A stretch of 64,000 bases of DNA. Origin: Streptomyces profundus. GTDB taxonomy: Bacteria > Actinomycetota > Actinomycetes > Streptomycetales > Streptomycetaceae. The notes under the pieces were generated by a model that was not told where the DNA came from, searched no databases, and was given only the letters and a program-made list of their open reading frames with translations. Positions 1-64,000 of this stretch are shown here, in pieces; position 1 is the stretch's first letter, and each line of letters opens with the position of its first letter. The stretch covers positions 496,001-560,000 of the forward strand of contig NZ_CP082362.1 in NCBI RefSeq assembly GCF_020740535.1, in the 5' to 3' direction. A program made the translations under genes and the position numbers.

Positions 1-86
1 TGGACCCGGCCCGGCGCGACCGGGAGTACCAGTTCTGGCTCAAGGCCGTGCAGCGGACCATGGGCTGGCTCGACGAGGAAGGCTGA
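1..86 (+). CDS. glpK: Glycerol kinase, C-terminal end (partial)
   Basis: Reading frame 3 is open from the window edge to a TGA at 84-86 and gives a 27-residue tail ending in FWLKAVQRTMGWLDEEG. Glycerol kinases end in a similar Trp-Lys-Ala-Val ... Trp segment, and glpK normally precedes glpD in Streptomyces. GlpK phosphorylates glycerol to glycerol 3-phosphate in the cytoplasm, the substrate of the enzyme encoded only 6 bp downstream. The call rests on this short tail plus context; the catalytic part lies outside the window. Confidence 0.7.
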   Translation, partial: DPARRDREYQFWLKAVQRTMGWLDEEG

Positions 87-92
87 CATCAG

Positions 93-1691
93 ATGAACAC
101 CCCGCACCCGACCACGGAACCGGCCGCCATAGCCCGCGCCGAGCGCCGCGCCGAGACCCGGCAGCGGCTCGCCGAGGGGACCTATGACCTGCTGGTCATC
201 GGGGGCGGCATCCTGGGTACCTCGGTCACCTGGCACGCCGCCCAGTCGGGTCTGCGGGTGGCGATGGTGGACGCCGGCGACTTCGCCGGCGCCACCTCGT
301 CCGCCTCGTCCAAGCTGGTGCACGGCGGGCTGCGCTATCTGCAGACCGGCGCGGTCCGGCTGGTGGCCGAGAACCACCACGAGCGGCGGGTGCTGGCGAA
401 GGACGTCGCACCGCACCTGGTCAACCCGCTCACCTTCTATCTGCCGGTCTACAAGGGCGGCCCGCACGGCGCGGCCAAGCTCGGCGCCGGCGTCTTCGCC
501 TACTCCGCGCTCTCCGCCTTCGGCGACGGCGTCGGCCGCGTCATCTCGCCGGCCAAGGCGGCGGCCCGGGTGCCGGCGCTGCGCACCGAGAGCCTCAAGG
601 CGGTCGCCGTCTACGGCGACCACCAGATGAACGACGCACGGGTCGCCGTGATGACGGTGCGCGCCGCGGCCGACGCGGGGGCCACCGTGCTCAACCACGC
701 CGAGGTCGTCGGGCTGCGGCAGACCGCCGGACGGGTGACGGGCGCCGAGTTGCGGGACGGCCTCGACGCCACGGAGTTCGGGGTCGACGCCCGGCTGGTG
801 CTGAACGCGACCGGCCCCTGGGTCGACCACCTGCGGCGCCTTGAGGACCCGGGCGCCGCGCCCAGCGTGCGCCTCTCCAAGGGCGTCCATGTGGTGATGC
901 GCCGCTCGGCGCCCTGGCCGGTGGCGCTGGCCACGCCGGTGGACAAGTACCGGATCACCTTCGCGCTGCCCTGGGAGGACCAGCTGCTGCTGGGCACCAC
1001 CGACGAGACCTACGAGGGCGATCCGGCCGAGGTCGCGGCGACCGAGGCGGACATCGCCCAGATCCTGGACGAGGCGAGCCACTCGGTCAGGGACGAGCAG
1101 CTCGAACGCTCCCTGCTGACCTACGCCTTCGCCGGCCTGCGGGTGCTGCCCGGCGGCCCCGGCGGGGTGGCCAGCGCCAAACGCGAGACGGTGGTCACCG
1201 AGGGGCGCGGCGGGATGCTCTCGGTGGCGGGTGGCAAGTGGACGACCTACCGGCATATCGGCCGCACCGTGCTCCGGAAGCTGGCCAAGCTGCCGGGCGA
1301 GCCGCTGGGCGGCGCGATGGAGCCCGTCTCCGACCTGGTGCGCCGGGTGCCGCTGCCCGGCGTCGCGCAGCCCAACGCGGTGGCCCACCGGCTGTTGGCC
1401 GACCCCGACGTCGGCGCGTTGCTCGGCCCCGCGACGGCGACCCATCTGGCGCGCCACTACGGCTCGTTGGCGCTCGACATCGCGGAACTGGTGCGGCGGG
1501 ACCGGGCGTTGGGCGAGCGGGTGCACCCGGACAGCCCGGAGATCGTCGCGCAGCTGGTCTACGCGCGCGAGCGGGAGTGGGCCGAGACGGTCGACGACAT
1601 GCTGCGTCGGCGCACCACGCTGACGGTGCGGGGCCTGGACACGCCAGAGGTGCGCACGCGCGTGGCCGAAGTGCTGGGTGACGCCGGCTGA
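93..1691 (+). CDS. glpD: Glycerol-3-phosphate dehydrogenase (FAD-dependent)
   Basis: 532-residue protein of the GlpD/GlpA family. It oxidises glycerol 3-phosphate to dihydroxyacetone phosphate and passes electrons to the membrane quinone pool. A dinucleotide-binding motif GGGILGTS lies near residues 36-43, followed by the family stretch TSSASSKLVHGGLRYL that contacts FAD. The C-terminal third carries the usual GlpD cap (GGKWTTYR near residue 380). Length is normal for the family. It starts with ATG 6 bp after glpK and is probably co-transcribed with it for glycerol use. No irregularity seen. Confidence 0.96.
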   Translation: MNTPHPTTEPAAIARAERRAETRQRLAEGTYDLLVIGGGILGTSVTWHAAQSGLRVAMVDAGDFAGATSSASSKLVHGGLRYLQTGAVRLVAENHHERRVLAKDVAPHLVNPLTFYLPVYKGGPHGAAKLGAGVFAYSALSAFGDGVGRVISPAKAAARVPALRTESLKAVAVYGDHQMNDARVAVMTVRAAADAGATVLNHAEVVGLRQTAGRVTGAELRDGLDATEFGVDARLVLNATGPWVDHLRRLEDPGAAPSVRLSKGVHVVMRRSAPWPVALATPVDKYRITFALPWEDQLLLGTTDETYEGDPAEVAATEADIAQILDEASHSVRDEQLERSLLTYAFAGLRVLPGGPGGVASAKRETVVTEGRGGMLSVAGGKWTTYRHIGRTVLRKLAKLPGEPLGGAMEPVSDLVRRVPLPGVAQPNAVAHRLLADPDVGALLGPATATHLARHYGSLALDIAELVRRDRALGERVHPDSPEIVAQLVYAREREWAETVDDMLRRRTTLTVRGLDTPEVRTRVAEVLGDAG

Positions 1692-1804
1692 GTCACCGGC
1701 GGCGGGAGGTACCACCCGCGACGGTCGCCATGCTCACTTCATACTGCGTCAACACCACGGCGGGAGACTGAACCGACATCAAGGGCTGAAGGGAGCACCC
1801 GCCC

Positions 1805-3454
1805 GTGCGGTTCGGTCTTCAAGGACGTTCGGTTTCCGCCCCATCCCGCCGCTCGACTCCTCGTCCACGCATCCTCGTCGCCATGGTGCTCGGCGGGGCG
1901 CTGGTCGCGTCCGGCTGTTCATCCGCCACCTCGTCCGAGGCCGGCGACGCCCCCGGGGAGCCGGTCGCCGGCGGCGAGTTGACGTTCGCCCTGGCCTCGG
2001 CGCCGACCTGCGCCGACCCGCAGCAGGCGGCCACCAACGACTCCATCTATCCGGCCAGGCAGCTGGTCGACTCGCTCACCGACCAGGATCCGGAGACCGG
2101 GGAGATCGTGCCCTGGCTCGCGGAGTCCTGGGAGGTCGACGCCGACGCGACGGCCTTCACGTTCGTGCTGCGGCCCGGGGCGACCTTCAGCGACGGCGCC
2201 CCGGTCGACGCGGAGGCGGTGCGCGCCAACCTGGACGGCGTCGTCGAGCTCGGCGCCCGCGCGGTGCTCGGCGCCGGCTATCTGGCCGGGTACCGGGAGA
2301 GCGTGGTGCTGGACGAACTCACCGTGCGCGTCGAGTTCGAGCAGCCCAACGCGCAGTTCCTCCAGGCCACCTCGACCCACGCCCTGGGCCTGCTCTCCCC
2401 TGCGACACTGGCCGCTCCCGCCGCGGACCGCTGCACGGAGGTGATCGGCTCGGGACCGTTCGTCCTCGACGAGTTCACCCTCAACCGCTCCGTGCGCCAG
2501 ATCCGCAGGGAGGACTACGCCTGGGGCTCCTCGCTGTGGCGCGACGACGGGCCCGCCCATCTTGAGCGGCTGACCTTCGAGGTGATCGCCGAGTCCGGGG
2601 TGCGCACCGGCGGGCTCGCCTCCGGCCAGGTCGACGCCATCGGGGGCGTCGCCCCGCAGGACGAGGCCACCCTGACGGCCGGCGGGCACACCGTGATCAG
2701 CCGGCCCAACCCGGGCCTCCCGTTCGCCCTCTTCCCGCAGTTGGAGCGGCCGATCGCGGGCGATCCGGCGGTCCGGCGGGCCGTCTCGCTGGCCATCGAC
2801 CGCGAGGAGGTGGTGGCGACCGTGCTCTCCGAATCCTTCCGACCGGCGACCAGCGCGCTGGCCTCCACCACCGACCTCTACGCCGACCACGCCGACCTGC
2901 TCGGCCACGACCCGGCCGAGGCCGGGCGGCTGCTCGACGAGGCCGGCTGGGAGCCGGGCTCTGACGGTGTCCGCGTCAAGGACGGCGAACCCCTGCGGCT
3001 TTCGCTGATCTGGGGCGCCAACTTCGGGCCCAACCAGCCGGCCCTCGAACTGATCCAGCAGCAGCTGAACGCCGTGGGGTTCGACGCGGAGCTGCGGACC
3101 GTCACCATCGCCGAGTACAACGCGGCGCGCGAGGCGGGCGACTACGACTTCGCCTGGAGCAACACCACCCGCACCGACCCCGATGTGCTGCGCGCGGGGC
3201 TCTCCCGGGAGTTGGCCAACCTCTCCCGGGTGGACGACCCCGCCCTGGAGGAGCTGCTGGCCGAGCAGAACGCGACCACCGATCCCGGGGCGCGGGCCGA
3301 GCTGGTGGAGCGGGTCCAGGCCGAGGTGCTGGAGAAGGGGTATCTGGTCCCGGTCTTCGAGCTGACCACGGTGCTCGGCCTCGGCGAACACGTCCACGAC
3401 CTGGACTTCGAGGCCAGTTCCCGCCTCCAGTTCCACGACACCTGGCTCGGCTGA
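1805..3454 (+). CDS. ABC importer substrate-binding lipoprotein (SBP_bac_5, peptide/nickel type)
   Basis: 549-residue extracytoplasmic solute-binding protein. The N-terminus has a basic stretch, a hydrophobic segment and a lipobox ending LVASGC (Cys near residue 38), so it should be lipid-anchored outside the membrane. The mature part matches family 5 binding proteins (oligopeptide, dipeptide, nickel), with PWLAESWEVD and FVLRPGATFSDGAPV near the start of the domain. The start codon is GTG. Two permeases and a double ATPase follow immediately, then an FMN-type monooxygenase, an arrangement resembling importer/monooxygenase loci named after Klebsiella KPN_01854-01858 (recalled). Substrate is not predictable. 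Confidence 0.9.
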   Translation: MRFGLQGRSVSAPSRRSTPRPRILVAMVLGGALVASGCSSATSSEAGDAPGEPVAGGELTFALASAPTCADPQQAATNDSIYPARQLVDSLTDQDPETGEIVPWLAESWEVDADATAFTFVLRPGATFSDGAPVDAEAVRANLDGVVELGARAVLGAGYLAGYRESVVLDELTVRVEFEQPNAQFLQATSTHALGLLSPATLAAPAADRCTEVIGSGPFVLDEFTLNRSVRQIRREDYAWGSSLWRDDGPAHLERLTFEVIAESGVRTGGLASGQVDAIGGVAPQDEATLTAGGHTVISRPNPGLPFALFPQLERPIAGDPAVRRAVSLAIDREEVVATVLSESFRPATSALASTTDLYADHADLLGHDPAEAGRLLDEAGWEPGSDGVRVKDGEPLRLSLIWGANFGPNQPALELIQQQLNAVGFDAELRTVTIAEYNAAREAGDYDFAWSNTTRTDPDVLRAGLSRELANLSRVDDPALEELLAEQNATTDPGARAELVERVQAEVLEKGYLVPVFELTTVLGLGEHVHDLDFEASSRLQFHDTWLG

Positions 3455-3463
3455 GCCGCCGCG

Positions 3464-4414
3464 ATGGGACGGTATCTGCTACGGCGGCTGCTCCAGGCCG
3501 TGTTCGTGCTGTGGGCCGCCTACACGCTCTCCTTCGTCGTGCTCTATCTGCTGCCGGGCGACCCCGCGGAGATCATGGTCGCCGGCGGCGGCGAGGGCAC
3601 CGACATCTCCGATGCGCAGCTCGCCGAGGTGCGCGCCGAGTGGGGTCTTGACGCGCCGCCGGCGACCCAGTACCTGGACCGGCTGACGGACGCGATCCGC
3701 GGCGATCTGGGCGTCTCCACCCAGACCGGCGACCAGGTCACCGCCATGATCGCCGACCAGCTGCCGGCGACGCTGCAACTGACCCTGACGGCCGCCACGT
3801 TGGCCGTGCTGCTGGGCGCGGCGGTGGCCCTGGCCGGGGTGTACACCACCCGGCCCTGGCTGCGGCAGGTGCTGCTCTCGCTGCCGGCGCTCGGCGCGTC
3901 GGCGCCCACCTTCTGGGTGGGGCTGCTGCTGATCCAACTGGTCTCGTTCCGCTGGGGGTTGCTCCCAGCGATCGGCGACCAGGGCTGGCGCGGCCTGATC
4001 CTGCCGGCCGTCACCCTGGCGCTGCCCACCGCCGCCGTGCTGGGCCAGGTCCTCGCCAAGAGCCTGTCCCACACGCTCGCCGAACCGTATGTGGAGACGG
4101 CGCTGGCCAAGGGCGCCGGCCGGGCCAGGGTGCTGCTGCGGCACGCGGTGCGCAACGCGGCGCTGCCCGCGTTCACCGTCCTCGGCGTGCTGGTCGGGAA
4201 CCTGCTGGCCGGTTCGGTCGTGGTGGAGACGGTGTTCTCCCGCACCGGGGTCGGCCGGATCACCGCCAACTCCGTCACCGTCCAGGACATCCCCGTGGTG
4301 CAGGGCCTGGTGGTGCTCGGCGCGGTCGCGTTCGTCCTCGCCAGCCTCGCCGTCGACCTGGTCTACCCGCTGCTCGACCCACGGGTGACGCCCGGACGGG
4401 CGGTGGCCGCGTGA
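3464..4414 (+). CDS. ABC importer permease, DppB type
   Basis: 316-residue inner-membrane permease of the binding-protein-dependent family. It begins [26 protein letters not shown], the classic first segment of DppB/OppB/NikB, and has about six hydrophobic segments. The EAA-loop stretch ([22 protein letters not shown], about residues 210-231) docks onto the ATPase. It starts 9 bp after the binding protein gene and overlaps the next permease by 4 bp, so the two are translationally coupled. Confidence 0.94.
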
Positions 4415-5244
4415 GGACGCCCACCCGCCGGGTGCGGGCCCTGCCGCGCGGCCCCGGGCTGCCGCTCTCGCTGCTGCTGCTCGCCCTCGTCGCGCTCGCC
4501 GCGCTGGCCCCCGGCCTGCTCACCGGGCACGACCCGCTGATCGGGGTGCCGGCCGACAAGCTCCAGGCGCCCAGCCTCGCCCACCCGTTCGGCACCGACC
4601 AGCTGGGCCGCGATCTGCTCTCCAGGGTGGTGCACGGCACCGGCGAGACGCTGCGCGCCACCGTGCTGGCCGTCGCGATCGGGCTGGTGCCGGGGTCGCT
4701 CATCGGCCTGCTCGCCGGCCATCTGGGCGGCTGGGTGGACGATGCCCTGATGCGGCTGGCCGACGTGCTGCTCGCCATCCCCGGGCTGCTGCTGTCGCTC
4801 GCGCTGATCACCGCGCTCGGCTTCGGCACCGTCAAGGTCGCCATCGCGGTGGGCGTGGTCGGGGTGGCCGGGTTCGCCCGGGTGATGCGCTCCGAGGTGC
4901 TGCGGGTGCGGGAGAGCGGCTATGTGGAGGCCGCGCTCGCCTCCGGCACCCGCACCAGCGGCATCCTGCTGCGCCATGTGCTGCCAGGCGCCCGGGGCCC
5001 GGTGGCGGTCTTCGCCGCCGTGGAGTTCGGCACCGTCGTGCTGGCGATCTCCTCGCTCAGCTTCCTCGGCTACGGCGCCGCTCCCCCACAGCCCGAATGG
5101 GGCTCGCTGGTCGCCGGCGGACGCGACCATCTGGCCACCGCCTGGTGGCTGACCACGCTGCCGGGGCTGACCATCGCGGCGACCGTGCTGGCCGCCAACC
5201 GGGTGGCACGCGCCCTCGACCAGAAGCCAGGAGGGCTCTCGTGA
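4411..5244 (+). CDS. ABC importer permease, DppC type
   Basis: 277-residue permease that partners the DppB-type protein upstream. It has the DppC hallmarks [19 protein letters not shown] (residues 52-70) and an EAA loop around [23 protein letters not shown]. The start is GTG within the 4-bp overlap GTGA with the upstream stop, and its own stop overlaps the ATPase start in the same way. Together with the DppB-type subunit it forms the membrane channel. Confidence 0.94.
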
Positions 5245-6944
5245 GCCAGCGGAAGAACGCGCGCCCGGCCCCGACAGCGGTCGAACGGGCCGCGCCGGAA
5301 GGCCCGTTGCTCGCGCTGCGCGATCTGCGGGTGTCCTACCGGCTGCGCGGCGACCTCGAACCCGCGGTGCGCGGGGTGAGCCTGGACGTGGCACCCGGCG
5401 AGGTGGTCGCGCTGGTCGGCGAGTCGGGATCGGGCAAGAGCAGCACCGCGCACGCCGTGATCGGCCTGCTCCCCAGGGGCGGGGTGGTGGAGTCGGGCCG
5501 GATCCTCTTCGACGGGACCGATCTGGCCACCGCCGACGCCGCGCGGCTGCGCGCGGTGCGCGGCCGGGAGATCGGCCTGATCCCCCAGGACCCGACCGTC
5601 TCGCTCAACCCGGTGCAACGGGTGGGCGGGCAGGTCGCCGAGGTGCTGCTGATCCACCGGCTGGCCGACCGGGAGACGGCGGCCGAGCGGGCCGTCGCCC
5701 TGCTGGAGAGGGCCGGTGTGCCCCAACCGGCCATGCGCGCGCGGCAGTTCCCCCACCAGCTCTCCGGCGGACTGCGGCAACGCGTGCTGATCGCCATCGC
5801 GTTGGCCGCCGACCCCCGGCTGGTGATCGCCGACGAGCCCACCAGCGCGCTCGACGTCACCGTGCAGCGGCGGGTGCTCGACCACATCGAGACGCTCACC
5901 CGGGAGACCGGCACCGCCGTGCTGTTGATCACCCATGACCTCGCGGTCGCCGCCGACCGGGCGCACCGGATCGCCGTGCTCTCCCAGGGGCGCGTGGTGG
6001 AGACCGGACCCGCGCCACGAGTGCTCTCCGACCCCGAACACCCCTACACCCGGGCCCTGGTGAAGGCGGCGCCCAGCCTGCGCGGCACCCGCCCGGCCGG
6101 CGCGCGGCCCGGCCCGCCGAAGCCGCCGGAGCCGCTGCTGGCGGCCGACGAGCTGGTGAAGGTCTTCCCCGCGCAGCGCGGCGGCGAGCCGATCCGCGCC
6201 GTGGACGGGATCAGCCTGCGCCTGGGGCGCGGCGAGACCCTGGCGCTGGTCGGCGAGTCGGGCAGCGGCAAGTCCACCACGGCGCGGCTGCTGATCCGGC
6301 TGACCTCCCCCACCTCGGGGCGGGTCAGCTTCGACGGCGAGGACATCACCACGCTCAGGGGCGGGTCGCTGCGCCGGCTGCGCCGCCGGATGCAGTTCGT
6401 CCCACAGAACCCCTACTCCTCGCTCAACCCCCGGTTCTCCGTCGCCGAGGTGATCGGCGAGCCGCTGCGCGCCTTCGGCGTCGGCCCGCGCCGGGTGCGG
6501 GCGGCACGCGCCGCCGACCTGCTGGACCGGGTGGGACTGCCGGCCGGCATGCTCGCCAGACGGCCCGCCGAGCTCTCCGGCGGGCAGCGCCAACGGGTCG
6601 CCATCGCCCGGGCGTTGGCGCTGCGCCCCGATCTGGTGGTCTGCGACGAACCGGTCTCGGCACTCGACGTGACCTCCCAGGCGCAGATCCTGGACCTGCT
6701 GGCCGAGCTGCGGCGCGAGTTGGGGCTCAGCTATCTGGTGATCTCCCACGATCTGGCCGTGGTGCGCCAGATCGCCGACCGGGTCGCGGTGCTGCGCCAC
6801 GGCCGGATGCTGGAGGAGGGCCCGGCCGAACAGCTGCTGACCGCGCCCACCCATCCGTACACCCAGGAGCTCCTGGCCGCGATCCCGGGCGCCCGCGCCC
6901 CCGAGAACGAGCAGTACACGGCGTCCGGCCTCGCCCCCGACTGA
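5241..6944 (+). CDS. ABC importer ATPase with two fused nucleotide-binding domains (DppD-DppF type)
   Basis: 567-residue fusion of two peptide-importer ATPases, so one polypeptide supplies both engines. The first domain has Walker [10 protein letters not shown], signature LSGGLRQR and Walker [13 protein letters not shown]. The second repeats [17 protein letters not shown] and [12 protein letters not shown]. Each domain ends in the HPYT-containing oligopeptide-transporter tail. I place the start at GTG 5241, overlapping the permease stop by 4 bp. A longer open frame begins upstream at 5097 but lies wholly inside the permease gene and reads as low-complexity shadow sequence. Confidence 0.95.
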
Positions 6945-7003
6945 GGCGGGGAGTCCCGCCCCGCCGCGGGCCCCGACGCCGGAATCCCAACAGAGGAGTG
7001 GTG

Positions 7004-8062
7004 ATGAGGTTCTCCGTGCTCTCGCTGATCGGCAACGCGCCCCACCCGCTGACCGGGCAACGGGCGCCGGCCGCCGAACGGTTGGCGGACGTGGTCGAGG
7101 TGGCCGTCGCCGCCGAGCGGTTGGGCTTCGACGCGGTGGCCGTCGGGGAGCGGCACGCCGGCGACTTCCTCTCGTCGAGCCCGGCCGTGGTCCTGGCCGC
7201 CATCGCGGCCCGCACCTCCCGGGTGCGGCTGCTGACCGGGGTCACCGTGCTCTCGGTGCTGGATCCGGTGCGGGTGGCGGAGGAGTACGCCACCCTGGAC
7301 CAACTGAGCCAGGGCCGCCTGGAGCTGGTGATCGGCAAGGGGTCGGAGGCGGGACACTTCGGCCTCTACGGACTCGACGAGGAACGCCAGTGGGACTACC
7401 TCGCCGAGAAGTACGGGCTGCTGCGCCGCCTCTGGCGCGAGGAGGACGTCAGCTGGAGCGGCGAGTTCCGTCCGGCGCTCGGCGGGGTGACCACCGTGCC
7501 CCGTCCGTTCGCCGGCCCGCCCCGGGTCTGGCACGGCTCCGCCACCAGCGAGATCTCCACGGAGCTCGCCGCCAGGTACGGGGATCCGCTGTTCACCGCG
7601 AACGCGGTCCAGCCGCGCGCGGCCTATGTCCGGCTGGTGGACCACTACCGGCAGCGCTACGCGGACCATGGCCACGACCCGGCCCACGCCTATCTGGGCG
7701 CGGGCTCCGGCGGTCTGTACCTGGCGGACACGACGGCGGGCGCCATCGCCCGCTACGGGCCGCTCTACGAGGCCAGGGTGCGCCAGGCGTTCAAGCCCGA
7801 ACTGGTCGGCAAGCCCGGGTACAACACCCCGTTCAGCACCATCGAGGACGCCGTCGCGCACGGTCCCGCGCTGATCGGCGACCCCCAGCGGGTGATCGAC
7901 AAGATCCTGGACTTCCATGTCTCCTACCGCCACGACCTCCTCTCCCTCACCGTGGACGGCCTCGGCCTCAGCCGCACCGAACAGATCGAGACCCTGCACC
8001 GCTTCGCCGAGGAGATCGCCCCGACCCTGCGCCGCGAGGCCCCCACCTCCCTCTGGACGTGA
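7004..8062 (+). CDS. LLM-class flavin-dependent oxidoreductase (luciferase-like)
   Basis: 352-residue bacterial-luciferase-like TIM-barrel enzyme, expected to use reduced FMN and O2 to oxidise a substrate that the adjacent importer may supply. The barrel start (FSVLSLIGN), the GFDAVAVGERHAGDF segment and VRLLTGVTVLSVLDPVRVAEEYATLDQLSQGRLEL are typical of the family. It most resembles the importer-linked group named for KPN_01858 (recalled, not searched). I chose ATG 7004 because an AGAGGAG ribosome site lies six bases upstream; two in-frame GTG codons just before it are possible but worse placed. Last gene of the importer operon. Confidence 0.88.
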   Translation: MRFSVLSLIGNAPHPLTGQRAPAAERLADVVEVAVAAERLGFDAVAVGERHAGDFLSSSPAVVLAAIAARTSRVRLLTGVTVLSVLDPVRVAEEYATLDQLSQGRLELVIGKGSEAGHFGLYGLDEERQWDYLAEKYGLLRRLWREEDVSWSGEFRPALGGVTTVPRPFAGPPRVWHGSATSEISTELAARYGDPLFTANAVQPRAAYVRLVDHYRQRYADHGHDPAHAYLGAGSGGLYLADTTAGAIARYGPLYEARVRQAFKPELVGKPGYNTPFSTIEDAVAHGPALIGDPQRVIDKILDFHVSYRHDLLSLTVDGLGLSRTEQIETLHRFAEEIAPTLRREAPTSLWT

Positions 8063-8444
8063 TCGCGCCCCTACCCGCCCGCCTGCCCCCTGCCTGCCCG
8101 TCGAACGGCTCCTGGCAGTGGGCCAGCAGCGTCGAGACCACCGCGCCCGGCGCGCCGTCCCGCCGAGCTCCCGGCCCGGCTCGGCGTGTTCCTCCCGCTG
8201 GCGGGCCCGGGCCGGAGGCATATGCCTGATGATCACGCGCCCGCCGGCGCCGCGCCGGCCGTCCCGCGCCGCGCGGCGCCCGTCCTCCCGGGCCCGGGGG
8301 GCGCATGGACAACCGTGCCCCCCTGTAGGCGTACGAGGACGGCCGGCTGGGCACGGTCACGCCGTAGGCTGGGGCCGCACGGATGACTTATGGCAGCCGG
8401 GATTCGGACAGGACCGTCCCGTCCCGGCCGGGAGGAGGCGCTGG
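8063..8444. other. Non-coding gap, 382 bp
   Basis: Very GC-rich sequence between the monooxygenase stop and the PAC2 start. Open frames here are Pro/Arg/Ala-rich in every frame and none has a ribosome site. It probably holds the terminator of the importer operon and the promoter of the PAC2 gene, but no clear promoter boxes were recognised. Confidence 0.5.
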
Positions 8445-9422
8445 GTGATCGAGCTCGACGGAGTTCCCGAGCTGGTTGACCCGGTCATGGTGGCCGCGTT
8501 CGAAGGCTGGAACGATGCTGGTGACGCCGCCTCCGCAGCGGTGGCTCACCTGGAACGGGAATGGAAGGGCGAGGTGTTCGCGGCGCTGGATGCCGAGGAC
8601 TACTACGACTTCCAGGTCAACCGACCGCATATCTGGCTGGATGGCGGCGTACGACGCATCACCTGGCCCACGACCAGACTCTCGGTGGTGCGCATCGGTT
8701 CGGAGGAAGGCCCGGTCAGACGCCGGGACCTGGTCCTGGTGCGCGGCATCGAGCCCAGCATGCGCTGGCGCTCGTTCTGCAACGAGATCCTCGGCTTCGC
8801 GCACGAGTTGGGCGTGGAGATGGTGGTGGTGCTGGGCGCCCTGCTGGGCGACACCCCGCACAGCCGTCCGGTCCCCGTCACCAGCGTGACCTCGGACGAG
8901 GATCTGGCGCGCACCCTCGATCTGGAGGAGTCCCGCTACGAGGGGCCGACGGGCATCGTGGGCATCCTTCAGGAGGCCTGCGGACACGCGGGGGTCCCGG
9001 CGGTCACGCTGTGGGCGGCGGTGCCGCACTACGTGGCCCAACCGCCCAACCCCAAGGCGTCGCTTGCCCTGTTGCACGCGCTGGAGGATCTCCTCGGCCT
9101 CGGCATCCCGATGGGGGACCTGCCCGAGGACGCCAGGGCCTGGCAGATCGGCGTGGACCAACTGGCGGCCGAGGACAGCGAGGTCGCCGAGTATGTGAAG
9201 TCCCTCGAAGAGGCCAGGGACACGGCGGAGCTGCCCGAGGCGTCGGGCGAGGCCATCGCCAAGGAGTTCGAGCGGTATCTGCGCCGCAGGGACGGCCAGC
9301 CGCCACCGGGCGACCAGAGTTCCTATCTGCGGGATCCCGGCAGCGGGCGCACCCGGCGCCGGCGTCCCCCCGAAGGGGAGTCCGGGGCGGCCGAGCCCGG
9401 CGGCACGGAGCCGGAGGAGTAG
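8445..9422 (+). CDS. PAC2 family protein (proteasome-assembly-chaperone-like)
   Basis: 325-residue protein of the PAC2 family, widespread in actinobacteria beside mshC (SCO1662 in S. coelicolor, from memory). It begins VIELDGVPELVDPVMVAAFEGWNDAGDAA, the family signature. Further conserved parts are VVVLGALLGDTPHSRPVPVTS and the Gly-rich TGIVGILQEAC. Eukaryotic PAC2 helps assemble proteasome rings; the bacterial role is not established. The GTG start at 8445 follows a GGAGGAGG ribosome site at 8431. The C-terminus ends in a charged, Gly/Pro-rich tail of about 50 residues that looks disordered. Confidence 0.9.
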   Translation: MIELDGVPELVDPVMVAAFEGWNDAGDAASAAVAHLEREWKGEVFAALDAEDYYDFQVNRPHIWLDGGVRRITWPTTRLSVVRIGSEEGPVRRRDLVLVRGIEPSMRWRSFCNEILGFAHELGVEMVVVLGALLGDTPHSRPVPVTSVTSDEDLARTLDLEESRYEGPTGIVGILQEACGHAGVPAVTLWAAVPHYVAQPPNPKASLALLHALEDLLGLGIPMGDLPEDARAWQIGVDQLAAEDSEVAEYVKSLEEARDTAELPEASGEAIAKEFERYLRRRDGQPPPGDQSSYLRDPGSGRTRRRRPPEGESGAAEPGGTEPEE

Positions 9423-9448
9423 CCCCGCATCGCCCCGCACGACCGGCG

Positions 9449-9492
9449 ACGCGCGTCAACTCCCGGCATACCGCTCGGGAGTTGACGCGCGT
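9449..9492. terminator. Strong hairpin after the PAC2 gene
   Basis: A perfect 17-bp stem (ACGCGCGTCAACTCCCG and its complement) with a 10-base loop lies just past the PAC2 stop and ahead of the convergent mshC stop. No T-run follows, as is common in Streptomyces. Probably a bidirectional terminator. Confidence 0.75.
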
Positions 9493-9521
9493 TGCGGCGC
9501 TTTCGGGACGCCCTGGCCGCT

Positions 9522-9568
9522 GCTAGTGCCGCGTCAGCCAGGGTTTGCCCCGACTGACGCGGCGCTAG
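9522..9568. terminator. Second hairpin overlapping the mshC stop
   Basis: Inverted repeat with arms around GCTAGTGCCGCGTCAG (9522-9537) and its near-complement at 9554-9568, loop of about 16 bases. It covers the end of mshC on the minus strand. It may terminate mshC transcription; such palindromes also occur as remnants of insertion sequence ends. Confidence 0.5.
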
Positions 9569-10794
9569 AGCGCGACCCCGAGCAGCGCGTCCACGGCCCG
9601 GGAGACCTGCCCGGGGCCGCCGGTCTCGGCGCCGCCCTCGCGCTCCTGCGTCTCGGCCCAGCGGTCGACGGCCGCCAGCGCCTCGGGCGCGTTCAGATCG
9701 TCCGCCAGGGCCGCCCTGATCTCCCCGACGAGAGCCTCGGCCGGCGGCCCCTCGGGGCGGGAGACCGCGTGCCGCCAGCGCGCCAGCCGGGCCACCGCCT
9801 CGTCGAGCACCGCGTCCGTCCACTCCCAGTCGGACCGGTAGTGGTGCCCCAGCAGGGCCAGCCGGATCGCCGCGGGGTCGACGCCGTCCTTCCGCAGTTG
9901 GGAGACCAGCACCAGGTTGCCCTTGGACTTGGACATCTTCTCGCCCTGGTAGCCGACCATCCCGGCGTGCACATAGCCCTGGGCGTAGGGGAACTCGCCG
10001 GTCAGTACCTGGGCGTGCGAGGCGCCCATCTCGTGGTGCGGGAAGACCAGGTCGGAGCCGCCGCCCTGGATGTCGAAGCCCATGCCCAGATGGTCGAGGG
10101 CGATGGCCACACACTCGACATGCCAGCCGGGCCGTCCCCGGCCCAGCGTGCCGCCGTCCCAGGACGGCTCCCCCGGCCTGGCGGCCCGCCACAGCAGCGG
10201 ATCCAGCGCGTTCTTCTTGCCGGGCCGCTCCGGATCGCCGCCGCGCTCGGCGGACAGCTCCCGCATCAGGGCGGCGTCGAACCCCGACACGGAGCCGAAG
10301 CGCGGATCGGACTCGACCGAGAAGTAGCAGTCGCCCTCCAGGCCGTAGGCCGCGCCGGCGGCCCGCAGCCGCTCGATCACCGGGACGATCCGGGGTATGG
10401 CCTCGACCGCGCCGACATAGTGCTCCGGCGGCAGCATCCGCAGCGCGGTCATGTCCTCGCGGAAGAGCGCGGTCTCACGCTCGGCCAGCTCCGTCCAGTC
10501 GACCCCGGTGGCCGCGGCCCGCTCCAGCAGCGGATCGTCGACGTCGGTGACGTTCTGCACGTAGTGCACCTGGCGTCCCGAGTCCAGCCACAGTCGGTAC
10601 ACCAGGTCGAACGCGGTGTAGGTGGCCGCGTGTCCCATATGGGTGGCGTCGTAGGGGGTGATACCGCACACGTAGAGTCGTGCGACGGGGCCGGGCTCCA
10701 GGGTGTGGAGACGGCCCCTGGCGGTGTCGTGGACCGTGAGATCTGGGCCCTGACCGGGCAGAACGGGAACCTTTGAGGCGGGCCAGGCATACAT
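9565..10794 (-). CDS. mshC: Cysteine:GlcN-Ins ligase, mycothiol biosynthesis
   Basis: 409-residue MshC, which ligates cysteine to 1-D-myo-inositol 2-amino-2-deoxy-alpha-D-glucopyranoside with ATP, the third-to-last step to mycothiol, the actinobacterial glutathione substitute. It is a class I cysteinyl-tRNA-synthetase relative lacking the anticodon-binding domain. The HIGH-like HMGH motif is at residues 52-55, the zinc cysteine at 43 ([15 protein letters not shown]), and KMSKS at about 284-288. The stretch [21 protein letters not shown] is typical of MshC. Full length, no irregularity. Confidence 0.97.
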
Positions 10795-10885
10795 GCCCCG
10801 AGCCTAACCGCAGGGCGGCGCCTCACACGACCTGGCCTCGGCCCCGTCCTGGCCGGGACGACACCGACGTCCCGGGACGACACGG

Positions 10886-11731
10886 CTAGACCAGCGGCCA
10901 GGGGATCGCCGGCCATTCGCCGCTGGGCGCCGGATGCGCGCCGGCGGCCAGGAGCGCGGCCACCCGTTCCCTGACGGCCTGGCACTCGGCCTCGGTGAGC
11001 AGCTCCCGCAGCCGGCGCGACAGCGGCCGGCCGTCGGCGAGTTCGTCGGCGAGCCGGCCCAGGGCGGCCCGGATCTCGGCGGGCAGCGGCTCCCCGGCCC
11101 AACCCCACAGCAGGGTGCGCAGCTTGTTGTCGACATGGAACGTGACGCCGTGGTCGATGCCGTGGAGTCGGCCGTCGGGCAGCGGCAGCAGGTGCCCGCC
11201 CTTGCGGTCGGCGTTGTTGATCACCGCGTCCAGCGTGGCCAGCCGGCGCAGCCTGGCGTCGTCGGCGTGCACCAGCAGGGCCGTGCGCCCCTCGGCCACC
11301 TCCGCGAAGCCGACCGCCTTCCAGCCCGGCTCGGGGTGCTCGCCCTCGACCAGCGCCAGCAGGCTCTCGGCGCCCCGCGCGAAGTCCGCCGCCTCGGGCG
11401 CGGGACCCACCCACAGCTGGCACATCCCCGCCCCCAGCGGGCCGTCCCGCAGCACGGTCGGGGGCACCAGATCCCAGCCGAGCGCCCGGCACACCTCGTA
11501 GGAGGCGACCTCGCGCTCGGCCAACGTGCCGTCGGGGAAGTCCCACAGCGGGCGCTCCCCGGAGACCGGCTTGTAGACGCAGCGCAGCCGCCGGCCGGCC
11601 AGCTCGACCTGGCCGTAGAGAACCGCGTTGGAGGCGTCGGTGATCCGACCCACCACGGTCAACTCGCCCTGGGAGAGGACCTCCTGGGTGCTCACGCCCT
11701 GCTGCGACGGTATCCGTTCTGGCGCGGACAT
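10886..11731 (-). CDS. SCO1664 family protein (PI3/4-kinase-like fold)
   Basis: 281-residue protein of a conserved actinobacterial family found next to mshC (SCO1664 in S. coelicolor, from memory). Sequence such as VYKPVSGERPLWDFPDGTLAEREVASYEVCRALGW and NNADRKGGHLLPLPDGRLHGIDHGVTFH resembles the core of phosphatidylinositol 3/4-kinase-like proteins, where Asp, Asn and a final His-Asp-like motif form the ATP site. Its substrate is unknown. I take ATG 11731 (MSAPERIP) as start; it lies within the end of the upstream DUF3090 gene, giving a 40-bp overlap that suggests coupling. Confidence 0.85.
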   Translation of the reverse strand: MSAPERIPSQQGVSTQEVLSQGELTVVGRITDASNAVLYGQVELAGRRLRCVYKPVSGERPLWDFPDGTLAEREVASYEVCRALGWDLVPPTVLRDGPLGAGMCQLWVGPAPEAADFARGAESLLALVEGEHPEPGWKAVGFAEVAEGRTALLVHADDARLRRLATLDAVINNADRKGGHLLPLPDGRLHGIDHGVTFHVDNKLRTLLWGWAGEPLPAEIRAALGRLADELADGRPLSRRLRELLTEAECQAVRERVAALLAAGAHPAPSGEWPAIPWPLV

Positions 11732-12285
11732 ACATGTCCCTCCGGGTCGAGCGGCAGGCTGCACAGCGGGCAGGGCGGCCGGCCGGCGTTGACGACGTCC
11801 TGGGCGCGTTTGGCGAAGGCGCGGGCCATCGTCCCGCTGAGCCGGACGCGCAGCATCGGGGGGCCGTTCTCGTCGTCCCGCAGCAGTCGCTCCTCGGCCT
11901 CGGCGAACTCCTCCTCGGACTCCGCCTCCAGCTCGACCAGCGCCTGCGCCTCGACGATCATGCGCTCGGCCTCCCCGTCCCAGGCCAGCGCCATGGTGCC
12001 GACGCGGAACTCCTCGTCGACCGGGGAGTTCAGCGGGGCGGTGTCGGTCAGCTCCGACGGCGCCACGGCGGGGACCGAGGTGTTGCCGCCCGACCGCCTG
12101 ACCACCTCGTCCAGCAGCTCGTCTATGCGCTCGGCGAGCGCCTCCACCTGTGCCTTCTCCAGAGCGACACTGGTGGTGCGGCCTGCCGCCGACGCCTGCA
12201 GGAAGAAGGTACGGCGGCCAGGCAACCCGACAGTCCCGGCGACAAAGCGTTCGGGAGGGTCGTAGAGGAAGACCTGACGGGACAC
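11692..12285 (-). CDS. DUF3090 family protein
   Basis: 197-residue protein beginning MSRQVFLYDPPERFVAGTVGLPGRRTFFLQA, characteristic of DUF3090, a conserved actinobacterial family without known function. The middle is rich in Glu (EAESEEEFAEAEERLL), and the end has CPLCSLPLDPEGHVCP, a four-cysteine zinc-ribbon-like knuckle of two CxxC-type pairs. It sits between a histidine phosphatase gene and the SCO1664-like gene, all on the minus strand and probably one operon. Confidence 0.9.
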   Translation of the reverse strand: MSRQVFLYDPPERFVAGTVGLPGRRTFFLQASAAGRTTSVALEKAQVEALAERIDELLDEVVRRSGGNTSVPAVAPSELTDTAPLNSPVDEEFRVGTMALAWDGEAERMIVEAQALVELEAESEEEFAEAEERLLRDDENGPPMLRVRLSGTMARAFAKRAQDVVNAGRPPCPLCSLPLDPEGHVCPRQNGYRRSRA

Positions 12286-12349
12286 GTACTGCTCCGGGGG
12301 ATTGATTGCTGGGACACGAGCACCCTACTGCGCTTGGCGATCACTCCGC

Positions 12350-13042
12350 CTAGGCACCGCCGCCCACCGGGGTCTCGGTGGACTCGGCGGCCTCCCTGGC
12401 GGCGGCCTCGGTGCGCGGCACGAACTCGCCGAGGTCCCCCGTGTCGCCGAAGCGCAGCAGCAGCGGGGGTTCCGCGTAGCGGATCGCGGTGACCGAGGCG
12501 GGGTGCGGCAACAGCCGCTGGAACAGGTCGAGATGCAGGCCGAGGGCGTCGGCGGCGATGGCCTTGATGTTGTCCCCATGGGTGCACATCAGCCAGATCG
12601 CGTCCGGGCCGTGCTCCTCGCGCACCCGGGCGTCCCAGTCCCTGACGGCGTCCACCACGCGGGCCTGCACGGCCCGCAGCGACTCCCCGTCGGGGAAGAC
12701 CACGGCCGACGGCTGGACGCGGACCGTCCGCATCAGAGGGCTTTCGGCCAACTCCTTGAGCGGCTGGTTGGTCCACTGCCCGTAGTCGCACTCCGTGACC
12801 CGCTCGTCCTCATGGAGGGGCAGCTCGGGGCGGGCCTCGGCGAGCGGCGCCACCGTGCGCGCGCAGCGCAGCAGCGGACTGTGCACGACCAGCGCCAGCG
12901 GGACCCCGGCCAGGCGCCCGGGCAGCGCCTCGGCCTGCTCCTGGCCGTAGGAGTCCAGATCGACCCCGGGGGTGCGGCCGGCGAGCAGGCCGGCGGAGTT
13001 GGCGGTGGTCCGGCCGTGCCGGAGAAGCAGCAGCGTGGGCAT
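12350..13042 (-). CDS. Histidine phosphatase family protein
   Basis: 230-residue member of the histidine phosphatase (phosphoglycerate-mutase-like) superfamily. The phosphohistidine motif LLLRHGRTTANSAG is at residues 4-17, and the second catalytic His is in IWLMCTHGDNIKAI. It belongs to the actinobacterial group that sits beside DUF3090 genes (MSMEG_4193 type, recalled). Substrate unknown. First gene of the four-gene minus-strand run that ends with the SCO1664-like gene and mshC. Confidence 0.9.
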   Translation of the reverse strand: MPTLLLLRHGRTTANSAGLLAGRTPGVDLDSYGQEQAEALPGRLAGVPLALVVHSPLLRCARTVAPLAEARPELPLHEDERVTECDYGQWTNQPLKELAESPLMRTVRVQPSAVVFPDGESLRAVQARVVDAVRDWDARVREEHGPDAIWLMCTHGDNIKAIAADALGLHLDLFQRLLPHPASVTAIRYAEPPLLLRFGDTGDLGEFVPRTEAAAREAAESTETPVGGGA

Positions 13043-13171
13043 GCCGACCAGACTAGAGCAGCCGCGCGCGGCGGCGCGGCGGCCCCGGGGGAGGTAATCC
13101 CCTCGGGGGGCGCGGTGTTGAACCGGCCCGCCGCGCCCCCCGGAGCCGCCGCGCCCGCACGGGCGTGGGTC

Positions 13172-14221
13172 TCAGGCGAGGCCGGCGCGCTCCAGCGCGG
13201 TCACGCCGGCGCGCAGCGAGGCGATGCGCTCCTCCAGCGTCAGCCCGGCGGGCGCCAACGAGAGGGTGGTGACGCCGGCCTCGGCGAAGGCCCGCATCCG
13301 GTCGGCGATCCGCTCCACCGGGCCGATCAGGGTGGTTGCGTCGATCAACTCGTGCGGAACGGCCGCCGCGGCGCCCGCCTTGTCCCCGCCGAGATAGCGC
13401 TCCTGGATCTCGTCGGCCGCCTGCTCGAAGCCCATCCGGTGCGCCAGCCGGTGGTAGAAGTTCTGCTTGCGGCTGCCCATCCCGCCCACGTACAGAGCGG
13501 TATACGGGCGGAAGTGGTCGGCGAGCGCCGTGAGATCGTCACCGACGGCCAGCGGAACGGTCGGTACCAGATCGAACCCGTCCAACGTCTGACCGTTCCT
13601 GGCGCGCCCGGCCCGCAGCGGCTTGAGCGCGGTCTCCTCCGCGTGCTCGGGGGAGAAGAAGACCAGCAGCGCGCCGTCGGCGATCTCCCCCGTCTGCTCC
13701 AGGTTCTTGGGGCCGATCGCGGCGATGTACACCGGGATCCGCTCCCTGATCGGGTGCACGGTGAGCTTGATGGGCTTCCCCTGGCCCTCGGGCAGCGGCA
13801 GCGTCCAGTGCTCGCCCTGGTGCGTGAGCCGCTCCCGGGACAGCGCCTTGCGGACGATCTCCACATACTCCCTGGTGCGTGCCAACGGCTTGTCGAACCG
13901 GACGCCGTACCACCCCTCCGAGACCTGGGGCCCCGAGACGCCGATACCGAGACGGAACCGCCCGCCGGAGAGGCTGTCCAGCGTGGCGGCCGTCATCGCC
14001 GTCATCGCCGGGGTGCGCGCGGGGATCTGCAGGATGCCGGAGCCGACGTCGATCCGCTCGGTCTGCGCGGCCACCCAGGAGAGCACCGAGGGGGCGTCGG
14101 ACCCGTAGGCCTCGGCCGCCCAGCAGACCGCGTAGCCGAGCCGATCCGCCTCCTGGGCCACCGCGAGGTTGTCCGCGTCCATTCCCGCACCCCAGTAGCC
14201 GAGGTTGATCCCAAGCCGCAT
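13172..14221 (-). CDS. LLM-class F420-dependent oxidoreductase
   Basis: 349-residue luciferase-like TIM-barrel protein of the F420-using branch. It begins MRLGINLGYWGAGMDADNLAVAQEADRLGYAVCWAAEAYG. RFRLGIGVSGPQVSEGWYGVRFDKPLARTREYVEIVR is the typical F420 luciferase-like core. F420 is abundant in Streptomyces; the substrate cannot be told. I prefer ATG 14221 because a GAAGGG ribosome site lies six bases before it; an in-frame ATG at 14227 directly abuts that site. Confidence 0.9.
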   Translation of the reverse strand: MRLGINLGYWGAGMDADNLAVAQEADRLGYAVCWAAEAYGSDAPSVLSWVAAQTERIDVGSGILQIPARTPAMTAMTAATLDSLSGGRFRLGIGVSGPQVSEGWYGVRFDKPLARTREYVEIVRKALSRERLTHQGEHWTLPLPEGQGKPIKLTVHPIRERIPVYIAAIGPKNLEQTGEIADGALLVFFSPEHAEETALKPLRAGRARNGQTLDGFDLVPTVPLAVGDDLTALADHFRPYTALYVGGMGSRKQNFYHRLAHRMGFEQAADEIQERYLGGDKAGAAAAVPHELIDATTLIGPVERIADRMRAFAEAGVTTLSLAPAGLTLEERIASLRAGVTALERAGLA

Positions 14222-14306
14222 GAGCATCCCTTCACCGACGCCTACTCACCGGTAACGCACCGGTCCCTCGGACTGTAGCGCGTGGCCGCAAGTACGCTCA
14301 ACGCCC

Positions 14307-15293
14307 ATGGATCTCAGGCACCTCGGCCACACAGGACTGCGCGTCTCCCGGCTCGGACTCGGCACCCTCACCTGGGCCAGGGAGATCGACGAACGCGGCG
14401 CCGCCGAGTTGCTCCGGACGTTCTGGGAGGCCGGTGGCACCCTGCTGGACACCGCCGACGTCTACTCGGACGGCGGCGCCGAACTGCTGGTCGGGCGGCT
14501 GCTGAACGGCCTGGTCCCGCGCGAGGACCTGGTGATCGCCACCAAGGCCGGCAGCGTGCCCGATCCGGACCGCAGGTTCGACACCTCGCGCGGCCATCTC
14601 CTCAGCGCGCTCGACGCGTCGCTGCGCCGCCTGGGCACCGATCACGTCGACCTCTGGCAGGTCCACGCCTTCGATCCGCACACCCCGTTGGAGGAGACCC
14701 TCCAGGCGGTGGACTCCGCCGTCAGCAGCGGCCGGGCCCGCTACGCGGGCGTCTCCAACTTCTGTGGCTGGCAGCTCGCCAAGGCCGCCACCTGGCAGCT
14801 CGCCGTGCCGGGCGCGGCGACCCGGCTGGCCAGCACCCAGATGGAGTACTCGCTGCTCCAGCGCGGCGTGGAACGCGAGGTGCTGCCGGCGGCCAGGAAC
14901 CTGGGCATCGGCCTGCTGCCCTCCTCCCCGCTCGGACGCGGCGTGCTCACCGGCAAGTACCGCGACGGGGCCAGGCCCGCTGACTCCAGGGGCGCGTCCG
15001 AGATGCTCTCGCCCTTTGTCGCGCCCTATCTCGACGAGACGGCCGGCCGGGTGGTCGACGCGGTGGCGATAGCCGCCGACGGCCTGGCGGTGACCCCGGC
15101 CCAGGTGGCGCTCACCTGGGTGCGGGACCGGCCCGGCGTGGTCGCGCCCCTCCTCGGCGTCCGCACCGTGCGCCAACTCGACGAGGCGTTGTCAGTGGAG
15201 GGACTTAGTCTTCCCGATGAGATCCGCCGGGCGCACGACGACGTCTCCGCCCCGGTGCACCACTACCCCGACCAGGACTGGAGTTCGCTGTGA
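14307..15293 (+). CDS. Aldo/keto reductase
   Basis: 328-residue aldo/keto reductase with the catalytic tetrad visible: Asp and Tyr in LLDTADVYSDG, Lys in VIATKAG and His in LWQVHAFD. It reduces carbonyls with NADPH in the cytoplasm; substrate unknown. RYAGVSNFCGWQL and QMEYSLLQRGVE are usual family segments. Its stop overlaps the next gene by 4 bp (GTGA), so the two are translationally coupled, an arrangement I also recall from S. coelicolor. Confidence 0.93.
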   Translation: MDLRHLGHTGLRVSRLGLGTLTWAREIDERGAAELLRTFWEAGGTLLDTADVYSDGGAELLVGRLLNGLVPREDLVIATKAGSVPDPDRRFDTSRGHLLSALDASLRRLGTDHVDLWQVHAFDPHTPLEETLQAVDSAVSSGRARYAGVSNFCGWQLAKAATWQLAVPGAATRLASTQMEYSLLQRGVEREVLPAARNLGIGLLPSSPLGRGVLTGKYRDGARPADSRGASEMLSPFVAPYLDETAGRVVDAVAIAADGLAVTPAQVALTWVRDRPGVVAPLLGVRTVRQLDEALSVEGLSLPDEIRRAHDDVSAPVHHYPDQDWSSL

Positions 15294-17209
15294 CCTCGGA
15301 GAACGCCCCTTCGGCCGCGGAGGCGGCCGTGGATCCGGCGGCTGCGCTGCGGGCCGCGGTGCGGGCCGTGGAGAGCGGGGAGCGTCCCGCCGCCTCGTTC
15401 TTCAACCGGCCGGCGCCGCCGAAGCCGCTGGCGCCCAGGGCCCCCGGCCCGCCGGCCCGGCCGGCGCCCGAGGCGGGCCAGGTCGCGGTACCGCCCGGGC
15501 TGCCGGCGCTGCTCGCCGCCGGCGGCGCGCCCGAGGCGCTGGCGCCCGGGGTGGCGGCGGCGCTGGGCGAGGGCGCCGAGCAGGAGCTGCGCGCCGACCC
15601 ATGGCGGCTGCTGGCCGCCCCTGGCGTCCAGCCGCGCCAGGCCGACGAGTTCGCCAGGGCGCTGCTCGGCGCCGAGGCGGGCCCCGCGGACGAGCGGCGC
15701 GGAGCGGCCCTGGTCGGCTGGCTGCTGGAGCGCGCGGCGCTCATCGGGCACACGGTGCTCACGCCAGGCGCGCTGGCCGAGAGCCTCGCCGAGCACGGGG
15801 TGCCGGCCCCTGACGAGGCGGTCGGGGCCGCCGTCGAGGCCGGCGCCCTGCTGCTCTTCCAGGACCGCGACGACGACGCGCCCGTGGCGGCGGACGAGGA
15901 GGCCCCCGTCCCGGTGCGGGTCTCGGTCGGGCTCGACCGCTACGCGCTGGCCGAGGAGAGCCTGGCCGACGGCCTCGCCCGGCTGCGCGGCACGTTCGAG
16001 CCCGCGGCCCAGGCGCCGGCGGCGGCCTGGGCCGAGGCCGGCGAGGCCGCGCCGGGGCCATCGGCGGCCGAGCTGATCGCGGCGGTGGCGGCCTCGGCCG
16101 TGGTCGCGCACACCGGCGGCGAGACGGCCAAGGCCGAGCCGATCGCGCTGGCCGCCGCGGCCCGCGCGCTGGGCCTGCGGGTCTGTCTCGCGGCCCATCA
16201 GGCGGCGGGCCGGCGGCGGTTGGCCGCCGCGCTGGGCGCCGACGCGGCCGAAGCCGCGGTCACGGTGGCCGGGCTGCTCGCCGGTCGCGAGGGGCCGGCG
16301 CGGGACGCCGAGGGGCTGTGGCCCGTCGATCTGCTGGTGGTGACGGACGCCGGCCTGTTGGGCGCCGAGCCGGCCGCCGCGCTGGTCGAGTCCCTGCCGG
16401 ACGGCTGCCGGCTGGTGCTCAGCGGCGATCCGCTGCTGCTGGGCTCGGCGGGCCCCGGGCAGGTGCTGGCCGATCTGCTGGCCTCGGGCGGATGCCCCCG
16501 GGTCGTCTCCCGCACCCCGGACCCGGGCCCGCTCGGGGAGTTGGTCTCCGGCGTCGGCGTCGGCGAGCTGTCCGAGGTGGCCGCGCCGGACCGGGAGGTG
16601 GTGATCGTCCCGGTCGGCGATCCGGGCGAGGCGGTGCACCGCGCCGTCCAGCTGGTCGCCGAGTCCATTCCGCGGGCCTTCGGGACGTCGCCGGAGGAGG
16701 CGCAGGTGATCACCGCGGCGCACGGCGGCCCGCTCGGCACCCGCGCGCTCAACGCCGCCGTCAAGGAGCGGCTGAACGCGGGCCCGGGCCGGTTCGGCGG
16801 CTTCGACCCCGGCGACCGGGTGGCGCACTCCCCCGCCCCGGGACGGACGCGGCTGGCCACGGTCGTCGAGGCGGGCGCCGACGGGCTGTGGCTGGCCGAC
16901 GAGGAGGGCAGGTTCGTGGTGGCGAGGGACGCGGTCGCGCGCACCCTCAGGCACGGCTGGGCGATCACCGCCCACCAGGCCGCCGGGCTGCGCTGGCCCG
17001 CCGTGGTGGTGGTGCCGGGCGACGCCGGGGCCGCGCTGGACCGCCGCTGGGTGTACACGGCGTTCGGCCGTGCCGAACGCCATCTCTCCGTGGTGCGGAG
17101 CCCAGGACCGGCCCTGGCGGACGCGGTGGCGGCGTCGCCGAGGGGCGAACGCGCCACGCGGCTGCGCACGTTGCTGCGCGAGCAGCCGCGGTCGGGCGCG
17201 GTGGGCTGA
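15290..17209 (+). CDS. RecD2-like helicase-related protein with degraded ATPase motifs
   Basis: 639-residue protein. The N-terminal 200 residues are Ala/Pro-rich and end in helix-hairpin-helix-like segments as in RecD2. The C-terminal half follows RecD2 order but lacks key residues. Where Walker A (GxxGTGKT) is expected it has VVAHTGGETAKAEPI, with no GKT/S. The Walker B region reads DLLVVTDAGLL instead of a DE-containing motif. Later parts still match: LVLSGDPLLLGSAGPGQVLADLL, GPLGTRALNAAVKERLN, and WAITAHQAAGLRWPAVVVV followed by WVYTAFGRAERHLSVV. It may bind DNA or nucleotide without hydrolysis, a common fate of paralogues. No frame disruption, so it is probably maintained. Confidence 0.75.
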   Translation: MTSENAPSAAEAAVDPAAALRAAVRAVESGERPAASFFNRPAPPKPLAPRAPGPPARPAPEAGQVAVPPGLPALLAAGGAPEALAPGVAAALGEGAEQELRADPWRLLAAPGVQPRQADEFARALLGAEAGPADERRGAALVGWLLERAALIGHTVLTPGALAESLAEHGVPAPDEAVGAAVEAGALLLFQDRDDDAPVAADEEAPVPVRVSVGLDRYALAEESLADGLARLRGTFEPAAQAPAAAWAEAGEAAPGPSAAELIAAVAASAVVAHTGGETAKAEPIALAAAARALGLRVCLAAHQAAGRRRLAAALGADAAEAAVTVAGLLAGREGPARDAEGLWPVDLLVVTDAGLLGAEPAAALVESLPDGCRLVLSGDPLLLGSAGPGQVLADLLASGGCPRVVSRTPDPGPLGELVSGVGVGELSEVAAPDREVVIVPVGDPGEAVHRAVQLVAESIPRAFGTSPEEAQVITAAHGGPLGTRALNAAVKERLNAGPGRFGGFDPGDRVAHSPAPGRTRLATVVEAGADGLWLADEEGRFVVARDAVARTLRHGWAITAHQAAGLRWPAVVVVPGDAGAALDRRWVYTAFGRAERHLSVVRSPGPALADAVAASPRGERATRLRTLLREQPRSGAVG

Positions 17210-17214
17210 GCGGT

Positions 17215-17250
17215 GCTCGGGTCCTGTCCCGAGAAGGTCAGGACCCGAGC
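17215..17250. terminator. Bidirectional hairpin terminator
   Basis: A perfect 12-bp stem, GCTCGGGTCCTG paired with its complement at 17239-17250, around a 12-base loop. It separates the convergent RecD2-like gene and the minus-strand hypothetical gene, whose stop lies inside it. Confidence 0.75.
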
Positions 17251-17921
17251 CAGCGAGGCACCTCGTCCACGGCGTCCGGATCGTCGTCGTCAAACGCGTC
17301 GCTGATGTCGAAGCGGCAGATCACCCGTTCGGGATCGACCGCGTCGAAGGGGGCCGCCAGCCACTCGCCCGGCTCGGCCGGTTCCGGCTGCGCGGTCACC
17401 CAGAGCGTGGCGTCCCCCTCGGCGAGGCCGAACTCCTCGTGTCGGGAGGCGATCTCGTCCGGGTCGAACTCGCCGAAGAGCACCCCGATCGCGGCCCTGA
17501 CGCTGCGGCCGGCCGCCACCTCGGCCTCCGGCTCCGCCGGATCGGCCTCCTCGGGCTCCAGCTCGGCCACGCGCTCGGCCTGGCCGAGCACCCGCTGCGG
17601 CTCGGCCACGATGTAGTCGCGCCGCAGGAAGACGCTCAACACCTCCGGATCCTCCGGGCCCTCATAGGTGGCCCCCTCGGACGCCGGCACCTCGAAGGGG
17701 GTGACCTCGTCGTAGACGTCGTACAGCAGCTCGTCGTACACCTCGCCCGCGGCCGCCATCTCGTTGAACGCGGCGAAGACGGCGGCGTCAGCGGCCTCGA
17801 TCTCCGCCTCGGGGGCCACCGCGCGTCGCTCAATGGCGGCCAGGTGCCGGTCGAGCGCTTCCTTGAGCGCTTCGGCGGCGGCGCGGACTTCGGCAGCCGT
17901 CGGCTGCACAGCATCAGACAT
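17238..17921 (-). CDS. Conserved hypothetical acidic protein
   Basis: 227-residue acidic protein with no domain I can name. It begins MSDAVQPTAAEVRAAAEALKEALDRHLAAIERR, a helical region, then has Glu/Asp-rich segments (ELEPEEADPAEPEAEVAAG) and ends DAFDDDDPDAVDEVPRWLGS. I take ATG 17921 as the start; the frame stays open upstream to 18032, but that extension overlaps the divergent small gene and looks non-coding. Probably cytoplasmic. I recall similar proteins in other Streptomyces at this position. Confidence 0.7.
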   Translation of the reverse strand: MSDAVQPTAAEVRAAAEALKEALDRHLAAIERRAVAPEAEIEAADAAVFAAFNEMAAAGEVYDELLYDVYDEVTPFEVPASEGATYEGPEDPEVLSVFLRRDYIVAEPQRVLGQAERVAELEPEEADPAEPEAEVAAGRSVRAAIGVLFGEFDPDEIASRHEEFGLAEGDATLWVTAQPEPAEPGEWLAAPFDAVDPERVICRFDISDAFDDDDPDAVDEVPRWLGS

Positions 17922-17968
17922 GGTGCAGACGGTATCGGCATCCAGGGCTTGCCCGCACAATAGATTCG

Positions 17969-18157
17969 ATGCCGGAATATGAGTTTCGCGATGTGTATGT
18001 GCCGCGTGGGGTCTCCCGCGCGGCCACCACACGCCTGCTGACCGAACACGCCGAGTACGGACACTGGGAGTTGGCCAAGCTCCGCCTGTATCCGGACGGC
18101 AGCCGCCGGGTACGTCTGAAGCGCCGCATCATCCGCCAGCTCCGCCCCACGTGGTGA
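17969..18157 (+). CDS. DUF5703 family small protein
   Basis: 62-residue basic protein, MPEYEFRDVYVPRGVSRAATTRLLTEHAEYGHWELAKLRLYPDGSRRVRLKRRI, matching DUF5703 as I recall it. Small, Arg-rich and soluble; function unknown. It is divergent from the acidic hypothetical gene with 47 bp between the starts, so the two probably share a promoter region. Confidence 0.8.
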   Translation: MPEYEFRDVYVPRGVSRAATTRLLTEHAEYGHWELAKLRLYPDGSRRVRLKRRIIRQLRPTW

Positions 18158-18223
18158 GTCATGGAGCCCGGTGACGAGCGGCTGAGGGTCCGGGCGCCGC
18201 GCGTCGGCGCCCGGGAGCATGGC

Positions 18224-18256
18224 GACGAGTGGGCCCGATGTCGGGTCCCACTCGTC
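18224..18256. terminator. Hairpin between DUF5703 and chpC
   Basis: Arms GACGAGTGGG (18224-18233) and CCCACTCGTC (18247-18256) form a perfect 10-bp stem that can extend through the CCCGA/TCGGG pair inside the loop. It lies between the convergent small gene and the long chaplin, so it likely stops both transcripts. Confidence 0.7.
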
Positions 18257-18288
18257 TGGGGTGGCCGATGGGCTCGGCCGGGGCCGCC

Positions 18289-19023
18289 TCAGCCCTGCTG
18301 AACCACCCGTGACCTGCGGTACAGCAACGTGCCGCCGAGCAGCAGACCGGCGCCGAGCGGCAGCGCGGCCACCAGCGCGAAGTTGCTGCCGGTCGCCGCC
18401 AGCTGGGTGCTCTCCTCGGTCGAGGCGGCCTCCTCGGCCGGCACCACCTCGGAGGTGTCGACCACAGGGTCGGTCTGCTCCACCGGCGTCTCGGGGCGCT
18501 CGCCCGGGGTCTTCGGCTCGTTCGGCTCCGGGTCGTTGGGGTTCGGCCCAGGCTGCTCGGGACCCGGCTCCTCGGGGCCCGGCTCCTCGGGCGTCGGCTC
18601 GGTCGGCACGGGGAGTTCGCCGTTGGCACATCCGTTGCCGGAGGCCGAGTTGCCGAGACCCACGACCGACGCGCTGTTCCCGCAGGCGTTCACCGGTACG
18701 TCGATGGGCAGTTGCACCTGGTTGCCGGAGACGAAGCCCGGGGAGTGGCTCGCAGAGCCGCTGGCCTCCGCACCCCCACCGCCCGAGTTGACGCAGGTGT
18801 TGCCGAACGCCGGGTTGAGCAGACCCACCACGTTGACGGTGTTGCCACACACGTTGACGGGCACATGGATCGGCGCCTGAACGCTGTTCCCGGACACCAC
18901 GCCGGGTGAGTTGGCGGCTCCACCCTCCGCCTCGGAGTCGGCCCAGGCCGCTCCACCGGAGGCCGCCAGCACGCCGCTGGCGGCGAATACGGTGAGCAGG
19001 CCGTTACGCGTGACCTGTCGCAT
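18289..19023 (-). CDS. chpC: Long chaplin with two chaplin domains and sortase signal
   Basis: 244-residue cell-wall-anchored chaplin. The signal peptide covers about residues 1-28 (ending AAWA). Chaplin domain 1 covers about 38-75 (GNSVQAPIHVPVNVCGNTVNVVGLLNPAFGNTC) and domain 2 about 84-122, each with two cysteines. A Pro/Glu-rich spacer follows, then the sorting signal LAATG, a hydrophobic segment and an RRSR tail, typical substrates of sortase E. Chaplins coat aerial hyphae and lower surface tension for sporulation. Domain 2 has diverged (GLGNSASGNGC instead of GLLNPxFGNxC). Named chpC by position next to a ChpH-like gene; ATG 19023 follows a good signal peptide. Confidence 0.92.
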   Translation of the reverse strand: MRQVTRNGLLTVFAASGVLAASGGAAWADSEAEGGAANSPGVVSGNSVQAPIHVPVNVCGNTVNVVGLLNPAFGNTCVNSGGGGAEASGSASHSPGFVSGNQVQLPIDVPVNACGNSASVVGLGNSASGNGCANGELPVPTEPTPEEPGPEEPGPEQPGPNPNDPEPNEPKTPGERPETPVEQTDPVVDTSEVVPAEEAASTEESTQLAATGSNFALVAALPLGAGLLLGGTLLYRRSRVVQQG

Positions 19024-19099
19024 GGTTGTTTCCCTGCCTTGCGTTGGGATGGGTCGCGGGGTGGGGGGTGAGGGCACCCGCGCCCGACGTAGAGCCCTG

Positions 19100-19137
19100 A
19101 GCGGTCCCGGAGCGTGCGCGCACGCTCCGGGACCGCT
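19100..19137. terminator. Hairpin between the two chaplin genes
   Basis: A perfect 17-bp stem, AGCGGTCCCGGAGCGTG with its complement at 19121-19137, around a CGCG loop, just after the short chaplin stop and before the long chaplin start on the minus strand. It probably ends the chpH transcript so that the two chaplins are separately transcribed. Confidence 0.8.
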
Positions 19138-19171
19138 GGCCCAAGCCCTCATGGAGATGGGGGAATTGGCT

Positions 19172-19405
19172 CTAGTTGTTGATGCAGACGTTGCCGAACG
19201 TCGGGTTCAGCAGGCCGATCACGCTCACGGTGTTGCCACACACGTTGATCGGGACGTGGATCGGCACCTGAATGGTGTTCCCCGAGATCACACCGGGCGA
19301 CTTGGCGGCAGCGCCGACGGCGCCGGAGTCCGCGACGGCGAGCCCGGCACCGGCCAGCGCCAGGCCGCTGGCGGCAGCCGCAGTGGCGACGACCTTCTTG
19401 ATCAT
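19172..19405 (-). CDS. chpH: Short chaplin
   Basis: 77-residue secreted chaplin. Signal peptide about residues 1-25 (MIKKVVATAAAASGLALAGAGLAVA), then one chaplin domain of about 52 residues with GNTIQVPIHVPINVCGNTVSVIGLLNPTFGNVC and the conserved cysteine pair. Short chaplins self-assemble into amyloid-like fibrils on hyphae and spores and are held by long chaplins such as the neighbour. Start ATG 19405 is set by a GAGGAGG ribosome site and the signal peptide; the upstream open extension is not credible. The name ChpH follows the recalled chpC-chpH order in S. coelicolor. Confidence 0.93.
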   Translation of the reverse strand: MIKKVVATAAAASGLALAGAGLAVADSGAVGAAAKSPGVISGNTIQVPIHVPINVCGNTVSVIGLLNPTFGNVCINN

Positions 19406-19634
19406 TAATTCCTCCTCATGGACAACGCGGGTCCCAGCCGGGGACCGCATGTGTTGCAACGAGAAGGCCAAAACAAGGGCACGAAACCTCGCGATCATTC
19501 ACCTAACCTGGGGAATTCCGCACGCCCGACCGATTATTGAGGGGCCGGCGATGGGCCGGACGTGCGGCAGGCGGTCGGCAGCGCTCCCGGCAGGGCTCTC
19601 CGCACCGCTCCCGGCAGCGCTCTCAGCAGCGCTC

Positions 19635-20972
19635 TCAGCACTGATCGATGAAGCGGTCGAGCACCCGCACGCCGAACTGGAGGCCGTCAACGGGCACCCG
19701 TTCGTCCACCCCGTGGAACATGCCGGCGAAGTCCAGCTCCGGCGGCAGCTTCAGCGGGGCGAACCCGAAGCCCCTGATGCCCAGGTCGTCGAAGGACTTG
19801 GCGTCCGTACCGCCGGAGAGCATGTACGGCACGGCGCGCGCCGCCGGGTCCTCGGCGACCAGCGCCGACTGCATGGCCTCGACCAGCTGGCCGTCGAAGC
19901 TCGTCTCCAGGGCCTTGTCGCTGTGGATGTCCTCCCGGCGCACCCGGGGCCCGAGCACGCGGTCCAGATCGGCCAGGAACTCGTCCTCGAAGCCCGGCAG
20001 AAAACGACCGTCCACGGCGGCGGTGGCCTGTCCGGGGATGACGTTCACCTTGTAGCCGGCGTCGAGTTGGGTGGGCGCCGCGGTGTTCTGGAGGGTGGCG
20101 CCGATGATCTTGGCGATGCCGCCGAGCTTGGCGAGGGTCTCCTCCATGTTCTCCGGGTCGAGCGGGGTGCCCAGCGCGTCCGACAGCTCGTCCAGGAAGG
20201 AACGCACCGTCTTGGTCACCCGCACGGGGAACGTGTGCCGGCCCAGCCGGGCGACCGCCTCGCACAGCTCGGTGATGGCGTTGTCGTTGTTGGTCATCGA
20301 ACCGTGGCCGGCGGTGCCGTCCACGGTGAGGCGCATCCAGTGCATGCCCTTCTGCGCGGTCTCGATCAGGTAGAGCCGCAGGTTCTCGTTGACGGTGAAC
20401 GAGAACCCGCCGACCTCGCTGATCGCCTCGGTGACGCCCTCGAACAGGTCGCGGTGGTTGTCGACGAGGTAGCGGGCCCCGTGGATGCCACCGGCCTCCT
20501 CGTCGGCCAGGAAGGCCAGCACGATGTCGCGGGGCGGCTTCCGGCCGGTGCGCAGCCGCTCGCGCACCACGGCCAGCGTCATGGCGTCCATGTCCTTCAT
20601 GTCCACGGCGCCCCGGCCCCAGACGCAGCCGTCGGCGATCTCGCCGGAGAACGGATGGTGCGTCCAGTCCTCGGCGTTGGCCGGGACCACGTCGGTGTGA
20701 CCGTGGATCAGCAGCGCGGGACGGGACGGGTCCTCGCCGGCGATCCTCGCCACGGTGGAGGCCCGGCCCGGCTGCGACTCGAAGATTTGCGGTTCGAGGC
20801 CCACCTCGGCCAGCTTCTCCGCCACGTACTCGGCGGCGACGCGCTCGCCCGGGCCCGAGTGGTCCCCGTAGTTGCTGGTGTCGATGCGGATCAGGTCGCG
20901 GCAAAGGTCCACGACCTCCTCCTCCGCGTTGCCACGGATACCGCCGTCCCTGTCGGGGCTGGTCTCACTCAC
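19635..20972 (-). CDS. M20 family metallopeptidase (ArgE/DapE/CPG2 type)
   Basis: 445-residue zinc peptidase. Metal ligands and catalytic residues appear in LLIHGHTDVVPAN (about 80-92), GRGAVDMKDMDAM (about 108-120) and LAFLADEEAGG (about 140-150). It likely removes an N-acyl or C-terminal group from a small peptide or amino acid in the cytoplasm; substrate not predictable. The GTG start at 20972 has a GGAGGAGG site eight bases upstream. An in-frame extension to 21200 would run through the tRNA gene and is rejected. Confidence 0.93.
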   Translation of the reverse strand: MSETSPDRDGGIRGNAEEEVVDLCRDLIRIDTSNYGDHSGPGERVAAEYVAEKLAEVGLEPQIFESQPGRASTVARIAGEDPSRPALLIHGHTDVVPANAEDWTHHPFSGEIADGCVWGRGAVDMKDMDAMTLAVVRERLRTGRKPPRDIVLAFLADEEAGGIHGARYLVDNHRDLFEGVTEAISEVGGFSFTVNENLRLYLIETAQKGMHWMRLTVDGTAGHGSMTNNDNAITELCEAVARLGRHTFPVRVTKTVRSFLDELSDALGTPLDPENMEETLAKLGGIAKIIGATLQNTAAPTQLDAGYKVNVIPGQATAAVDGRFLPGFEDEFLADLDRVLGPRVRREDIHSDKALETSFDGQLVEAMQSALVAEDPAARAVPYMLSGGTDAKSFDDLGIRGFGFAPLKLPPELDFAGMFHGVDERVPVDGLQFGVRVLDRFIDQC

Positions 20973-21109
20973 GCTGCCTCCTCCTGCGATGCCTCCTCTC
21001 ATCCTCCCTCCCAGCCCCCGAGTTCCCCAAGGGCCGCCCCCGCCCACCCCGCCGACCTTTGCTATGGTTTCCCACGTCAGCGCGGCCATCGGCCGCGCGC
21101 ACACCTCTT

Positions 21110-21194
21110 GTCCGGGTGGCGGAATGGCAGACGCGCTAGCTTGAGGTGCTAGTGCCCTCTTATGGGCGTGGGGGTTCAAGTCCCCCCTCGGACA
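21110..21194 (+). tRNA. tRNA-Leu (anticodon GAG)
   Basis: Class II tRNA with a long variable arm. Acceptor strand GTCCGGG pairs with CTCGGAC at 21187-21193. The anticodon arm CTAGC/GCTAG encloses loop TTGAGGT with anticodon GAG, reading CUC leucine codons. The T arm contains GGGGGTTCAAGTCCCCC. The encoded CCA follows at 21195-21197. An integrase gene begins less than 100 bp downstream pointing toward it, so its 3' end is the probable attachment site. Confidence 0.95.
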
Positions 21195-21294
21195 CCACAT
21201 CAGACCTTGTCTGACCTGCGATTTCTCTCCGGCTAGGGGCTCTCAGAGGCCCCATATGAACAACCGCGTGAACAACGCGAGTGATCTTGTTCGC

Positions 21295-22566
21295 TCAGGC
21301 TGTGACCGTGGACAATCCGATCCGGTCCGCGCTGGCCCCGGCCAGTTTCTTCGCCGAGTCGGCGCGGCGCCGGCCGTAGGCCCGCATGGTGTAACCGGGG
21401 TTGTGGTGGCGGGCATTCGCCGCGACCTCGACAGGGTTCCCTCCGGCTTCGAGGTCATTGTTGATCTTGCTGGCGCGGGAGTCATGAAGCCGGAACCTCT
21501 CCGGCAGGCCGAGGCGCTTGCGGACCGTGCGCCAGCGGGCCGTCACCTTGTCGGGGTCCTGGGGGCCTCCCGCACGGATCCCAGCCCGCAGCCGCCAGCC
21601 ATCACGCGCGAAGACCAGGTCGTGGTCCGTCCACGCCTCCCCGAGGCGGGCGATCTCCCTCTCCTGCCGCTCCTTCTGGATCTTGAGGATATTCGTCAGG
21701 GACTGGTCGACATAGATGATCGGCTTGTCATCGCCGTCCTTGGTGAGCCGGCGCAGCCGGTAGCCCCGGCCCACCTCGACCACCACCCAGTCGAGCGCGA
21801 TGCTGCCCTCGTCCCAGTTGATGAGGGACCACTTCCACCCCAGGACCTCGCTGCGGCGGCACCCGGTGGCTATGTAGGCCGTCCACAGCGGGGCGTCCCG
21901 GAGGCAGTGGTGCCAGGCGTGGCACGTGCCGTTCCCACACGGGGTCCAGATGGCCTTGAGGAAAGCGCGGGTCTCGTCGTCGTTGAGGGTGGGGTAGTCG
22001 GGCTTGGCCGCCTTCATCTGCCGCACGGTGGGCGGGTGGGCGGTCGCGGCTGGGTTGGCCGGCAGCAGTTTCGGCACGACCGTACTGAAAGCCCCCGAGA
22101 TGATGTGGTGGATGTGCCGCACCGTCTTGTACCCCAGGGGCCTGCCCCCATTGGTGGGACAGGGCTGCGTCTCCAGCGCCCGGTACAGCTCGTCCAGCAT
22201 CTCGTCGGTCACTTCGCTGATCCTGACGTGCCCCAGGCGCGGCTTGATATGCAGGCGCACCTTGGGTTCGTATCCGGCCTTGGTTGTCGCCTCTCCCTGG
22301 TGGCCGGCGAGAAAGACGTCGAGCAACTGGCCGAGTGTCATGTTGGTGCGGGCGGCCAGCTTGCCCTCGTCCCGCTTGCCCAACCATTCCCGCAGGGCCT
22401 TTTCCGCAGCCGTCTTGTTCTTGAACTCGCGGCCGATCCAGTAACGGATCTTCCTCCCCTGCGCCTTGTCGAAGTGCAGGGGAGTTTGGATGCCCCAGGT
22501 GTTCGGGCGGCCCTTGCGCACGACCTCTACCGGGGTACTTCCCATGCCGTTGGCCTTCTTCGCCAC
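21295..22566 (-). CDS. int: Tyrosine site-specific integrase
   Basis: 423-residue phage-type integrase. The N-terminal part has the arm-binding and SAM-like core-binding domains (GKLAARTNMTLGQLLDVFLAGHQGEATTKAGYEPKVRLHIKPRLGHVRISEVTDE). Catalytic residues are visible: Arg in YIATGCRRSEVLGWKWS, His-x-x-Arg in RLHDSRASKI, and the final His...Tyr in ARHHNPGYTMRAYGR. It should integrate and excise the element at the adjacent tRNA-Leu. I chose GTG 22566 (VAKKANGMGS) after an AAAGGA site. It resembles integrases of Streptomyces integrative conjugative elements such as pSAM2. Confidence 0.93.
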   Translation of the reverse strand: MAKKANGMGSTPVEVVRKGRPNTWGIQTPLHFDKAQGRKIRYWIGREFKNKTAAEKALREWLGKRDEGKLAARTNMTLGQLLDVFLAGHQGEATTKAGYEPKVRLHIKPRLGHVRISEVTDEMLDELYRALETQPCPTNGGRPLGYKTVRHIHHIISGAFSTVVPKLLPANPAATAHPPTVRQMKAAKPDYPTLNDDETRAFLKAIWTPCGNGTCHAWHHCLRDAPLWTAYIATGCRRSEVLGWKWSLINWDEGSIALDWVVVEVGRGYRLRRLTKDGDDKPIIYVDQSLTNILKIQKERQEREIARLGEAWTDHDLVFARDGWRLRAGIRAGGPQDPDKVTARWRTVRKRLGLPERFRLHDSRASKINNDLEAGGNPVEVAANARHHNPGYTMRAYGRRRADSAKKLAGASADRIGLSTVTA

Positions 22567-22833
22567 GCACGGTCCTTTCTGTCTGAGGCGCCGAGATACG
22601 GCGCCGGAGGGCGCCTGGCAGACGTGATCGGGGCAACACTGCTCGGGGCAACTGCCATCAGTCAATGACCAATTGGCGACAGCACTGGAACCAAGCCCTC
22701 CGGGTGCGCCCCAGCGTCATCAGCAGAAGAGGACGAAGGGCTCGACGCCAAATCCGTACAGACGCTGCGAGGCCGAGCGCTCCCTAAAACGGGGAAGTGG
22801 CCTTCCGGGTCTCACTCCGTTGATACATCGTTG

Positions 22834-23007
22834 CTACCCAGGCTGCCGGTCGATCCACTGTTCCAGGTCAGTCGGGCGGCAACGCAGTTGATTACCGATG
22901 CGTTTGAAGGGGATACCCGCCACACGCCAGTTGGCGTAGACCCATCCTTTCGGCTTCCCCAGGTAATCCGCTACCTCATCAAGCGTGAGCATCGCACCGC
23001 GTGTCAC
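22834..23007 (-). CDS. xis: Excisionase-like small HTH protein
   Basis: 57-residue protein missed by length filters. From the internal Met it reads MLTLDEVADYLGKPKGWVYANWRVAGIPFKRIGNQLRCRPTDLEQWIDRQPG, a MerR/excisionase-type winged helix-turn-helix that ends in the ...W(I/L) motif. It should bind the att region and direct the integrase toward excision. GTG 23007 has a GGAGG site six bases upstream; ATG 22992 is an alternative start. It lies 267 bp upstream of int on the same strand, the usual xis-int order. Confidence 0.82.
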   Translation of the reverse strand: MTRGAMLTLDEVADYLGKPKGWVYANWRVAGIPFKRIGNQLRCRPTDLEQWIDRQPG

Positions 23008-23116
23008 CGTACGCCTCCGTCGAGAGCCACTGTTATCGATCTACAGCTTGTCTCTTCCGCGAGATTCGGCGCGACCAGCAATTCCGCGTAGCATCATTCC
23101 AACCCCAAGCACTCTG

Positions 23117-24121
23117 CTACAGCACGGCCCCCAGCACTGGATTCTGGCGGGGAGCGTGCCAGCGGAGTGTGCGCGCTTCCAAGCCACGGATCGGACTCAT
23201 AATCCGTCGGCCTGAGCTGAACCGAGTTTCGTAGAGTCCGCGATCTTGGAGGGCTTCTTCCTGGCTTCGCCAGTACGCCTGCTCGTATTCGTCGGGTGGG
23301 ACATAGTCGAGTGCGAAATGGAGCCGTTCACTGTTGTACCAGGTCACCCAGGCGAAGACGGCCCGCTCGACATGTGAGAAGTCTCGCCACGGGCCTTGAT
23401 GCTCGATCAGCTCGGCCTTGAACGTGCCGTTGAGGGCTTCAGCCATGGCGTTTGTCGTACGAATCCGCGACCGACCCGACCGACGCCGAGGCGCCCGCCT
23501 CGGCCAGACGCTCCGTGTACCGGATGGATACATACTGCGATCCGCGGTCCGAGTGATGAACCAGGCCCGCGTCCTTCTTGATCTTCTGCCGCCACAGCGC
23601 CATCTCCAGCGCGTCCAGCGGCAGGGCGGTCCGAATGTGTGTCGCGGCCTGCCAGCCCACAATCCGGTGGGAGTAGGCGTCCAGGACGAACGCCACGTAG
23701 ACCCAGCCGGACCAGGTCCGCACGTAGGTGAGGTCGGCCAGCCACAGCTGGTTCGGCCGGAAGGCGGTGAAGTCCCGGTCCACCAGGTCCGGAGGCCGGG
23801 GCGCCGACGGCTCGGCCACCGTAGTCCGGCGCCGTTGGCCACGGATGACGCCCTCGATCCCCAGCTCGCGCATCAACCGCTCCACCGTGCACCGGGCCAC
23901 CTCCATCCCACGGCGGCGAAGGCCCGGGTGACCCGCCGGACCCCGTACGTGCCGGCCGACTCGGCATGGATCTCGGTGATCAGGCGCATGAGCTGCTCAT
24001 CCCGCAGACGGCGGGCGGAACTCGGCCGCTTCCTCCGGGCGTAGTAAGCGGATTCTGACAGGTCCAGCACCCGGCATACGGGCCCGACCCCAAAGCCGAT
24101 CTTCTTCAGGTCCTCTATCAC
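23117..24121 (-). pseudogene. IS3 transposase OrfB, broken by two frameshifts
   Basis: DDE transposase B subunit reading in three pieces. The first (24121 to about 23920) gives MIEDLKKIGFGVGPVCRVLDLSESAYYARR. The second (about 23920 to 23460) gives MEVARCTVERLMRELGIEG ... WLADLTYV ... HHSDRGSQY. The third (from about 23457) gives NAMAEALNGTFKAELI. The three catalytic acids are thus split across frames. The first break looks like loss of one base near 23920 and the second like one extra A in GACAAACGCC near 23457; they compensate, so the outer pieces share a frame. The final frame runs past the IS end into flanking DNA to a stop at 23117. Confidence 0.85.
23160..23212 (+). other. Possible tRNA fragment (CAT anticodon arm) cut by an IS
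   Basis: Sequence CGGACTCATAATCCG at 23192-23206 can fold as an anticodon arm with a seven-base loop CTCATAA and anticodon CAT, as in elongator Met or Ile2 tRNAs. Upstream bases do not make a clean D arm, and the part where a T arm would lie is replaced by the IS3 end at 23213. It may be a truncated tRNA gene or tRNA-derived site carried by the element. Weak support. Confidence 0.3.
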
Positions 24122-24500
24122 CTGGTCGGCTTCGTCCGGGGACGGTCGAGCTCCTGCGCAAAAAGCGCACTCGCCGCTTTGAGAATGTCATTCGCCCGCC
24201 GCAACTCGGCCACTTCCCTGCGGAGTTGCTTCAGCTCCTCGCGTTCGGCAGTCGTGAGCCGATCATCGCGTTCCCCGACGTCCGCCTCGGCCTGGCGGAC
24301 CCAGCCCCGCAAGGCTTCTTTGTGAATCCCGAGATCCCTCGCGACATGCGCGATCGGCCGTCCAGTCGCCCGGACCTCACGGACCGCGCGCTCACGGAGC
24401 TCATCAGGATACTTACGCGGTGCTGGCACTGCTGTGGTTCTCCTTACGGCCCGGCATCATAGCCAGGCTTCAAGGACTCCACCAAACTCAGAGCAGCTCA
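23213..24500 (-). mobile_element. IS3 family insertion sequence (about 1.29 kb)
   Basis: Ends are defined by 27-bp imperfect inverted repeats at 23213-23239 and 24474-24500, both starting TGAGCTG and both ending GAGTCC, with 21 of 27 positions matching by eye. They enclose orfA and a frameshifted orfB on the minus strand. No direct target duplication is visible: flanks are GGCC on the left and CTTC on the right, so the element is old or was rearranged. Confidence 0.88.
24118..24429 (-). CDS. IS3 transposase OrfA
   Basis: 103-residue helix-turn-helix protein beginning MPAPRKYPDELRERAVREVRATGRPIAHVARDLGIHKEALRGWV, the OrfA of IS3 elements. A leucine-zipper-like coiled coil follows (EREELKQLRREVAELRRANDILKAAS). 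It overlaps orfB by 4 bp; in intact IS3 elements a programmed -1 frameshift fuses the two. It is intact here, but the element cannot move alone because orfB is broken. Confidence 0.92.
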   Translation of the reverse strand: MPAPRKYPDELRERAVREVRATGRPIAHVARDLGIHKEALRGWVRQAEADVGERDDRLTTAEREELKQLRREVAELRRANDILKAASALFAQELDRPRTKPTR

Positions 24501-24618
24501 CTTCCCCGGCCCGCGCCGGAATGGAGCGCGCGGTACAGGCCCCGGTCACCGTGAGGGGACACAGTACGGTCGGGGCCGCCCCCATCCGAGGTCCTGAGGG
24601 GCGAGTTCGGCTCGTCGA

Positions 24619-25947
24619 CTACTTGAGCTCCTTGCCAGGCAGAAGCAGGAAGTCGACAGCGCAGCTGATGCGGCTGTGGAGGTCGTTGAGGGTGTACCAG
24701 GAACTCGGGCTCAGCGACGAGAGGTCAGGCTGGTCCATCAAGCAGTACTGGACGCGGCGGTGATGGGCGCCGAGTCCCTGGAAGATCAACGGCACCAGTT
24801 TGACCATGCGGACATCCGTCGCCCCTGCGGTGATGAACCACCCATCCTGAATGGGGAAGAAGCGGTCGAAGGCTTCGAGCGCCGTCGGGATCTCGTCGAC
24901 CGGGATGCCGGAGTACTTCGACATCCACTCGAACTCCTGCTCCTCTCGGTCTTCGAGGTAGAACCCTCCCCATCCCCACAGAAACTGCTGCCAGAAGGTC
25001 GCGTAGCGCCGGAAGTTGGGTTGCTTCCGCAACCATTTCATGCCCGAGTGGAAGCTCGAAGGGAGGGCGTGGTACGTCAGCCCTTGGAATATGAAAACCT
25101 TTCGATCCTCCGACATGCTGAACTCCGGCGCGCCGTGAGGGTGTGCGAGCGCGTAGTCGACGGCGGCCTTCAGGATGGCCAGGCGGGCGCGATGCTCGAG
25201 GTAGATGCATGCCTGGAGTTCCGGATGTTTCCCCTTGAGCATTGCCTTGTAGCTCGGGCTGTCAGCGGGCGCCGACTGCGGGTCGAACGTGCCCCCATCG
25301 AGTTCGTGCGCGTAGCCGCGAGTCAGCTGAGGATGCTCCTGGTACGCCTCGTACAGCATCGCCACAGACTCTTCGGGAGCCCGCGAGAGGAAGGTGCCGT
25401 TGTTGATCTGGCGATGGTAGGTCTTCGCCGCCTTGGCGCCCTCCTCGCCCTTCTTCGCCCGCCCATGGATGAGATTGACGAACCTACGCTCGACACCATA
25501 CGAGAACCGCCAGAGGCCGATGAGTTGCGGCTCTACGAAGGTGCCGAAGCCCTTTTCGGAGAAGCACTCTGGAGCGGCTTGGAAGTCGTCGAAGCAGACG
25601 ACCTCCAGGCCCAGCGGGGTCATCCGGGTGGGAGCAGTCGTACGGTCGTCCCAACGGGTATGGAAGAAGGCACCGTGCTGGATCTTCAGGTACTGCATCC
25701 AGCCGACGACCTTGAAGAGATCGGTGTACCCCCACTTGCCACCTTTGACCTCGATGAGCCGTCGTGAGGCTTGCTCGCCTGCGTAGTCAGTGGTGACGAT
25801 GTCGAGTTCGAGGAGGTCCGCAGGGTCGGACTCCACGATCTGCTTCTCCACGAAGTGGCCCGATGCCTGAAACAACGCGGCGATGTAGTCCTCAAGCTCC
25901 TCGCCGGCCCCGGGGATGTCCGGCAGCTTCACGACCCTCTTGCTCAT
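24619..25947 (-). CDS. PD-(D/E)XK nuclease-domain protein, unknown
   Basis: 442-residue protein. The first 90 residues form a restriction-endonuclease-like (Mrr/Holliday-resolvase type) site: Glu19, Asp49 in LELDIVTTD, and Glu66-x-Lys68 in RRLIEVKGGKWG, followed by VVGWMQYL as in such folds. The rest (KGFGTFVEPQLIGLWRFSYGVERRF ... WLRKQPNFRRYATFWQQFLWGWGGFYL) matches nothing I know. Likely cytoplasmic DNA-acting protein, possibly phage or plasmid defence. ATG 25947 follows GAGGG with good spacing. It is divergent from the AlbA-like gene with a 295-bp shared promoter region. Confidence 0.65.
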   Translation of the reverse strand: MSKRVVKLPDIPGAGEELEDYIAALFQASGHFVEKQIVESDPADLLELDIVTTDYAGEQASRRLIEVKGGKWGYTDLFKVVGWMQYLKIQHGAFFHTRWDDRTTAPTRMTPLGLEVVCFDDFQAAPECFSEKGFGTFVEPQLIGLWRFSYGVERRFVNLIHGRAKKGEEGAKAAKTYHRQINNGTFLSRAPEESVAMLYEAYQEHPQLTRGYAHELDGGTFDPQSAPADSPSYKAMLKGKHPELQACIYLEHRARLAILKAAVDYALAHPHGAPEFSMSEDRKVFIFQGLTYHALPSSFHSGMKWLRKQPNFRRYATFWQQFLWGWGGFYLEDREEQEFEWMSKYSGIPVDEIPTALEAFDRFFPIQDGWFITAGATDVRMVKLVPLIFQGLGAHHRRVQYCLMDQPDLSSLSPSSWYTLNDLHSRISCAVDFLLLPGKELK

Positions 25948-26242
25948 CAACCACCCTCTCTGTGCCGCGCGAATATACCGGCGCGACAACAGAGCGGCTA
26001 CGCGTTTCCAGAACGCTGCCTATCGCTGCGCTAGAGCCCCGGTGCAGTCACCACGCCGAAGCTGACGGCGGCTGCCAGCGAGCGAGCGGCGGACAGGCCG
26101 CGGACGGCGAAACCCCGAGACCGCCGGGTGAGCGGACCTCTACGATCTTCAGACGATCCATGCGACTGGTCTACCCGGCTGGCGAGCTGGCCTGTCGGTG
26201 TGGTCCCGCATGCTTGGAGTTCACCTGGCACGAAGGACAACC

Positions 26243-27610
26243 ATGACCCTGGATTTCAACGCGGACGAACCGGTAGTCGGGCTGGCGCGGCAGCGAGAGC
26301 TAATCCGCGCCGTCCTGAACGCCAGCAGCGCGGATGAGACGCGCTGGCTGGAGTGGAAGTCTCAGCACGACGTGTCGAGGGCGGCGGGAGCCTTCGCGGT
26401 GTCGAAAGCGATCCTCGGTTTCGCCAACAGGATGCCTGATGTGGCTGAGCAGTGGGCTGGAGGCCACGCCTACCTCTTGGTAGGCGTAGATGAAGACGCG
26501 ATCCATGGGGTTCCGACGCACGATGTCGAGAAGGTCGACGGCTGGCTGAGGCGCTACTTGGGCGAGTTCAGCCGCTACCAGTTCACGTACGTTCCCATGG
26601 ACACCGACGACGGCAAGCGCCACATCATGCTCGTCGACGTCTCGCCTCCCCGGTGGGGCGACCTTATTCACCCACTGCACAAGGAATATGAGAGCTACCG
26701 CCCGGGCACCGTCTTCCACCGGTACGCCGGCAAGACCGAACCTGCTCGCCCAGCGGAAATCTACGCCCTCACAGAGCGAGCCCGCCGAGCAACGAAGCGC
26801 GTGAACGTCGACGTCACCATGACCACCGGCAGCGTCGCCATGCTGGCCCCGACCGAGGACGTCCGCCGAACGATCACCGACTCCCTCGGCGAGGTGATGA
26901 TGCGGCAGGTGGACGCCGCAGAGGAGAAGAAGAAGGCCGCAGCTTCCGACCCATTCAGGGCCTTCGGGTCACTCCAAGTCCTGTGGCCTGACTCCCGCTC
27001 GCCGAAGGAATTCCGACAGGAGGTGGACGAGTACCTGAGCGACTTCGATGTCGCGATGCAGCATGCTTTGGCGCAGGCGGTGAGCGCCACAGGCACGCCT
27101 GTGACCCTCACGTTGACCAACCCCGGCGAAGACAACCTCACGAAGGTCCAGGTGGTGCTGAGCCTCCCCGGCACCGTCACGGCCTGCGTCACGGCCGATG
27201 CCGAGGAAGAGATCGACTGGCCTCATCAGCCGGCCAAGTACGGGGAGGGCATGATCCCCGGACTCGGCATCCACCAAGGGGTGCTCGGGGTGCAGCCCCC
27301 GGCCTACCATCTGCCGTCCCTGCATTCCCCGGACATCGAGCAGCAGGATGGCCGCACCCTCATCCGCTTTGCCCCGGTAGACCTACGCCCCCACGAGACC
27401 GTGACCCTCGACGCGATCACGGTTTACAGCAGTCAGGAAGCCGACTCTTTCCCTGCGGAGTGGCGAGCGACTGCGACCAACGTCAGCAGCAACGTGCAGC
27501 GGTCTCTATCGATTCCCGCTCAGCGCCTGGAACTCGACCTGCGGGGCATTCTTCGTCCCATGTTCGGAATCAGCGACGACGCAGAGCAAGAAGAGGGCGG
27601 GGGCGACTAA
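26243..27610 (+). CDS. AlbA/Schlafen-type ATP-binding-domain protein, unknown
   Basis: 455-residue protein. Residues about 25-130 match the AlbA_2 (Schlafen-like) domain: Glu37 and Lys39 in TRWLEWKSQHD, then SKAILGFANRM, GGHAYLLVGVDEDAIHG and HIMLVDVSPPRWG. In Schlafen-type nucleases a similar Glu-rich core cleaves RNA. The remainder has no recognised domain. ATG 26243 has an AAGGA site. It sits beside the divergent nuclease-like gene, and the pair looks like an accessory defence or stress module. An IS5-type element begins exactly at its stop codon. Confidence 0.65.
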   Translation: MTLDFNADEPVVGLARQRELIRAVLNASSADETRWLEWKSQHDVSRAAGAFAVSKAILGFANRMPDVAEQWAGGHAYLLVGVDEDAIHGVPTHDVEKVDGWLRRYLGEFSRYQFTYVPMDTDDGKRHIMLVDVSPPRWGDLIHPLHKEYESYRPGTVFHRYAGKTEPARPAEIYALTERARRATKRVNVDVTMTTGSVAMLAPTEDVRRTITDSLGEVMMRQVDAAEEKKKAAASDPFRAFGSLQVLWPDSRSPKEFRQEVDEYLSDFDVAMQHALAQAVSATGTPVTLTLTNPGEDNLTKVQVVLSLPGTVTACVTADAEEEIDWPHQPAKYGEGMIPGLGIHQGVLGVQPPAYHLPSLHSPDIEQQDGRTLIRFAPVDLRPHETVTLDAITVYSSQEADSFPAEWRATATNVSSNVQRSLSIPAQRLELDLRGILRPMFGISDDAEQEEGGGD

Positions 27611-28720
27611 GAGGACGTTCGCGTCATCTATGTGCCGGTTTTTGCTAGTTGGACCGCGCCGGGATCCGCCGTGTACAGGTAGAACGAGCGGTATGTTGCT
27701 TCGACTGGCGAGTGCCCACCTCTGAGTTTTGCCCTGATTACTACGGATAGCTCCTGTCCGATTCGAATAGGCTCCCGTAGATGGCTTTTGCCTCGCTCGA
27801 TCGAGCGATATACCCGGTTGGACATCTCATGCATGAGTATCCCCATGACCTCTTCGCGACAGCGCAAGCCGTACCTGAGCGATCTCTCCGACGCCCGCTG
27901 GGAGTTGATCGAGCCGGTCTTGACGGCCTGGCGGGCCGAGCGGCAGAAGACCTCGCTCAACCTCGGCGGCAAGGTCACTGACCTGCGAGAGGTCATGAAC
28001 GCGATCCGCTTCCTCAACCGGACCGGAGTCCCGTGGCGCTACCTGCCGCACAACTTCCCGCCGCACACCACCGTGTTCAGCTTCTTCAGCGCCTGGACCG
28101 CCGACGGCACCATCGAGAAACTCGGCGTCCGCCTGCACCGAATGGTCCGTGAGCAGGCAGGACGCACCGCCGAACCCACCGTCTGCGTCCTTGACGCACA
28201 GAGCGTCAAGACCGCCATTCGCGTCCCCACCGACACCCAGGGCACCGACGCCGGCAAGAAGATCGTGGGCCGCAAACGCAGCATCGTCGTCGACACCCTC
28301 GGCCTGTTACTGCTGGTCATCGTGACCGCAGCCAGCGTCTCCGACAACGAGGCCGGCAAGCAACTCCTCACCCAGATCGCCGCCGACCATCCCACGATCA
28401 CCAAGGCATGGGTCGACACTGGCTACAAGACCCAGGCCATCGAGCACGGCGCCGCCCTCGGTATCGATGTCGACGTCGCCCCCAGGAACGCCCAGGTCAG
28501 GGGGTTTTCTGTGATTCCGCGAAGGTGGGTAGTGGAGCGAAGTTTCGGTTGGATCATGATGCACCGACGCCTCGCCCGAGACTACGAGACCAAACCCGCC
28601 CACTCCGAGAGCATGATCCGCCTCGCAATGATCTCCAACCTCGCGAAGCGAGCAACCGGTGAAACACCCATAACTTGGCACAAACCATGAACTATTCCGT
28701 CTCCAAATGGAACGTCCTCT
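27610..28720 (+). mobile_element. IS5-type insertion sequence
   Basis: AGAGGACGTTC at 27610-27620 is inverted at 28710-28720 (11 bp) and encloses one transposase gene. A weaker inverted pair (about GGACATCTCA at 27820 and its near-complement at 28721-28730) gives an alternative, shorter element. No target duplication is clear with either. The element sits between the AlbA-like gene and a nuclease gene whose beginning is missing, so it or an associated deletion removed that 5' end. Confidence 0.7.
27845..28690 (+). CDS. IS5 family transposase
   Basis: 281-residue DDE transposase. It begins MTSSRQRKPYLSDLSDARWELIEPVLTAWRAER, typical of Streptomyces IS5-group enzymes. Catalytic acids are likely in VCVLDAQSVKT, KAWVDTGYKT and RWVVERSFGWI. 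Full length and apparently intact, so this copy may still be active. Start ATG 27845 was chosen by family length; ATG 27833 is also in frame. Confidence 0.88.
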   Translation: MTSSRQRKPYLSDLSDARWELIEPVLTAWRAERQKTSLNLGGKVTDLREVMNAIRFLNRTGVPWRYLPHNFPPHTTVFSFFSAWTADGTIEKLGVRLHRMVREQAGRTAEPTVCVLDAQSVKTAIRVPTDTQGTDAGKKIVGRKRSIVVDTLGLLLLVIVTAASVSDNEAGKQLLTQIAADHPTITKAWVDTGYKTQAIEHGAALGIDVDVAPRNAQVRGFSVIPRRWVVERSFGWIMMHRRLARDYETKPAHSESMIRLAMISNLAKRATGETPITWHKP

Positions 28721-29907
28721 GAGATATCCGAAGGGCTCATCGGCGATGAGCCCCAGGACTCGCCAGATCCCTCGCTGCGTGTCGGCGTGGAGAGCTGCAC
28801 TCAGAACACCGTAGAGAACGATCAGGGCAAGCCTGAACAGGTCAGTGTCTGCACCGAGTTCAGCCCTGCAACGCGGGAGACGGTTCAGGCCGTCGAGAGC
28901 GCGGACTTCGAATCCACAGCTCTTCGACCACTCCCCGACTGGTGCCTCGAGGACCCCGCCGTCAACGCTTGGCGGTTCACCCGCGACGACTCGTGCGGCA
29001 TCGCAAACGGCACGCTCACTATCCGTGATAGCAGGGGAAACGTCGTCGGTCTCATGACGTACCTGCGCTACGCCTACCTGTACAGCGACGACAGCGAGAC
29101 CGGCTGGGGGTACCAGATCGAGATCTCTCCCACCACGATGACCGGAGCGACCATCGGCAGTTCCGTTCAGGGCAGCGCCTCTTGCAGCGGTGAGACCTGT
29201 GAGGTGCTGAAGTCGACGTTCCCATCCCAGCCGCTGAACACCACTCCCCTCACCGATGCTCAGGGCGAGTCGTTCCACGAGATGACCATTGGCCCGGATG
29301 ATGTCCTCAGCGCAAGCAGCGCATGGACGTACTACTTCACCAGCCCTGCCTACGGCTTCTCGACCTCAGGAGTCGCCCGCCCCTACACCGACGTGCGCTG
29401 CGACAACGCCGTACCAGACCGGGCCAGCGCCGGCTGCATCCTGCCGGACTACACGCCCACCCTCCTCGAGTCCCTTCGGGCGACACCCCTAACTATGTGC
29501 GCCACCTCCAAGAAGCCATGGCCTCTGGCTTGCCGGGGGCACGCGGCGGCACACCGCTGACCCGCCTGGTCAGCCCGACCCTCAACCAGGCGAACCGGGA
29601 CACCGCCTGCCCCGATACGTCCGTCGGTGGCTACCCTCGGCCTGAGGGCTTTAGCTGCGACGAGTACCCCTTCGCATCCCCCGTCAATGGGGCATATACC
29701 TCTGGCCAGGATGGAACGCCCCATCCCGGCCCAACTTTCAACTGGTGCCAGATCAACACGCTCCCGACCGGTAGCGGCGCGAACGGGTGGAGCGCCTGCA
29801 TGATCCCCGGACCGGAGAACAGCCTCGGCGGCAGCAGGTTGGGAGGCTTCTACCAGAGTTATCGCGTGATCGACGGCGACGACTTCTGGGTCCTGATCGT
29901 CGCCTGA
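28721..29907 (+). pseudogene. NucA/NucB-type secreted DNase gene, 5'-truncated and frameshifted
   Basis: An open frame runs out of the IS end (EISEGLIGDEPQDS...) with no plausible start or signal peptide. It continues through CLEDPAVNAWRFTRDDSCGIANGTLTIRDSRGN to CILPDYTPTLLES near 29470. One base is then missing and the sense continues in another frame (SGDTPNYVRHLQEAMASGLPG) to SCDEYPFASPVNGAY and GGFYQSYRVIDGDDFWVLIVA at the end. The EYPFAS motif and this ending match NucA/NucB deoxyribonuclease domains. Such nucleases act outside the cell on DNA or serve as toxin tips. As written it should not make the nuclease. Confidence 0.75.
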
Positions 29908-29920
29908 CAAGGAGGCAACC

Positions 29921-30538
29921 ATGGCTGAGCCCGCTGCTGCCGCAACCCCCGTCGTCGTGGTCGACTACCACATGTTCTACCTGGCCGAGCCGGGAGAGCC
30001 CAGCAAAGCGGACGCACCGGTTCACGCCGCCAACGGGCTGGTGAGTTCACGCCCTGGAATGGCCGTGATCTTTACCGGCGCCAGCAGCGGCTCAGTCATC
30101 CTCACCGTCCAGACCTTCACTTCCCCACCGCAGAACGCCCCGACCGAGGACTGGGAGGAAGTCGTCGAGCACAGCGTCCTAGCACCGGCCGGAGCACTCC
30201 GCGTCACCACCGTGATGACCTGCGGGCCCCCCGACCTGCCGCTCCTGACCCCCTCCGGCCCGGGACCCTACCGGCTGCGCGTCCATGCCAGCGGACGCGA
30301 CATGAGCCCCGACGGTGTCGCGCGCGAACCTCGCGAGAGATACCTCATCGCCAGCTGGCCCGCGCCACACCAACCTGACCACGTGCACCACCAGACAGAC
30401 CGCTACGGAGCACAGCTCCGCGCCGCCTCAGGACCACCAACGCCAGCCTCCTCGGCCCCACGCCTCCCGGATCACAAAGACGCCCAGCGCGAGCACCTTC
30501 GGCGCAACCTGCGGCGAATCCGTCAAGATCGCGCCTGA
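29921..30538 (+). CDS. Hypothetical protein, possible ComJ/Nin-like nuclease inhibitor
   Basis: 205-residue protein, ATG after a strong AAGGAGG site, 13 bp downstream of the NucA/NucB frame. In Bacillus, NucA is followed by its inhibitor Nin (ComJ). This protein shares the general layout I associate with ComJ: VVVVDYHMFYLAE, then GLVSSRPGMAVIFTG, a Val-rich strand, ALRVTTVMTCGP and GPYRLRVHASGRD, suggesting a small beta-rich fold over residues 1-145. The last 55 residues are basic and probably disordered. The inhibitor role is inferred from position and weak pattern only. Confidence 0.5.
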   Translation: MAEPAAAATPVVVVDYHMFYLAEPGEPSKADAPVHAANGLVSSRPGMAVIFTGASSGSVILTVQTFTSPPQNAPTEDWEEVVEHSVLAPAGALRVTTVMTCGPPDLPLLTPSGPGPYRLRVHASGRDMSPDGVAREPRERYLIASWPAPHQPDHVHHQTDRYGAQLRAASGPPTPASSAPRLPDHKDAQREHLRRNLRRIRQDRA

Positions 30539-30556
30539 GCGGCCCACCACCGGTGC

Positions 30557-30589
30557 CCAACTACCAACTACCAACTACCAACTACCAAC
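30557..30589 (+). repeat. Tandem heptamer CCAACTA, four copies plus a partial
   Basis: Four exact copies of CCAACTA from 30557 to 30584 and a fifth partial copy, sitting in the 54-bp gap between the convergent inhibitor-like and mobC genes. Its low GC stands out. Role unknown; slippage-prone. Confidence 0.9.
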
Positions 30590-30592
30590 CCT

Positions 30593-31045
30593 CTACCGGA
30601 CGATGGCGTTCACCGCGGCATCGACACGCAGGACCGCCTGCTGCACCGCTGCGAGAACACGTTCGGACTCGGGCCGTATCCCACCGCTGTTCACCGCTTT
30701 CGCGATCTGGTTGAGGTTGTTCCCGACCTGACGTAGATGTCGCCGCGCCGCGAACAGCCCCGTGATCAGCTCCCGATCTCCGGCGACCCGCGCCTCGGCC
30801 GCCTCCGCGTCGCCAGCGGCGGCGATGGCGGCCTGGGCGAGAAACCCGGCCGTCGTCATGCCGCTCGCCCGAGCAGCGGCGGTCACCCACTCCAACTCGC
30901 GTTCGCTCAGGAGCACGCTGCGGACCCGGTCGCGGACCTGGGCGGTGGCCAGCCGGTTGCGCGGCCGGCGGCGGGGGCGAGCCGGCCCGAGCACGGCCCG
31001 CTCGGGCGGTCCGCCCGCCCGGTTCGGCTCCCCCTGGAGCCGCAC
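30593..31045 (-). CDS. MobC-like relaxosome accessory protein
   Basis: 150-residue basic protein. Residues 38-85 (VRDRVRSVLLSERELEWVTAAARASGMTTAGFLAQAAI) are a ribbon-helix-helix-like segment, and RHLRQVGNNLNQIAKAVNSGG (102-122) is the signature of MobC-type mobilization proteins, which help the relaxase nick oriT. GTG 31045 follows GGAGG. The frame is open far upstream (to 32473), but that part is low-complexity and contains the palindrome described next. No relaxase gene is visible in the window, so mobilization would need help in trans. Confidence 0.75.
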   Translation of the reverse strand: MRLQGEPNRAGGPPERAVLGPARPRRRPRNRLATAQVRDRVRSVLLSERELEWVTAAARASGMTTAGFLAQAAIAAAGDAEAAEARVAGDRELITGLFAARRHLRQVGNNLNQIAKAVNSGGIRPESERVLAAVQQAVLRVDAAVNAIVR

Positions 31046-31072
31046 CTTCCCCGCCTCCCCTGGGGCGGGGTC

Positions 31073-31114
31073 GGGGTTCGAAACTCCTGCGCGTGCGCAG
31101 GAGTTTCGAACCCC
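31073..31114. repeat. 42-bp near-perfect palindrome upstream of the mobC-like gene
   Basis: Arms GGGGTTCGAAACTCCTGCGC (31073-31092) and its exact complement (31095-31114) around a GT centre. It lies 28 bp upstream of the mobC-like start. Candidates are an oriT nick-site hairpin, an autoregulatory operator for the MobC-like protein, or a terminator; location favours the first two. Confidence 0.8.
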
Positions 31115-31239
31115 ATAGCTTGCTCGGCCACAGCAGGTGGCCAAACGGACGCAATATGTCGCGGGGTCAGGATGGGGCAAAAACCTCATTCCTCTGGTAT
31201 TTGGTGACGGCGGGTCCACCGTTGGCGCCCTTTGAGCGG

Positions 31240-32010
31240 GGTACGGACGAGCGGACGGGCGAGGCGGACGGCGAGGACCGAGGGGACGGACGGCGCCTTC
31301 ACACTTCGGATTCTCGTCCACCACTGCGGCGGCCTTGGGCAGGTGGCCGGACGGACGGTCAGGCCAGCGGACGGACCAAGCGTTCGAACAGCGCGCCTGC
31401 GGACGGACGGTCCGCAGCGGCGGACGGGCGCGACCGCCGTGGGGGGGGGCGTTGGGGCGAAGGGGGCGGACCGTCCGTCGGCGCCCACGACTCTGCCGTG
31501 CCCGCGGACGACGCCAGGCGCGGACAGACGGTTGGGCGACGACGGGTTGAGGCACTGGTTCCCGTTCGTCCGCCCGATCGTGCACGGAGAGGGCTGATGG
31601 GACTGTGGACGCCAGGGCACCAGGGGACGACATGCTGTTGGCGAGGGGTGCTCGTTCGGGTGGCCTGACGTAGTAGTCGAGGTGATGCTCCATCTGGCAT
31701 GTGGACCAGGCCGGGGCCGGCGGTGGTCTCGCCTCCTGGCGCGCGGTGCAAATGATCGACTTCCCCCGGGAGTGGGAAGGAAGCAACCGGAGTTCCATTT
31801 CATGATGGGGACCGGCTGAGGGGACGAAGCAGCCCCAGTGCGGACGGGGACGGCGAGCCAGGGCTCGTGAAATCGTGTTTACCTCATCCATCGGAAGCGG
31901 ACGACGTGTAGTGCCGGACGGACGGGGCGTTGCTCCGCCGACGTTCGGACGAAGTGGTCCGAGGTTCCGTCCGCTGTGGCGGCGTGGGACGGACTCGACG
32001 TCGGCGGGGA
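31240..32010. repeat. Field of GGACGG-type short direct repeats
   Basis: More than a dozen copies of GGACGG or GGACGGAC occur here, often as doubled GGACGGACGG, for example near 31290, 31355, 31400, 31845 and 31915. Spacing is irregular, so it is not a simple tandem array. Short repeats of this kind occur in replication origins and in the clt transfer loci of Streptomyces plasmids; biased composition is the alternative. Confidence 0.5.
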
Positions 32011-32049
32011 CGGGCTCCTTGTCATGGTCAGGCACGGGTGTGGTGGGAC

Positions 32050-32415
32050 GCTGGTGTCCGCGGTCGGCGCCGGCCAACACCATGTGGTCGGTCATCTGCG
32101 CGAGCCACGAGGCGATCCGGTCACCGAACACCTGACGCACCCCGGGCAGCGGCTCGTTGCTGGTGAGCAGCGATGGCGCCCCGGCCACCGTCACCGCCCC
32201 GCCTGGCGTCCGCCACCAGCTGCCCCGCCCACGCCCGCATCTGCCGGTGCGTGGCAGTCGCGTGACGAAGTTCGGCCGGGACCCGGTTGTCGGTCCTGGC
32301 ACCTCGGGCCGGCTGCGGTGAGTGAGCTGGGATGCCGCCGTACCGCCCTGATGGCGAACACTCGCTCCACCGCCAGCGACACCGTCGCCAGGGTCTTGAC
32401 GCACTGGCTCATCAC
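32050..32415 (-). pseudogene. Decayed coding remnant, element gene
   Basis: Minus-strand pieces look protein-coding but change frame. One begins MSQCVKTLATVSLAVERVFAIRAVRR (from 32412). Another reads NRVPAELRHATATHRQMRAWAGQLVADARRGG. A third reads LLTSNEPLPGVRQVFGDRIASWLAQMTDHMVL, whose LLTSN ... FGDR pattern recalls the sensor region of AAA+ ATPases. They are not joined in one frame. Identity unknown; frameshifted remnant is my best reading. Confidence 0.3.
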
Positions 32416-32754
32416 GACTCCCTTCGTAGACGGACAGGTCGGTCAGGTTGGTCCATCCCACGTGCATCGGCACCGTAGGCGCCGATCCCTGTCACACCAA
32501 ACCGCCGCCCGAGCGCAGGCCCCCTGAGACCCTCGTTCACCAGGCTCGGCAGCACGCTCGGGGCCATCGGCCGCTGGCAGAACCGCGCCAGCCCCGCGCG
32601 CACCGCCTCGGGGCCCACGTCCTTCCGCAGCCGCGCCCGTGTCCCGGGCGGGGTGGTCCACCACCCGCCTGGGTGGCCAATGCTGCGTGTCGGGCGCTGC
32701 CCGCCCCGCTTTAGCGGTAGATCCACGGTCCATGGTCCTAGATCCAGACAACGA

Positions 32755-32925
32755 GGCTTCGTCGAGCCCTCGACGAACCTTCGGCGAGCCCTCATCGAAG
32801 ACCCTGTGACCTGCGGCTTCGCTGATCGGCGGCGCATACTCGCGAACCCTCGCCACAGGCTCGTCGAGTCCTCGCGGAACCCTCGTCGAGGGCTCGTCGG
32901 AGCGTCGAGGAACACGCGCCGTCGA
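32755..32925. repeat. Cluster of degenerate CGARCCYTCG repeats
   Basis: About seven to eight copies of a 10-bp motif close to CGA(G/A)CC(C/T)TCG in 170 bp, in both orientations: GAGCCCTCG, GAACCTTCG, GAGCCCTCA, GAACCCTCG, GAGTCCTCG, GAACCCTCG and the inverted GAGGGCTCG. Typical of binding-site clusters such as iterons or TraB recognition sites at clt. Confidence 0.55.
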
Positions 32926-33345
32926 CTGATCGGGAGCCGCCGGCACGTCGTCGCGGCGGCAGGAGGCATCCCCGCACCCGCCGCAAGCACACTCGCGCTC
33001 GTGCACCAGGCAAGCCGGCGTACGCCACTTGGAAGGGGCGATGTTCTGCTGCCGGTCCCCACGTCCCGATGCGCAGAAAGCCCCGTAGCCGCAGATCAAC
33101 CCCGCCGGGATGCCATCACTCAGGCCCCGGAAGCAGCTCGCGCTCTGCTGGGTACGGTGAGCGGGCTGACGGGGCACGCACAGTTCGCCAAGATCAGCCG
33201 CAATGTGCTGGCAACCCACGAACGCCAAGCGCCTCGCGGCCTGGCACTGGGGACCAGGCGAGGTCCATGTGTAGCCGCCGGTTCCCTCTCATCCGATTCG
33301 CGCTGGGTGTCTGGGCACATGCTCAGCGTCGGTACCCTGGAGCGC

Positions 33346-34761
33346 ATGTCTACCGCTCCCGTTCGCGTTCGTTTCGCCCCGTCCCCGACCGGCATGTTCC
33401 ACGTCGGTGGCGCTCGGTCCGCCCTCTACAACTGGGCGGTGGCGCGACAGTCCGGTGGCACGTTCGTCCTGCGGATCGAGGACACCGACGCGGCGCGGAA
33501 CAAGCCGGAGTGGATCGACGGGATCATCAGCGCGCTCGCGGCGATCGGCATCCATGCCGAGGATTCGGCGTTCGAGGGGCCGTACTTCCAGTCGCAGAAC
33601 GCCGACCGGCACCGGGAGGCGGCGCAGCAGCTCTTCGCGGCCGGGCGGGCGTACTACTGCGACTGCACTCGGGAGCAGTTGAAGGAGCGCACCGGCTCGG
33701 AGCACCTCGGCTACGACGGGTTCTGTCGGGACCGGGGGCTGGCGTTCGAGGAAGGGCGGGCGCTGCGGTTCCGGACACCGGACGAGGGCGAGACCGTCGT
33801 CGTTGATGTGGTCCGCGGGAAGCCGGCCTTTCCGAACAACACGATCGAGGACTTCGTCATCGCGCGGGGCGACGGGTCCCCCGTCTTCCTGCTGGCCAAT
33901 GTTGTGGACGACCTGGACGAGGAGATCACGCAGGTCATCCGGGGCGAGGAGCACCTGTCGAACACACCGAAGCAGCAGCTGCTGTGGGAGGCGCTCGGTG
34001 CGCAGCCGCCGGTGTGGGCACACCTGCCGGTGATCGTGAACGAGAAGCGGCAGAAGCTGTCCAAGCGCCGCGACAAGGTGGCGCTGGAGGACTACCTCGC
34101 CGAGGGCTTCCTGCCGAACGCGCTGGTGAACTACCTGATGCTTCTGGGCTGGGGACCGGGCGACGACCGGGAAATCCTGCCCTACGAGGAGTTGGAGCAG
34201 CTTTTCCGGATCGAGGACGTCAACACCGCACCCGCCTTCTTCGACGTGAAGAAGCTGACTGCGTTCAACGGCGACTACATCCGCGCCCTGTCGGCGGAGC
34301 AGTTCGTCGCCGCTTGCGCGCCGTGGCTCGTCGCCCCGAAGGCCCCGTGGCCGGCGGAGGCTTTCGACAAGGCGGTCTTCGAGGCGGCGGCACCGCTGGC
34401 GCAGACCCGGCTGGCGCTGCTGTCGGAGATCACCGCCTATGTGGACTTCCTGTTCCTCGACGAGCCGGTGGAGGACGAAGCGTCGTGGAACAAGGCGATG
34501 AAGGCGGGCGCCATCGACATCCTGACGGATGCCCGGAGCGAGTTGGCCAGCGTCGCGGAGTGGACGGCGGACAAGCTGAAGGCCGTCCTCCTGGCCGTCG
34601 GAGAAAAGCACGGGCTGAAGTTGGGTAAGGCGCAGGCACCCGTCCGGGTCGCGATCACCGGCCGGACGGTCGGGCTTCCGCTGTTCGAGTCCATGGAGCT
34701 ACTCGGCCGGGACCGCGTGCTGGCCCGACTGGACGCGGTGGCTGAGAAGTTGGCCGCGTAG
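33346..34761 (+). CDS. gltX: Glutamyl-tRNA synthetase (probable second copy)
   Basis: 471-residue class I synthetase of normal length. The HIGH-type motif is in [20 protein letters not shown] (residues 11-30) and the KMSKS-type KLSKR at about 237-241. [15 protein letters not shown] supplies the zinc-site cysteines, and the C-terminal anticodon domain is complete. It looks catalytically competent. Streptomyces keep housekeeping gltX elsewhere (SCO5547, recalled), so this is probably an extra copy tied to the neighbouring cluster, either supplying Glu-tRNA for biosynthesis or giving resistance to an inhibitor. It ends at 34761 and the convergent operon ends at 34762. Upstream frame extension to 32653 is rejected. 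Confidence 0.93.
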
Positions 34762-35748
34762 TCAGGTGACCTCCGTGAGGAGGTCACCCCAGGCCTTGGC
34801 GAAGTAGTCCAGGTCGAACTGGGCCAGGGCCTCGTATGCCGCCTTGACTTCCGTCTGGCCGGCCGATGCGCGTTCCCGGATCTGCGTCGGCAGGCGGCCG
34901 AGGTCCGGGGCCGGCTGGCCGGTCAGCGCGGCGAGGTCGCCCAGGCCGGCCACCGGGCGGATGAGGCAGGGCAGGCCGAGCAGCAGGGCCTCGGCCGCGC
35001 AGCGGCTCCACCCCTCCCGCATCCGAGGGAGGAAGACCCCGACGTCGCAGGCGCGGAGCAGTCGTAGGTACCGTTCGCGTTCGACGTCGTAGTGTGCGCC
35101 GTCGAAGCCGATGGTGTTGCTGCCGCTGGTGATCACCCGCGTCCCGAGAGCGTCGGCCAGGGCCGCCGAGATCTCCTCCGTTCCCTTCCAGTGCACGGCC
35201 TTCCCCGCGTAGACGGCGATCAGGTCCGGAGGCAAGCCGAACTCGGCACGGCACTCGTCCCGGTCAAGGCTCCGTACCCGCTCGATCTCGGTCAGGTCGA
35301 AGGCGTTGTGGATCACCCGCACGTTGCGAACGCCCCGGGCGCGGAGGAAGTCGGCCCAGTAGGGGGCGACGCAGACCACGGCGGCGCACTGGGGCAGCAG
35401 CCGGAAGAGGCGTTCCCAGAGCATGGCTTCGACGGGGGCGGAGTCGTGTTGGAGCGGTTCGTAGTGGTGCAGGAGGAACACCGTGCGGGCGCGCATCTCG
35501 GGGGTGAACAGCAGCAGGCTGAGGTCGTCCCATACGAAGGTGCCGGTCGTGTCGTTCAGTGCGCGGATCGTCGGGGCCAAGCGGGCGAGGTGGCGGAGCT
35601 TGCGCCAGCGGCGGACGCGGTAGGTCCGCTTGTGGTCGGGAATCGTGCGCCACTGCACGTCGTCGGCCGTCACCTCGTGGAGCATCCGCAGATAGGCCCG
35701 GCCGCCGGTGCGGCCGACGGGCTCCATCGAGTAGACGACCCGCTTCAC
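34762..35748 (-). CDS. Glycosyltransferase, family 4 type
   Basis: 328-residue GT-B fold enzyme and last gene of the eight-gene operon. The C-terminal nucleotide-sugar domain shows AVYAGKAVHWKGTEEISAALADALG and MREGWSRCAAEALLLGLPCLIRPVAGLGDL, the acidic sugar-binding segment of GT4. The acceptor domain starts VKRVVYSMEPVGRTGGRAYLRMLHEV. GTG 35748 has GGAGG seven bases upstream and overlaps the HD gene stop (GTGA). Sugar donor and acceptor unknown. Confidence 0.85.
   Translation of the reverse strand: MKRVVYSMEPVGRTGGRAYLRMLHEVTADDVQWRTIPDHKRTYRVRRWRKLRHLARLAPTIRALNDTTGTFVWDDLSLLLFTPEMRARTVFLLHHYEPLQHDSAPVEAMLWERLFRLLPQCAAVVCVAPYWADFLRARGVRNVRVIHNAFDLTEIERVRSLDRDECRAEFGLPPDLIAVYAGKAVHWKGTEEISAALADALGTRVITSGSNTIGFDGAHYDVERERYLRLLRACDVGVFLPRMREGWSRCAAEALLLGLPCLIRPVAGLGDLAALTGQPAPDLGRLPTQIRERASAGQTEVKAAYEALAQFDLDYFAKAWGDLLTEVT
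34765..34788. terminator. Bidirectional hairpin between gltX and the operon
   Basis: A perfect 10-bp stem, GGTGACCTCC with its complement at 34779-34788, and a GTGA loop. It lies directly after the gltX stop and inside the last codons of the convergent glycosyltransferase gene, so it may terminate both transcripts. Confidence 0.7.
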
Positions 35749-36359
35749 GGGCGTACCTCCGGTTGGTGTTGGACGTACTCGGCGTGGAGCAGCCCGCACA
35801 TGGCCTCCAGCTCGGGAGTGAGGTGGCGGGCGGCCTCGGCGAGGGGGAGGTGGAAGTCGTGCAGGCTCTGGAGGAACCGTCGACGCCGTTCGAGGTTCGG
35901 CGATGCGGCGAGATCGCGCAGGTTGTGGAGGCGGTCGGCGAGCCGGACCAGGAGGTCCTCGGGCGGGAGCGCGGCCTGCTTGGTGCGCCACCGTCCCTCG
36001 TCACCTGAGGACTTGGGGCGCTGTTCGAGGCGGTGGTCGGCTGTCATGGCCCGTAGGCGGGCGGTGAACGGGCGGCCGAGGTGACGGGTGACCGCCGCCT
36101 CCGATTCCGGGGTCACTTCCAGGGCGTCGTGAAGGAGTGCGAGGAGCAGGGTCCCGGGGCGGTCGATGCCGATCTCCGTTCGCAGGAGAGTGACGACGGC
36201 GAGAGGGTGTTGGAGGTACGGCGTGCCCTGGTCGCGGATGTGGCCTTCGTAGACGGTGAGGGCGAGGCCACCGGCAGCGCGGGCGCGGGACTGCTCGTCC
36301 GCGTTCCAGTTGGCGGCGCCGAGCACGCTCAGTATGTGGTCCAGGTCGATGGGACTCAT
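35745..36359 (-). CDS. HD-domain phosphohydrolase-like protein, RelA/SpoT type
   Basis: 204-residue stand-alone HD domain. Metal ligands His51 (YLQHPLAVV), His77-Asp78 (LLALLHDALE) and Asp142 (VRLADRLHNLRDL) line up with the hydrolase domain of SpoT/RelA and small alarmone hydrolases. The hydrolytic ED pair is altered: Glu81 is followed by Val82 (HDALEVTP instead of HDxxEDTP). It might cleave a phosphate ester in the pathway rather than ppGpp. The start ATG 36359 overlaps the carbamoyltransferase stop (ATGA) and its stop overlaps the next start (GTGA). Confidence 0.8.
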   Translation of the reverse strand: MSPIDLDHILSVLGAANWNADEQSRARAAGGLALTVYEGHIRDQGTPYLQHPLAVVTLLRTEIGIDRPGTLLLALLHDALEVTPESEAAVTRHLGRPFTARLRAMTADHRLEQRPKSSGDEGRWRTKQAALPPEDLLVRLADRLHNLRDLAASPNLERRRRFLQSLHDFHLPLAEAARHLTPELEAMCGLLHAEYVQHQPEVRP

Positions 36360-38080
36360 CCATCCCACCTCGTACGGCATTGCTGGACGTGGGGGTTGGG
36401 GACGTGGTCGGCGAGCAGCAGGGTGTCCCCGACCGCGAGGGCATCGAGGCCGAGTTCGGCCGCAGCTGCCGCTGCCTGCTCGGCGGTCCGCAGGATCGGG
36501 GAGCCCTTGCGGTTGAAAGAGGTGTTCAGCAGCAGCGGCAGGCCGGTGCGGCCGTGGAACCGTTCGAGGAGTTCACGCAGGCCCTCATGGCCGGCGGAGA
36601 CGGACTGGACCCGTGCGGTGCCGTCGTGGTGGGTGACTGCGGCGACACGGTCAGCCCGGCACCGGCGGATGTGGGCGACGCGGTTCATGAACGGGTCGCC
36701 CGCCGACATGAACCAGTCGGTGGTGTGCTCGGCGAGGACGGCGGGGGCGAACGGTCGGTAGGAAGCTCGTTTCTTGAGCGCGTTGAGCCGGTCCCGGGTA
36801 GCGGCGTGGCCGGGGTGGGCGAGGATCGAGCGATGGCCGAGGGCCCGGGGCCCAAATTCGAGCCGTCCCCGCACCCAGCCGACGATGCGGTGCTCAGCGA
36901 GCAACTCGGCCACCGTGGACTCCAGTTCCGGACCGAGGTCGGTCAGGGCGCGGTAGCCGGACGGCACCGCGGTCGCGGACAGCGCGCCCGGGAGCGGGCC
37001 CCAGGCCGCGTCGGTCAGCGCGGGGAGGCGCTCCTGCCCGAGTTGGTAGTGCCAGCCGTAGAGCGCGGCGCCCACGGCGGTGCCGGCGTCGTGCGGAGCT
37101 GGTGCCACGAAGAGGGTGTCGAAGCCGCTGTCGGCGGTCAGCTGACCGTTGAGGTGGGAGTTGAGGGCACATCCGCCCGAGAACACCAACGCCGAGGCGC
37201 GGGTGAGCCGTTGCAGGTGGCGGGCGACGTGAACGACCGCTTCGGCGAAGACCTGCTGGGCTGCGGCGGCCAGGTCGGCGCGCTCTTTCTCCGGCTGTCC
37301 CTGGACGTTGGCGACAGTCCAGGCTCGGCCGTCGAGCAGCAACGGCGTGCTGCTGTCCGCTGAGCCCCAGGGGTGGGCGATGTGGACTTCGCCGTCATCG
37401 CCGAGCCGGACCAGTTCGCGGATCTGCGGTCCGTAGTGCTGGGGATCGCCGAAGGCCGCGAGCGCCATCATGCTGCCCTCGGGCTCGTCGCCGGGCGGGA
37501 TCACCCGCCGGGCGAGGTTCCGGTAGAAGTGCCCGAGGGAGGAGTGGACACGTCGAGGTCCGGAGGGGCCCGGGAGGACGGTCGGCATACCTTGATGGAG
37601 GCGGTCGATGCGGTCGGGGCGCAAGTCGTACCCGGTGATGCGTTCCCGGCCGGGGCCGAAGTCGGCGCCAAGGGAGGAGCCGCCGGCGTCAATGACGAGG
37701 CCGGCCGCGTGTTCGTGCCCGGAGAGCAGGTAGCCGGAGAGCGCATGGGCCGCGTGGTGGGACAGGAGGCGAAGGTGCTCGCCGAGCGGCACCGGCAACA
37801 GGGCGGCGAGTTCGTCCCGTTCCTGGGACAGCCAACTGCCGGCCGCCGGGTTGGGGCGCATGGAGGCCGCCCATACGACGTCCACGTCCTGCGGTGGGAT
37901 GCCGGCGGCTTCCAGGCACCACCGGAGCGCGCGAATCGGGACGGTGAGCGTGCCCTTGCGGGTGGTGTGGTGGTGTTTGATGCCGCTCCATCGTTCCTCT
38001 TCGGCCGCGTAGAGGCGGCCGTCGACCACCAGGGCAGCGGCGGTGTCGTGGTGGAAGTTGAGTCCGAGGACTGCGGGCAT
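36356..38080 (-). CDS. O-carbamoyltransferase (NodU/CmcH/TobZ family)
   Basis: 574-residue carbamoyltransferase, normal length. These enzymes convert carbamoyl phosphate and ATP to carbamoyl-adenylate, then carbamoylate a hydroxyl of an antibiotic or sugar. The Kae1-like N-terminal domain has NFHHDTAAALVVDG, a metal-binding SHHAAHALSGYLLSG and GLVIDAGGSSLGAD. VFSGGCALNSHLNGQL and the YrdC-like region RGRLEFGPRALGHRSILAHP are hallmarks, followed by NTSFNRKGSPI. It is the clearest pointer that the operon makes a small molecule. It lies 26 bp after the radical SAM gene and overlaps the HD gene. Confidence 0.94.
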   Translation of the reverse strand: MPAVLGLNFHHDTAAALVVDGRLYAAEEERWSGIKHHHTTRKGTLTVPIRALRWCLEAAGIPPQDVDVVWAASMRPNPAAGSWLSQERDELAALLPVPLGEHLRLLSHHAAHALSGYLLSGHEHAAGLVIDAGGSSLGADFGPGRERITGYDLRPDRIDRLHQGMPTVLPGPSGPRRVHSSLGHFYRNLARRVIPPGDEPEGSMMALAAFGDPQHYGPQIRELVRLGDDGEVHIAHPWGSADSSTPLLLDGRAWTVANVQGQPEKERADLAAAAQQVFAEAVVHVARHLQRLTRASALVFSGGCALNSHLNGQLTADSGFDTLFVAPAPHDAGTAVGAALYGWHYQLGQERLPALTDAAWGPLPGALSATAVPSGYRALTDLGPELESTVAELLAEHRIVGWVRGRLEFGPRALGHRSILAHPGHAATRDRLNALKKRASYRPFAPAVLAEHTTDWFMSAGDPFMNRVAHIRRCRADRVAAVTHHDGTARVQSVSAGHEGLRELLERFHGRTGLPLLLNTSFNRKGSPILRTAEQAAAAAAELGLDALAVGDTLLLADHVPNPHVQQCRTRWDG

Positions 38081-38106
38081 GGTGGGGTACCTCCGGCCTT
38101 GAGGGC

Positions 38107-38880
38107 TCAGGTGGCGAGTGCGGGGACGACGGCTGAGCCGGAGTCGGTGTATTCGTGGCAGCGCAGGCAGAACCGGAAGTGGTGGCCTCGGGGCGCGAAG
38201 ACCTTGGCCGCGAAGTCCTCGTCCCAGATGCTGAATTCGCTGTCGTCCTTCGCCATGGCGTTGAAGCAGCGGTAGCAGGAGCCGTCCATCTCGATCATCA
38301 GGTGCTGGTCCAGGTAGCGGTCGCAGATGCCTCGCAGATCGTTCGCCGGCTGGCCGACATCGACGTGGTGAACGTGGTTGGTGACATGGATGGCGCCGAA
38401 CCTGCCGCAGAGGCTGGCGAGTTGCGCAAGCCGAGTGGAACTGATGCCTTCCAGGACGCTGTTGACGACCACCGTCTTGCCGGCTTCGCGGAGGCGGGGG
38501 ACGACGGTGTGCACCTCGTCGTAGTTGGCGTGCTCGTCGTCGCAGCCGATGAGGATCTGGTCGTATGAGCGGAGGGCGGCGTCCATGATCCGCTGGTTGC
38601 GGGCCAGGGTGATGGCGTTGGTGCCCAGGACCATGACCTTGCCCGGCAGCCGGGTGCGCGCGAGGGCGCTCAGGGCGGGGAAGTCCCGGTGCACGGTGGG
38701 CTCACCACCGTTGATGTGCAACTGCTGGAACGGGATGGTCTCCAGCCGGTCAAGGACCGTGGTGAACAGCTCCACGGACATGTTCTCGCCCTGGGCGCCG
38801 TCGGCGAAGATGCAGAAGTCGCAGGAGCGGTTGCACTTCGTCGTGATCTTGATCTTCGCGGTCCTCAGGATGCGGGGCAT
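38107..38880 (-). CDS. Radical SAM protein with C-terminal cysteine cluster
   Basis: 257-residue radical SAM enzyme. The 4Fe-4S motif CNRSCDFC (Cys16, 20, 23) lies near the N-terminus and INGGEPTVH (about 56-64) is the SAM-binding GGE motif. Five more cysteines (186, 202, 205, 238, 241) form a SPASM/twitch-like region for an auxiliary cluster. Such proteins make C-C, C-S or epimerisation changes by radical chemistry. No precursor peptide gene is visible nearby, so a small-molecule substrate is as likely as a peptide. The gene start overlaps the upstream gene end by 16 bp. Confidence 0.88.
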   Translation of the reverse strand: MPRILRTAKIKITTKCNRSCDFCIFADGAQGENMSVELFTTVLDRLETIPFQQLHINGGEPTVHRDFPALSALARTRLPGKVMVLGTNAITLARNQRIMDAALRSYDQILIGCDDEHANYDEVHTVVPRLREAGKTVVVNSVLEGISSTRLAQLASLCGRFGAIHVTNHVHHVDVGQPANDLRGICDRYLDQHLMIEMDGSCYRCFNAMAKDDSEFSIWDEDFAAKVFAPRGHHFRFCLRCHEYTDSGSAVVPALAT

Positions 38881-40010
38881 GGCGAACTCCTCGGGTCAGG
38901 GTGAACGTCGCCCGGCGTGAGACTGAGGAAGTCCTGCACGGTCGCCCGCTGGCGGTGCCAGCGCGCGAGGGCCACGCGCAGGATGCTGGCGGTGGTCGGT
39001 CCCGTGGGGATCAGCGCCGCCATCCGGGCGGCCAGCCGCTGGGCGGGAGCGGCCTCGTCCGCCGCGAGCGCGGTCAACGCCCGGGCGGCGGAACTGAGTT
39101 CCTTCGCCTCTCGGCGGATCAGGTACTCGGTCGCCACGCCGGGCGGTGGGTCGAGGTAGTACAGCCAGCGGGCGACACGTACGCGGAGCATCCCGGCGGT
39201 CATCACCCAGTCGGTACGGACGTGTTCCTCGTTACGGCCCTCGGCCGGGCCCTGCGCATCGGGAACGCGACGCATGGCCGCTGCCAGGGCGACGTGGGCT
39301 GTGCGGAGCAGTTGGTGCGGGCTTCGGCCATCCGGTGGTTGCTCGGCGTGCCGGAGGAATTGTTCCCCGTACCGCCCCAGCCCGTCCGGTCGCCACTGGG
39401 TGAGGGCGGTCGTCTTGCCAGGGCAGCGCGTCCGGGTCGCGAGCGCGGTGGCGGCAAACCAGCACGGGGCAAGGTAGTGCCAGGCGACGCAGTGGCGCCG
39501 GTACCTGGCAAGGTCCCCCATCACGTTGTCGGTGCTGTCGGCCGCCAGCTGGTACTGGCCGCCCAGCCGGGAGTGGAGGATTCCCCGATAGAACCGCTCG
39601 TCGATATCTCCCCAAGGCGCCATCTGCGCACGGGACTTCCAACGCTGGAAGTCCCTGGTGCTCCCGCTGATCAGCGACCAGGTCGCCAGCTCGGGCGCGG
39701 AGACGAGCTGCCCATCCGCCTCGGCCGTGATGAACGCGAAGCCGGGCGGATGCTCCAGAAGACGTCGATGGGAGACCTCTCGGGCGACCGCCGCGGTGTG
39801 CGCGGCGGCCAGCCGGTGGTTCCACCCCTCCCAGTCCTCGGGGACCCGAGGGAGGAGGACGCGCACGTCGATGTCGGAGTGCGGGGCGAGTAGATCGGCG
39901 GGCTGCCACTTATGGGTAAGCATCACGGCCCCGAGGCCCTGAGCCGCCAACTCGCGCTCGTACAGGGCGCCGAGTCCTTGGTAGAGAGGTGGTGCCTCGG
40001 CCATGACCAT
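38865..40010 (-). CDS. Nucleotidyltransferase-like protein
   Basis: 381-residue protein. Residues 25-55 (GAVMLTHKWQPADLLAPHSDIDVRVLL) resemble the pol-beta nucleotidyltransferase core: SDIDVRV gives the two catalytic aspartates, but the preceding Gly-Ser motif is replaced by Thr-His. The rest is helical, with ELATWSLISGSTRDFQRWKSRAQM and several Trp-rich segments, and belongs to no family I know. It may add a nucleotide or bind one. The ATG at 40010 overlaps the upstream stop (TGATG), so it is translationally coupled. Confidence 0.6.
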   Translation of the reverse strand: MVMAEAPPLYQGLGALYERELAAQGLGAVMLTHKWQPADLLAPHSDIDVRVLLPRVPEDWEGWNHRLAAAHTAAVAREVSHRRLLEHPPGFAFITAEADGQLVSAPELATWSLISGSTRDFQRWKSRAQMAPWGDIDERFYRGILHSRLGGQYQLAADSTDNVMGDLARYRRHCVAWHYLAPCWFAATALATRTRCPGKTTALTQWRPDGLGRYGEQFLRHAEQPPDGRSPHQLLRTAHVALAAAMRRVPDAQGPAEGRNEEHVRTDWVMTAGMLRVRVARWLYYLDPPPGVATEYLIRREAKELSSAARALTALAADEAAPAQRLAARMAALIPTGPTTASILRVALARWHRQRATVQDFLSLTPGDVHPDPRSSPCPAS

Positions 40011-41119
40011 CACCGCTCCCCCGTGGAGGCGCGGGCGCAGGAGGGTCCGGCCGCGTCTGTGGGGACGACGGGGAGCAGCGGCAGGACGGCGGTGCCCTCG
40101 GGGCGTTCCATACGGTCCCAGCGCAGGTCGTAGTCGACGTAGTGGAAACCCTGCCAGGCGTCGTTGGTGTCCCGGTCGAGCATGGCCTGGAAGAGGTGGG
40201 CGAAGGCGTCGCCGAGGGTGCCCTCGGCGAGGTGGGGCTTCAGGGGAATGTCGCGGTTGTGCAGGATGCAGGGCCGTGCCACTCCCGTGGGGGTGATCTT
40301 GATGCGGTTGGCGTCGGAGCAGGTGGCGCAGCTGGAGTTGGAGATGAAGCCGATCGATCCGGCCCAGCCGGCGGGCCGGAGGTACTGTCCGGGGCTGCGA
40401 ACACCCAGCTGATCCCTGGGGACTTCGCCGGCGTCGGCAAGCCACGCGTGGAGCCGGTCGCGGACCTCCGCCTCGTTGATGAACTCGGTGTCGAACAGCG
40501 CCTGCGCGGGGCCGATGTTCTGGAGTTCGATCAGGCGGACGGCGATGGGCAGCTCCCGGGCGAGCTGGGCCACGGCGAAGGCGTCGTCCAGGTAGGTGCG
40601 TTGGAGGACGCAGTTGATTTTCACGCGCAGGCCGAGGGCGAGGGCGGTGTCGAGGGTGCGCCGGGTGGTGCGCGGGTCGCCACCGCCCATGATCGCGGCC
40701 GACCTCGTCGGGTCGAGGCTGTGGAGGCTGAGGTTGAGGTATGTCAGGCCGGCGCTGTGAAGCTGTTCGACGCTGAGCCCCCGGCGCAGGTTGCCGTGGC
40801 TGGTGATGCCGATGGCGGCATCGGGCCCGAGCCCTTCGGCCAGGCCGGCGATGACGTCGAGGATGTCAGCCCTGAGCGTCGGCTCACCGCCGGAGCAGTG
40901 CGCCTTCCTGATCCGCCAGCCGCCGGCCTCGGCGGCGATGGCCGCGTAGTCGGAGGCGGTCAGGGGCCGGTCCTTGTGTCCGTAGTCCGGCATACAACGG
41001 GGCTTGCAGAAGACGCAGTCCAGATTGCACAGGGAGTTCAGGGTGAGCGCCAGATAGGGGTGATTGCGGCCGGTCGCGGCGAACGCGGCGACCAGATCGC
41101 GCTGGTGTACGTCGAGCAT
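40010..41119 (-). CDS. MoaA-like radical SAM enzyme
   Basis: 369-residue radical SAM protein. Motif CNLDCVFC (Cys31, 35, 38) and HCSGGEPTLR are near the N-terminus. The C-terminus has a second cluster region like GTP 3',8-cyclase MoaA: GFISNSSCATCSDANRIKITPTGVARPCILH with Cys264, 267 and 284; MoaA has 13 residues between the last two cysteines, here 16. Molybdenum-cofactor partners are absent nearby, so it is probably a pathway enzyme derived from MoaA, possibly acting on a nucleotide. ATG 41119 has GGAGG about eight bases upstream. Confidence 0.85.
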   Translation of the reverse strand: MLDVHQRDLVAAFAATGRNHPYLALTLNSLCNLDCVFCKPRCMPDYGHKDRPLTASDYAAIAAEAGGWRIRKAHCSGGEPTLRADILDVIAGLAEGLGPDAAIGITSHGNLRRGLSVEQLHSAGLTYLNLSLHSLDPTRSAAIMGGGDPRTTRRTLDTALALGLRVKINCVLQRTYLDDAFAVAQLARELPIAVRLIELQNIGPAQALFDTEFINEAEVRDRLHAWLADAGEVPRDQLGVRSPGQYLRPAGWAGSIGFISNSSCATCSDANRIKITPTGVARPCILHNRDIPLKPHLAEGTLGDAFAHLFQAMLDRDTNDAWQGFHYVDYDLRWDRMERPEGTAVLPLLPVVPTDAAGPSCARASTGER

Positions 41120-41130
41120 CGGTCGGCCTC

Positions 41131-42120
41131 CTACGAGGGAGAGTTGGCAGTCGGCGCTTCGGCCAGGCCGTTGAACGCCTGGCCGGCGAGAAAGCGGTGC
41201 AGGTTGTCGGCGAAGAACGCGACGGCCGCGTCCATGTACGTGCGGCTGAACACGGAACTCTTCGGCGTGAGCACGACCCGAGGGTGGTGCCGCAGGGGAT
41301 GACCAGGCGGCAGCGGCCTGGGCTGGTAGACGTCCAGTCCCGCGCCGCGAAGGTGGCCGGCGTCGAGGGCGGTAAGGAGGGCCTGCTGGTCGACGGTCGT
41401 CGCACGGCCGAGGTTGAGGAAGAGGGACTGCGGCTTGAAAGCCGAGAAGAGGTCGTGGTCGAAGAAGCGGTCCGTTGCCGGGTTGGCCGGCAGCAGATCG
41501 ACCACCACGTCGGCGACGGCCACCGCCTGACGCACGGCCGAGGTGTGCATCCATCTGATTCCGCTGCTGTAGGCCGCCGTTGGCGTCCGCCGTACCCCGA
41601 TGACGTTCATACCGAAGGCGTGCGCGGCGCGGGCGAGGTGTTCCCCGATGCTGCCGCAGCCGACGATGGTCATCGTCGCCCCCGCCAGGTCGAAGAACTC
41701 CTCGGCCAGGTCGTCCTTCCAGCAGATGCGGCTCCGCTGCGCGCGTTGGCTGATGAACAGCCCACGGGAGAAGCCCAGGATCAGTCCCATGGCGTGCTCG
41801 GCCATGGGGCGGCCGTGAAAGCCGTACGAGCGGGTCAGAGCCACGCCGGCCGAGTTCGCTTCGGCGACGGGGAGGTGGTCGGTGCCGGCGGCCGGGGAAG
41901 CGATCCACCGCAGACGCGGCGCGCCGGCCAGCCACGATGGTTCGAAACGCCACCCGAAGAAGACGTCGACGTCGACCAGTCCGCGCGGCAGGACCTCTTC
42001 GCTCACCGCGCGGAACTCGACGTGGGGGAAGGCAGCACACAGCGAATGCAGGGGGCTGTCGGCGAACTGCCAAAAGGAGTATGGGGATTCCAGGCTGATC
42101 AACACCACCGGTCGGTTCAT
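41131..42120 (-). CDS. D-2-hydroxyacid dehydrogenase-like protein with altered active site
   Basis: 329-residue member of the D-isomer-specific 2-hydroxyacid dehydrogenase family. The NAD motif GCGSIG is at residues 154-159 and the substrate-binding Arg is kept (Arg239 in LNLGRATT). The catalytic Glu of the DVxExE motif is Arg268 (LDVYQPRPLP) and the acid/base His of LTPH is Lys287 (LTPKSS). Lysine may take over, or the protein may act on another substrate. ATG 42120 overlaps the upstream glycosyltransferase stop by 4 bp. Confidence 0.85.
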   Translation of the reverse strand: MNRPVVLISLESPYSFWQFADSPLHSLCAAFPHVEFRAVSEEVLPRGLVDVDVFFGWRFEPSWLAGAPRLRWIASPAAGTDHLPVAEANSAGVALTRSYGFHGRPMAEHAMGLILGFSRGLFISQRAQRSRICWKDDLAEEFFDLAGATMTIVGCGSIGEHLARAAHAFGMNVIGVRRTPTAAYSSGIRWMHTSAVRQAVAVADVVVDLLPANPATDRFFDHDLFSAFKPQSLFLNLGRATTVDQQALLTALDAGHLRGAGLDVYQPRPLPPGHPLRHHPRVVLTPKSSVFSRTYMDAAVAFFADNLHRFLAGQAFNGLAEAPTANSPS

Positions 42121-43427
42121 CGTTCAGCGCCCTCCGTGGTTGGCGACGGCGCCATGGCCCAGGGCGCGACGTGGCCGAGCGCGTAACGGACGTTGGCCTG
42201 GTAGTCGTGGCGCGAGCGCACCAGAGACATCCCGTTCCGCCGGAGCCGCTCGCGCTCCTCGGTTCGGATGGTCAGGGCACGATGAACCGCAGAGGCAAGG
42301 GACTTGGGGTCCCCTGGCTCGGCGGTGAGGCCGGTTTCCCCCTCGACAACGGTCTGAGTAAGACCGCCGGCCCTGGTCGCGACCACCGGCCCCGCGCCGG
42401 CCGCGAACGCCTCAAGTGGTATCCGCCCGAAGGGTTCTTCACGCGAGGGAACGATTACGGCACACAGGGCCGAGCTGTGCAGCCAGGCGCGCACTGCGGG
42501 GGTGAAACGAGTGATCAAGGTCGCGTCCAGGTCGTAGGCGTGGACAAGTGCCGCCAGGTCCTTCTGGTACGGGGTCGCGTGATCGTGCCTGTCCGAAGTC
42601 ACCGCGGCCAGAAGCAGGGGCGGAAGGCGGACGCCACGCTCCTTCAAGAGACGCAGCGCTTCCAAGAGGTCCTCGAAACCCTTCGCTGGCACGGCGCGGC
42701 CCATCGCAAGAAGGAAACCGGCACGGGCCCTGTGGGGCAGGGCTGGAACGTGCGCCGGCCTGGCCATTTCCCCCGGGATCAGCCCGTTCGGGATGCTCAC
42801 GATGTTCGCCGCGGGAACGACGCAGTCAGCGATGAGGTGGGTGAGCATATGGGACGAGATGGCGCCGATCCGCGCGCCTCGGAGGGGCGCCGTCCGCAGG
42901 GCCTCCCGTTCCCAACGAACTCGCGACAGGTCTCTCGGCCGCGTCAGCGCGCTGGAGGAGCGGGGTATGAGGAGCAGATCCGTGGTCGGTGCCGCCCGGG
43001 AGGCGAGCCCGAGGAGAGGGGCGTCGAGACCGATGACGAGGCATCGGCTCGCATCGGCGGCGATGCGAGCCGTGGCCTCACCCGCGAGGTCGCATAGTGC
43101 TGCCCAGCTGCGGAGTGAGTCCGGCGGTGCGTGGATCTTGGGGATGGTGACGACCTCGGCTGCGGCCTGCCGAAGCATCTGCCGGACCTCGCCGGCCCAC
43201 CCCCCATCGAATGCGCCCGCCCCCTCCGGGACGTTTGGTGTGATCACTGAGAGGCGACCTGCCGGCAGCAGGCGGACCAATGCCGTGAGGAGGGCTCGGT
43301 TGCTGAAGCCGGTGCCCGACGCCGCGCCGAAAAGTCCCTCGTGGAGGGCTACGACGACACGCGGCTGGCCAGTGGCCTTCGACCTGTCCTGAGGCGGGGG
43401 TGATGGACTCGTGTGGTCGATACGCAC
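42117..43427 (-). CDS. Glycosyltransferase, family 4 type
   Basis: 436-residue GT-B glycosyltransferase and first gene of the eight-gene operon. The donor domain shows LLAMGRAVPAKGFEDLLEALRLLKERG and VPSREEPFGRIPLEAFAAGAGPVVATRAGGLTQTVVEGETGLTAEPGDP, the GT4 E-x7-E region. The acceptor domain starts PRVVVALHEGLFGAASGTGFSNRALL. GTG 43427 follows GAGGAGG at about nine bases. The frame is open further upstream, but that region is the divergent promoter. Unlike the last gene's product, this one is a textbook GT4. Confidence 0.88.
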   Translation of the reverse strand: MRIDHTSPSPPPQDRSKATGQPRVVVALHEGLFGAASGTGFSNRALLTALVRLLPAGRLSVITPNVPEGAGAFDGGWAGEVRQMLRQAAAEVVTIPKIHAPPDSLRSWAALCDLAGEATARIAADASRCLVIGLDAPLLGLASRAAPTTDLLLIPRSSSALTRPRDLSRVRWEREALRTAPLRGARIGAISSHMLTHLIADCVVPAANIVSIPNGLIPGEMARPAHVPALPHRARAGFLLAMGRAVPAKGFEDLLEALRLLKERGVRLPPLLLAAVTSDRHDHATPYQKDLAALVHAYDLDATLITRFTPAVRAWLHSSALCAVIVPSREEPFGRIPLEAFAAGAGPVVATRAGGLTQTVVEGETGLTAEPGDPKSLASAVHRALTIRTEERERLRRNGMSLVRSRHDYQANVRYALGHVAPWAMAPSPTTEGAER

Positions 43428-43535
43428 CGTGCGGGGCCTCCTCGGGGGAACGACCTTCTGCGGAGGTGTACGACAGCTGCCGGCACCTCCGGCCGGACCT
43501 CCAGAACACCGGAGAAGGCCGGTCGCGCAAGACCC

Positions 43536-43559
43536 GATCAACGGGTCAACTCGGTCAAC
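43536..43559. promoter_or_regulatory. Three direct GRTCAAC repeats in the divergent promoter region
   Basis: GATCAAC (43536), GGTCAAC (43544) and GGTCAAC (43553) recur at 8-9 bp steps in the 227-bp gap between the operon start (43427, minus) and the regulator start (43655, plus). This is a plausible operator for the adjacent regulator; no clear -10/-35 pair was recognised. Confidence 0.5.
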
Positions 43560-43654
43560 TTCCCTGAGGCGGCGCTGATTTGTTGGCCGGGGGCGGTCAC
43601 CATGGAATGCGGGCGAAGGGCTGGACGAACCACTGAGGCGAGAGGTGGTCGCAC

Positions 43655-45100
43655 ATGGCGCCGCGGGCGGGGACACCCAACATCGTGCTGACCGGGTGCC
43701 TCGACGAACTCGGGTGGAGCCCCAAGGCCCTCGCCCGCAAGCTCAACAGGGTGTTCGGAGCCGGAACCGTCGCCGAGTCGGCGCCCTACCACTGGCGGGA
43801 CGCCGGCTCCCTGCCACGTTCACCCTTGCCGATGATGGCTGCCTATGTACTCTCCCAGGAGTTGGGTAGGCCCCTCACAGCGGCTGAGCTGTGGCAGGGC
43901 CGGGTGGGCAACTCCTCGGCCTTCGTCCCTGCGGACACGGACCTCGCACGCCCCTGGACCTTGCAGGGGATGGAAGCGATCGTGGAGGACTGGGTGATGG
44001 GAGGGATCGTCGACCGACGCCGATACCTCGCGATCTCGGGTGTCGGACTCCTCGCGATCGTCGCCCAGTACCTCGACGGCACCGCCGGACGGGGCCAGCA
44101 CGCCGCCCGGCTGACGCCCCCGCTGGGCGCCGACCCGCTCGTGGACCACGTAGAGCAGCACCTGCCCATGCTCCAGCTGCTCGACGACGAGCACGGAGGA
44201 GCACGTCATCTCCCGTATGTGGGCGCCCAGTTCCGCGCGGTCGGGTTACTCATCCGCGAAGGCGGCCACTCCCCCGCTGCCACGAGCCGACTGATCCGCG
44301 CGCTCGCGGAGATCGGCCAACTGGCCGGCTGGATGGCCTTCGACGCGGCCGACCACGGCCTGGCCCAGCGCTATTTCGCGACCGCGTTGCGCGCCGCGCA
44401 CCAGGTCAACGATCTACCGCTGTCCGCCCACATCCTCGGTGACCTCTCCTTCCAGGCGGCAAGCCGAGGGCACCCCGCTGATGCCGTCGCCCTCGGCGAG
44501 GCCGCACGCCGAGCCAGCGACGCCGCCCCGCCCGCCGTCCGGGCATCCGTTCTGTCCCGGCTCGCCTACGCCTACGCCACCGCCGGCCGCGACAACGACT
44601 TCGCCCACACCCGCGGCCTCGCCCGTGAGTTGGTCACAGACCGGGCTAGCGGCCAGGAGGAGCCCCGCTGGATGTACTTCCTCACCGACAACCACCTGGA
44701 CTGCCAGGCCGGATACGGCCTCATCCAGATGGGCACCGCACAACGGGCGGCAGGCCAGAGCAAGAAGAGCCGTCGCTTCCTCGCCCAGGGCACCGAACTG
44801 CTCAGATCCGGAGCCTACGGCACTCCGCGCGGCGACCCCAGCCAACGCCGAGCGATGTTCGAGGGGGCCTGGCTGGCCCTTGGACACAGTGCCCACGGAG
44901 ACCTGGAAGCGGCCTGCGACGTAGGCCGGATCGCGGCCAACCGCCTCGATGTCGTGCGCTCGCCCCGCAGCGCGGCCCTGCTCCACCAACTCGCCGGGGA
45001 CCTGCGGCGCCGGCAGCGCAATCCGCACGTGCGCAGCTTCCTGCCAACCCTGGAGAACGCCCTCGCCCAGCACGCCCCATCGACGTCACCCGGCCGTTAG
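43655..45100 (+). CDS. Large transcriptional regulator (N-terminal HTH, C-terminal helical repeats)
   Basis: 481-residue protein. The first about 70 residues (MAPRAGTPNIVLTGCLDELGWSPKALARKLNRVFGAGTVAESAPYHWRDAGSLPRS) look like an XRE-type helix-turn-helix. Residues about 160-470 are TPR-like helical repeats (ALRAAHQVNDLPLSAHILGDLSFQAASRGHPADAVALGEAARRA). Streptomyces regulators of this build often control a neighbouring cluster. It is divergent from the biosynthetic operon and followed after 10 bp by the DAO gene, so the three may be co-regulated. Confidence 0.75.
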   Translation: MAPRAGTPNIVLTGCLDELGWSPKALARKLNRVFGAGTVAESAPYHWRDAGSLPRSPLPMMAAYVLSQELGRPLTAAELWQGRVGNSSAFVPADTDLARPWTLQGMEAIVEDWVMGGIVDRRRYLAISGVGLLAIVAQYLDGTAGRGQHAARLTPPLGADPLVDHVEQHLPMLQLLDDEHGGARHLPYVGAQFRAVGLLIREGGHSPAATSRLIRALAEIGQLAGWMAFDAADHGLAQRYFATALRAAHQVNDLPLSAHILGDLSFQAASRGHPADAVALGEAARRASDAAPPAVRASVLSRLAYAYATAGRDNDFAHTRGLARELVTDRASGQEEPRWMYFLTDNHLDCQAGYGLIQMGTAQRAAGQSKKSRRFLAQGTELLRSGAYGTPRGDPSQRRAMFEGAWLALGHSAHGDLEAACDVGRIAANRLDVVRSPRSAALLHQLAGDLRRRQRNPHVRSFLPTLENALAQHAPSTSPGR

Positions 45101-45110
45101 GGTCAGGATC

Positions 45111-46064
45111 ATGACCACAGGGGAACGCATTGTCGTCATCGGGGCCGGGGTGGCAGGGCTGACCACCGCCGTCGTCCTCGCCGAGACCGGAACTCGGGTG
45201 CACGTGATCGCCGACGAGGTACCCGGCCGCACCTCCCTGGCGGCCGGCGCGATATGGGGCCCCTACCTGGTCGAACCGAAGGACAAGGTCGACCAGTGGG
45301 GACAGCGCTCCTTGGAGTCCTTTCGGGAGCTGGCCGAGAACCCCGCCACCGGCGTCCGGCTCACCAGCGGCATCGAGGCATCCCGGACGGCCGAGACCGC
45401 GCCGAAGTGGGCCACCACCCTGCCGAACTTCCGCTCCTGCGAACGCGCCGAACTCCCTACCGGGTTCGCCTCCGGCTACCGGTTCACCGTGCCGCTGATC
45501 GACATGACCGTCTACCTCGACTACCTCCTGCGTCGACTCCAGACCGCCGGCGGAACCGTCGAGCGACGTCGCGTGGCCTCGTTCCCGGACGCCGGTCCGG
45601 CCCCGGTGATCGTCAACTGCGCGGGACTCGGTGCGGCCGAGCTGGCCGCCGATCCCGAACTCCGCCCCATCCGCGGCCAACACGTCGTCGTCACCAACCC
45701 CGGACTGACCGAGTTCTTCTCCGAGGACACCGGCCCATCACCTGACCTGCTCTGCTGGTACCCGCACGGCGACACCGTGGTCCTTGGCGGCACAGCTGTC
45801 GACGGCCAAGACGACCTCGCCCCCGACGACCAGGCGGCGGCCGGCATCCTCACCCGCTGCGCCGAGGTCGAACCCCGCCTCGCCCAAGCCCACGTCCTGG
45901 AGCACCGCATCGGCGCCCGACCGACCCGGCCGACGGTCCGCGTGGAGAAGGAACTGCTGTCCGACGACACCGCCGTCATACACAACTACGGGCACGGCGG
46001 CGCCGGCGTCACCCTCTCGTGGGGATGCGCCGACGAGGTTCAACGTCTCGCCGAGCGCGAGTGA
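45111..46064 (+). CDS. FAD-dependent amino-acid oxidase (DAO family)
   Basis: 317-residue D-amino-acid-oxidase-type flavoprotein. FAD motif VIGAGVAGLTTAVVLAETG is at residues 9-27 and LAAGAIWGPY follows, as in DAO. Near the C-terminus RIGARPTRPTVRVE and NYGHGGAGVTLSWGCADEV carry the substrate-site Arg and the final FAD-binding Gly-rich loop. It oxidises a D-amino acid, glycine derivative or related amine with O2. ATG 45111 lies 10 bp after the regulator, so it is probably in its operon and may feed or modify the cluster product. Confidence 0.9.
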   Translation: MTTGERIVVIGAGVAGLTTAVVLAETGTRVHVIADEVPGRTSLAAGAIWGPYLVEPKDKVDQWGQRSLESFRELAENPATGVRLTSGIEASRTAETAPKWATTLPNFRSCERAELPTGFASGYRFTVPLIDMTVYLDYLLRRLQTAGGTVERRRVASFPDAGPAPVIVNCAGLGAAELAADPELRPIRGQHVVVTNPGLTEFFSEDTGPSPDLLCWYPHGDTVVLGGTAVDGQDDLAPDDQAAAGILTRCAEVEPRLAQAHVLEHRIGARPTRPTVRVEKELLSDDTAVIHNYGHGGAGVTLSWGCADEVQRLAERE

Positions 46065-46113
46065 GGCCGCCCTCCCTCGTCTCGCGGAGAGAAGGCGGCC
46101 TCATCAGCTGGGA

Positions 46114-46350
46114 TCAGACGTCGAAGCGGCCCGCCCGCACATCGGCGATGAACGCGGCGAAGGGGTCGGGGTCGAGGAGCAGCACGGGGCCACCGGGGAC
46201 CTTGGAATCGCGGAGAGCGACAGACCCACGGGGCGTGGCGGTCAGGTCAGCCGCCTCGACGCAGTTGCCCCCGCCGTTGCTGTACGAGGACGTGAACCAC
46301 TCGGCATCCGCCAGAACGGAAGCCAGAACCTCGGCAGGGTGGTTGTTCAT
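46114..46350 (-). CDS. DUF397 domain protein
   Basis: 78-residue DUF397 protein (ADAEWFTSSYSNGGGNCVEAADL ... VALRDSKVPGGPVLLLDPDPFAAFIADVR), full family core. In Streptomyces such genes nearly always follow an XRE regulator of the kind encoded just upstream, overlapping it by 4 bp. The pair resembles WhiJ-type developmental modules and has been likened to toxin-antitoxin systems. Confidence 0.93.
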   Translation of the reverse strand: MNNHPAEVLASVLADAEWFTSSYSNGGGNCVEAADLTATPRGSVALRDSKVPGGPVLLLDPDPFAAFIADVRAGRFDV

Positions 46351-47222
46351 TCGGTGATCTCTCTCGATAGTTGCTGCAAAATCCTTGGGGTGTCTCCGGG
46401 AGGCTGAGCCCCGGCCACCATCGCGTCGAACATTCGGGAGAAGCGCCCAACATCGCGGGACTTGTCCGATACCGCAACGGTGAACCACGCGGTGTCCGTC
46501 TGGACCGCCGTGGGCAGACCCTCACCGAGAATCATGATGTTGACGTCATGGTAAGCGACATAGCCGCTCCCCGCCTGCGGCAGGATCTGCAAGGTCACAT
46601 TGTCCAGGGCGGCGAGCCTGGCGAGTTCGGCGTACTGCTCGCGCATCACCTCCGCACCGCCGATCGCATAGCGCAGGGCGGGCTCGTACAGGACGCCCCA
46701 GATCTTCGTGGGCTCGTCGTCACGGGTGATGGCTTCCCTCCGCATCATGCGAAGTTGCACGCTCTTCTGCCCGAACTCCGTGGTCGTCTCGTCGATGGGC
46801 TTGGTCAGCTCGTGCAGAGCGCGCGCGTAGTCCACCGTTTGAAGAAGACCAGGAATCACGGTCGGGTGGAAGATGCGGATCTCCCGCGCCGCCGACTCGA
46901 CGCCGAGGAAGCGCTGCATCCCAGACAGGAGGTTGACGGTCCCCACCCCCGTCCACCACTCCCGACTGGACGCGTCGCGCTGCATCGCGATCAGTCGCTC
47001 GATCTCCTCGTCGTCGATGATCCCGTAGCGCTCCAGCAGCAACCGCAGATGACCTGCCTGCCGGAAGGACTTCCAGCCGGTCTCGACTCGTTGGAGCGTG
47101 CTTTCGTCGAACGGCAGGCCTTTCACCGCCTGTTCGATGGTCAGGTCGGCTGCTTTGCGGTGCTGACGCAGCTCGTGCCCAAGCCCGATACGCCGTGCCG
47201 TCGGTTGCGGTTTCGCGGCCAT
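46347..47222 (-). CDS. XRE regulator with DUF5753 (Scr1/WhiJ type)
   Basis: 291-residue regulator. The helix-turn-helix is at residues about 15-70 (LGHELRQHRKAADLTIEQAVKGLPFDESTLQRVETG) and the C-terminal DUF5753 part includes VIPGLLQTVDYARALHEL and LRYAIGGAEVMREQYAELARLA. It likely represses its own operon and works with the DUF397 partner, whose start overlaps its stop. The ATG at 47222 is followed by a basic tail; an upstream Met at 47243 is less likely. Confidence 0.92.
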   Translation of the reverse strand: MAAKPQPTARRIGLGHELRQHRKAADLTIEQAVKGLPFDESTLQRVETGWKSFRQAGHLRLLLERYGIIDDEEIERLIAMQRDASSREWWTGVGTVNLLSGMQRFLGVESAAREIRIFHPTVIPGLLQTVDYARALHELTKPIDETTTEFGQKSVQLRMMRREAITRDDEPTKIWGVLYEPALRYAIGGAEVMREQYAELARLAALDNVTLQILPQAGSGYVAYHDVNIMILGEGLPTAVQTDTAWFTVAVSDKSRDVGRFSRMFDAMVAGAQPPGDTPRILQQLSREITE

Positions 47223-47478
47223 GTGCCCTCCGTTCTGGCGCATGTGCGCGCCGTCATCGCCTTCTGATCAGCCCTGACTGCCTCGTGCATGGAGCAGAAG
47301 CCCACGCGATTGCTTGGGCATATACCAATCCTGATGCCGAGGCTGAATCTGTAGCAGATTCTATTGCGCATGAACTCCGCGTCGAGGGACCTTGGTTGAG
47401 CCTCGGGAAGGCCGGGCCGCCAGCACAGGCGGCCAGGGACTCCCCCAACTCCCCCTGCCCACGACCGGAGGCACCGGC

Positions 47479-47898
47479 ATGTCCACAACCACCCTGGCCA
47501 GCCCTTTCGAACACCCCACCGTCTCCCACACCCTCCCCCGCGCCGAGCAGAGCGCCGCCACCGCTCGCCGGCTGACCCGTGCCGCGCTCGCACAGTGGGG
47601 CTTGGGGGAACTCGCGGACGACGTGGCGTTGGTCGTCTCCGAACTCGTCACCAACGCCGTCCAACACACCACATGTGCCTCGATCAGGGTCCGGCTCACA
47701 CGACTGGACCAGCGCCGCGTGCAAGTCGCGGTGGTGGACAAATCCCATACTCCGCCGATGCGTCGGACTCCGACCGACTCCGAGGACAGCGGGCGGGGAC
47801 TGACCCTCGTGGAGGCAGTGACCACCCGCTGGGGAACGGATCCGCTGCCGTGGGGCAAGCGCGTCTGGGCCGACCTGGAGCTGACATCCGGCACGTGA
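47479..47898 (+). CDS. ATP-binding anti-sigma-type regulator (HATPase_c only)
   Basis: 139-residue stand-alone histidine-kinase-like ATPase domain (SpoIIAB/RsbW type). N box in DDVALVVSELVTNAVQH (residues about 50-66), G box in DSEDSGRGLTLVEA (about 108-121). Streptomyces encode dozens; many act as anti-sigma factors or kinases of antagonist proteins. Divergent from the XRE/DUF397 pair, a common neighbourhood, with 257 bp between starts. Confidence 0.9.
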   Translation: MSTTTLASPFEHPTVSHTLPRAEQSAATARRLTRAALAQWGLGELADDVALVVSELVTNAVQHTTCASIRVRLTRLDQRRVQVAVVDKSHTPPMRRTPTDSEDSGRGLTLVEAVTTRWGTDPLPWGKRVWADLELTSGT

Positions 47899-48030
47899 GC
47901 ACCGTCGCGGCGCGCAGCCGGAAACCCCTCGAACGCCGCGCAGTTGATCGAGGCCGCCCTCTCAACCTGTCTCCAGCAACGCGGCTGTCCGCACCACCAG
48001 TTCGTGAACTCACCAGGAAAGAACCCGCTG

Positions 48031-48675
48031 ATGTCTACTCGCTCAACTGCTCCCGCACTTCCGCTGGTGTGGGGCAGGAACAACGTGCCCGTCCCGTATG
48101 CCGCGGCCTGGAGCGCGGAAAAGCCCGCTGTGGCGAAGGCACTGACGACTCACCCCAGCGGCACCGGAATCGCCTATCGGGACGAGGTACCCGCCGACCG
48201 CGACCGGCACGGCGTTCTGTGGGCCCGGCTGACCGAGGCACCCGGCGAAGGACGCCCGAACTTCCGTGCGCTGCACACCTCCCGACAGCGCCGCTCCATG
48301 CTTGAGCAGCTGTGCCAGGTATGCGGCGGCCCGGCCAGCCGCTCCTCCCGAGGCGTGCTGTTCCTACTCCAACGCCCGGAACCCGGCGAGGAACCAACCG
48401 GCTGGCCCGAGGAGACCCTCTCCACCAAGCCACCAATCTGCGAACCCTGCGCGACCCTGGCCACGCACCACTGCCCGCACCTCACCGACCCCGTGCTCGT
48501 CCGCTCCCGCAAACCCCGCATCTGGGGCGTCTTCGGCGGATTCCTCACCCCGACCGCGAACGGCTTGACCCCGTTGCCGTCCCACGACACCCTCCCCTAC
48601 GGCGACCCGACAGCCCCGTGGTTTCTCGCCTCCCAACTCGTGGTCGAACTCACTCGATGCCAGGTGGTTGGATGA
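48031..48675 (+). CDS. Hypothetical protein with zinc-type cysteine pairs
   Basis: 214-residue protein of no family I can name. It has CQVCGG near residue 96 and CEPCATLATHHCPH near 138, which together could bind zinc, and a hydrophobic RIWGVFGGFLTP segment. Begins MSTRSTAPALPLVWGRNNVPVPYAAAW. Probably cytoplasmic and nucleic-acid related. Its TGA overlaps a small downstream frame (ATGA). Confidence 0.6.
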   Translation: MSTRSTAPALPLVWGRNNVPVPYAAAWSAEKPAVAKALTTHPSGTGIAYRDEVPADRDRHGVLWARLTEAPGEGRPNFRALHTSRQRRSMLEQLCQVCGGPASRSSRGVLFLLQRPEPGEEPTGWPEETLSTKPPICEPCATLATHHCPHLTDPVLVRSRKPRIWGVFGGFLTPTANGLTPLPSHDTLPYGDPTAPWFLASQLVVELTRCQVVG

Positions 48676-49019
48676 TCACCTTCGGTCTGAGTCCTGTCGG
48701 TAAGCCATCTCCAGTCAAGCCGGCGACCGACATCCGCACTCGAGGGCGCGAAGTTAGCCGAAAGCCCCGACAGCACATATCAAGAGACCGACCCCGTCCG
48801 CACTGGGAATTCGCCAGGGACTGGCATTTGACTGGGGTTCTGGGCCAAGTACTGAGCGACGAAGCACTCGATGTTCGAGGACTCGGCCTGAAGCCCCTGA
48901 GGTACTTGTCGCGGCTCGCGGGATGCCCCGCCGACGCCGTTGCCCGGTGGCGGAGCCATCGTTGTGGCTGCCGGCCCACAACTCCTCCCAAGCGGATCAC
49001 TCGCCCGTCGCCACGCTAG
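48672..49019 (+). CDS. Small coupled hypothetical protein, end altered by IS982
   Basis: 115-residue frame starting in the 4-bp overlap with the upstream stop. It reads MITFGLSPVGKPSPVKPATDIRTRGREV, then WEFARDWHLTGVLGQVLSDEALDVRGLGLKPLRYLSRLAGCPADAVARW, which looks like a genuine helical protein. The stop lies 6 bases inside the IS982 left repeat, so the original C-terminus was probably changed by insertion. Function unknown. Confidence 0.4.
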   Translation: MITFGLSPVGKPSPVKPATDIRTRGREVSRKPRQHISRDRPRPHWEFARDWHLTGVLGQVLSDEALDVRGLGLKPLRYLSRLAGCPADAVARWRSHRCGCRPTTPPKRITRPSPR

Positions 49020-49991
49020 ATGAATGAGTCCGATGTCTGGCCTGGCCGCGACCATGGCGAAGGGCGTCCGTTGGTGTGCGTGTGAAGACTCACCTGGACG
49101 CCCTTCTGGCGGCACTGTACGTGTTCATCGACGACCATGTGGCCCCTTGTCGCCGGATCGGGCGACCCCCGAAACTAACGGACGCCGAACTGCTGTGCCT
49201 GGCGGTCGCGCAGGTCTTGCTCGGCTTCCACTCCGCACGGCACTGGATCCGCTTCGCTCACGCACGGCTGCCGCACCTGTTCCGCTACCTGCCCCAGCAA
49301 TCCGGCTACAACAAGCGCCTCAACGCCGCCGGGCCGCTGATCTCGCAGGTGATCGAGGCACTGGCCCGGCAGGTGCCCACCTGGCACGACAACCTGCGGC
49401 TGATCGACTCCACCCCGCTGCCATGCGCCGCCTCCCGGGAGACCGTCAAACGCTCGCGGCTGGCCGGACACGCCGGCTACGGCTACTGCCGCTCCCACTC
49501 CCGGTTCTTCTGGGGCTTTCGGCTCTACCTGGTGACCACCGCCGAGGGCATGCCGGTCACCTGGTGCCTGGCCAACCCCAAGCTCGGCGAGCGGGAAGTG
49601 ATGACCGCGCTGCTGGAACGCGACCACCACCTCCTCCGCACCGGGCAGGTGATCCTGGCCGACAAGGGCTTCGCCGGGCGCGAGTTCGAGGCGTTCGTCA
49701 CCGAACGCCTCGGTGCCCACCTGGTGCGACCCGACCGCAAAGACGAGCCGGTCCGTCACGGACGGCTGGCCCGGATGCGGCAGTGGATCGAGGCCGTATT
49801 CGACACCCTCAAAGGCCAACTCGGCCTGGAGACACACGGCGGCAGAACCCCGGCCGCAGTCTTCGCCCGCACCGGCCAACGCTTACTCGCCCTGGCCGCC
49901 ACGATCTGGCACAACTGGACCACCGACGCCCCGATCAAACGCTCACTCATCGCCTATGACCACTGAAGACATCGGACTCATTCATCTAGCG
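49014..49991 (+). mobile_element. IS982 family insertion sequence, 978 bp
   Basis: Perfect 25-bp inverted repeats at 49014-49038 and 49967-49991, beginning CGCTAGATGAATGAGTCC, enclose one intact transposase gene. The outermost CGCTAG/CTAGCG bases may belong to the target. No separate direct duplication is seen. Intact ends and gene suggest a recent arrival. Confidence 0.92.
49076..49966 (+). CDS. IS982 family transposase
   Basis: 296-residue DDE transposase. It begins MRVKTHLDALLAALYVFIDDHVAPCRRIGRPPKLTDAELLCLAVAQVLLGF, typical for the family; acids in LRLIDSTPLPC, VILADKGFAG and QWIEAVFDTLK are the likely catalytic triad. Full length and undamaged. Confidence 0.92.
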   Translation: MRVKTHLDALLAALYVFIDDHVAPCRRIGRPPKLTDAELLCLAVAQVLLGFHSARHWIRFAHARLPHLFRYLPQQSGYNKRLNAAGPLISQVIEALARQVPTWHDNLRLIDSTPLPCAASRETVKRSRLAGHAGYGYCRSHSRFFWGFRLYLVTTAEGMPVTWCLANPKLGEREVMTALLERDHHLLRTGQVILADKGFAGREFEAFVTERLGAHLVRPDRKDEPVRHGRLARMRQWIEAVFDTLKGQLGLETHGGRTPAAVFARTGQRLLALAATIWHNWTTDAPIKRSLIAYDH

Positions 49992-50084
49992 GCGTCCCAA
50001 GGCTCGTAGCACAATCCCTGGGGGAACTGTTTCACGCTCTCCCGCGCGGCACCCAAACGACGCGAATTACCCTGTGAGGCTCAC

Positions 50085-50110
50085 CACAACTTCGTTGTGA
50101 TATTTTATCG
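50085..50110 (+). terminator. Rho-independent-like hairpin with T-rich tail
   Basis: CACAAC (50085-50090), loop TTC, GTTGTG (50094-50099), followed by ATATTTTATC. It stands in an unusually AT-rich stretch (about 50000-50290) that holds no other gene; orientation fits a plus-strand transcript. Confidence 0.5.
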
Positions 50111-50294
50111 AGTTCGCCACCAGCGACGACACACACATTATCACACCTACTGCCAGTTGAGGCCCTGACCTGCACCTATGGAGGTGACCAGTCGCCTGCA
50201 TCCGGCAGAACTGACTTGGTTCTCAAAGTCATAGAATTAAGCAATAAAGCACCACGGTTGGGGCATCTGGTCGGTAACGCTAAAATCAGGCGGC

Positions 50295-50453
50295 ATGGAC
50301 TACATCGCGATCGCTACTCTTGCGCCCACCATGTTTGTTGCTGTTCTTTCCGCCCTAATGTTGTTGGCAGTTGGCCACCCTGACCCGGACATTCGACACC
50401 GTGCCGAGCAGGTGCTCAAGGATAGTGTTCCCGGGCTAGTACCAAGGCCGTGA
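50295..50453 (+). CDS. Small membrane protein, last residues changed by IS4
   Basis: 52-residue frame: MDYIAIATLAPTMFVAVLSALMLLAVGHPDPDIRHRAEQVLKD, one transmembrane helix (about 6-26) then a charged HPDPDIRHRAEQVL tail common among small Streptomyces membrane proteins. ATG 50295 follows AGGCGG. The IS4 element enters just before the end, so the tail now reads GLVPRP. Joining the sequence across the 8-bp duplication restores GLVLRL, only three residues different. Function unknown. Confidence 0.55.
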   Translation: MDYIAIATLAPTMFVAVLSALMLLAVGHPDPDIRHRAEQVLKDSVPGLVPRP

Positions 50454-51973
50454 AGTTTGCGGTTGGGGTGGGTTGTCAAGGGCCTGCGGGCATGAGGATG
50501 TTGATGCTGGTGGTGGCTTTGTAGCTGGTTCGGTCGATGCGGGGGCCGCGGGCCTGGTATTTGGAGATGGCGCGTTTGACGATGCGAGGGCTGACGCGTA
50601 GTCGCCGCTCGGGCAGCAGGTCGGCCAGGATGTGTCGGCCGATGGTGCCGGCGAGGTCGATGTCCGTGTTGGCGATGACACCCGCGGCCTGGATGACCAG
50701 GTCGCGGGCGGTCTGCCAGGCGATGGAGAAGCTGGCGCGGTCGGGATCGGTGTTGCCTTGGGTGCTGGTGGCGTCGGCCATGGCGGTCCGCAGCAGCTGG
50801 TAGACGACCAGCAGGGCGTAGATCTCCTGGTCGATGCCTTCGGGGGTGCGGGCGCGCAGGACCCGGCCGCCGAGGATGCTCGACTTCAGTTCCAGGTAGG
50901 CCGTCTCGATCTCCCAGCGCTGGTGATACAGCGTGGTCAGTTCGGCTGCCGGGTGGCGGTGGTGGTCGAGCAGGGTCGTGGCCAGCTGGTAGAGGCCGGT
51001 GTGTTTCCCGGCGGTGGTGGTGAGGGTGATCTCGCAGTCGATCACGCGGACGCGCAGGCCTCCCAGCGCCGAGAGGTAGGAGCCGTCCCGGTAGCGGGCC
51101 AGGACGGGCATGCGGCGGCCGTTCTTGAGCCGGACCAGGACCTCGGCTCCCGTGGCCGCGATGTCGGTCACGAGTTCTTGGGCGCCGAAGTTGCGGTCGG
51201 CCAGCAGGATCATCCCTGGCCGCAGGCTGGGCAGCAGGCGCGGGGCGTAGGTGGCCTCGCCCGCGGTGGTGGGGCCGAAGACAGCGTCGATGAGGGTGCG
51301 GGTACCGCAGGCGACCAGTGTCAGGAGGCGGACCTGCGGGTATCCGGTCCCGCCGTGGTTGCCGGCCTGCTTGGTGAACCGGGTCATGACAGCGGGGGTG
51401 TCGGGAACCGTCAGGATGGTGCCGTCGAGCGCGACCACCAGCAGGCCGTGCCAGCGGCTTCCCGGTCCGTGCCCGGTCGCGGCCGGGCCGCGCAGCAGGT
51501 CGAACAGCCACCGCAGCGGTGTGCCGCCGACGCGGCGGCGGGCCTGGGCCAGCGCGCTCGCCGTCGGCGCGGCCACCGGCAGGCCGGCCAGTGCCCCTGT
51601 GAGCTTGCGCCATACCCCGGGGTAGCCGGTCTCCGGGAACAGGCACGCGGCCAGGACCAGGTACACCACGACCCGGGCAGGCAGATCCCGCAGCCGCGAC
51701 TGCACCGTCCTGGTCGCGCTCAGCACCGCATCGACCATCTCGAAGGGCACCAGCTGGGTGAGTTCACCGAGGTGACCGGGCGCGAACCTGCCTCCAGCCA
51801 CCGTGACAGTATGCGTGATGGCACACTGTTCGGACAGCGGAACCTCCGGTCTTGTGAACGGCTTGTCTTGGTCGACTGCCAGTTCTACCGGGGCTCCGCT
51901 CCTCATATCCGACGAAACCGCACCTCAAAGCCCCCTGGACAACCCCACCCGAGCCATAACTTCACGGCCTTGG
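50442..51973 (-). mobile_element. IS4 family insertion sequence with 8-bp target duplication
   Basis: 16-bp perfect terminal repeats CCAAGGCCGTGAAGTT at both ends (50442 inward and 51973 inward), extended imperfectly, with an 8-bp duplication GGCTAGTA at 50434-50441 and 51974-51981. Duplications of this length fit IS4. The element is 1,532 bp, has one intact transposase gene, and is likely a recent insertion. Confidence 0.93.
50476..51906 (-). CDS. IS4 family transposase
   Basis: 476-residue DDE transposase. Catalytic acids: Asp in VVALDGTILTVPD, Asp in MILLADRNFGA, and Glu in the IS4 signature YHQRWEIETAYLELKS (Y-x2-R-x3-E-x6-K). N-terminal part has the IS4 DUF4372-like helix region (LPARVVVYLVLAACLFPETGY). 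Full length and intact. Confidence 0.93.
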   Translation of the reverse strand: MRSGAPVELAVDQDKPFTRPEVPLSEQCAITHTVTVAGGRFAPGHLGELTQLVPFEMVDAVLSATRTVQSRLRDLPARVVVYLVLAACLFPETGYPGVWRKLTGALAGLPVAAPTASALAQARRRVGGTPLRWLFDLLRGPAATGHGPGSRWHGLLVVALDGTILTVPDTPAVMTRFTKQAGNHGGTGYPQVRLLTLVACGTRTLIDAVFGPTTAGEATYAPRLLPSLRPGMILLADRNFGAQELVTDIAATGAEVLVRLKNGRRMPVLARYRDGSYLSALGGLRVRVIDCEITLTTTAGKHTGLYQLATTLLDHHRHPAAELTTLYHQRWEIETAYLELKSSILGGRVLRARTPEGIDQEIYALLVVYQLLRTAMADATSTQGNTDPDRASFSIAWQTARDLVIQAAGVIANTDIDLAGTIGRHILADLLPERRLRVSPRIVKRAISKYQARGPRIDRTSYKATTSINILMPAGP

Positions 51974-52057
51974 GGCTAGTACTCCGGCTGTAGAACGTGA
52001 TCTTGCTGGTCGTGGCCAGTCCGGGGAACGGGCACGACCATCGGTGGTCATCGGTGT

Positions 52058-52329
52058 GTGAAGACGGAAGATCAGGTGGTGGCCGCAGGTCACAGCATAG
52101 ATCCTGCCCGCTGGCAGAACATGTTCGTGGCCCTGATGGACCGCATCGCGGGGCGGAACCACGGCGCCGAGCACGGGAGTTGGTGCTGGGGTTGCTATCG
52201 GACGTGCCGCGCGAGAACTGCTGGACGCTTGCCGAGTAGGCCGGGCCGGCGACCCCGCACGGCCTGCAGCACCTGCTGTCCAGGGCCCGGTGGGACGCCG
52301 ATGCGGTCCGCGACGACCTCCGAGGCTAG
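52058..52329 (+). pseudogene. IS701 transposase fragment
   Basis: Remnant of about 90 codons. VKTEDQVVAAGHSIDPARWQNMFVALMDRIAGR is in one frame, then ARELVLGLLSDVPRENCWTLAE in another, a TAG where Gln is expected, then AGPATPHGLQHLLSRARWDADAVRDDLRG ending in TAG. This is the N-terminal segment of IS701 enzymes; the catalytic part is gone. Confidence 0.75.
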
Positions 52330-52373
52330 GTCGCCCGACAGCATCCGTCATTCGGGGGACGCACATCCGACCA

Positions 52374-53630
52374 TCAGGCAGTGAACCGCCGTAGTTCGTC
52401 ATGCAGACGTGGTAGCACCACTTCGTGCAGACCCTCCTGTTCGCAGCGAAGTCCGTTATTGTCGGCGATTGCCCGTGCCAGCGAACGGAACTCCTGCGGA
52501 GCTGTGCGTGACAGGTTCTCGGCTCGTTCGCGGCAGCCCTCGGCCGTCTCGGGGTCCTCCTCCAGCATGTATCCCGCCTTGTACAGTTCGGCGCTCATGC
52601 CGACAGGGTGGATCGTACGGCCGCTCTTCGCTCGAAGGTTCACGATGATGTCGATGCCATCTGGGTCGAGGTCTCCCCACGCGGTGAGCGGAATGTCAGG
52701 GAGGCGGGTGAGGAAGAGGGCGAGGGCGTCCGAAGCGTATCCCTCCATCCATATGCAGAGCCACTGTTCAGGAACGCTGGTGCGGCTGAGGGCCTGAAAG
52801 GTCTCCTGATTCTCGACGAGCAGCACGCCGTTGGCGGGGACGTCGAGAGTTCCCCGTGTGGCGGCGGCCCGGCCGGGAAGGTCCACGAAAGGGCGCGCGG
52901 CTGCGGCGTCCGCTACCAGGCTGTCGAGGCGCCAACTGGCTGGACCGAGCATACGGATGCCGGTGTCAGCGGTGTAGACGGCGTCGGTGAAGGGGAGGCC
53001 GATCACGTTGCTGAACGCGTTCTTGGCTGGCGAGGTCCACTTCTTGCTGCCGCCCAGGGCACGGACGGCGAGCTCGCGTTCGGCGAACTTCCACTTTCTG
53101 GCGCGGCCTCGGAACCACTCGGCGGCGGCGCTGAGGGCAGCACTGTAGGTGGCCCAATTCCGTGTCCGGGTAGCGGAGTCCTCGGGCGAGAGCCAGGACG
53201 CGGGGTCGGGGAGCGCGACCAGCAACGCGAGTTCGGACATGAGCTCGGGGACTCCGGTGATCCGGGCAGTCAGAGCCGCGCGGGCGCGGTGGACGTCCCC
53301 CTTCTTGACGATTCTGCGATAGCGGGCCTGGCCTCGGTTGGTCAGGAGAGGCCCGTCCACGCCGATCAGCAGCTGGCGCAATGGCAGAGCGTAGGCCCCG
53401 TTCAGCAGGGACTCGTTCGCCTTACCGAGGTGGACGAAGGCGCTGCCGACGCACTTGGTACCGAACAGGTCGACGAGGTCGGCTCGTTGCTGGGGTGTCA
53501 TCGGCAGCTCCATCTTGCGGTCGAGGCCGCCCCCGTTGGCGATGCGCCGTCGGGCCGCCTGGCAGAACGCCGCGCCGCCCGGGGTACACGCCCAGCGCGC
53601 CAGCCCCGTAGGCAGCTCAATCCTCCTCAT
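52374..53630 (-). CDS. jetD: Wadjet type II nuclease subunit JetD (TIGR02679 type)
   Basis: 418-residue JetD-like protein, related to topoisomerase VI A subunits. The C-terminal Toprim part has the metal-binding Glu in VLLVENQETFQAL and the Asp pair in AWGDLDPDGIDIIVNL. JetD cuts DNA that the SMC complex has extruded, destroying small circular plasmids. ATG 53630 follows AAGG and overlaps jetC by 14 bp, so the nuclease is made with the complex. The family assignment comes from order and motifs. Confidence 0.88.
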   Translation of the reverse strand: MRRIELPTGLARWACTPGGAAFCQAARRRIANGGGLDRKMELPMTPQQRADLVDLFGTKCVGSAFVHLGKANESLLNGAYALPLRQLLIGVDGPLLTNRGQARYRRIVKKGDVHRARAALTARITGVPELMSELALLVALPDPASWLSPEDSATRTRNWATYSAALSAAAEWFRGRARKWKFAERELAVRALGGSKKWTSPAKNAFSNVIGLPFTDAVYTADTGIRMLGPASWRLDSLVADAAAARPFVDLPGRAAATRGTLDVPANGVLLVENQETFQALSRTSVPEQWLCIWMEGYASDALALFLTRLPDIPLTAWGDLDPDGIDIIVNLRAKSGRTIHPVGMSAELYKAGYMLEEDPETAEGCRERAENLSRTAPQEFRSLARAIADNNGLRCEQEGLHEVVLPRLHDELRRFTA

Positions 53631-56600
53631 CAACGCCTTCCTCGACTTCCTCGTCTCGGGTGAGCGTGTCGTCACCAAAGCTGGAGTCGCCGTCGTCGGG
53701 GAATTCCTCGTCGAGAAGGTCTTCCTCGTCGTCCCAGTCGATACCGGCGTCGAGCGTGGCGTCGTGGCGCAGAGCAGGGTCGGGCAGGACGTGCTTCTCG
53801 GCGCCGTCCCACAGGATGGGGGTGGTCAGGACGCCAGGCAGCCCCTTGTGACGGAACAGCTGATAGGTGGCCACCTTGGGGACCTCTTCGTGAAAGCCCC
53901 ACTCGTCATGGCTGGCGATGACGAAATCCAGGTCCAGCCGAGTGAGCAACGCCATGCAGCGACCACGCATGTCGGCATCGATACCGGCGAACGCCTCGTC
54001 GAGGTAGATGGGGCGGGGCGCAATGGCGCCGGCTCCTTCGTAGTGAGCCGCCGCAGCGACGAACAGTGGCAACTGAAGTGCCACGGCTTGCTCGCCGCCG
54101 GATCCCCGCTGCTGCTTCCGGTCGGTGAGGTTGGTCCATTTCTCGAGGGGTCCTGCCCTGTGGCGGATACGGATCCGGCTCCAGGCACGGTAGTCCAAGG
54201 CCTCGCGCAGGTGGGTTCGCCAGTCACCGCCACTCTCGCTCTGCCGGGCAGTCTCCACCCGCTCGACAAGGAAGCGGATGAGCCGCTCGCGGGCATCATC
54301 GGCCAGGTGCTCGGTGGACTGCCCGTCCAGGGATGCCAAGGCGTCCAGGATGCCCTGGTCCTGGCGGGGTTCGGGTTCCCAAACGAGCTTCAGCAGGTGC
54401 CCGGAAGACGTGGGTACCTGCTGCAACAGCGTGTTCATCCGAGCGATGAGGCTCTCCGCTTCGGCACGGCGCCGACGCAGGTGGTCTCCGAGACGCCCCA
54501 GCAACACCTCGGTGAATAGTTCGTGCTCCTCGTCACCGAGGAAACCCCGGCGCGTGTGGATCTCATTGGCCATGATGTCCTGTGCCTGGGCCACGGTACG
54601 GCTCTCGCCGTTGTGCAGGAGGGTGACCAGAAACAGTTGGCCGTCGTACTCGGCGCGCGGTCGCCAGTCCGGCCCGCTGAGCGCGGCCTGCAACAGTCTG
54701 GACTGGGAGTCGGCGTCGTTGCGCGCCTGGTTCCGGGCTCTTTCGTCGCACGGTTCGCCATCCAGCTGACTCAGGGCGACCTGGGCCTGTGCCTCCGCTG
54801 CGGCGTCGCCCTGTGAGCCGATGGCGTTCACGCTGGCCAGCGCGAGATAGCCGCGCTGTTCCAGTAGTCGGTAGTCTTCCGCTGCCCTCTGGTACCGGAT
54901 ATCGATTCCGCTGCACTCCTTCGTCGCAACGGTCACCGCCTCAGCCAGCGCACCGATCTGCTCCGACATCCCCTTCGCCAGGTTGTGGTTGTTGTCCAGG
55001 TCGACTTGTGCCGCGCCGAGGTCGCTGGTCGCCTGTGCCAGGTCGGCCAGCACCTTCTGTACCCCCGCGCCGGCCAGCCGCCTCCGGATGTCGAGCTTCT
55101 CCTTCGCCCCCTCAAGGACAGTACGGGCATCCGTCAGGTCGTCGGTGCAGTCTTTGAGCTGCTGGGAGGCCTCGTCAAGGTGTTCCTCGGACTTGCGGGT
55201 GGTCACACTGCGACGCAGGTGCTCCTGCGCAGCATGGAAGAGGTCGGTGACGCTGCTCGCGTAACGCCCCAGTGACTCCTGCTCGTGATGAATGGAAAGG
55301 GCAACGGGGCGGATCCCGTGGGAGCGGGCGAAGTCCTCCAACGTGCGCTCAGCGGCCTGCCACTTCTCCCGCTGTGCCTGCTGCTCCGCCTGAGCCTTGG
55401 CCATTTCCTGGCCGAGCTCCTTCAGCAGCGCACGTACACCGTCGCGTTCCCAGCGGGCCTCGCGTACATCGCGGTCCTTGTGCCGGGTCTCGGCGCGCTC
55501 AGCTTCCAGGTCATCCCGGCGGCGGCGGGTGCCCATGATCTCGGCGTCCAGTTCGGCGAGGCGCTCACTCAGCGACTCCAGCTCTAGGTCGAAGACTTCC
55601 AGACGGCGTCGGCGCTCCGCCTCCCGCGCCGTGGCACCGATATAGGCCGCGACAGTGCCCATAGTGCGGCCACTTACCGCGCCGATCTGCCAGGAGCCGT
55701 CCGAGCCCACCCGTGTGGGATAGGTGTGTGCGGTGTCCTGATCGGCCAGAGCGATCGAAGTGAGAATCTGCTGGGTCACAGTCGCCGGGATTAGCGGGTG
55801 ATCGACGGGGTGGAGTACATCGGCCAGTGACCGGGTGGGGGCCTCGCACGGCGCAGAGGCGAGCAGGATCGTCTCCAGGCTGTCGGCGGACAGGGTCCGG
55901 CCGTCACGGGTGACCCAGGCGTCGAGGACACCAGCACCGAGCAGTGCGGCTTCGAGCCGGGCAGCCTGCGCGTCGGTCACCGTGGGGGCAAACTCGAGGA
56001 GTTTCCACAAGGGCGCGCCGTCACCCAATTCGGCGGTGCGCTCCCGGCGTGGTGTGAGAGGAGCGGGCGGTACGGGATCCCGCTGGGCGGCGACGCGGGC
56101 GCGCTCGTCGCGGATCTTCCGGAACTGCGCTCCCAGGTCCCTACGCTCAGCCTCCTGCTCGGCGAGCGTGGTGTCCATGGCCTTCTCCACATGCCGCGCC
56201 TCAGCCGCGATCAGCTCGGCCAGGGTCGTTCCGGCGTCTTCGCCGAGCGCCGGTACTGCGGCGATCAGGTCAGCCAACTGCTGTTCTGTCAGTGCGAATT
56301 GGCGACAGCGTTCGGACCAATCGATGAGGAAAGCACACAGCTCACGAATCCGCCGCGCCAGCACCTCCTCATGTCCTTCGCAGTTCTCCTTAGCCTCATC
56401 AACGCGCTTGAGCAGGCGGGCGCAGACATCGGCCGCCGTGCCATGGTCACGCTCGGCCTCCGCCATATCCTCGGCGAGACGGGCAGCACGCGCGAGGACC
56501 TGCGTACGTGCCTGAACGTGACCCATGAGGGCGTCGCGGGTCGATGCGGGATTCCGGCGCATCCCTTCGCGGTGGCTGCGGTGCGTGGCATCCAGAGGTG

Positions 56601-57867
56601 CGCCGTCCACACAACCGTCCGCAGTCTGTTCGGCGGTTGCCAATTGCTTCTGCGCGGCTTCCAATCCGCCTTGTTCAACCGTCAGTTCCCCTGCCGCCTT
56701 GTCGCGGACCGCGATGGCCTTCTGATGCCGACCGGTGGCCTTGCTTAGCGACTGCTCGGCAGCAGTCTGCTGCTTCTGGAGTTCCGTGATGAGCCCGTGC
56801 TGCTTCATCTCCGGGCTGATCCGCAGCTCATTGACCCGAGTCTGCAGCCTGTCTTTGAGTAGGGCGAGTTCCTGCCCCTTCTCCTCATGTAGATGCGTAC
56901 GCTCCCGTGCCTCGGCGAGCTCCCTCTCCTTAGTGCGCCGGATGCGGTATGTGGAGTCGCGGTCCTGGCCAACAGCGACGAGCTTGCCCGCCTCGTCACG
57001 CACGACGCGTCGAGCCAATCGGCGATAGGCGGACAGGAACGTGTCGACGGAACCCTTGTCGCGGATAAGGGACTGCAATTCTTCGCGCTCACGGGCGAGT
57101 TCGTCGAACTTGCCGGCCAGATCCTCCAGTAGCAGGCCGCTGACGGGCGGAAGTCCATACTTGAGGAGTTCGCTCAACTTGGCCACCGTCAGGTCCTCGC
57201 TCAGCTTGGGCCTGCGCAGCGTCAGCAGGAGATCGACGAGGGAACCGAGCCGCGCCGCAGAGAACCCGAAGAGCCGCTTGGCGAGTGCTTCGCGATAGTC
57301 CTTGGCCGACTCGTGAACATCTCCCTGGTCCAGTACAGCTTCCAGTTCGGCACGGTGCCGCGGCCGGCGGTCCTCTCCGTACAGAGCGAAATCACCCCCC
57401 ACACGTTTCGACGTGGTGAAAAACCACCGGGCGCGCAGCCCTTTCTTATGGGATTCAAGCGCGTGCATACCGATGCCGACCGTCAAGTATTGGTGGACGC
57501 CGGACTCGGTGACGCGCCCGTATTCGGTCCAGACGTAGCTGATCCGCTGCGTATGCCCGCCGTACAGAAGGTTGTCGCGCATGGGACGTGCCGCGTTGCC
57601 AAAGGGGTCCAGCCGGCGGGCGTTGAGGATGCCGTCGAGCAGGAGTGGGCTCGTGACCTCCAGAGCCTTGGTTTTCCCACAGCCGTTGTAGCCGCGCAGG
57701 ATCAGCCTCCCCCCGTAGAAGTGGAACACCTGCTCGTCGTACTCCCAGATGCCGACAAGGCCCATGCGCAGCGGTTGAAACCGTTGCCGGTCCGGTACGG
57801 GCAGCTCGTTGTCGAGAAGCCGCTGAAGCGCGGGATCGGTTGCGGACTGGTCAGGTGGTGGTGTCAT
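53617..57867 (-). CDS. jetC: Wadjet type II SMC ATPase JetC (TIGR02680 type)
   Basis: 1,416-residue SMC/MukB-like ATPase. Walker A GYNGCGKT is at residues 59-66 after GIWEYDEQVFHFYGGRLILR. Long coiled coils fill most of the middle, and the head is completed by GSGGEQAVALQLPLF (signature) and PIYLDEAFAGIDADMRGR (Walker B). The acidic tail ends EEVEEGVDEED. The motor extrudes DNA loops and recognises small circles. ATG 57867 is preferred; GTG 57870 is adjacent. It overlaps jetB by 17 bp. Full length, no frame damage, so the system is probably functional. Confidence 0.95.
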   Translation of the reverse strand: MTPPPDQSATDPALQRLLDNELPVPDRQRFQPLRMGLVGIWEYDEQVFHFYGGRLILRGYNGCGKTKALEVTSPLLLDGILNARRLDPFGNAARPMRDNLLYGGHTQRISYVWTEYGRVTESGVHQYLTVGIGMHALESHKKGLRARWFFTTSKRVGGDFALYGEDRRPRHRAELEAVLDQGDVHESAKDYREALAKRLFGFSAARLGSLVDLLLTLRRPKLSEDLTVAKLSELLKYGLPPVSGLLLEDLAGKFDELAREREELQSLIRDKGSVDTFLSAYRRLARRVVRDEAGKLVAVGQDRDSTYRIRRTKERELAEARERTHLHEEKGQELALLKDRLQTRVNELRISPEMKQHGLITELQKQQTAAEQSLSKATGRHQKAIAVRDKAAGELTVEQGGLEAAQKQLATAEQTADGCVDGAPLDATHRSHREGMRRNPASTRDALMGHVQARTQVLARAARLAEDMAEAERDHGTAADVCARLLKRVDEAKENCEGHEEVLARRIRELCAFLIDWSERCRQFALTEQQLADLIAAVPALGEDAGTTLAELIAAEARHVEKAMDTTLAEQEAERRDLGAQFRKIRDERARVAAQRDPVPPAPLTPRRERTAELGDGAPLWKLLEFAPTVTDAQAARLEAALLGAGVLDAWVTRDGRTLSADSLETILLASAPCEAPTRSLADVLHPVDHPLIPATVTQQILTSIALADQDTAHTYPTRVGSDGSWQIGAVSGRTMGTVAAYIGATAREAERRRRLEVFDLELESLSERLAELDAEIMGTRRRRDDLEAERAETRHKDRDVREARWERDGVRALLKELGQEMAKAQAEQQAQREKWQAAERTLEDFARSHGIRPVALSIHHEQESLGRYASSVTDLFHAAQEHLRRSVTTRKSEEHLDEASQQLKDCTDDLTDARTVLEGAKEKLDIRRRLAGAGVQKVLADLAQATSDLGAAQVDLDNNHNLAKGMSEQIGALAEAVTVATKECSGIDIRYQRAAEDYRLLEQRGYLALASVNAIGSQGDAAAEAQAQVALSQLDGEPCDERARNQARNDADSQSRLLQAALSGPDWRPRAEYDGQLFLVTLLHNGESRTVAQAQDIMANEIHTRRGFLGDEEHELFTEVLLGRLGDHLRRRRAEAESLIARMNTLLQQVPTSSGHLLKLVWEPEPRQDQGILDALASLDGQSTEHLADDARERLIRFLVERVETARQSESGGDWRTHLREALDYRAWSRIRIRHRAGPLEKWTNLTDRKQQRGSGGEQAVALQLPLFVAAAAHYEGAGAIAPRPIYLDEAFAGIDADMRGRCMALLTRLDLDFVIASHDEWGFHEEVPKVATYQLFRHKGLPGVLTTPILWDGAEKHVLPDPALRHDATLDAGIDWDDEEDLLDEEFPDDGDSSFGDDTLTRDEEVEEGVDEED

Positions 57868-59101
57868 CACGGTCGTCTTCTTTGGCGGGTGCGGGCGAAT
57901 CGGGGAGGTCGTGCGTACCGAAGAGCATCAGGTCATCGGCGCCGGAGCGGAGGCCGTGGCCAGCCGGAGCACGGTAGCGGGCCAAGGCAGGGCGGACACG
58001 GATGCCGCCGGGTACGTGTTCGGCAAGCCCCAGTTGGAGGAGGATCGGCAAGGCCGCTTCCTGCACGCGGGCCCCGTCGATTGGCTGACCCTTGATGTTG
58101 GCGATCAGCTTCAGCAGTTCCGGGGCGATCTCGTCGGAGAGTTCACGTATCCGGGCGCGAGACACGAACGTACGTCGCGGTACGGCGCGTTCGGTTTCGG
58201 CACATAGCTTGTCGGCCAGAATCAGTGCCGCGAACGACGCGGCACTGGACTTGGGGAACTCCAGGTCGGTGAGTTCCTCATCGATCACAGCCGCACCCTC
58301 GGCACGTACCTCCACGCGAACGTCGAGCCCCAGGCGTACGGCGCTGAGCAACTCGTCGGCATGTTCGTGGAAGTACTCACGCTGATTGCCGGGTAGATCG
58401 TCCCAGTAGACGGTCGGCTCGTCCACCAGGCGCCGCATAAGCGCATGCCGGACACTGACTGCCGGAAAACCGGTGTCGTCCGGCGTCATGGCATCGAACA
58501 AGGCTTGTGGACCCTCGACCTCGGCAGGAGGAATCGGGGCAGCCAGCAGGAGGGCCGCTGTGCGGTGATCAACGTCGTAGAGCGCGTCGCCGTCACCCGC
58601 GACGTACTCCTTCTCGTGTTCGCGAGTGGTGGAGGTCTCGCCGTTGGGAGTGGCCAGAACGCCTTGCCGGTACAGCAGCCGAACCATGGCCACCAGGTCC
58701 GTGCGCTCCCGGTGGACGGTGGCTTCGAACCGTCGCAACCTGGCGTGGGCGCTACTCAAGGCTGTGATTCTCTCCGCGAGTTCGCTGAGCACGGTCTGCT
58801 GCCCACAGTCCTCCAGAACTGTCAGAAGCAGGCAGTACAAGACACATTGGCGAGCCGTCGGAGCCTCCGTTCCCAGCCGGTCGGACGTCTCCGGCACCTT
58901 GAACAGACGTAGGCGGTCCCGCTCCACGTGCAGCCGCCAGCCCAGATGGTGGTCGAACCAAGCCCGCAGGCCGGTCTGATGCCGACGCGCGAGATCCAGA
59001 GTCCTGGTATGACGCCCCCGGCGATGCAGAAGAGGCTGTGCCAGCAGTGCCCGGATCACCGCGCCGCGCTCGAAAGCGGCCTCGTGCCCCCGCCCGCTCA
59101 C
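57851..59101 (-). CDS. jetB: Wadjet type II subunit JetB (TIGR02678 type)
   Basis: 416-residue JetB, the kite-like winged-helix subunit of the complex. It begins VSGRGHEAAFERGAVIRALLAQPLLHRRGRHTRTLDLARRHQTGLRAWFDHHLGWRLHVERDRLRLFKVP, and later LMRRLVDEPTVYWDDLPGNQREYFHEHADEL, both matching TIGR02678. GTG 59101 overlaps the jetA stop (GTGA). The frame is open upstream to 59539 inside jetA; that extension is a shadow. Confidence 0.92.
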   Translation of the reverse strand: MSGRGHEAAFERGAVIRALLAQPLLHRRGRHTRTLDLARRHQTGLRAWFDHHLGWRLHVERDRLRLFKVPETSDRLGTEAPTARQCVLYCLLLTVLEDCGQQTVLSELAERITALSSAHARLRRFEATVHRERTDLVAMVRLLYRQGVLATPNGETSTTREHEKEYVAGDGDALYDVDHRTAALLLAAPIPPAEVEGPQALFDAMTPDDTGFPAVSVRHALMRRLVDEPTVYWDDLPGNQREYFHEHADELLSAVRLGLDVRVEVRAEGAAVIDEELTDLEFPKSSAASFAALILADKLCAETERAVPRRTFVSRARIRELSDEIAPELLKLIANIKGQPIDGARVQEAALPILLQLGLAEHVPGGIRVRPALARYRAPAGHGLRSGADDLMLFGTHDLPDSPAPAKEDDRDDTTT

Positions 59102-60669
59102 GCGGCCCTGCGCGGGGAGAGCCGAATGGTCAGTTGCATGTCGGCGATCTGCATCCGGCCGCCACGCATAGCCACAGTCGCGACCCGAGCGGAACCCGGC
59201 TCCAGGGGAGCGAGAGTGATGGCCAGTCGACCGTCGCTGGTCCGGGCTCTGCGTACCTTCTCGCTGTCCTCGGGCACCGAGAGGACACAGTCCAGGCAGC
59301 GCAGCAGGACGGCCGCTTCCGCATCGCTCAACTCGCCTAGAGCGGACAACGGTACGGTACCGCGGGCGGCCAGCGACTGTTCGGCCGAAGCCTCTGCATG
59401 CTGCTGCTTGCCGAGTTCGGCGGCGAGCATGCTTTTGGCACGGTGCGGGCGGCGGATTCGTGGCGGCGGTCCCGGGCGCGTCCGGGGGCCGGAGGCCCGA
59501 AGGGCTGCGGAGACCGGAGCGGGAGCGCTGTCCCACCAACTGGCCTCGGGCAGTACATCCTCGTCGTCATCCGCCGGACGCGCGGTGCCCAGGTGTCGCG
59601 TGGCGTACATACCGAAAGCGGCGCGCCACAGCCACGACACTGCCCGTCCGGATTCCTCGCCCTCCCCGTTTATGTCGTCGAACCACGTGGCAAGGGTCAC
59701 CAGATCGGCGGCCCGATCGGCCCGTCGGAATCGTTGCTCGTTGATCTGCCGGATCGTCAGCATGATGTGGTTGACCGCGTCGGAGGCGCGGTCCTGCAGG
59801 GTGTGCGCAACTGGCACCCTCTCGGGGCCCTCGAAGAACCAGCTGCGCACTCCCGCCCACTGTCGCACCAGACGGTCGGCATCGCGCTCGATGATGTCTT
59901 CCTTCGCCACACCCATCTGCGGTGCCCACTCGCGGGCTGCGATGTTCCTCAGCCACACGGTGATTCCCGCCGCCTCGGCCCGTTCAATCAGACCGGAGAT
60001 CAGCGGCCCATTCCGGCTCAGGGCGAGGATGAATGTCTGGAGGTACCCTACGACCACGTCCTTGTAGGCGAGGAACGCTTCCACATCGAGTTGGTCATCC
60101 ACTGCAAGAGATCGATTGAGCCCCTGTACGAACAGCTTCGCGTTCTCGGTCAACTGCGTGAAGCCACCGGCCAGTCGTTGGAACGCGCGACTGGCCCCGC
60201 TCAGGTCCGGAGGCGACTTCTCTCCCGCTTGCACCAACACCGTCAGTGCTTCGAGAACCTCCGGCAACATGGAGGCATGAAGCGCTCCTGACGACCCCAG
60301 TTCCTGGTCGATCGAGGTCAGGGTTCGGTGGACCTGCGCGCCTGCGGGAGTCAGCTGATACAGGAAGTCCTTACGGATGAACTCTCGCACCGTGCCGCTG
60401 CGCCGCAGGTTGTAGATGCGATTGACATTGCCCCAGGTGTTCAGTCTCTCAAGAAGGTCATCGACCGGCGGCATCTCGGCCACCAGCTCAGAGGTCGACG
60501 AAAGACGTTTGGCAATCTGCTGGCCAATCTCAGCCGTGGGCAGATGGATGCCGAGCCGGGACTCCTCCTCAAGGAGTACATCCAGGACCAGCCGGAAGTA
60601 GACAGCATGGTCATGGGTCAGGTAGTTGACGAGGAGCATGCGATGGCCGAAGCCGTACAGAGTGGTCAT
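59098..60669 (-). CDS. jetA: Wadjet type II subunit JetA (TIGR02677 type)
   Basis: 523-residue JetA, the kleisin-like subunit and first gene of the operon. NYLTHDHAVYFRLVLDVLLEEESRLGIHLPTAEI and LLERLNTWGNVNRIYNLRRSGTVREFIRKDFLYQLTPAGAQVHRTL match TIGR02677 with winged-helix elements. The start is uncertain: ATG 60669 follows an AGGA; 60699 and 60639 are also in frame. Complete jetABCD, with every junction overlapping. Confidence 0.92.
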   Translation of the reverse strand: MTTLYGFGHRMLLVNYLTHDHAVYFRLVLDVLLEEESRLGIHLPTAEIGQQIAKRLSSTSELVAEMPPVDDLLERLNTWGNVNRIYNLRRSGTVREFIRKDFLYQLTPAGAQVHRTLTSIDQELGSSGALHASMLPEVLEALTVLVQAGEKSPPDLSGASRAFQRLAGGFTQLTENAKLFVQGLNRSLAVDDQLDVEAFLAYKDVVVGYLQTFILALSRNGPLISGLIERAEAAGITVWLRNIAAREWAPQMGVAKEDIIERDADRLVRQWAGVRSWFFEGPERVPVAHTLQDRASDAVNHIMLTIRQINEQRFRRADRAADLVTLATWFDDINGEGEESGRAVSWLWRAAFGMYATRHLGTARPADDDEDVLPEASWWDSAPAPVSAALRASGPRTRPGPPPRIRRPHRAKSMLAAELGKQQHAEASAEQSLAARGTVPLSALGELSDAEAAVLLRCLDCVLSVPEDSEKVRRARTSDGRLAITLAPLEPGSARVATVAMRGGRMQIADMQLTIRLSPRRAA

Positions 60670-60699
60670 GGGTCCTGGTTGAGGTGCGCAGATGGACAC

Positions 60700-61340
60700 A
60701 TCACGTTGGGGATTCTGGGAGGCAGCATGATCCGAGCGCGACCGGGGATGAGACTAGGGATCGCGGGCGTGGCCGGGGGTACATGAGCTATGTCCAAGGG
60801 AGGCGGTGAACTGGTACTGAGCGCCCGGTGCTCGGAGTCATTCCCCGTCTTTCCACGCAGGGCCCTCGCGGCCGGGCATCGCTGAGCACGAGCGCCATGC
60901 CCACGTCATCAAGAAGAGCGATGCGGCAGTGTTCGGCAGTGACACGGCTTCCTCCAGAGATGCTGCGATGCGCAGTGCGACATATCCGTACCGTAGCGGG
61001 CCGATGGACGGGGCGTCGGTGGCTTTGCATGATTCTGGTGTGCCAGGCGTGTTCAGTGCGTTGCCATCGGACAAGCCCCAAGATGGCGGAACTGCGTTCG
61101 CGGCTATAGAAATGCTGGACCAGCCACCACGAGCGGTCGCAGAGCCCGCGGCCCGTCGGTGGCATGGTTGGGAGAACCTCTGTCAGCTCCTCAGCCATGC
61201 TGGCGAACCGCTCCCGGTAACTGCGTCAACCAAGGGAGCGAGCACATCGCTGCAGCACATGCTCGATCTTTGCGTGCGGGTCGAACTCCTGCACCTATAG
61301 TTCGGGGCCCAGCACTGTATCGGCGAAACCGGAGCGCTGG
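60700..61340. other. Region without an intact gene
   Basis: Upstream of jetA, so it must contain the Wadjet promoter. On the minus strand (about 61198-60790) stretches such as SWWLVQHFYSRERSSAILGLV, GPLRYGYVALRIAASLEEAVSLPNTAA and CRIALLDDVGMALVLSDARPRGP look once-coding but lie in different frames. Identity unknown. Confidence 0.35.
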
Positions 61341-61349
61341 GCAAGCCAA

Positions 61350-61803
61350 GTCAGCGGCTTCCGAGGGCTCCTGATCAACTGGACGCGCGCCTGTGTGGAT
61401 GCTTCAGACGTAAAGGCAACAAAAACAAAGGGGGCGAGGCGACCCACCCCTCGCCGGTCGACCGGGGCAAGACCGACAGCAAGCACCACCTGGTCTGCGA
61501 TGGGAGGGGCACACCGCTGAAGGTGATCACCACCATCGCCAACGTCAACGATGTCACGCAGACTCTCCCCCGATCGACGCATCCCGCCCGTCGCAGGCCG
61601 GGTCGGAAACCCGCGCAAGCGCCCTGACGCCTTCTTGGGTGATAACTGATACGACAGCGACCCCAACCGCTGTGGACTGCGGGAACGCCGCGCCGTCCCG
61701 GTCACCTCCCGCAAGGCAAACCCGAACTTTGAGGGGCCTAGGCAAGCTCCGCTGCGCCGTCGAACAAAAATTCGCCCTCCTTCATCGGTTCAAACGCCTA
61801 GTA
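61350..61803 (+). pseudogene. IS5-type transposase remnant
   Basis: C-terminal half of a transposase in several frames: LLINWTRACVDASDVKA, then PSPVDRGKTDSKHHLVCDGRGTPLKVITTIANVNDVTQT, then GLGKLRCAVEQKFALLHRFKRLVV. The order matches IS5-group enzymes, but stops and frameshifts separate the pieces and the N-terminus is missing. Confidence 0.8.
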
Positions 61804-61866
61804 GTGCTTGGTCATGTGCGGTCCGTGGTGGCGTGTCTTTTTGGTCGGTGGTGTCGTTGATCGGGT

Positions 61867-63100
61867 GTGCTGGGTGGGGAGTTGGCTGCGGTCCGGGGTG
61901 ATCTGAAGGACTTCGCGGCGGAGATGTTCGAGCCGTTCGCGCGGGTGGATCAGCGACGGTGGGGCGGGGTCTACCTGCGGGGCCTGTTGCAAGTGGGCGG
62001 GCGCAAGTCGGTAAAGCCCATGGCCGCTCACCTGGGTGAAGACGGGAACCGGCAGGCCCTGGCCCACTTCATCACTTCCAGCCCGTGGGATGCGGCGCAT
62101 GTGCAGGCCCGGCTGGCCTGGCGCATGCAGCCGGTCGTCAAACCCACCGCGTTGATCATTGATGACACCGGGTTCCTCAAGGACGGGGGCGCGTCGGCGT
62201 GTGTGACCAGGTAGTACACCGGTAATGCGGGCAAGGTCACCAACTGCCAGGCCGGGGTTTCGCTGCACCCGGCTTCCAACGGCGCCTCGGTGGCGGTGAA
62301 CTGGCGTCCCTTCCTGCCTGGGAGCTGGGATCCCGCCTAGCCGAAGGCCGATCCGTTCAAGGTGGCCCGCCGCACGAAGTGCGCCATCCCCGCCGAGGTG
62401 GGGCATGTCGAGAAGTGGCAACTGGCCCTCGACATGATCGACGAGACCCGGTCCTGGGGCATCGAGGTGCCCCAGGTCATCGCCGATGGCGGCTACGGAG
62501 ACACCCCCGCTTTCCGGCTCGGCCTGGAGACACGCGGCCTCGACTACGTCGTGAGCATCTCGACCACGACCACCGCGCAACCCGAGGACGCACAGCCCCG
62601 CACCCCAGCCTCCACGGGCCGAGGGCGACGGCCCATCCCGGCCTACCCCGAGCCGGCGCAGCGGGTGAAGGGTCATCGCGGCGGGTAAAGCCTCCGCGCG
62701 GCCGGTGCGGTGGCGGGAGGGATCGCGGCCCGGCAGTGGGCGCAGCGGGCACAATCGCATGTACTCGCGCTTCGTGGCTCTGCGGATTAGGCCCGCCCGG
62801 CGTGAGATCCACGGCTGCCCCTGAGCTTCCGGTCCGCTGGCTGCTGGCGGAGTGGCCCGCCGACAGGGACGAGCCCGTGCAGTTCTGGCTCTCCAACCTG
62901 CCCGCAACCACTCCGCTGCCGTCCTCGTGCGCACCGCGAAGCTCCGCTGGCGCATCGAGAACGACTACCGCGAGATGAAACAGGCCCTGGGCCTTGCCCA
63001 CTTCGAAGGTCGAACCTGGCCAGGCTGGCACCACCACGTCACCCTCGTCTCCGTCGCCCACGCCTTCTGCACCCTCCAGGGGCCTCAGCGTCCCGGTGTC
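61867..63100 (+). pseudogene. IS701 family transposase, several premature stops
   Basis: Reads LKDFAAEMFEPFARVDQRRWGGVYLRGLLQVGGRKSVKPMAAHLG ... TALIIDDTGFLKDGG with the first catalytic Asp, to a TAG at 62212 where Gln is expected (VTR-stop-YTGNAGKV). It continues in frame to another TAG (62338), then PQVIADGGYGDTPAFRLGLETRGLDYVVSIS with the second Asp and a TAA near 62688. It resumes in a shifted frame as KLRWRIENDYREMKQALGLAHFEGRTWPGWHHH with the catalytic Glu. Clearly dead; two stops could be single-base changes. Confidence 0.88.
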
Positions 63101-63870
63101 TCCGACTCGGGTGGGCCATGAGCTACATGCCCATTGAGGAGGGCTGCGGAGGTGGCGATGGTCCGCAGGTCCTCGGCTAGGCCGGGCTGGTCGTAGCGGG
63201 TCACGATCTGTGCCAGGCTCTCCACCAGGTTGGCGCGCTGGCCCGCGTTGAGCCCTTCAGCGAAGGTCTGGAGCAGGCGGGCGGTCTGGACCCAGGCATT
63301 GTCGGGCGCGTGGTTGGTGATCTGCTGGGCCAGTTGGTTGATGGCGTTGATGGTGTCGCTGTCGGCGGCCTCGGGGTGGTGTGTGAGCCAGTAGGCCAGT
63401 GTCAGGGTCGGGGTGGTGGCCAGGGCCTGGTGGAGTTCTTCGGCCTCTTGCTGGCGCCGTCGGCGCCGTTGTTCGTTCAGCGTCTCCTCATGCAGCCGCC
63501 GTTCGAGGGCAGTGGCTGCCGCAAGGTCCGTGGCGGTCACGGTCAGTGCTACCTCGGCCCACAGGAGACGGACCGGAGCACCGTCGAGGTCAGCCCCGGC
63601 ACCAAGGCGGGTGTTGATGTGAACCTGGGCGGCTTGGTGCTCACCGAGCGGGTACAGTCCGGCCGCGGCGCGGGCCGTTTGCAGGGCATGATGGGTGGCC
63701 GCCGCGCGCGGATCGTGATGGAGTCGGGCGGCGGGCGTCTCCTGCCACCGGCCGGTCAGTTCAGCATGGAAGCGGAATCCTGGTGTGTTGCTGGGCAGCG
63801 TGTAGCTGCCCTGGGCGAGCTGGCCGGCGCGCGGCGCCGGCCAGCCGGATCGGCTACGACTGTGGCGCAT
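63085..63870 (-). CDS. Conserved hypothetical protein (SPFH/PE-PGRS-annotated type)
   Basis: 261-residue protein of a type often annotated as PE-PGRS or SPFH-like in Streptomyces mobile regions. The N-terminal half is beta-rich (GSYTLPSNTPGFRFHAELTGRWQET ... AQVHINTRLGA ... LLWAEVALTVTATDLAAATALERRLHEETL), then a helical EQRRRRRQQEAEELHQALATTPTLTLAYWLTHHPEAAD. No catalytic motif. The start at 63870 overlaps the upstream partial gene by 17 bp, supporting coupling. The C-terminus ends beside the IS701 remnant and may have been trimmed. Confidence 0.6.
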   Translation of the reverse strand: MRHSRSRSGWPAPRAGQLAQGSYTLPSNTPGFRFHAELTGRWQETPAARLHHDPRAAATHHALQTARAAAGLYPLGEHQAAQVHINTRLGAGADLDGAPVRLLWAEVALTVTATDLAAATALERRLHEETLNEQRRRRRQQEAEELHQALATTPTLTLAYWLTHHPEAADSDTINAINQLAQQITNHAPDNAWVQTARLLQTFAEGLNAGQRANLVESLAQIVTRYDQPGLAEDLRTIATSAALLNGHVAHGPPESETPGR

Positions 63871-64000
63871 GAGGGTCGGGAAGCGGGGGCGCGGCAGGGT
63901 CCTGGGCCCGCAACCGGGTGAGGAGCTGGTCGCGCAGATGTACGGTGTCGGCGTCCTGCACGGCGGGAGGTGCGGGGGCCCAGCTATACAGAAGGTTCTG
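63854..64000 (-). CDS. Partial gene, C-terminus only
   Basis: Open from the window edge for 48 codons to TAG: QNLLYSWAPAPPAVQDADTVHLRDQLLTRLRAQDPAAPPLPDPHAPQS. It ends in a disordered Pro-rich tail and overlaps the next gene start. Too little to assign. Confidence 0.5.
   Translation of the reverse strand, partial: QNLLYSWAPAPPAVQDADTVHLRDQLLTRLRAQDPAAPPLPDPHAPQS

Follow-up and report, generated by a model that had tools for sequence, protein, structure and literature searches.

The window, a 64,000-nucleotide stretch of Streptomyces profundus DNA, carries a gene set that is a conserved cluster family, made up of an operon of eight minus-strand genes and a second, complete glutamyl-tRNA synthetase (GluRS) gene, gltX2. 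On the best reading of the sequences, the family is new and its product would be a carbamoylated, glycosylated GluRS inhibitor. We lean slightly towards a self-contained biosynthetic cluster for a small antibiotic that targets bacterial GluRS, with gltX2 as the tolerant immunity copy. The broader proposition, that this would be the first natural-product inhibitor class against GluRS, made by a new two-part enzyme (DH plus the MoaA-like rS1) that is fused in Bacillota, falls in our judgment just short of an even chance. The genes are as follows.

gltX2, 33346..34761, plus strand: second, full-length glutamyl-tRNA synthetase; putative immunity copy
GTB, 34762..35748, minus strand: GT4-type glycosyltransferase (PF13439); 42/43 relatives
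HD, 35745..36380, minus strand: RelA/SpoT/MESH1-like HD hydrolase (PF13328); HD motif conserved
CT, 36356..38080, minus strand: NodU/TobZ/GdmN-type O-carbamoyltransferase (PF02543 and PF16861, over cut-off)
rS2, 38107..38880, minus strand: short radical SAM protein (PF04055) with a conserved Cys-rich C-terminus
NT, 38865..40010, minus strand: predicted AadA-like nucleotidyltransferase fold with a helical C-terminal extension
rS1, 40010..41119, minus strand: MoaA-like radical SAM enzyme (TIGR02666, under cut-off)
DH, 41131..42120, minus strand: 2-hydroxyacid-dehydrogenase-like partner of rS1 (PF02826), catalytic Glu/His replaced
GTA, 42117..43427, minus strand: GT4-type glycosyltransferase (PF00534); 41/43 relatives
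REG, 43655..45100, plus strand: presumed regulator, role suggested by position; 36/43 relatives
DAO, 45111..46064, plus strand: FAD-dependent amino-acid/glycine-oxidase-like protein (PF01266); 36/43 relatives

All eight minus-strand genes that the first-pass annotation had placed from 43,427 to 34,762 were confirmed as open frames, and its proposal of a single transcript is supported. It had described most junctions as overlapping by 1-16 bp; five of the seven do overlap (4, 1, 16, 25 and 4 nt; the other two have gaps of 11 and 26 nt), so the majority stands and the range extends to 25 nt (for HD, the figure is 25 or 4 nt, by choice of start codon). gltX2 is convergent on the operon, its last base adjoining the GTB stop, while REG and DAO (43,655-46,064, plus strand) diverge from it. 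The family calls were likewise supported (two radical SAM proteins, 2-Hacid_dh, carbamoyltransferase, HD_4, two GT4 enzymes, GluRS and an FAD-dependent oxidase), and REG had no Pfam match. As annotated, no NRPS, PKS or RiPP domain was found in the eight operon genes (Pfam, NCBIfam). The intergenic spaces of the operon, at most 26 nt wide, rule out a RiPP precursor concealed between its genes. Rfam models, T-box included, gave no match across positions 32,000-47,000 up to E 0.1.

Gene-neighborhood conservation, which had been proposed as a check on the cluster, bore it out. Searches through NT identified 44 loci, from which one with only a 71-residue NT fragment (L046) was dropped, leaving 43 relatives (41 Streptomyces, one Planomonospora and one Nonomuraea). 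DH-rS1-NT-rS2-CT-HD plus gltX occurred together in all 43, the complete eight-gene operon plus gltX in 41, and the REG/DAO pair in 36; GTA and GTB were both absent from the Planomonospora relative (L032). In 43/43 relatives the operon genes present shared one order and strand, and gltX lay on the opposite strand, even where identity fell to 46% (GTA); this arrangement is hence more than chance. The conserved set includes no transporter. Within the same genus, rS1 was found in 19 out of 392 genomes (~5%), 18 of which also had gltX2 (the exception is a 55% complete genome). A phylum-wide search matched 190/396 genomes, which is unusable as a count (the search alignment included two distant MoaA-type sequences); its best two matches, G000 and G128 (E 1e-187 or better), stood well apart from the remainder (1e-84 and weaker). 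The cluster has probably spread by horizontal transfer. Plasmids gave no match to NT, and a second copy of the tRNA-Leu 3' end marking an island end was not found near the window.

The second synthetase gene had been regarded only as a flank of the cluster, a view that the relatives contradict: gltX2 travels with the operon (43/43), and its distances track those of seven operon proteins (Spearman 0.89-0.94, 43 relatives), with the value for gltX2-rS1 reached in 0/200 permutations. It is therefore part of the system and no unrelated neighbor. The predicted protein matched TIGR00464 at 433 bits (cut-off 290) over model positions 2-465 of 470 and shares 52% identity with the housekeeping copy at C1:5435210, so the genome holds both a cluster-linked and a separate housekeeping synthetase. 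The KLSKR motif was found in 52/53 cluster and orphan gltX2 rows (MLSKR in the remaining one). Residue 181, which we take to be a likely glutamate-pocket position, is Phe in 43/43 cluster rows (the window and 42 loci; L033 was not aligned) and in 11/11 orphans, versus Tyr in 32/32 housekeeping rows (31 distinct). Other altered positions nearby, His203 and Asn206, are likewise present in two PDB chains of proteobacterial type. Literature naming the pocket Tyr was not found, including in the available portions of PMC4393105 and PMC5428304. Judged from sequence, a fixed Tyr-to-Phe change in a second gltX would fit target-based immunity.

The gltX2 type was also found without rS1 in 11/392 same-genus genomes. 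Compared with L006, locus L100 showed one clean deletion that took the operon and spared gltX2, REG and DAO; at another locus (L101), gltX2 and the end of GTB remain. Both copies are close to operon-bearing ones, and their survival may be a recent, chance outcome. Among the other orphans, the one at L102 lies within a different cluster, which encodes a carbamoyltransferase and an amino-acid ligase of its own, and those at L104 and L105 lie near a MetRS paralogue and an AspRS-like paralogue, respectively; one of the 11 (G681, L110) is split across three frames. Parsimony gave eight switches between operon-linked and orphan gltX2, compared with a mean of 10.3 on shuffling (500 shuffles, minimum 7); the orphans are thus only weakly grouped on this tree, which combines two differently drawn samples and counts L110 as an orphan (its row bears the label HK in the GluRS alignment and tree). 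A gltX match in G422 was dropped as a housekeeping copy.

Both members of the DH-rS1 pair depart from their best-known relatives. rS1 aligns with the GTP 3',8-cyclase MoaA over both domains and keeps the N-terminal CX3CX2C (44/44), but its auxiliary cysteines form CX2CX16C (44/44), in contrast to the C-terminal CX2CX13C given for MoaA in the accessible part of PMC5352715. Ala occupies the second auxiliary Cys position of MoaA in 44/44, the Cys being found three residues upstream; Ala or Thr aligns with S. aureus Arg17, and a second C-terminal Arg is replaced by Lys. The score against TIGR02666 (168.3 bits, cut-off 284, coverage stopping at 314 of 336), together with a true MoaA elsewhere in the genome (365 bits), rules out rS1 as a second molybdenum-cofactor MoaA.

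D-2-hydroxyacid dehydrogenases use Arg, Glu and His as catalytic residues. DH retains the NAD-binding domain, GCGxxG (13/13 DH, 18/18 DH-rS1 fusions) and the active-site Arg (43/44, one gap), but has Lys (32), Arg (11) or a gap (1) at the Glu position and Lys (43) or Ser (1) at the His position (n=44). The dehydrogenase had already been called altered, and the replacements substantiate this; what can be added is that DH belongs with the MoaA-like rS1, since the two occur as natural fusions. DH and an rS1-like domain are fused in 18 proteins (P0243-P0260), one of them from a named Lachnospiraceae, and all 18 share the altered active site. The link is drawn from these full-length fusions; the match of DH to the short fusions P0216 and P0217 is weak (hhalign 19.9% probability; BLASTP 2e-4). 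Viral contigs searched for the fusion neighborhoods gave a single weak match (21%), and plasmids only pieces at <60% identity.

Family matches of CT and the two GT4 enzymes support the carbamoylation and glycosylation originally suggested. CT matched GdmN (1.7e-68), the novobiocin carbamoyltransferase and TobZ, with which it shares both domains and the conserved motifs SHHAAH and EFGPRALGHRS, whereas the NCBIfam model for NodU scores it far below cut-off. PDB matches of HD were (p)ppGpp hydrolases and MESH1, and its motif HP...LLHDALE...DR is conserved. In rS2, CX3CX2C and six further Cys are invariant (n=16 aligned), although its predicted structure is poor (pLDDT 61). NT had no Pfam, NCBIfam or PADLOC match; its predicted structure resembles AadA, from which it differs in lacking a sequence match to AadA/ANT(3'')(9) in the libraries searched and in a helical C-terminal extension past the aligned part (about residues 250-379). 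The product may, as first suggested, be nucleotide-derived.

In the pathway that we propose, rS1 with the catalytically altered DH would convert a nucleotide, or some other anionic substrate, into an unusual core, and rS2 would perform a second radical step. NT may adenylylate the intermediate, either as activation or as masking during synthesis, HD would remove phosphate or nucleotide, and CT would provide a carbamoyl group. In most producers, GTA and GTB would add sugars and DAO may oxidize an amine; REG presumably exerts control. The GluRS encoded by gltX2 would tolerate the product and thereby protect the producer, with GluRS as the putative target.

Other roles for gltX2 can be envisaged. 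It might supply Glu-tRNA as a substrate, with an operon enzyme attaching glutamate to the product, much as class I lanthipeptide dehydratases use glutamyl-tRNA; gltX is indeed present in 43/43 clusters, and co-expression of tRNA-Glu and GluRS has been used to raise lanthipeptide yields (PMC10727000, in part). We nonetheless consider this unlikely, given that the eight operon genes encode no known tRNA-using domain (Pfam, NCBIfam), that gltX2 occurs without rS1 in the 11 genomes above, and that it outlasts the operon deletion in L100, which leaves no such substrate role. Similarly improbable is that NT provides immunity through AadA-like self-adenylylation, with gltX2 as a passenger or a general translation backup. 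The AadA family inactivates streptomycin and spectinomycin, and the predicted NT fold would suit such a role, as would the presence of NT in 43/43 relatives, except that the loci were found through NT. Outside the operon, NT was seen only as the L046 fragment among 44 loci, while gltX2 recurs alone, and the constant opposite orientation and co-evolution of gltX2 speak against a passenger.

A non-antibiotic product (a modified nucleotide, cofactor or surface glycan), with gltX2 easing the demand for glutamate charging, is an explanation to which we likewise give little weight. Sporadic presence (19/392) is also compatible with accessory metabolism, and MoaA-like, HD and GT4 enzymes are also found in cofactor, alarmone and polysaccharide pathways. 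Against this, the solved relatives of the carbamoyltransferase are antibiotic tailoring enzymes, and gltX2 outlives the operon (L100) and is present in another small-molecule cluster that is unrelated to this one (L102).

The annotation had matched the operon to no known cluster, and this agrees with the open-access literature, where none of the matches listed was a described cluster, GluRS self-resistance, a GluRS inhibitor or a DH-MoaA fusion; the cluster family is apparently undescribed. GluRS inhibitors are synthetic or conceptual only in the available parts of two synthetase-inhibitor reviews (PMC7916415, PMC4695845), and gltX is only a toeprinting template in the excerpt of PMC13372681. 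GluRS is essential, and in organisms lacking GlnRS its non-discriminating form charges tRNA-Gln as well (PMC7916415, in part). A probably tolerant GluRS in the cluster offers a candidate target ahead of the compound, whose isolation could be guided by a simple in vitro assay. DH-rS1 poses a separate, new enzyme question, in which a dehydrogenase fold that has lost its acid-base residues is tied to a MoaA-like enzyme, a pairing that spans Actinomycetota and at least one member of the Lachnospiraceae.

Resistant second aminoacyl-tRNA synthetases are encoded in the antibiotic clusters of albomycin (SerRS), agrocin 84 (LeuRS) and indolmycin (TrpRS). To our knowledge, the biosynthetic genes described here match none of these three clusters. 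The likeness lies in the arrangement, in which an extra synthetase gene stands beside biosynthetic genes and the host retains its housekeeping copy; the synthetase in the present cluster, however, is GluRS.

The operon and its flanking genes lie in a window spanning 496,001-560,000 of a 7.65 Mb genome that is a single contig, and are arranged as follows.

43,427 to 34,762, minus strand: operon of eight genes in the order GTA (GT4-type glycosyltransferase), DH (2-hydroxyacid-dehydrogenase-like), rS1 (MoaA-like radical SAM), NT (predicted AadA-like nucleotidyltransferase fold), rS2 (short radical SAM), CT (O-carbamoyltransferase), HD (RelA/SpoT/MESH1-like hydrolase), GTB (second GT4-type glycosyltransferase)
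33,346-34,761, plus strand: gltX2, a complete second glutamyl-tRNA synthetase gene (protein GluRS2), its 3' end at the base adjoining the GTB stop
upstream of the operon, divergent from it: REG (presumed regulator) and DAO (FAD-dependent oxidase-like)

Within the operon, five junctions overlap (by 4, 1, 16, 25, and 4 nt) and two are separated, by 11 and 26 nt. Scanning the contigs of 84,980 species with an alignment of NT recovered 44 loci. One of these (L046 10001-10213, S. endocoffeicus) holds a 71-residue NT fragment (77%) that lacks a surrounding operon and may be the relic of a decayed copy; it was left out, leaving 43 loci in which gene presence was scored by tblastn (thresholds of 40% identity and 60% coverage). 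DH, rS1, NT (by construction), rS2, CT, HD, and gltX were each present in 43/43 loci, GTB in 42, GTA in 41, and REG and DAO in 36. The eight operon genes plus gltX were complete in 41 loci and all eleven genes in 36. In all 43, the operon genes present share one order and one strand, and gltX lies on the other strand. The lowest gene identity was 46% (GTA, L045). L011 lacks GTA, REG, and DAO at a contig end, while L032 (Planomonospora) is without GTA and GTB though its stretch is complete. The nearest named relatives of the cluster are Streptomyces, and protein searches added Phytoactinopolyspora, Pseudonocardiaceae, and Dactylosporangium. An extra gene was also observed between REG and GTA (L003 5949-6530), with relatives in 33 of the 42 other loci, 32 of them in the same position. 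In L007, L008, and L030 this stretch matches a HATPase-type gene of the window (47,392-47,898), where the REG-GTA spacer is only 227 bp.

Pairwise distances of gltX correlated with those of each operon protein except GTA (seven proteins; 0.89-0.94, 42 sequences), and the gltX-rS1 value was reached by none of 200 permutations. Among 392 same-genus genomes (genus taken as Streptomyces), rS1 was present in 19 (E ≤ 1e-100) and gltX2 in 29 (E ≤ 1e-150; 30 before removal of G422, which groups with housekeeping copies). Eighteen of the 19 genomes with rS1 also had gltX2 (in G401 the match covers residues 1-294 only), the exception being a 55% complete genome (G760). The housekeeping gltX lies elsewhere in the S. 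profundus genome and is 52% identical to gltX2. Almost the whole length of GluRS2 is covered by its match to TIGR00464, and 52 of 53 rows retain KLSKR. Residue 181 is Phe in 43/43 cluster rows (the window and 42 of the 43 loci; the frameshift-broken L033 was not aligned) and in 11/11 orphans, but Tyr in 32/32 housekeeping rows (31 distinct genes), as in the aligned PDB chains shown. We take this Tyr to line the glutamate side-chain pocket, as in work on Thermus GluRS, although no paper naming it was found in the open-access literature. The gltX2 gene is a component of the cluster and behaves like an immunity gene.

Eleven of the 392 genomes carried gltX2 without rS1, in varying surroundings (L100-L110). 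L100 aligns with L006 at ~96% identity in two abutting pieces, which indicates that a single deletion, equivalent to L006 6,409-14,983, took out the operon and left gltX2, the GTB end, REG, and DAO. L101 likewise retains gltX2 and the GTB end (95-96% to L029 and L027), and the orphan gltX2 of L110 is broken across three frames. Eight switches between operon-linked and orphan status were counted on a FastTree tree, against a mean of 10.3 and a minimum of 7 in 500 shuffles of the labels. Hence, orphans appear to have arisen several times, a reading to be taken with caution as the two samples were drawn differently. L102 (G756:C1:4075000-4094999) has the same gltX2 type (89%) in a different cluster, beside genes encoding an MFS exporter, haem-oxygenase-like and GDSL-like proteins (the latter below cut-off), an L-amino-acid ligase, and a carbamoyltransferase (32% to CT); perhaps this cluster makes a second, unrelated GluRS-directed product. 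Elsewhere, orphans lie near a MetRS paralogue (upstream, L104 5958-7814) or an AspRS(Asn)-like paralogue with an asparaginase-like gene (L105 4308-6435; both common to L107), as if spare synthetases gather. No clear cluster was seen around gltX2 in the parts examined of L103, L106, L108, and L109.

Other features noted in the window are as follows.

21110-22665: tRNA-Leu (GAG) and adjoining phage-type integrase gene
23,439-23,906 and 27,788-28,690: transposase or rve-type genes
24619-25989 (minus) and 26198-27610 (plus): two fairly large proteins without hits in Pfam or PADLOC
52374-60699, minus strand: four genes matching the PADLOC models JetD, JetC2, JetB2, and JetA2

By these model matches, the last four genes are identified as a Wadjet-type plasmid-defence system. 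An island may start at the tRNA-Leu/integrase; there was no second copy of the tRNA-Leu end nearby, and one match with 1 mismatch lies at 6,780,719.

Our observations concern the anatomy and evolution of the locus, and from the protein families we infer a pathway. DH and rS1 would make a core, which rS2, NT, and HD would modify or activate; CT would add a carbamoyl group, two glycosyltransferases would decorate the product in most producers, and gltX2 would protect the producer. NT may serve to mask the product while it is being made; streptomycin is masked by phosphorylation during its synthesis. Among the papers listed by searches of the open-access (PMC) literature for this gene combination, for DH-MoaA fusions, and for GluRS self-resistance or inhibitors, none described such a system, although the cluster may be described elsewhere. 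Passages on GluRS inhibitors in two reviews cover synthetic or conceptual compounds only (PMC7916415, PMC4695845).

The closest solved relative of DH is a phenylpyruvate reductase. Of 44 aligned proteins, 43 retain the catalytic Arg and one has a gap there, while the catalytic Glu position holds Lys (32), Arg (11), or a gap (1), and the catalytic His position Lys (43) or Ser (1). A search with P0216 matched 152 proteins, and the best 120 listed include at least 18 full-length fusions (P0243-P0260, 688-717 residues, one named Lachnospiraceae, a MAG) with 2-Hacid_dh, Radical_SAM, and Mob_synth_C domains; P0216 and P0217 have a short N-terminal remnant only. Because 18/18 fusions share the altered residues (Arg kept, Lys for Glu, Lys for His), DH and rS1 probably serve one reaction with a functional altered site, and the fusions are the strongest evidence for both. 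rS1 itself retains CX3CX2C. The C-terminal pattern of MoaA is CX2CX13C, and GTP is described as binding that cluster (PMC5352715), whereas the auxiliary cysteines of rS1 read CX2CX16C (44/44) because an Ala aligns with the second cysteine of MoaA. The two proteins differ further in that rS1 carries Ala (42) or Thr (2) at the position of S. aureus MoaA Arg17, and another C-terminal Arg of MoaA is replaced by Lys (44).
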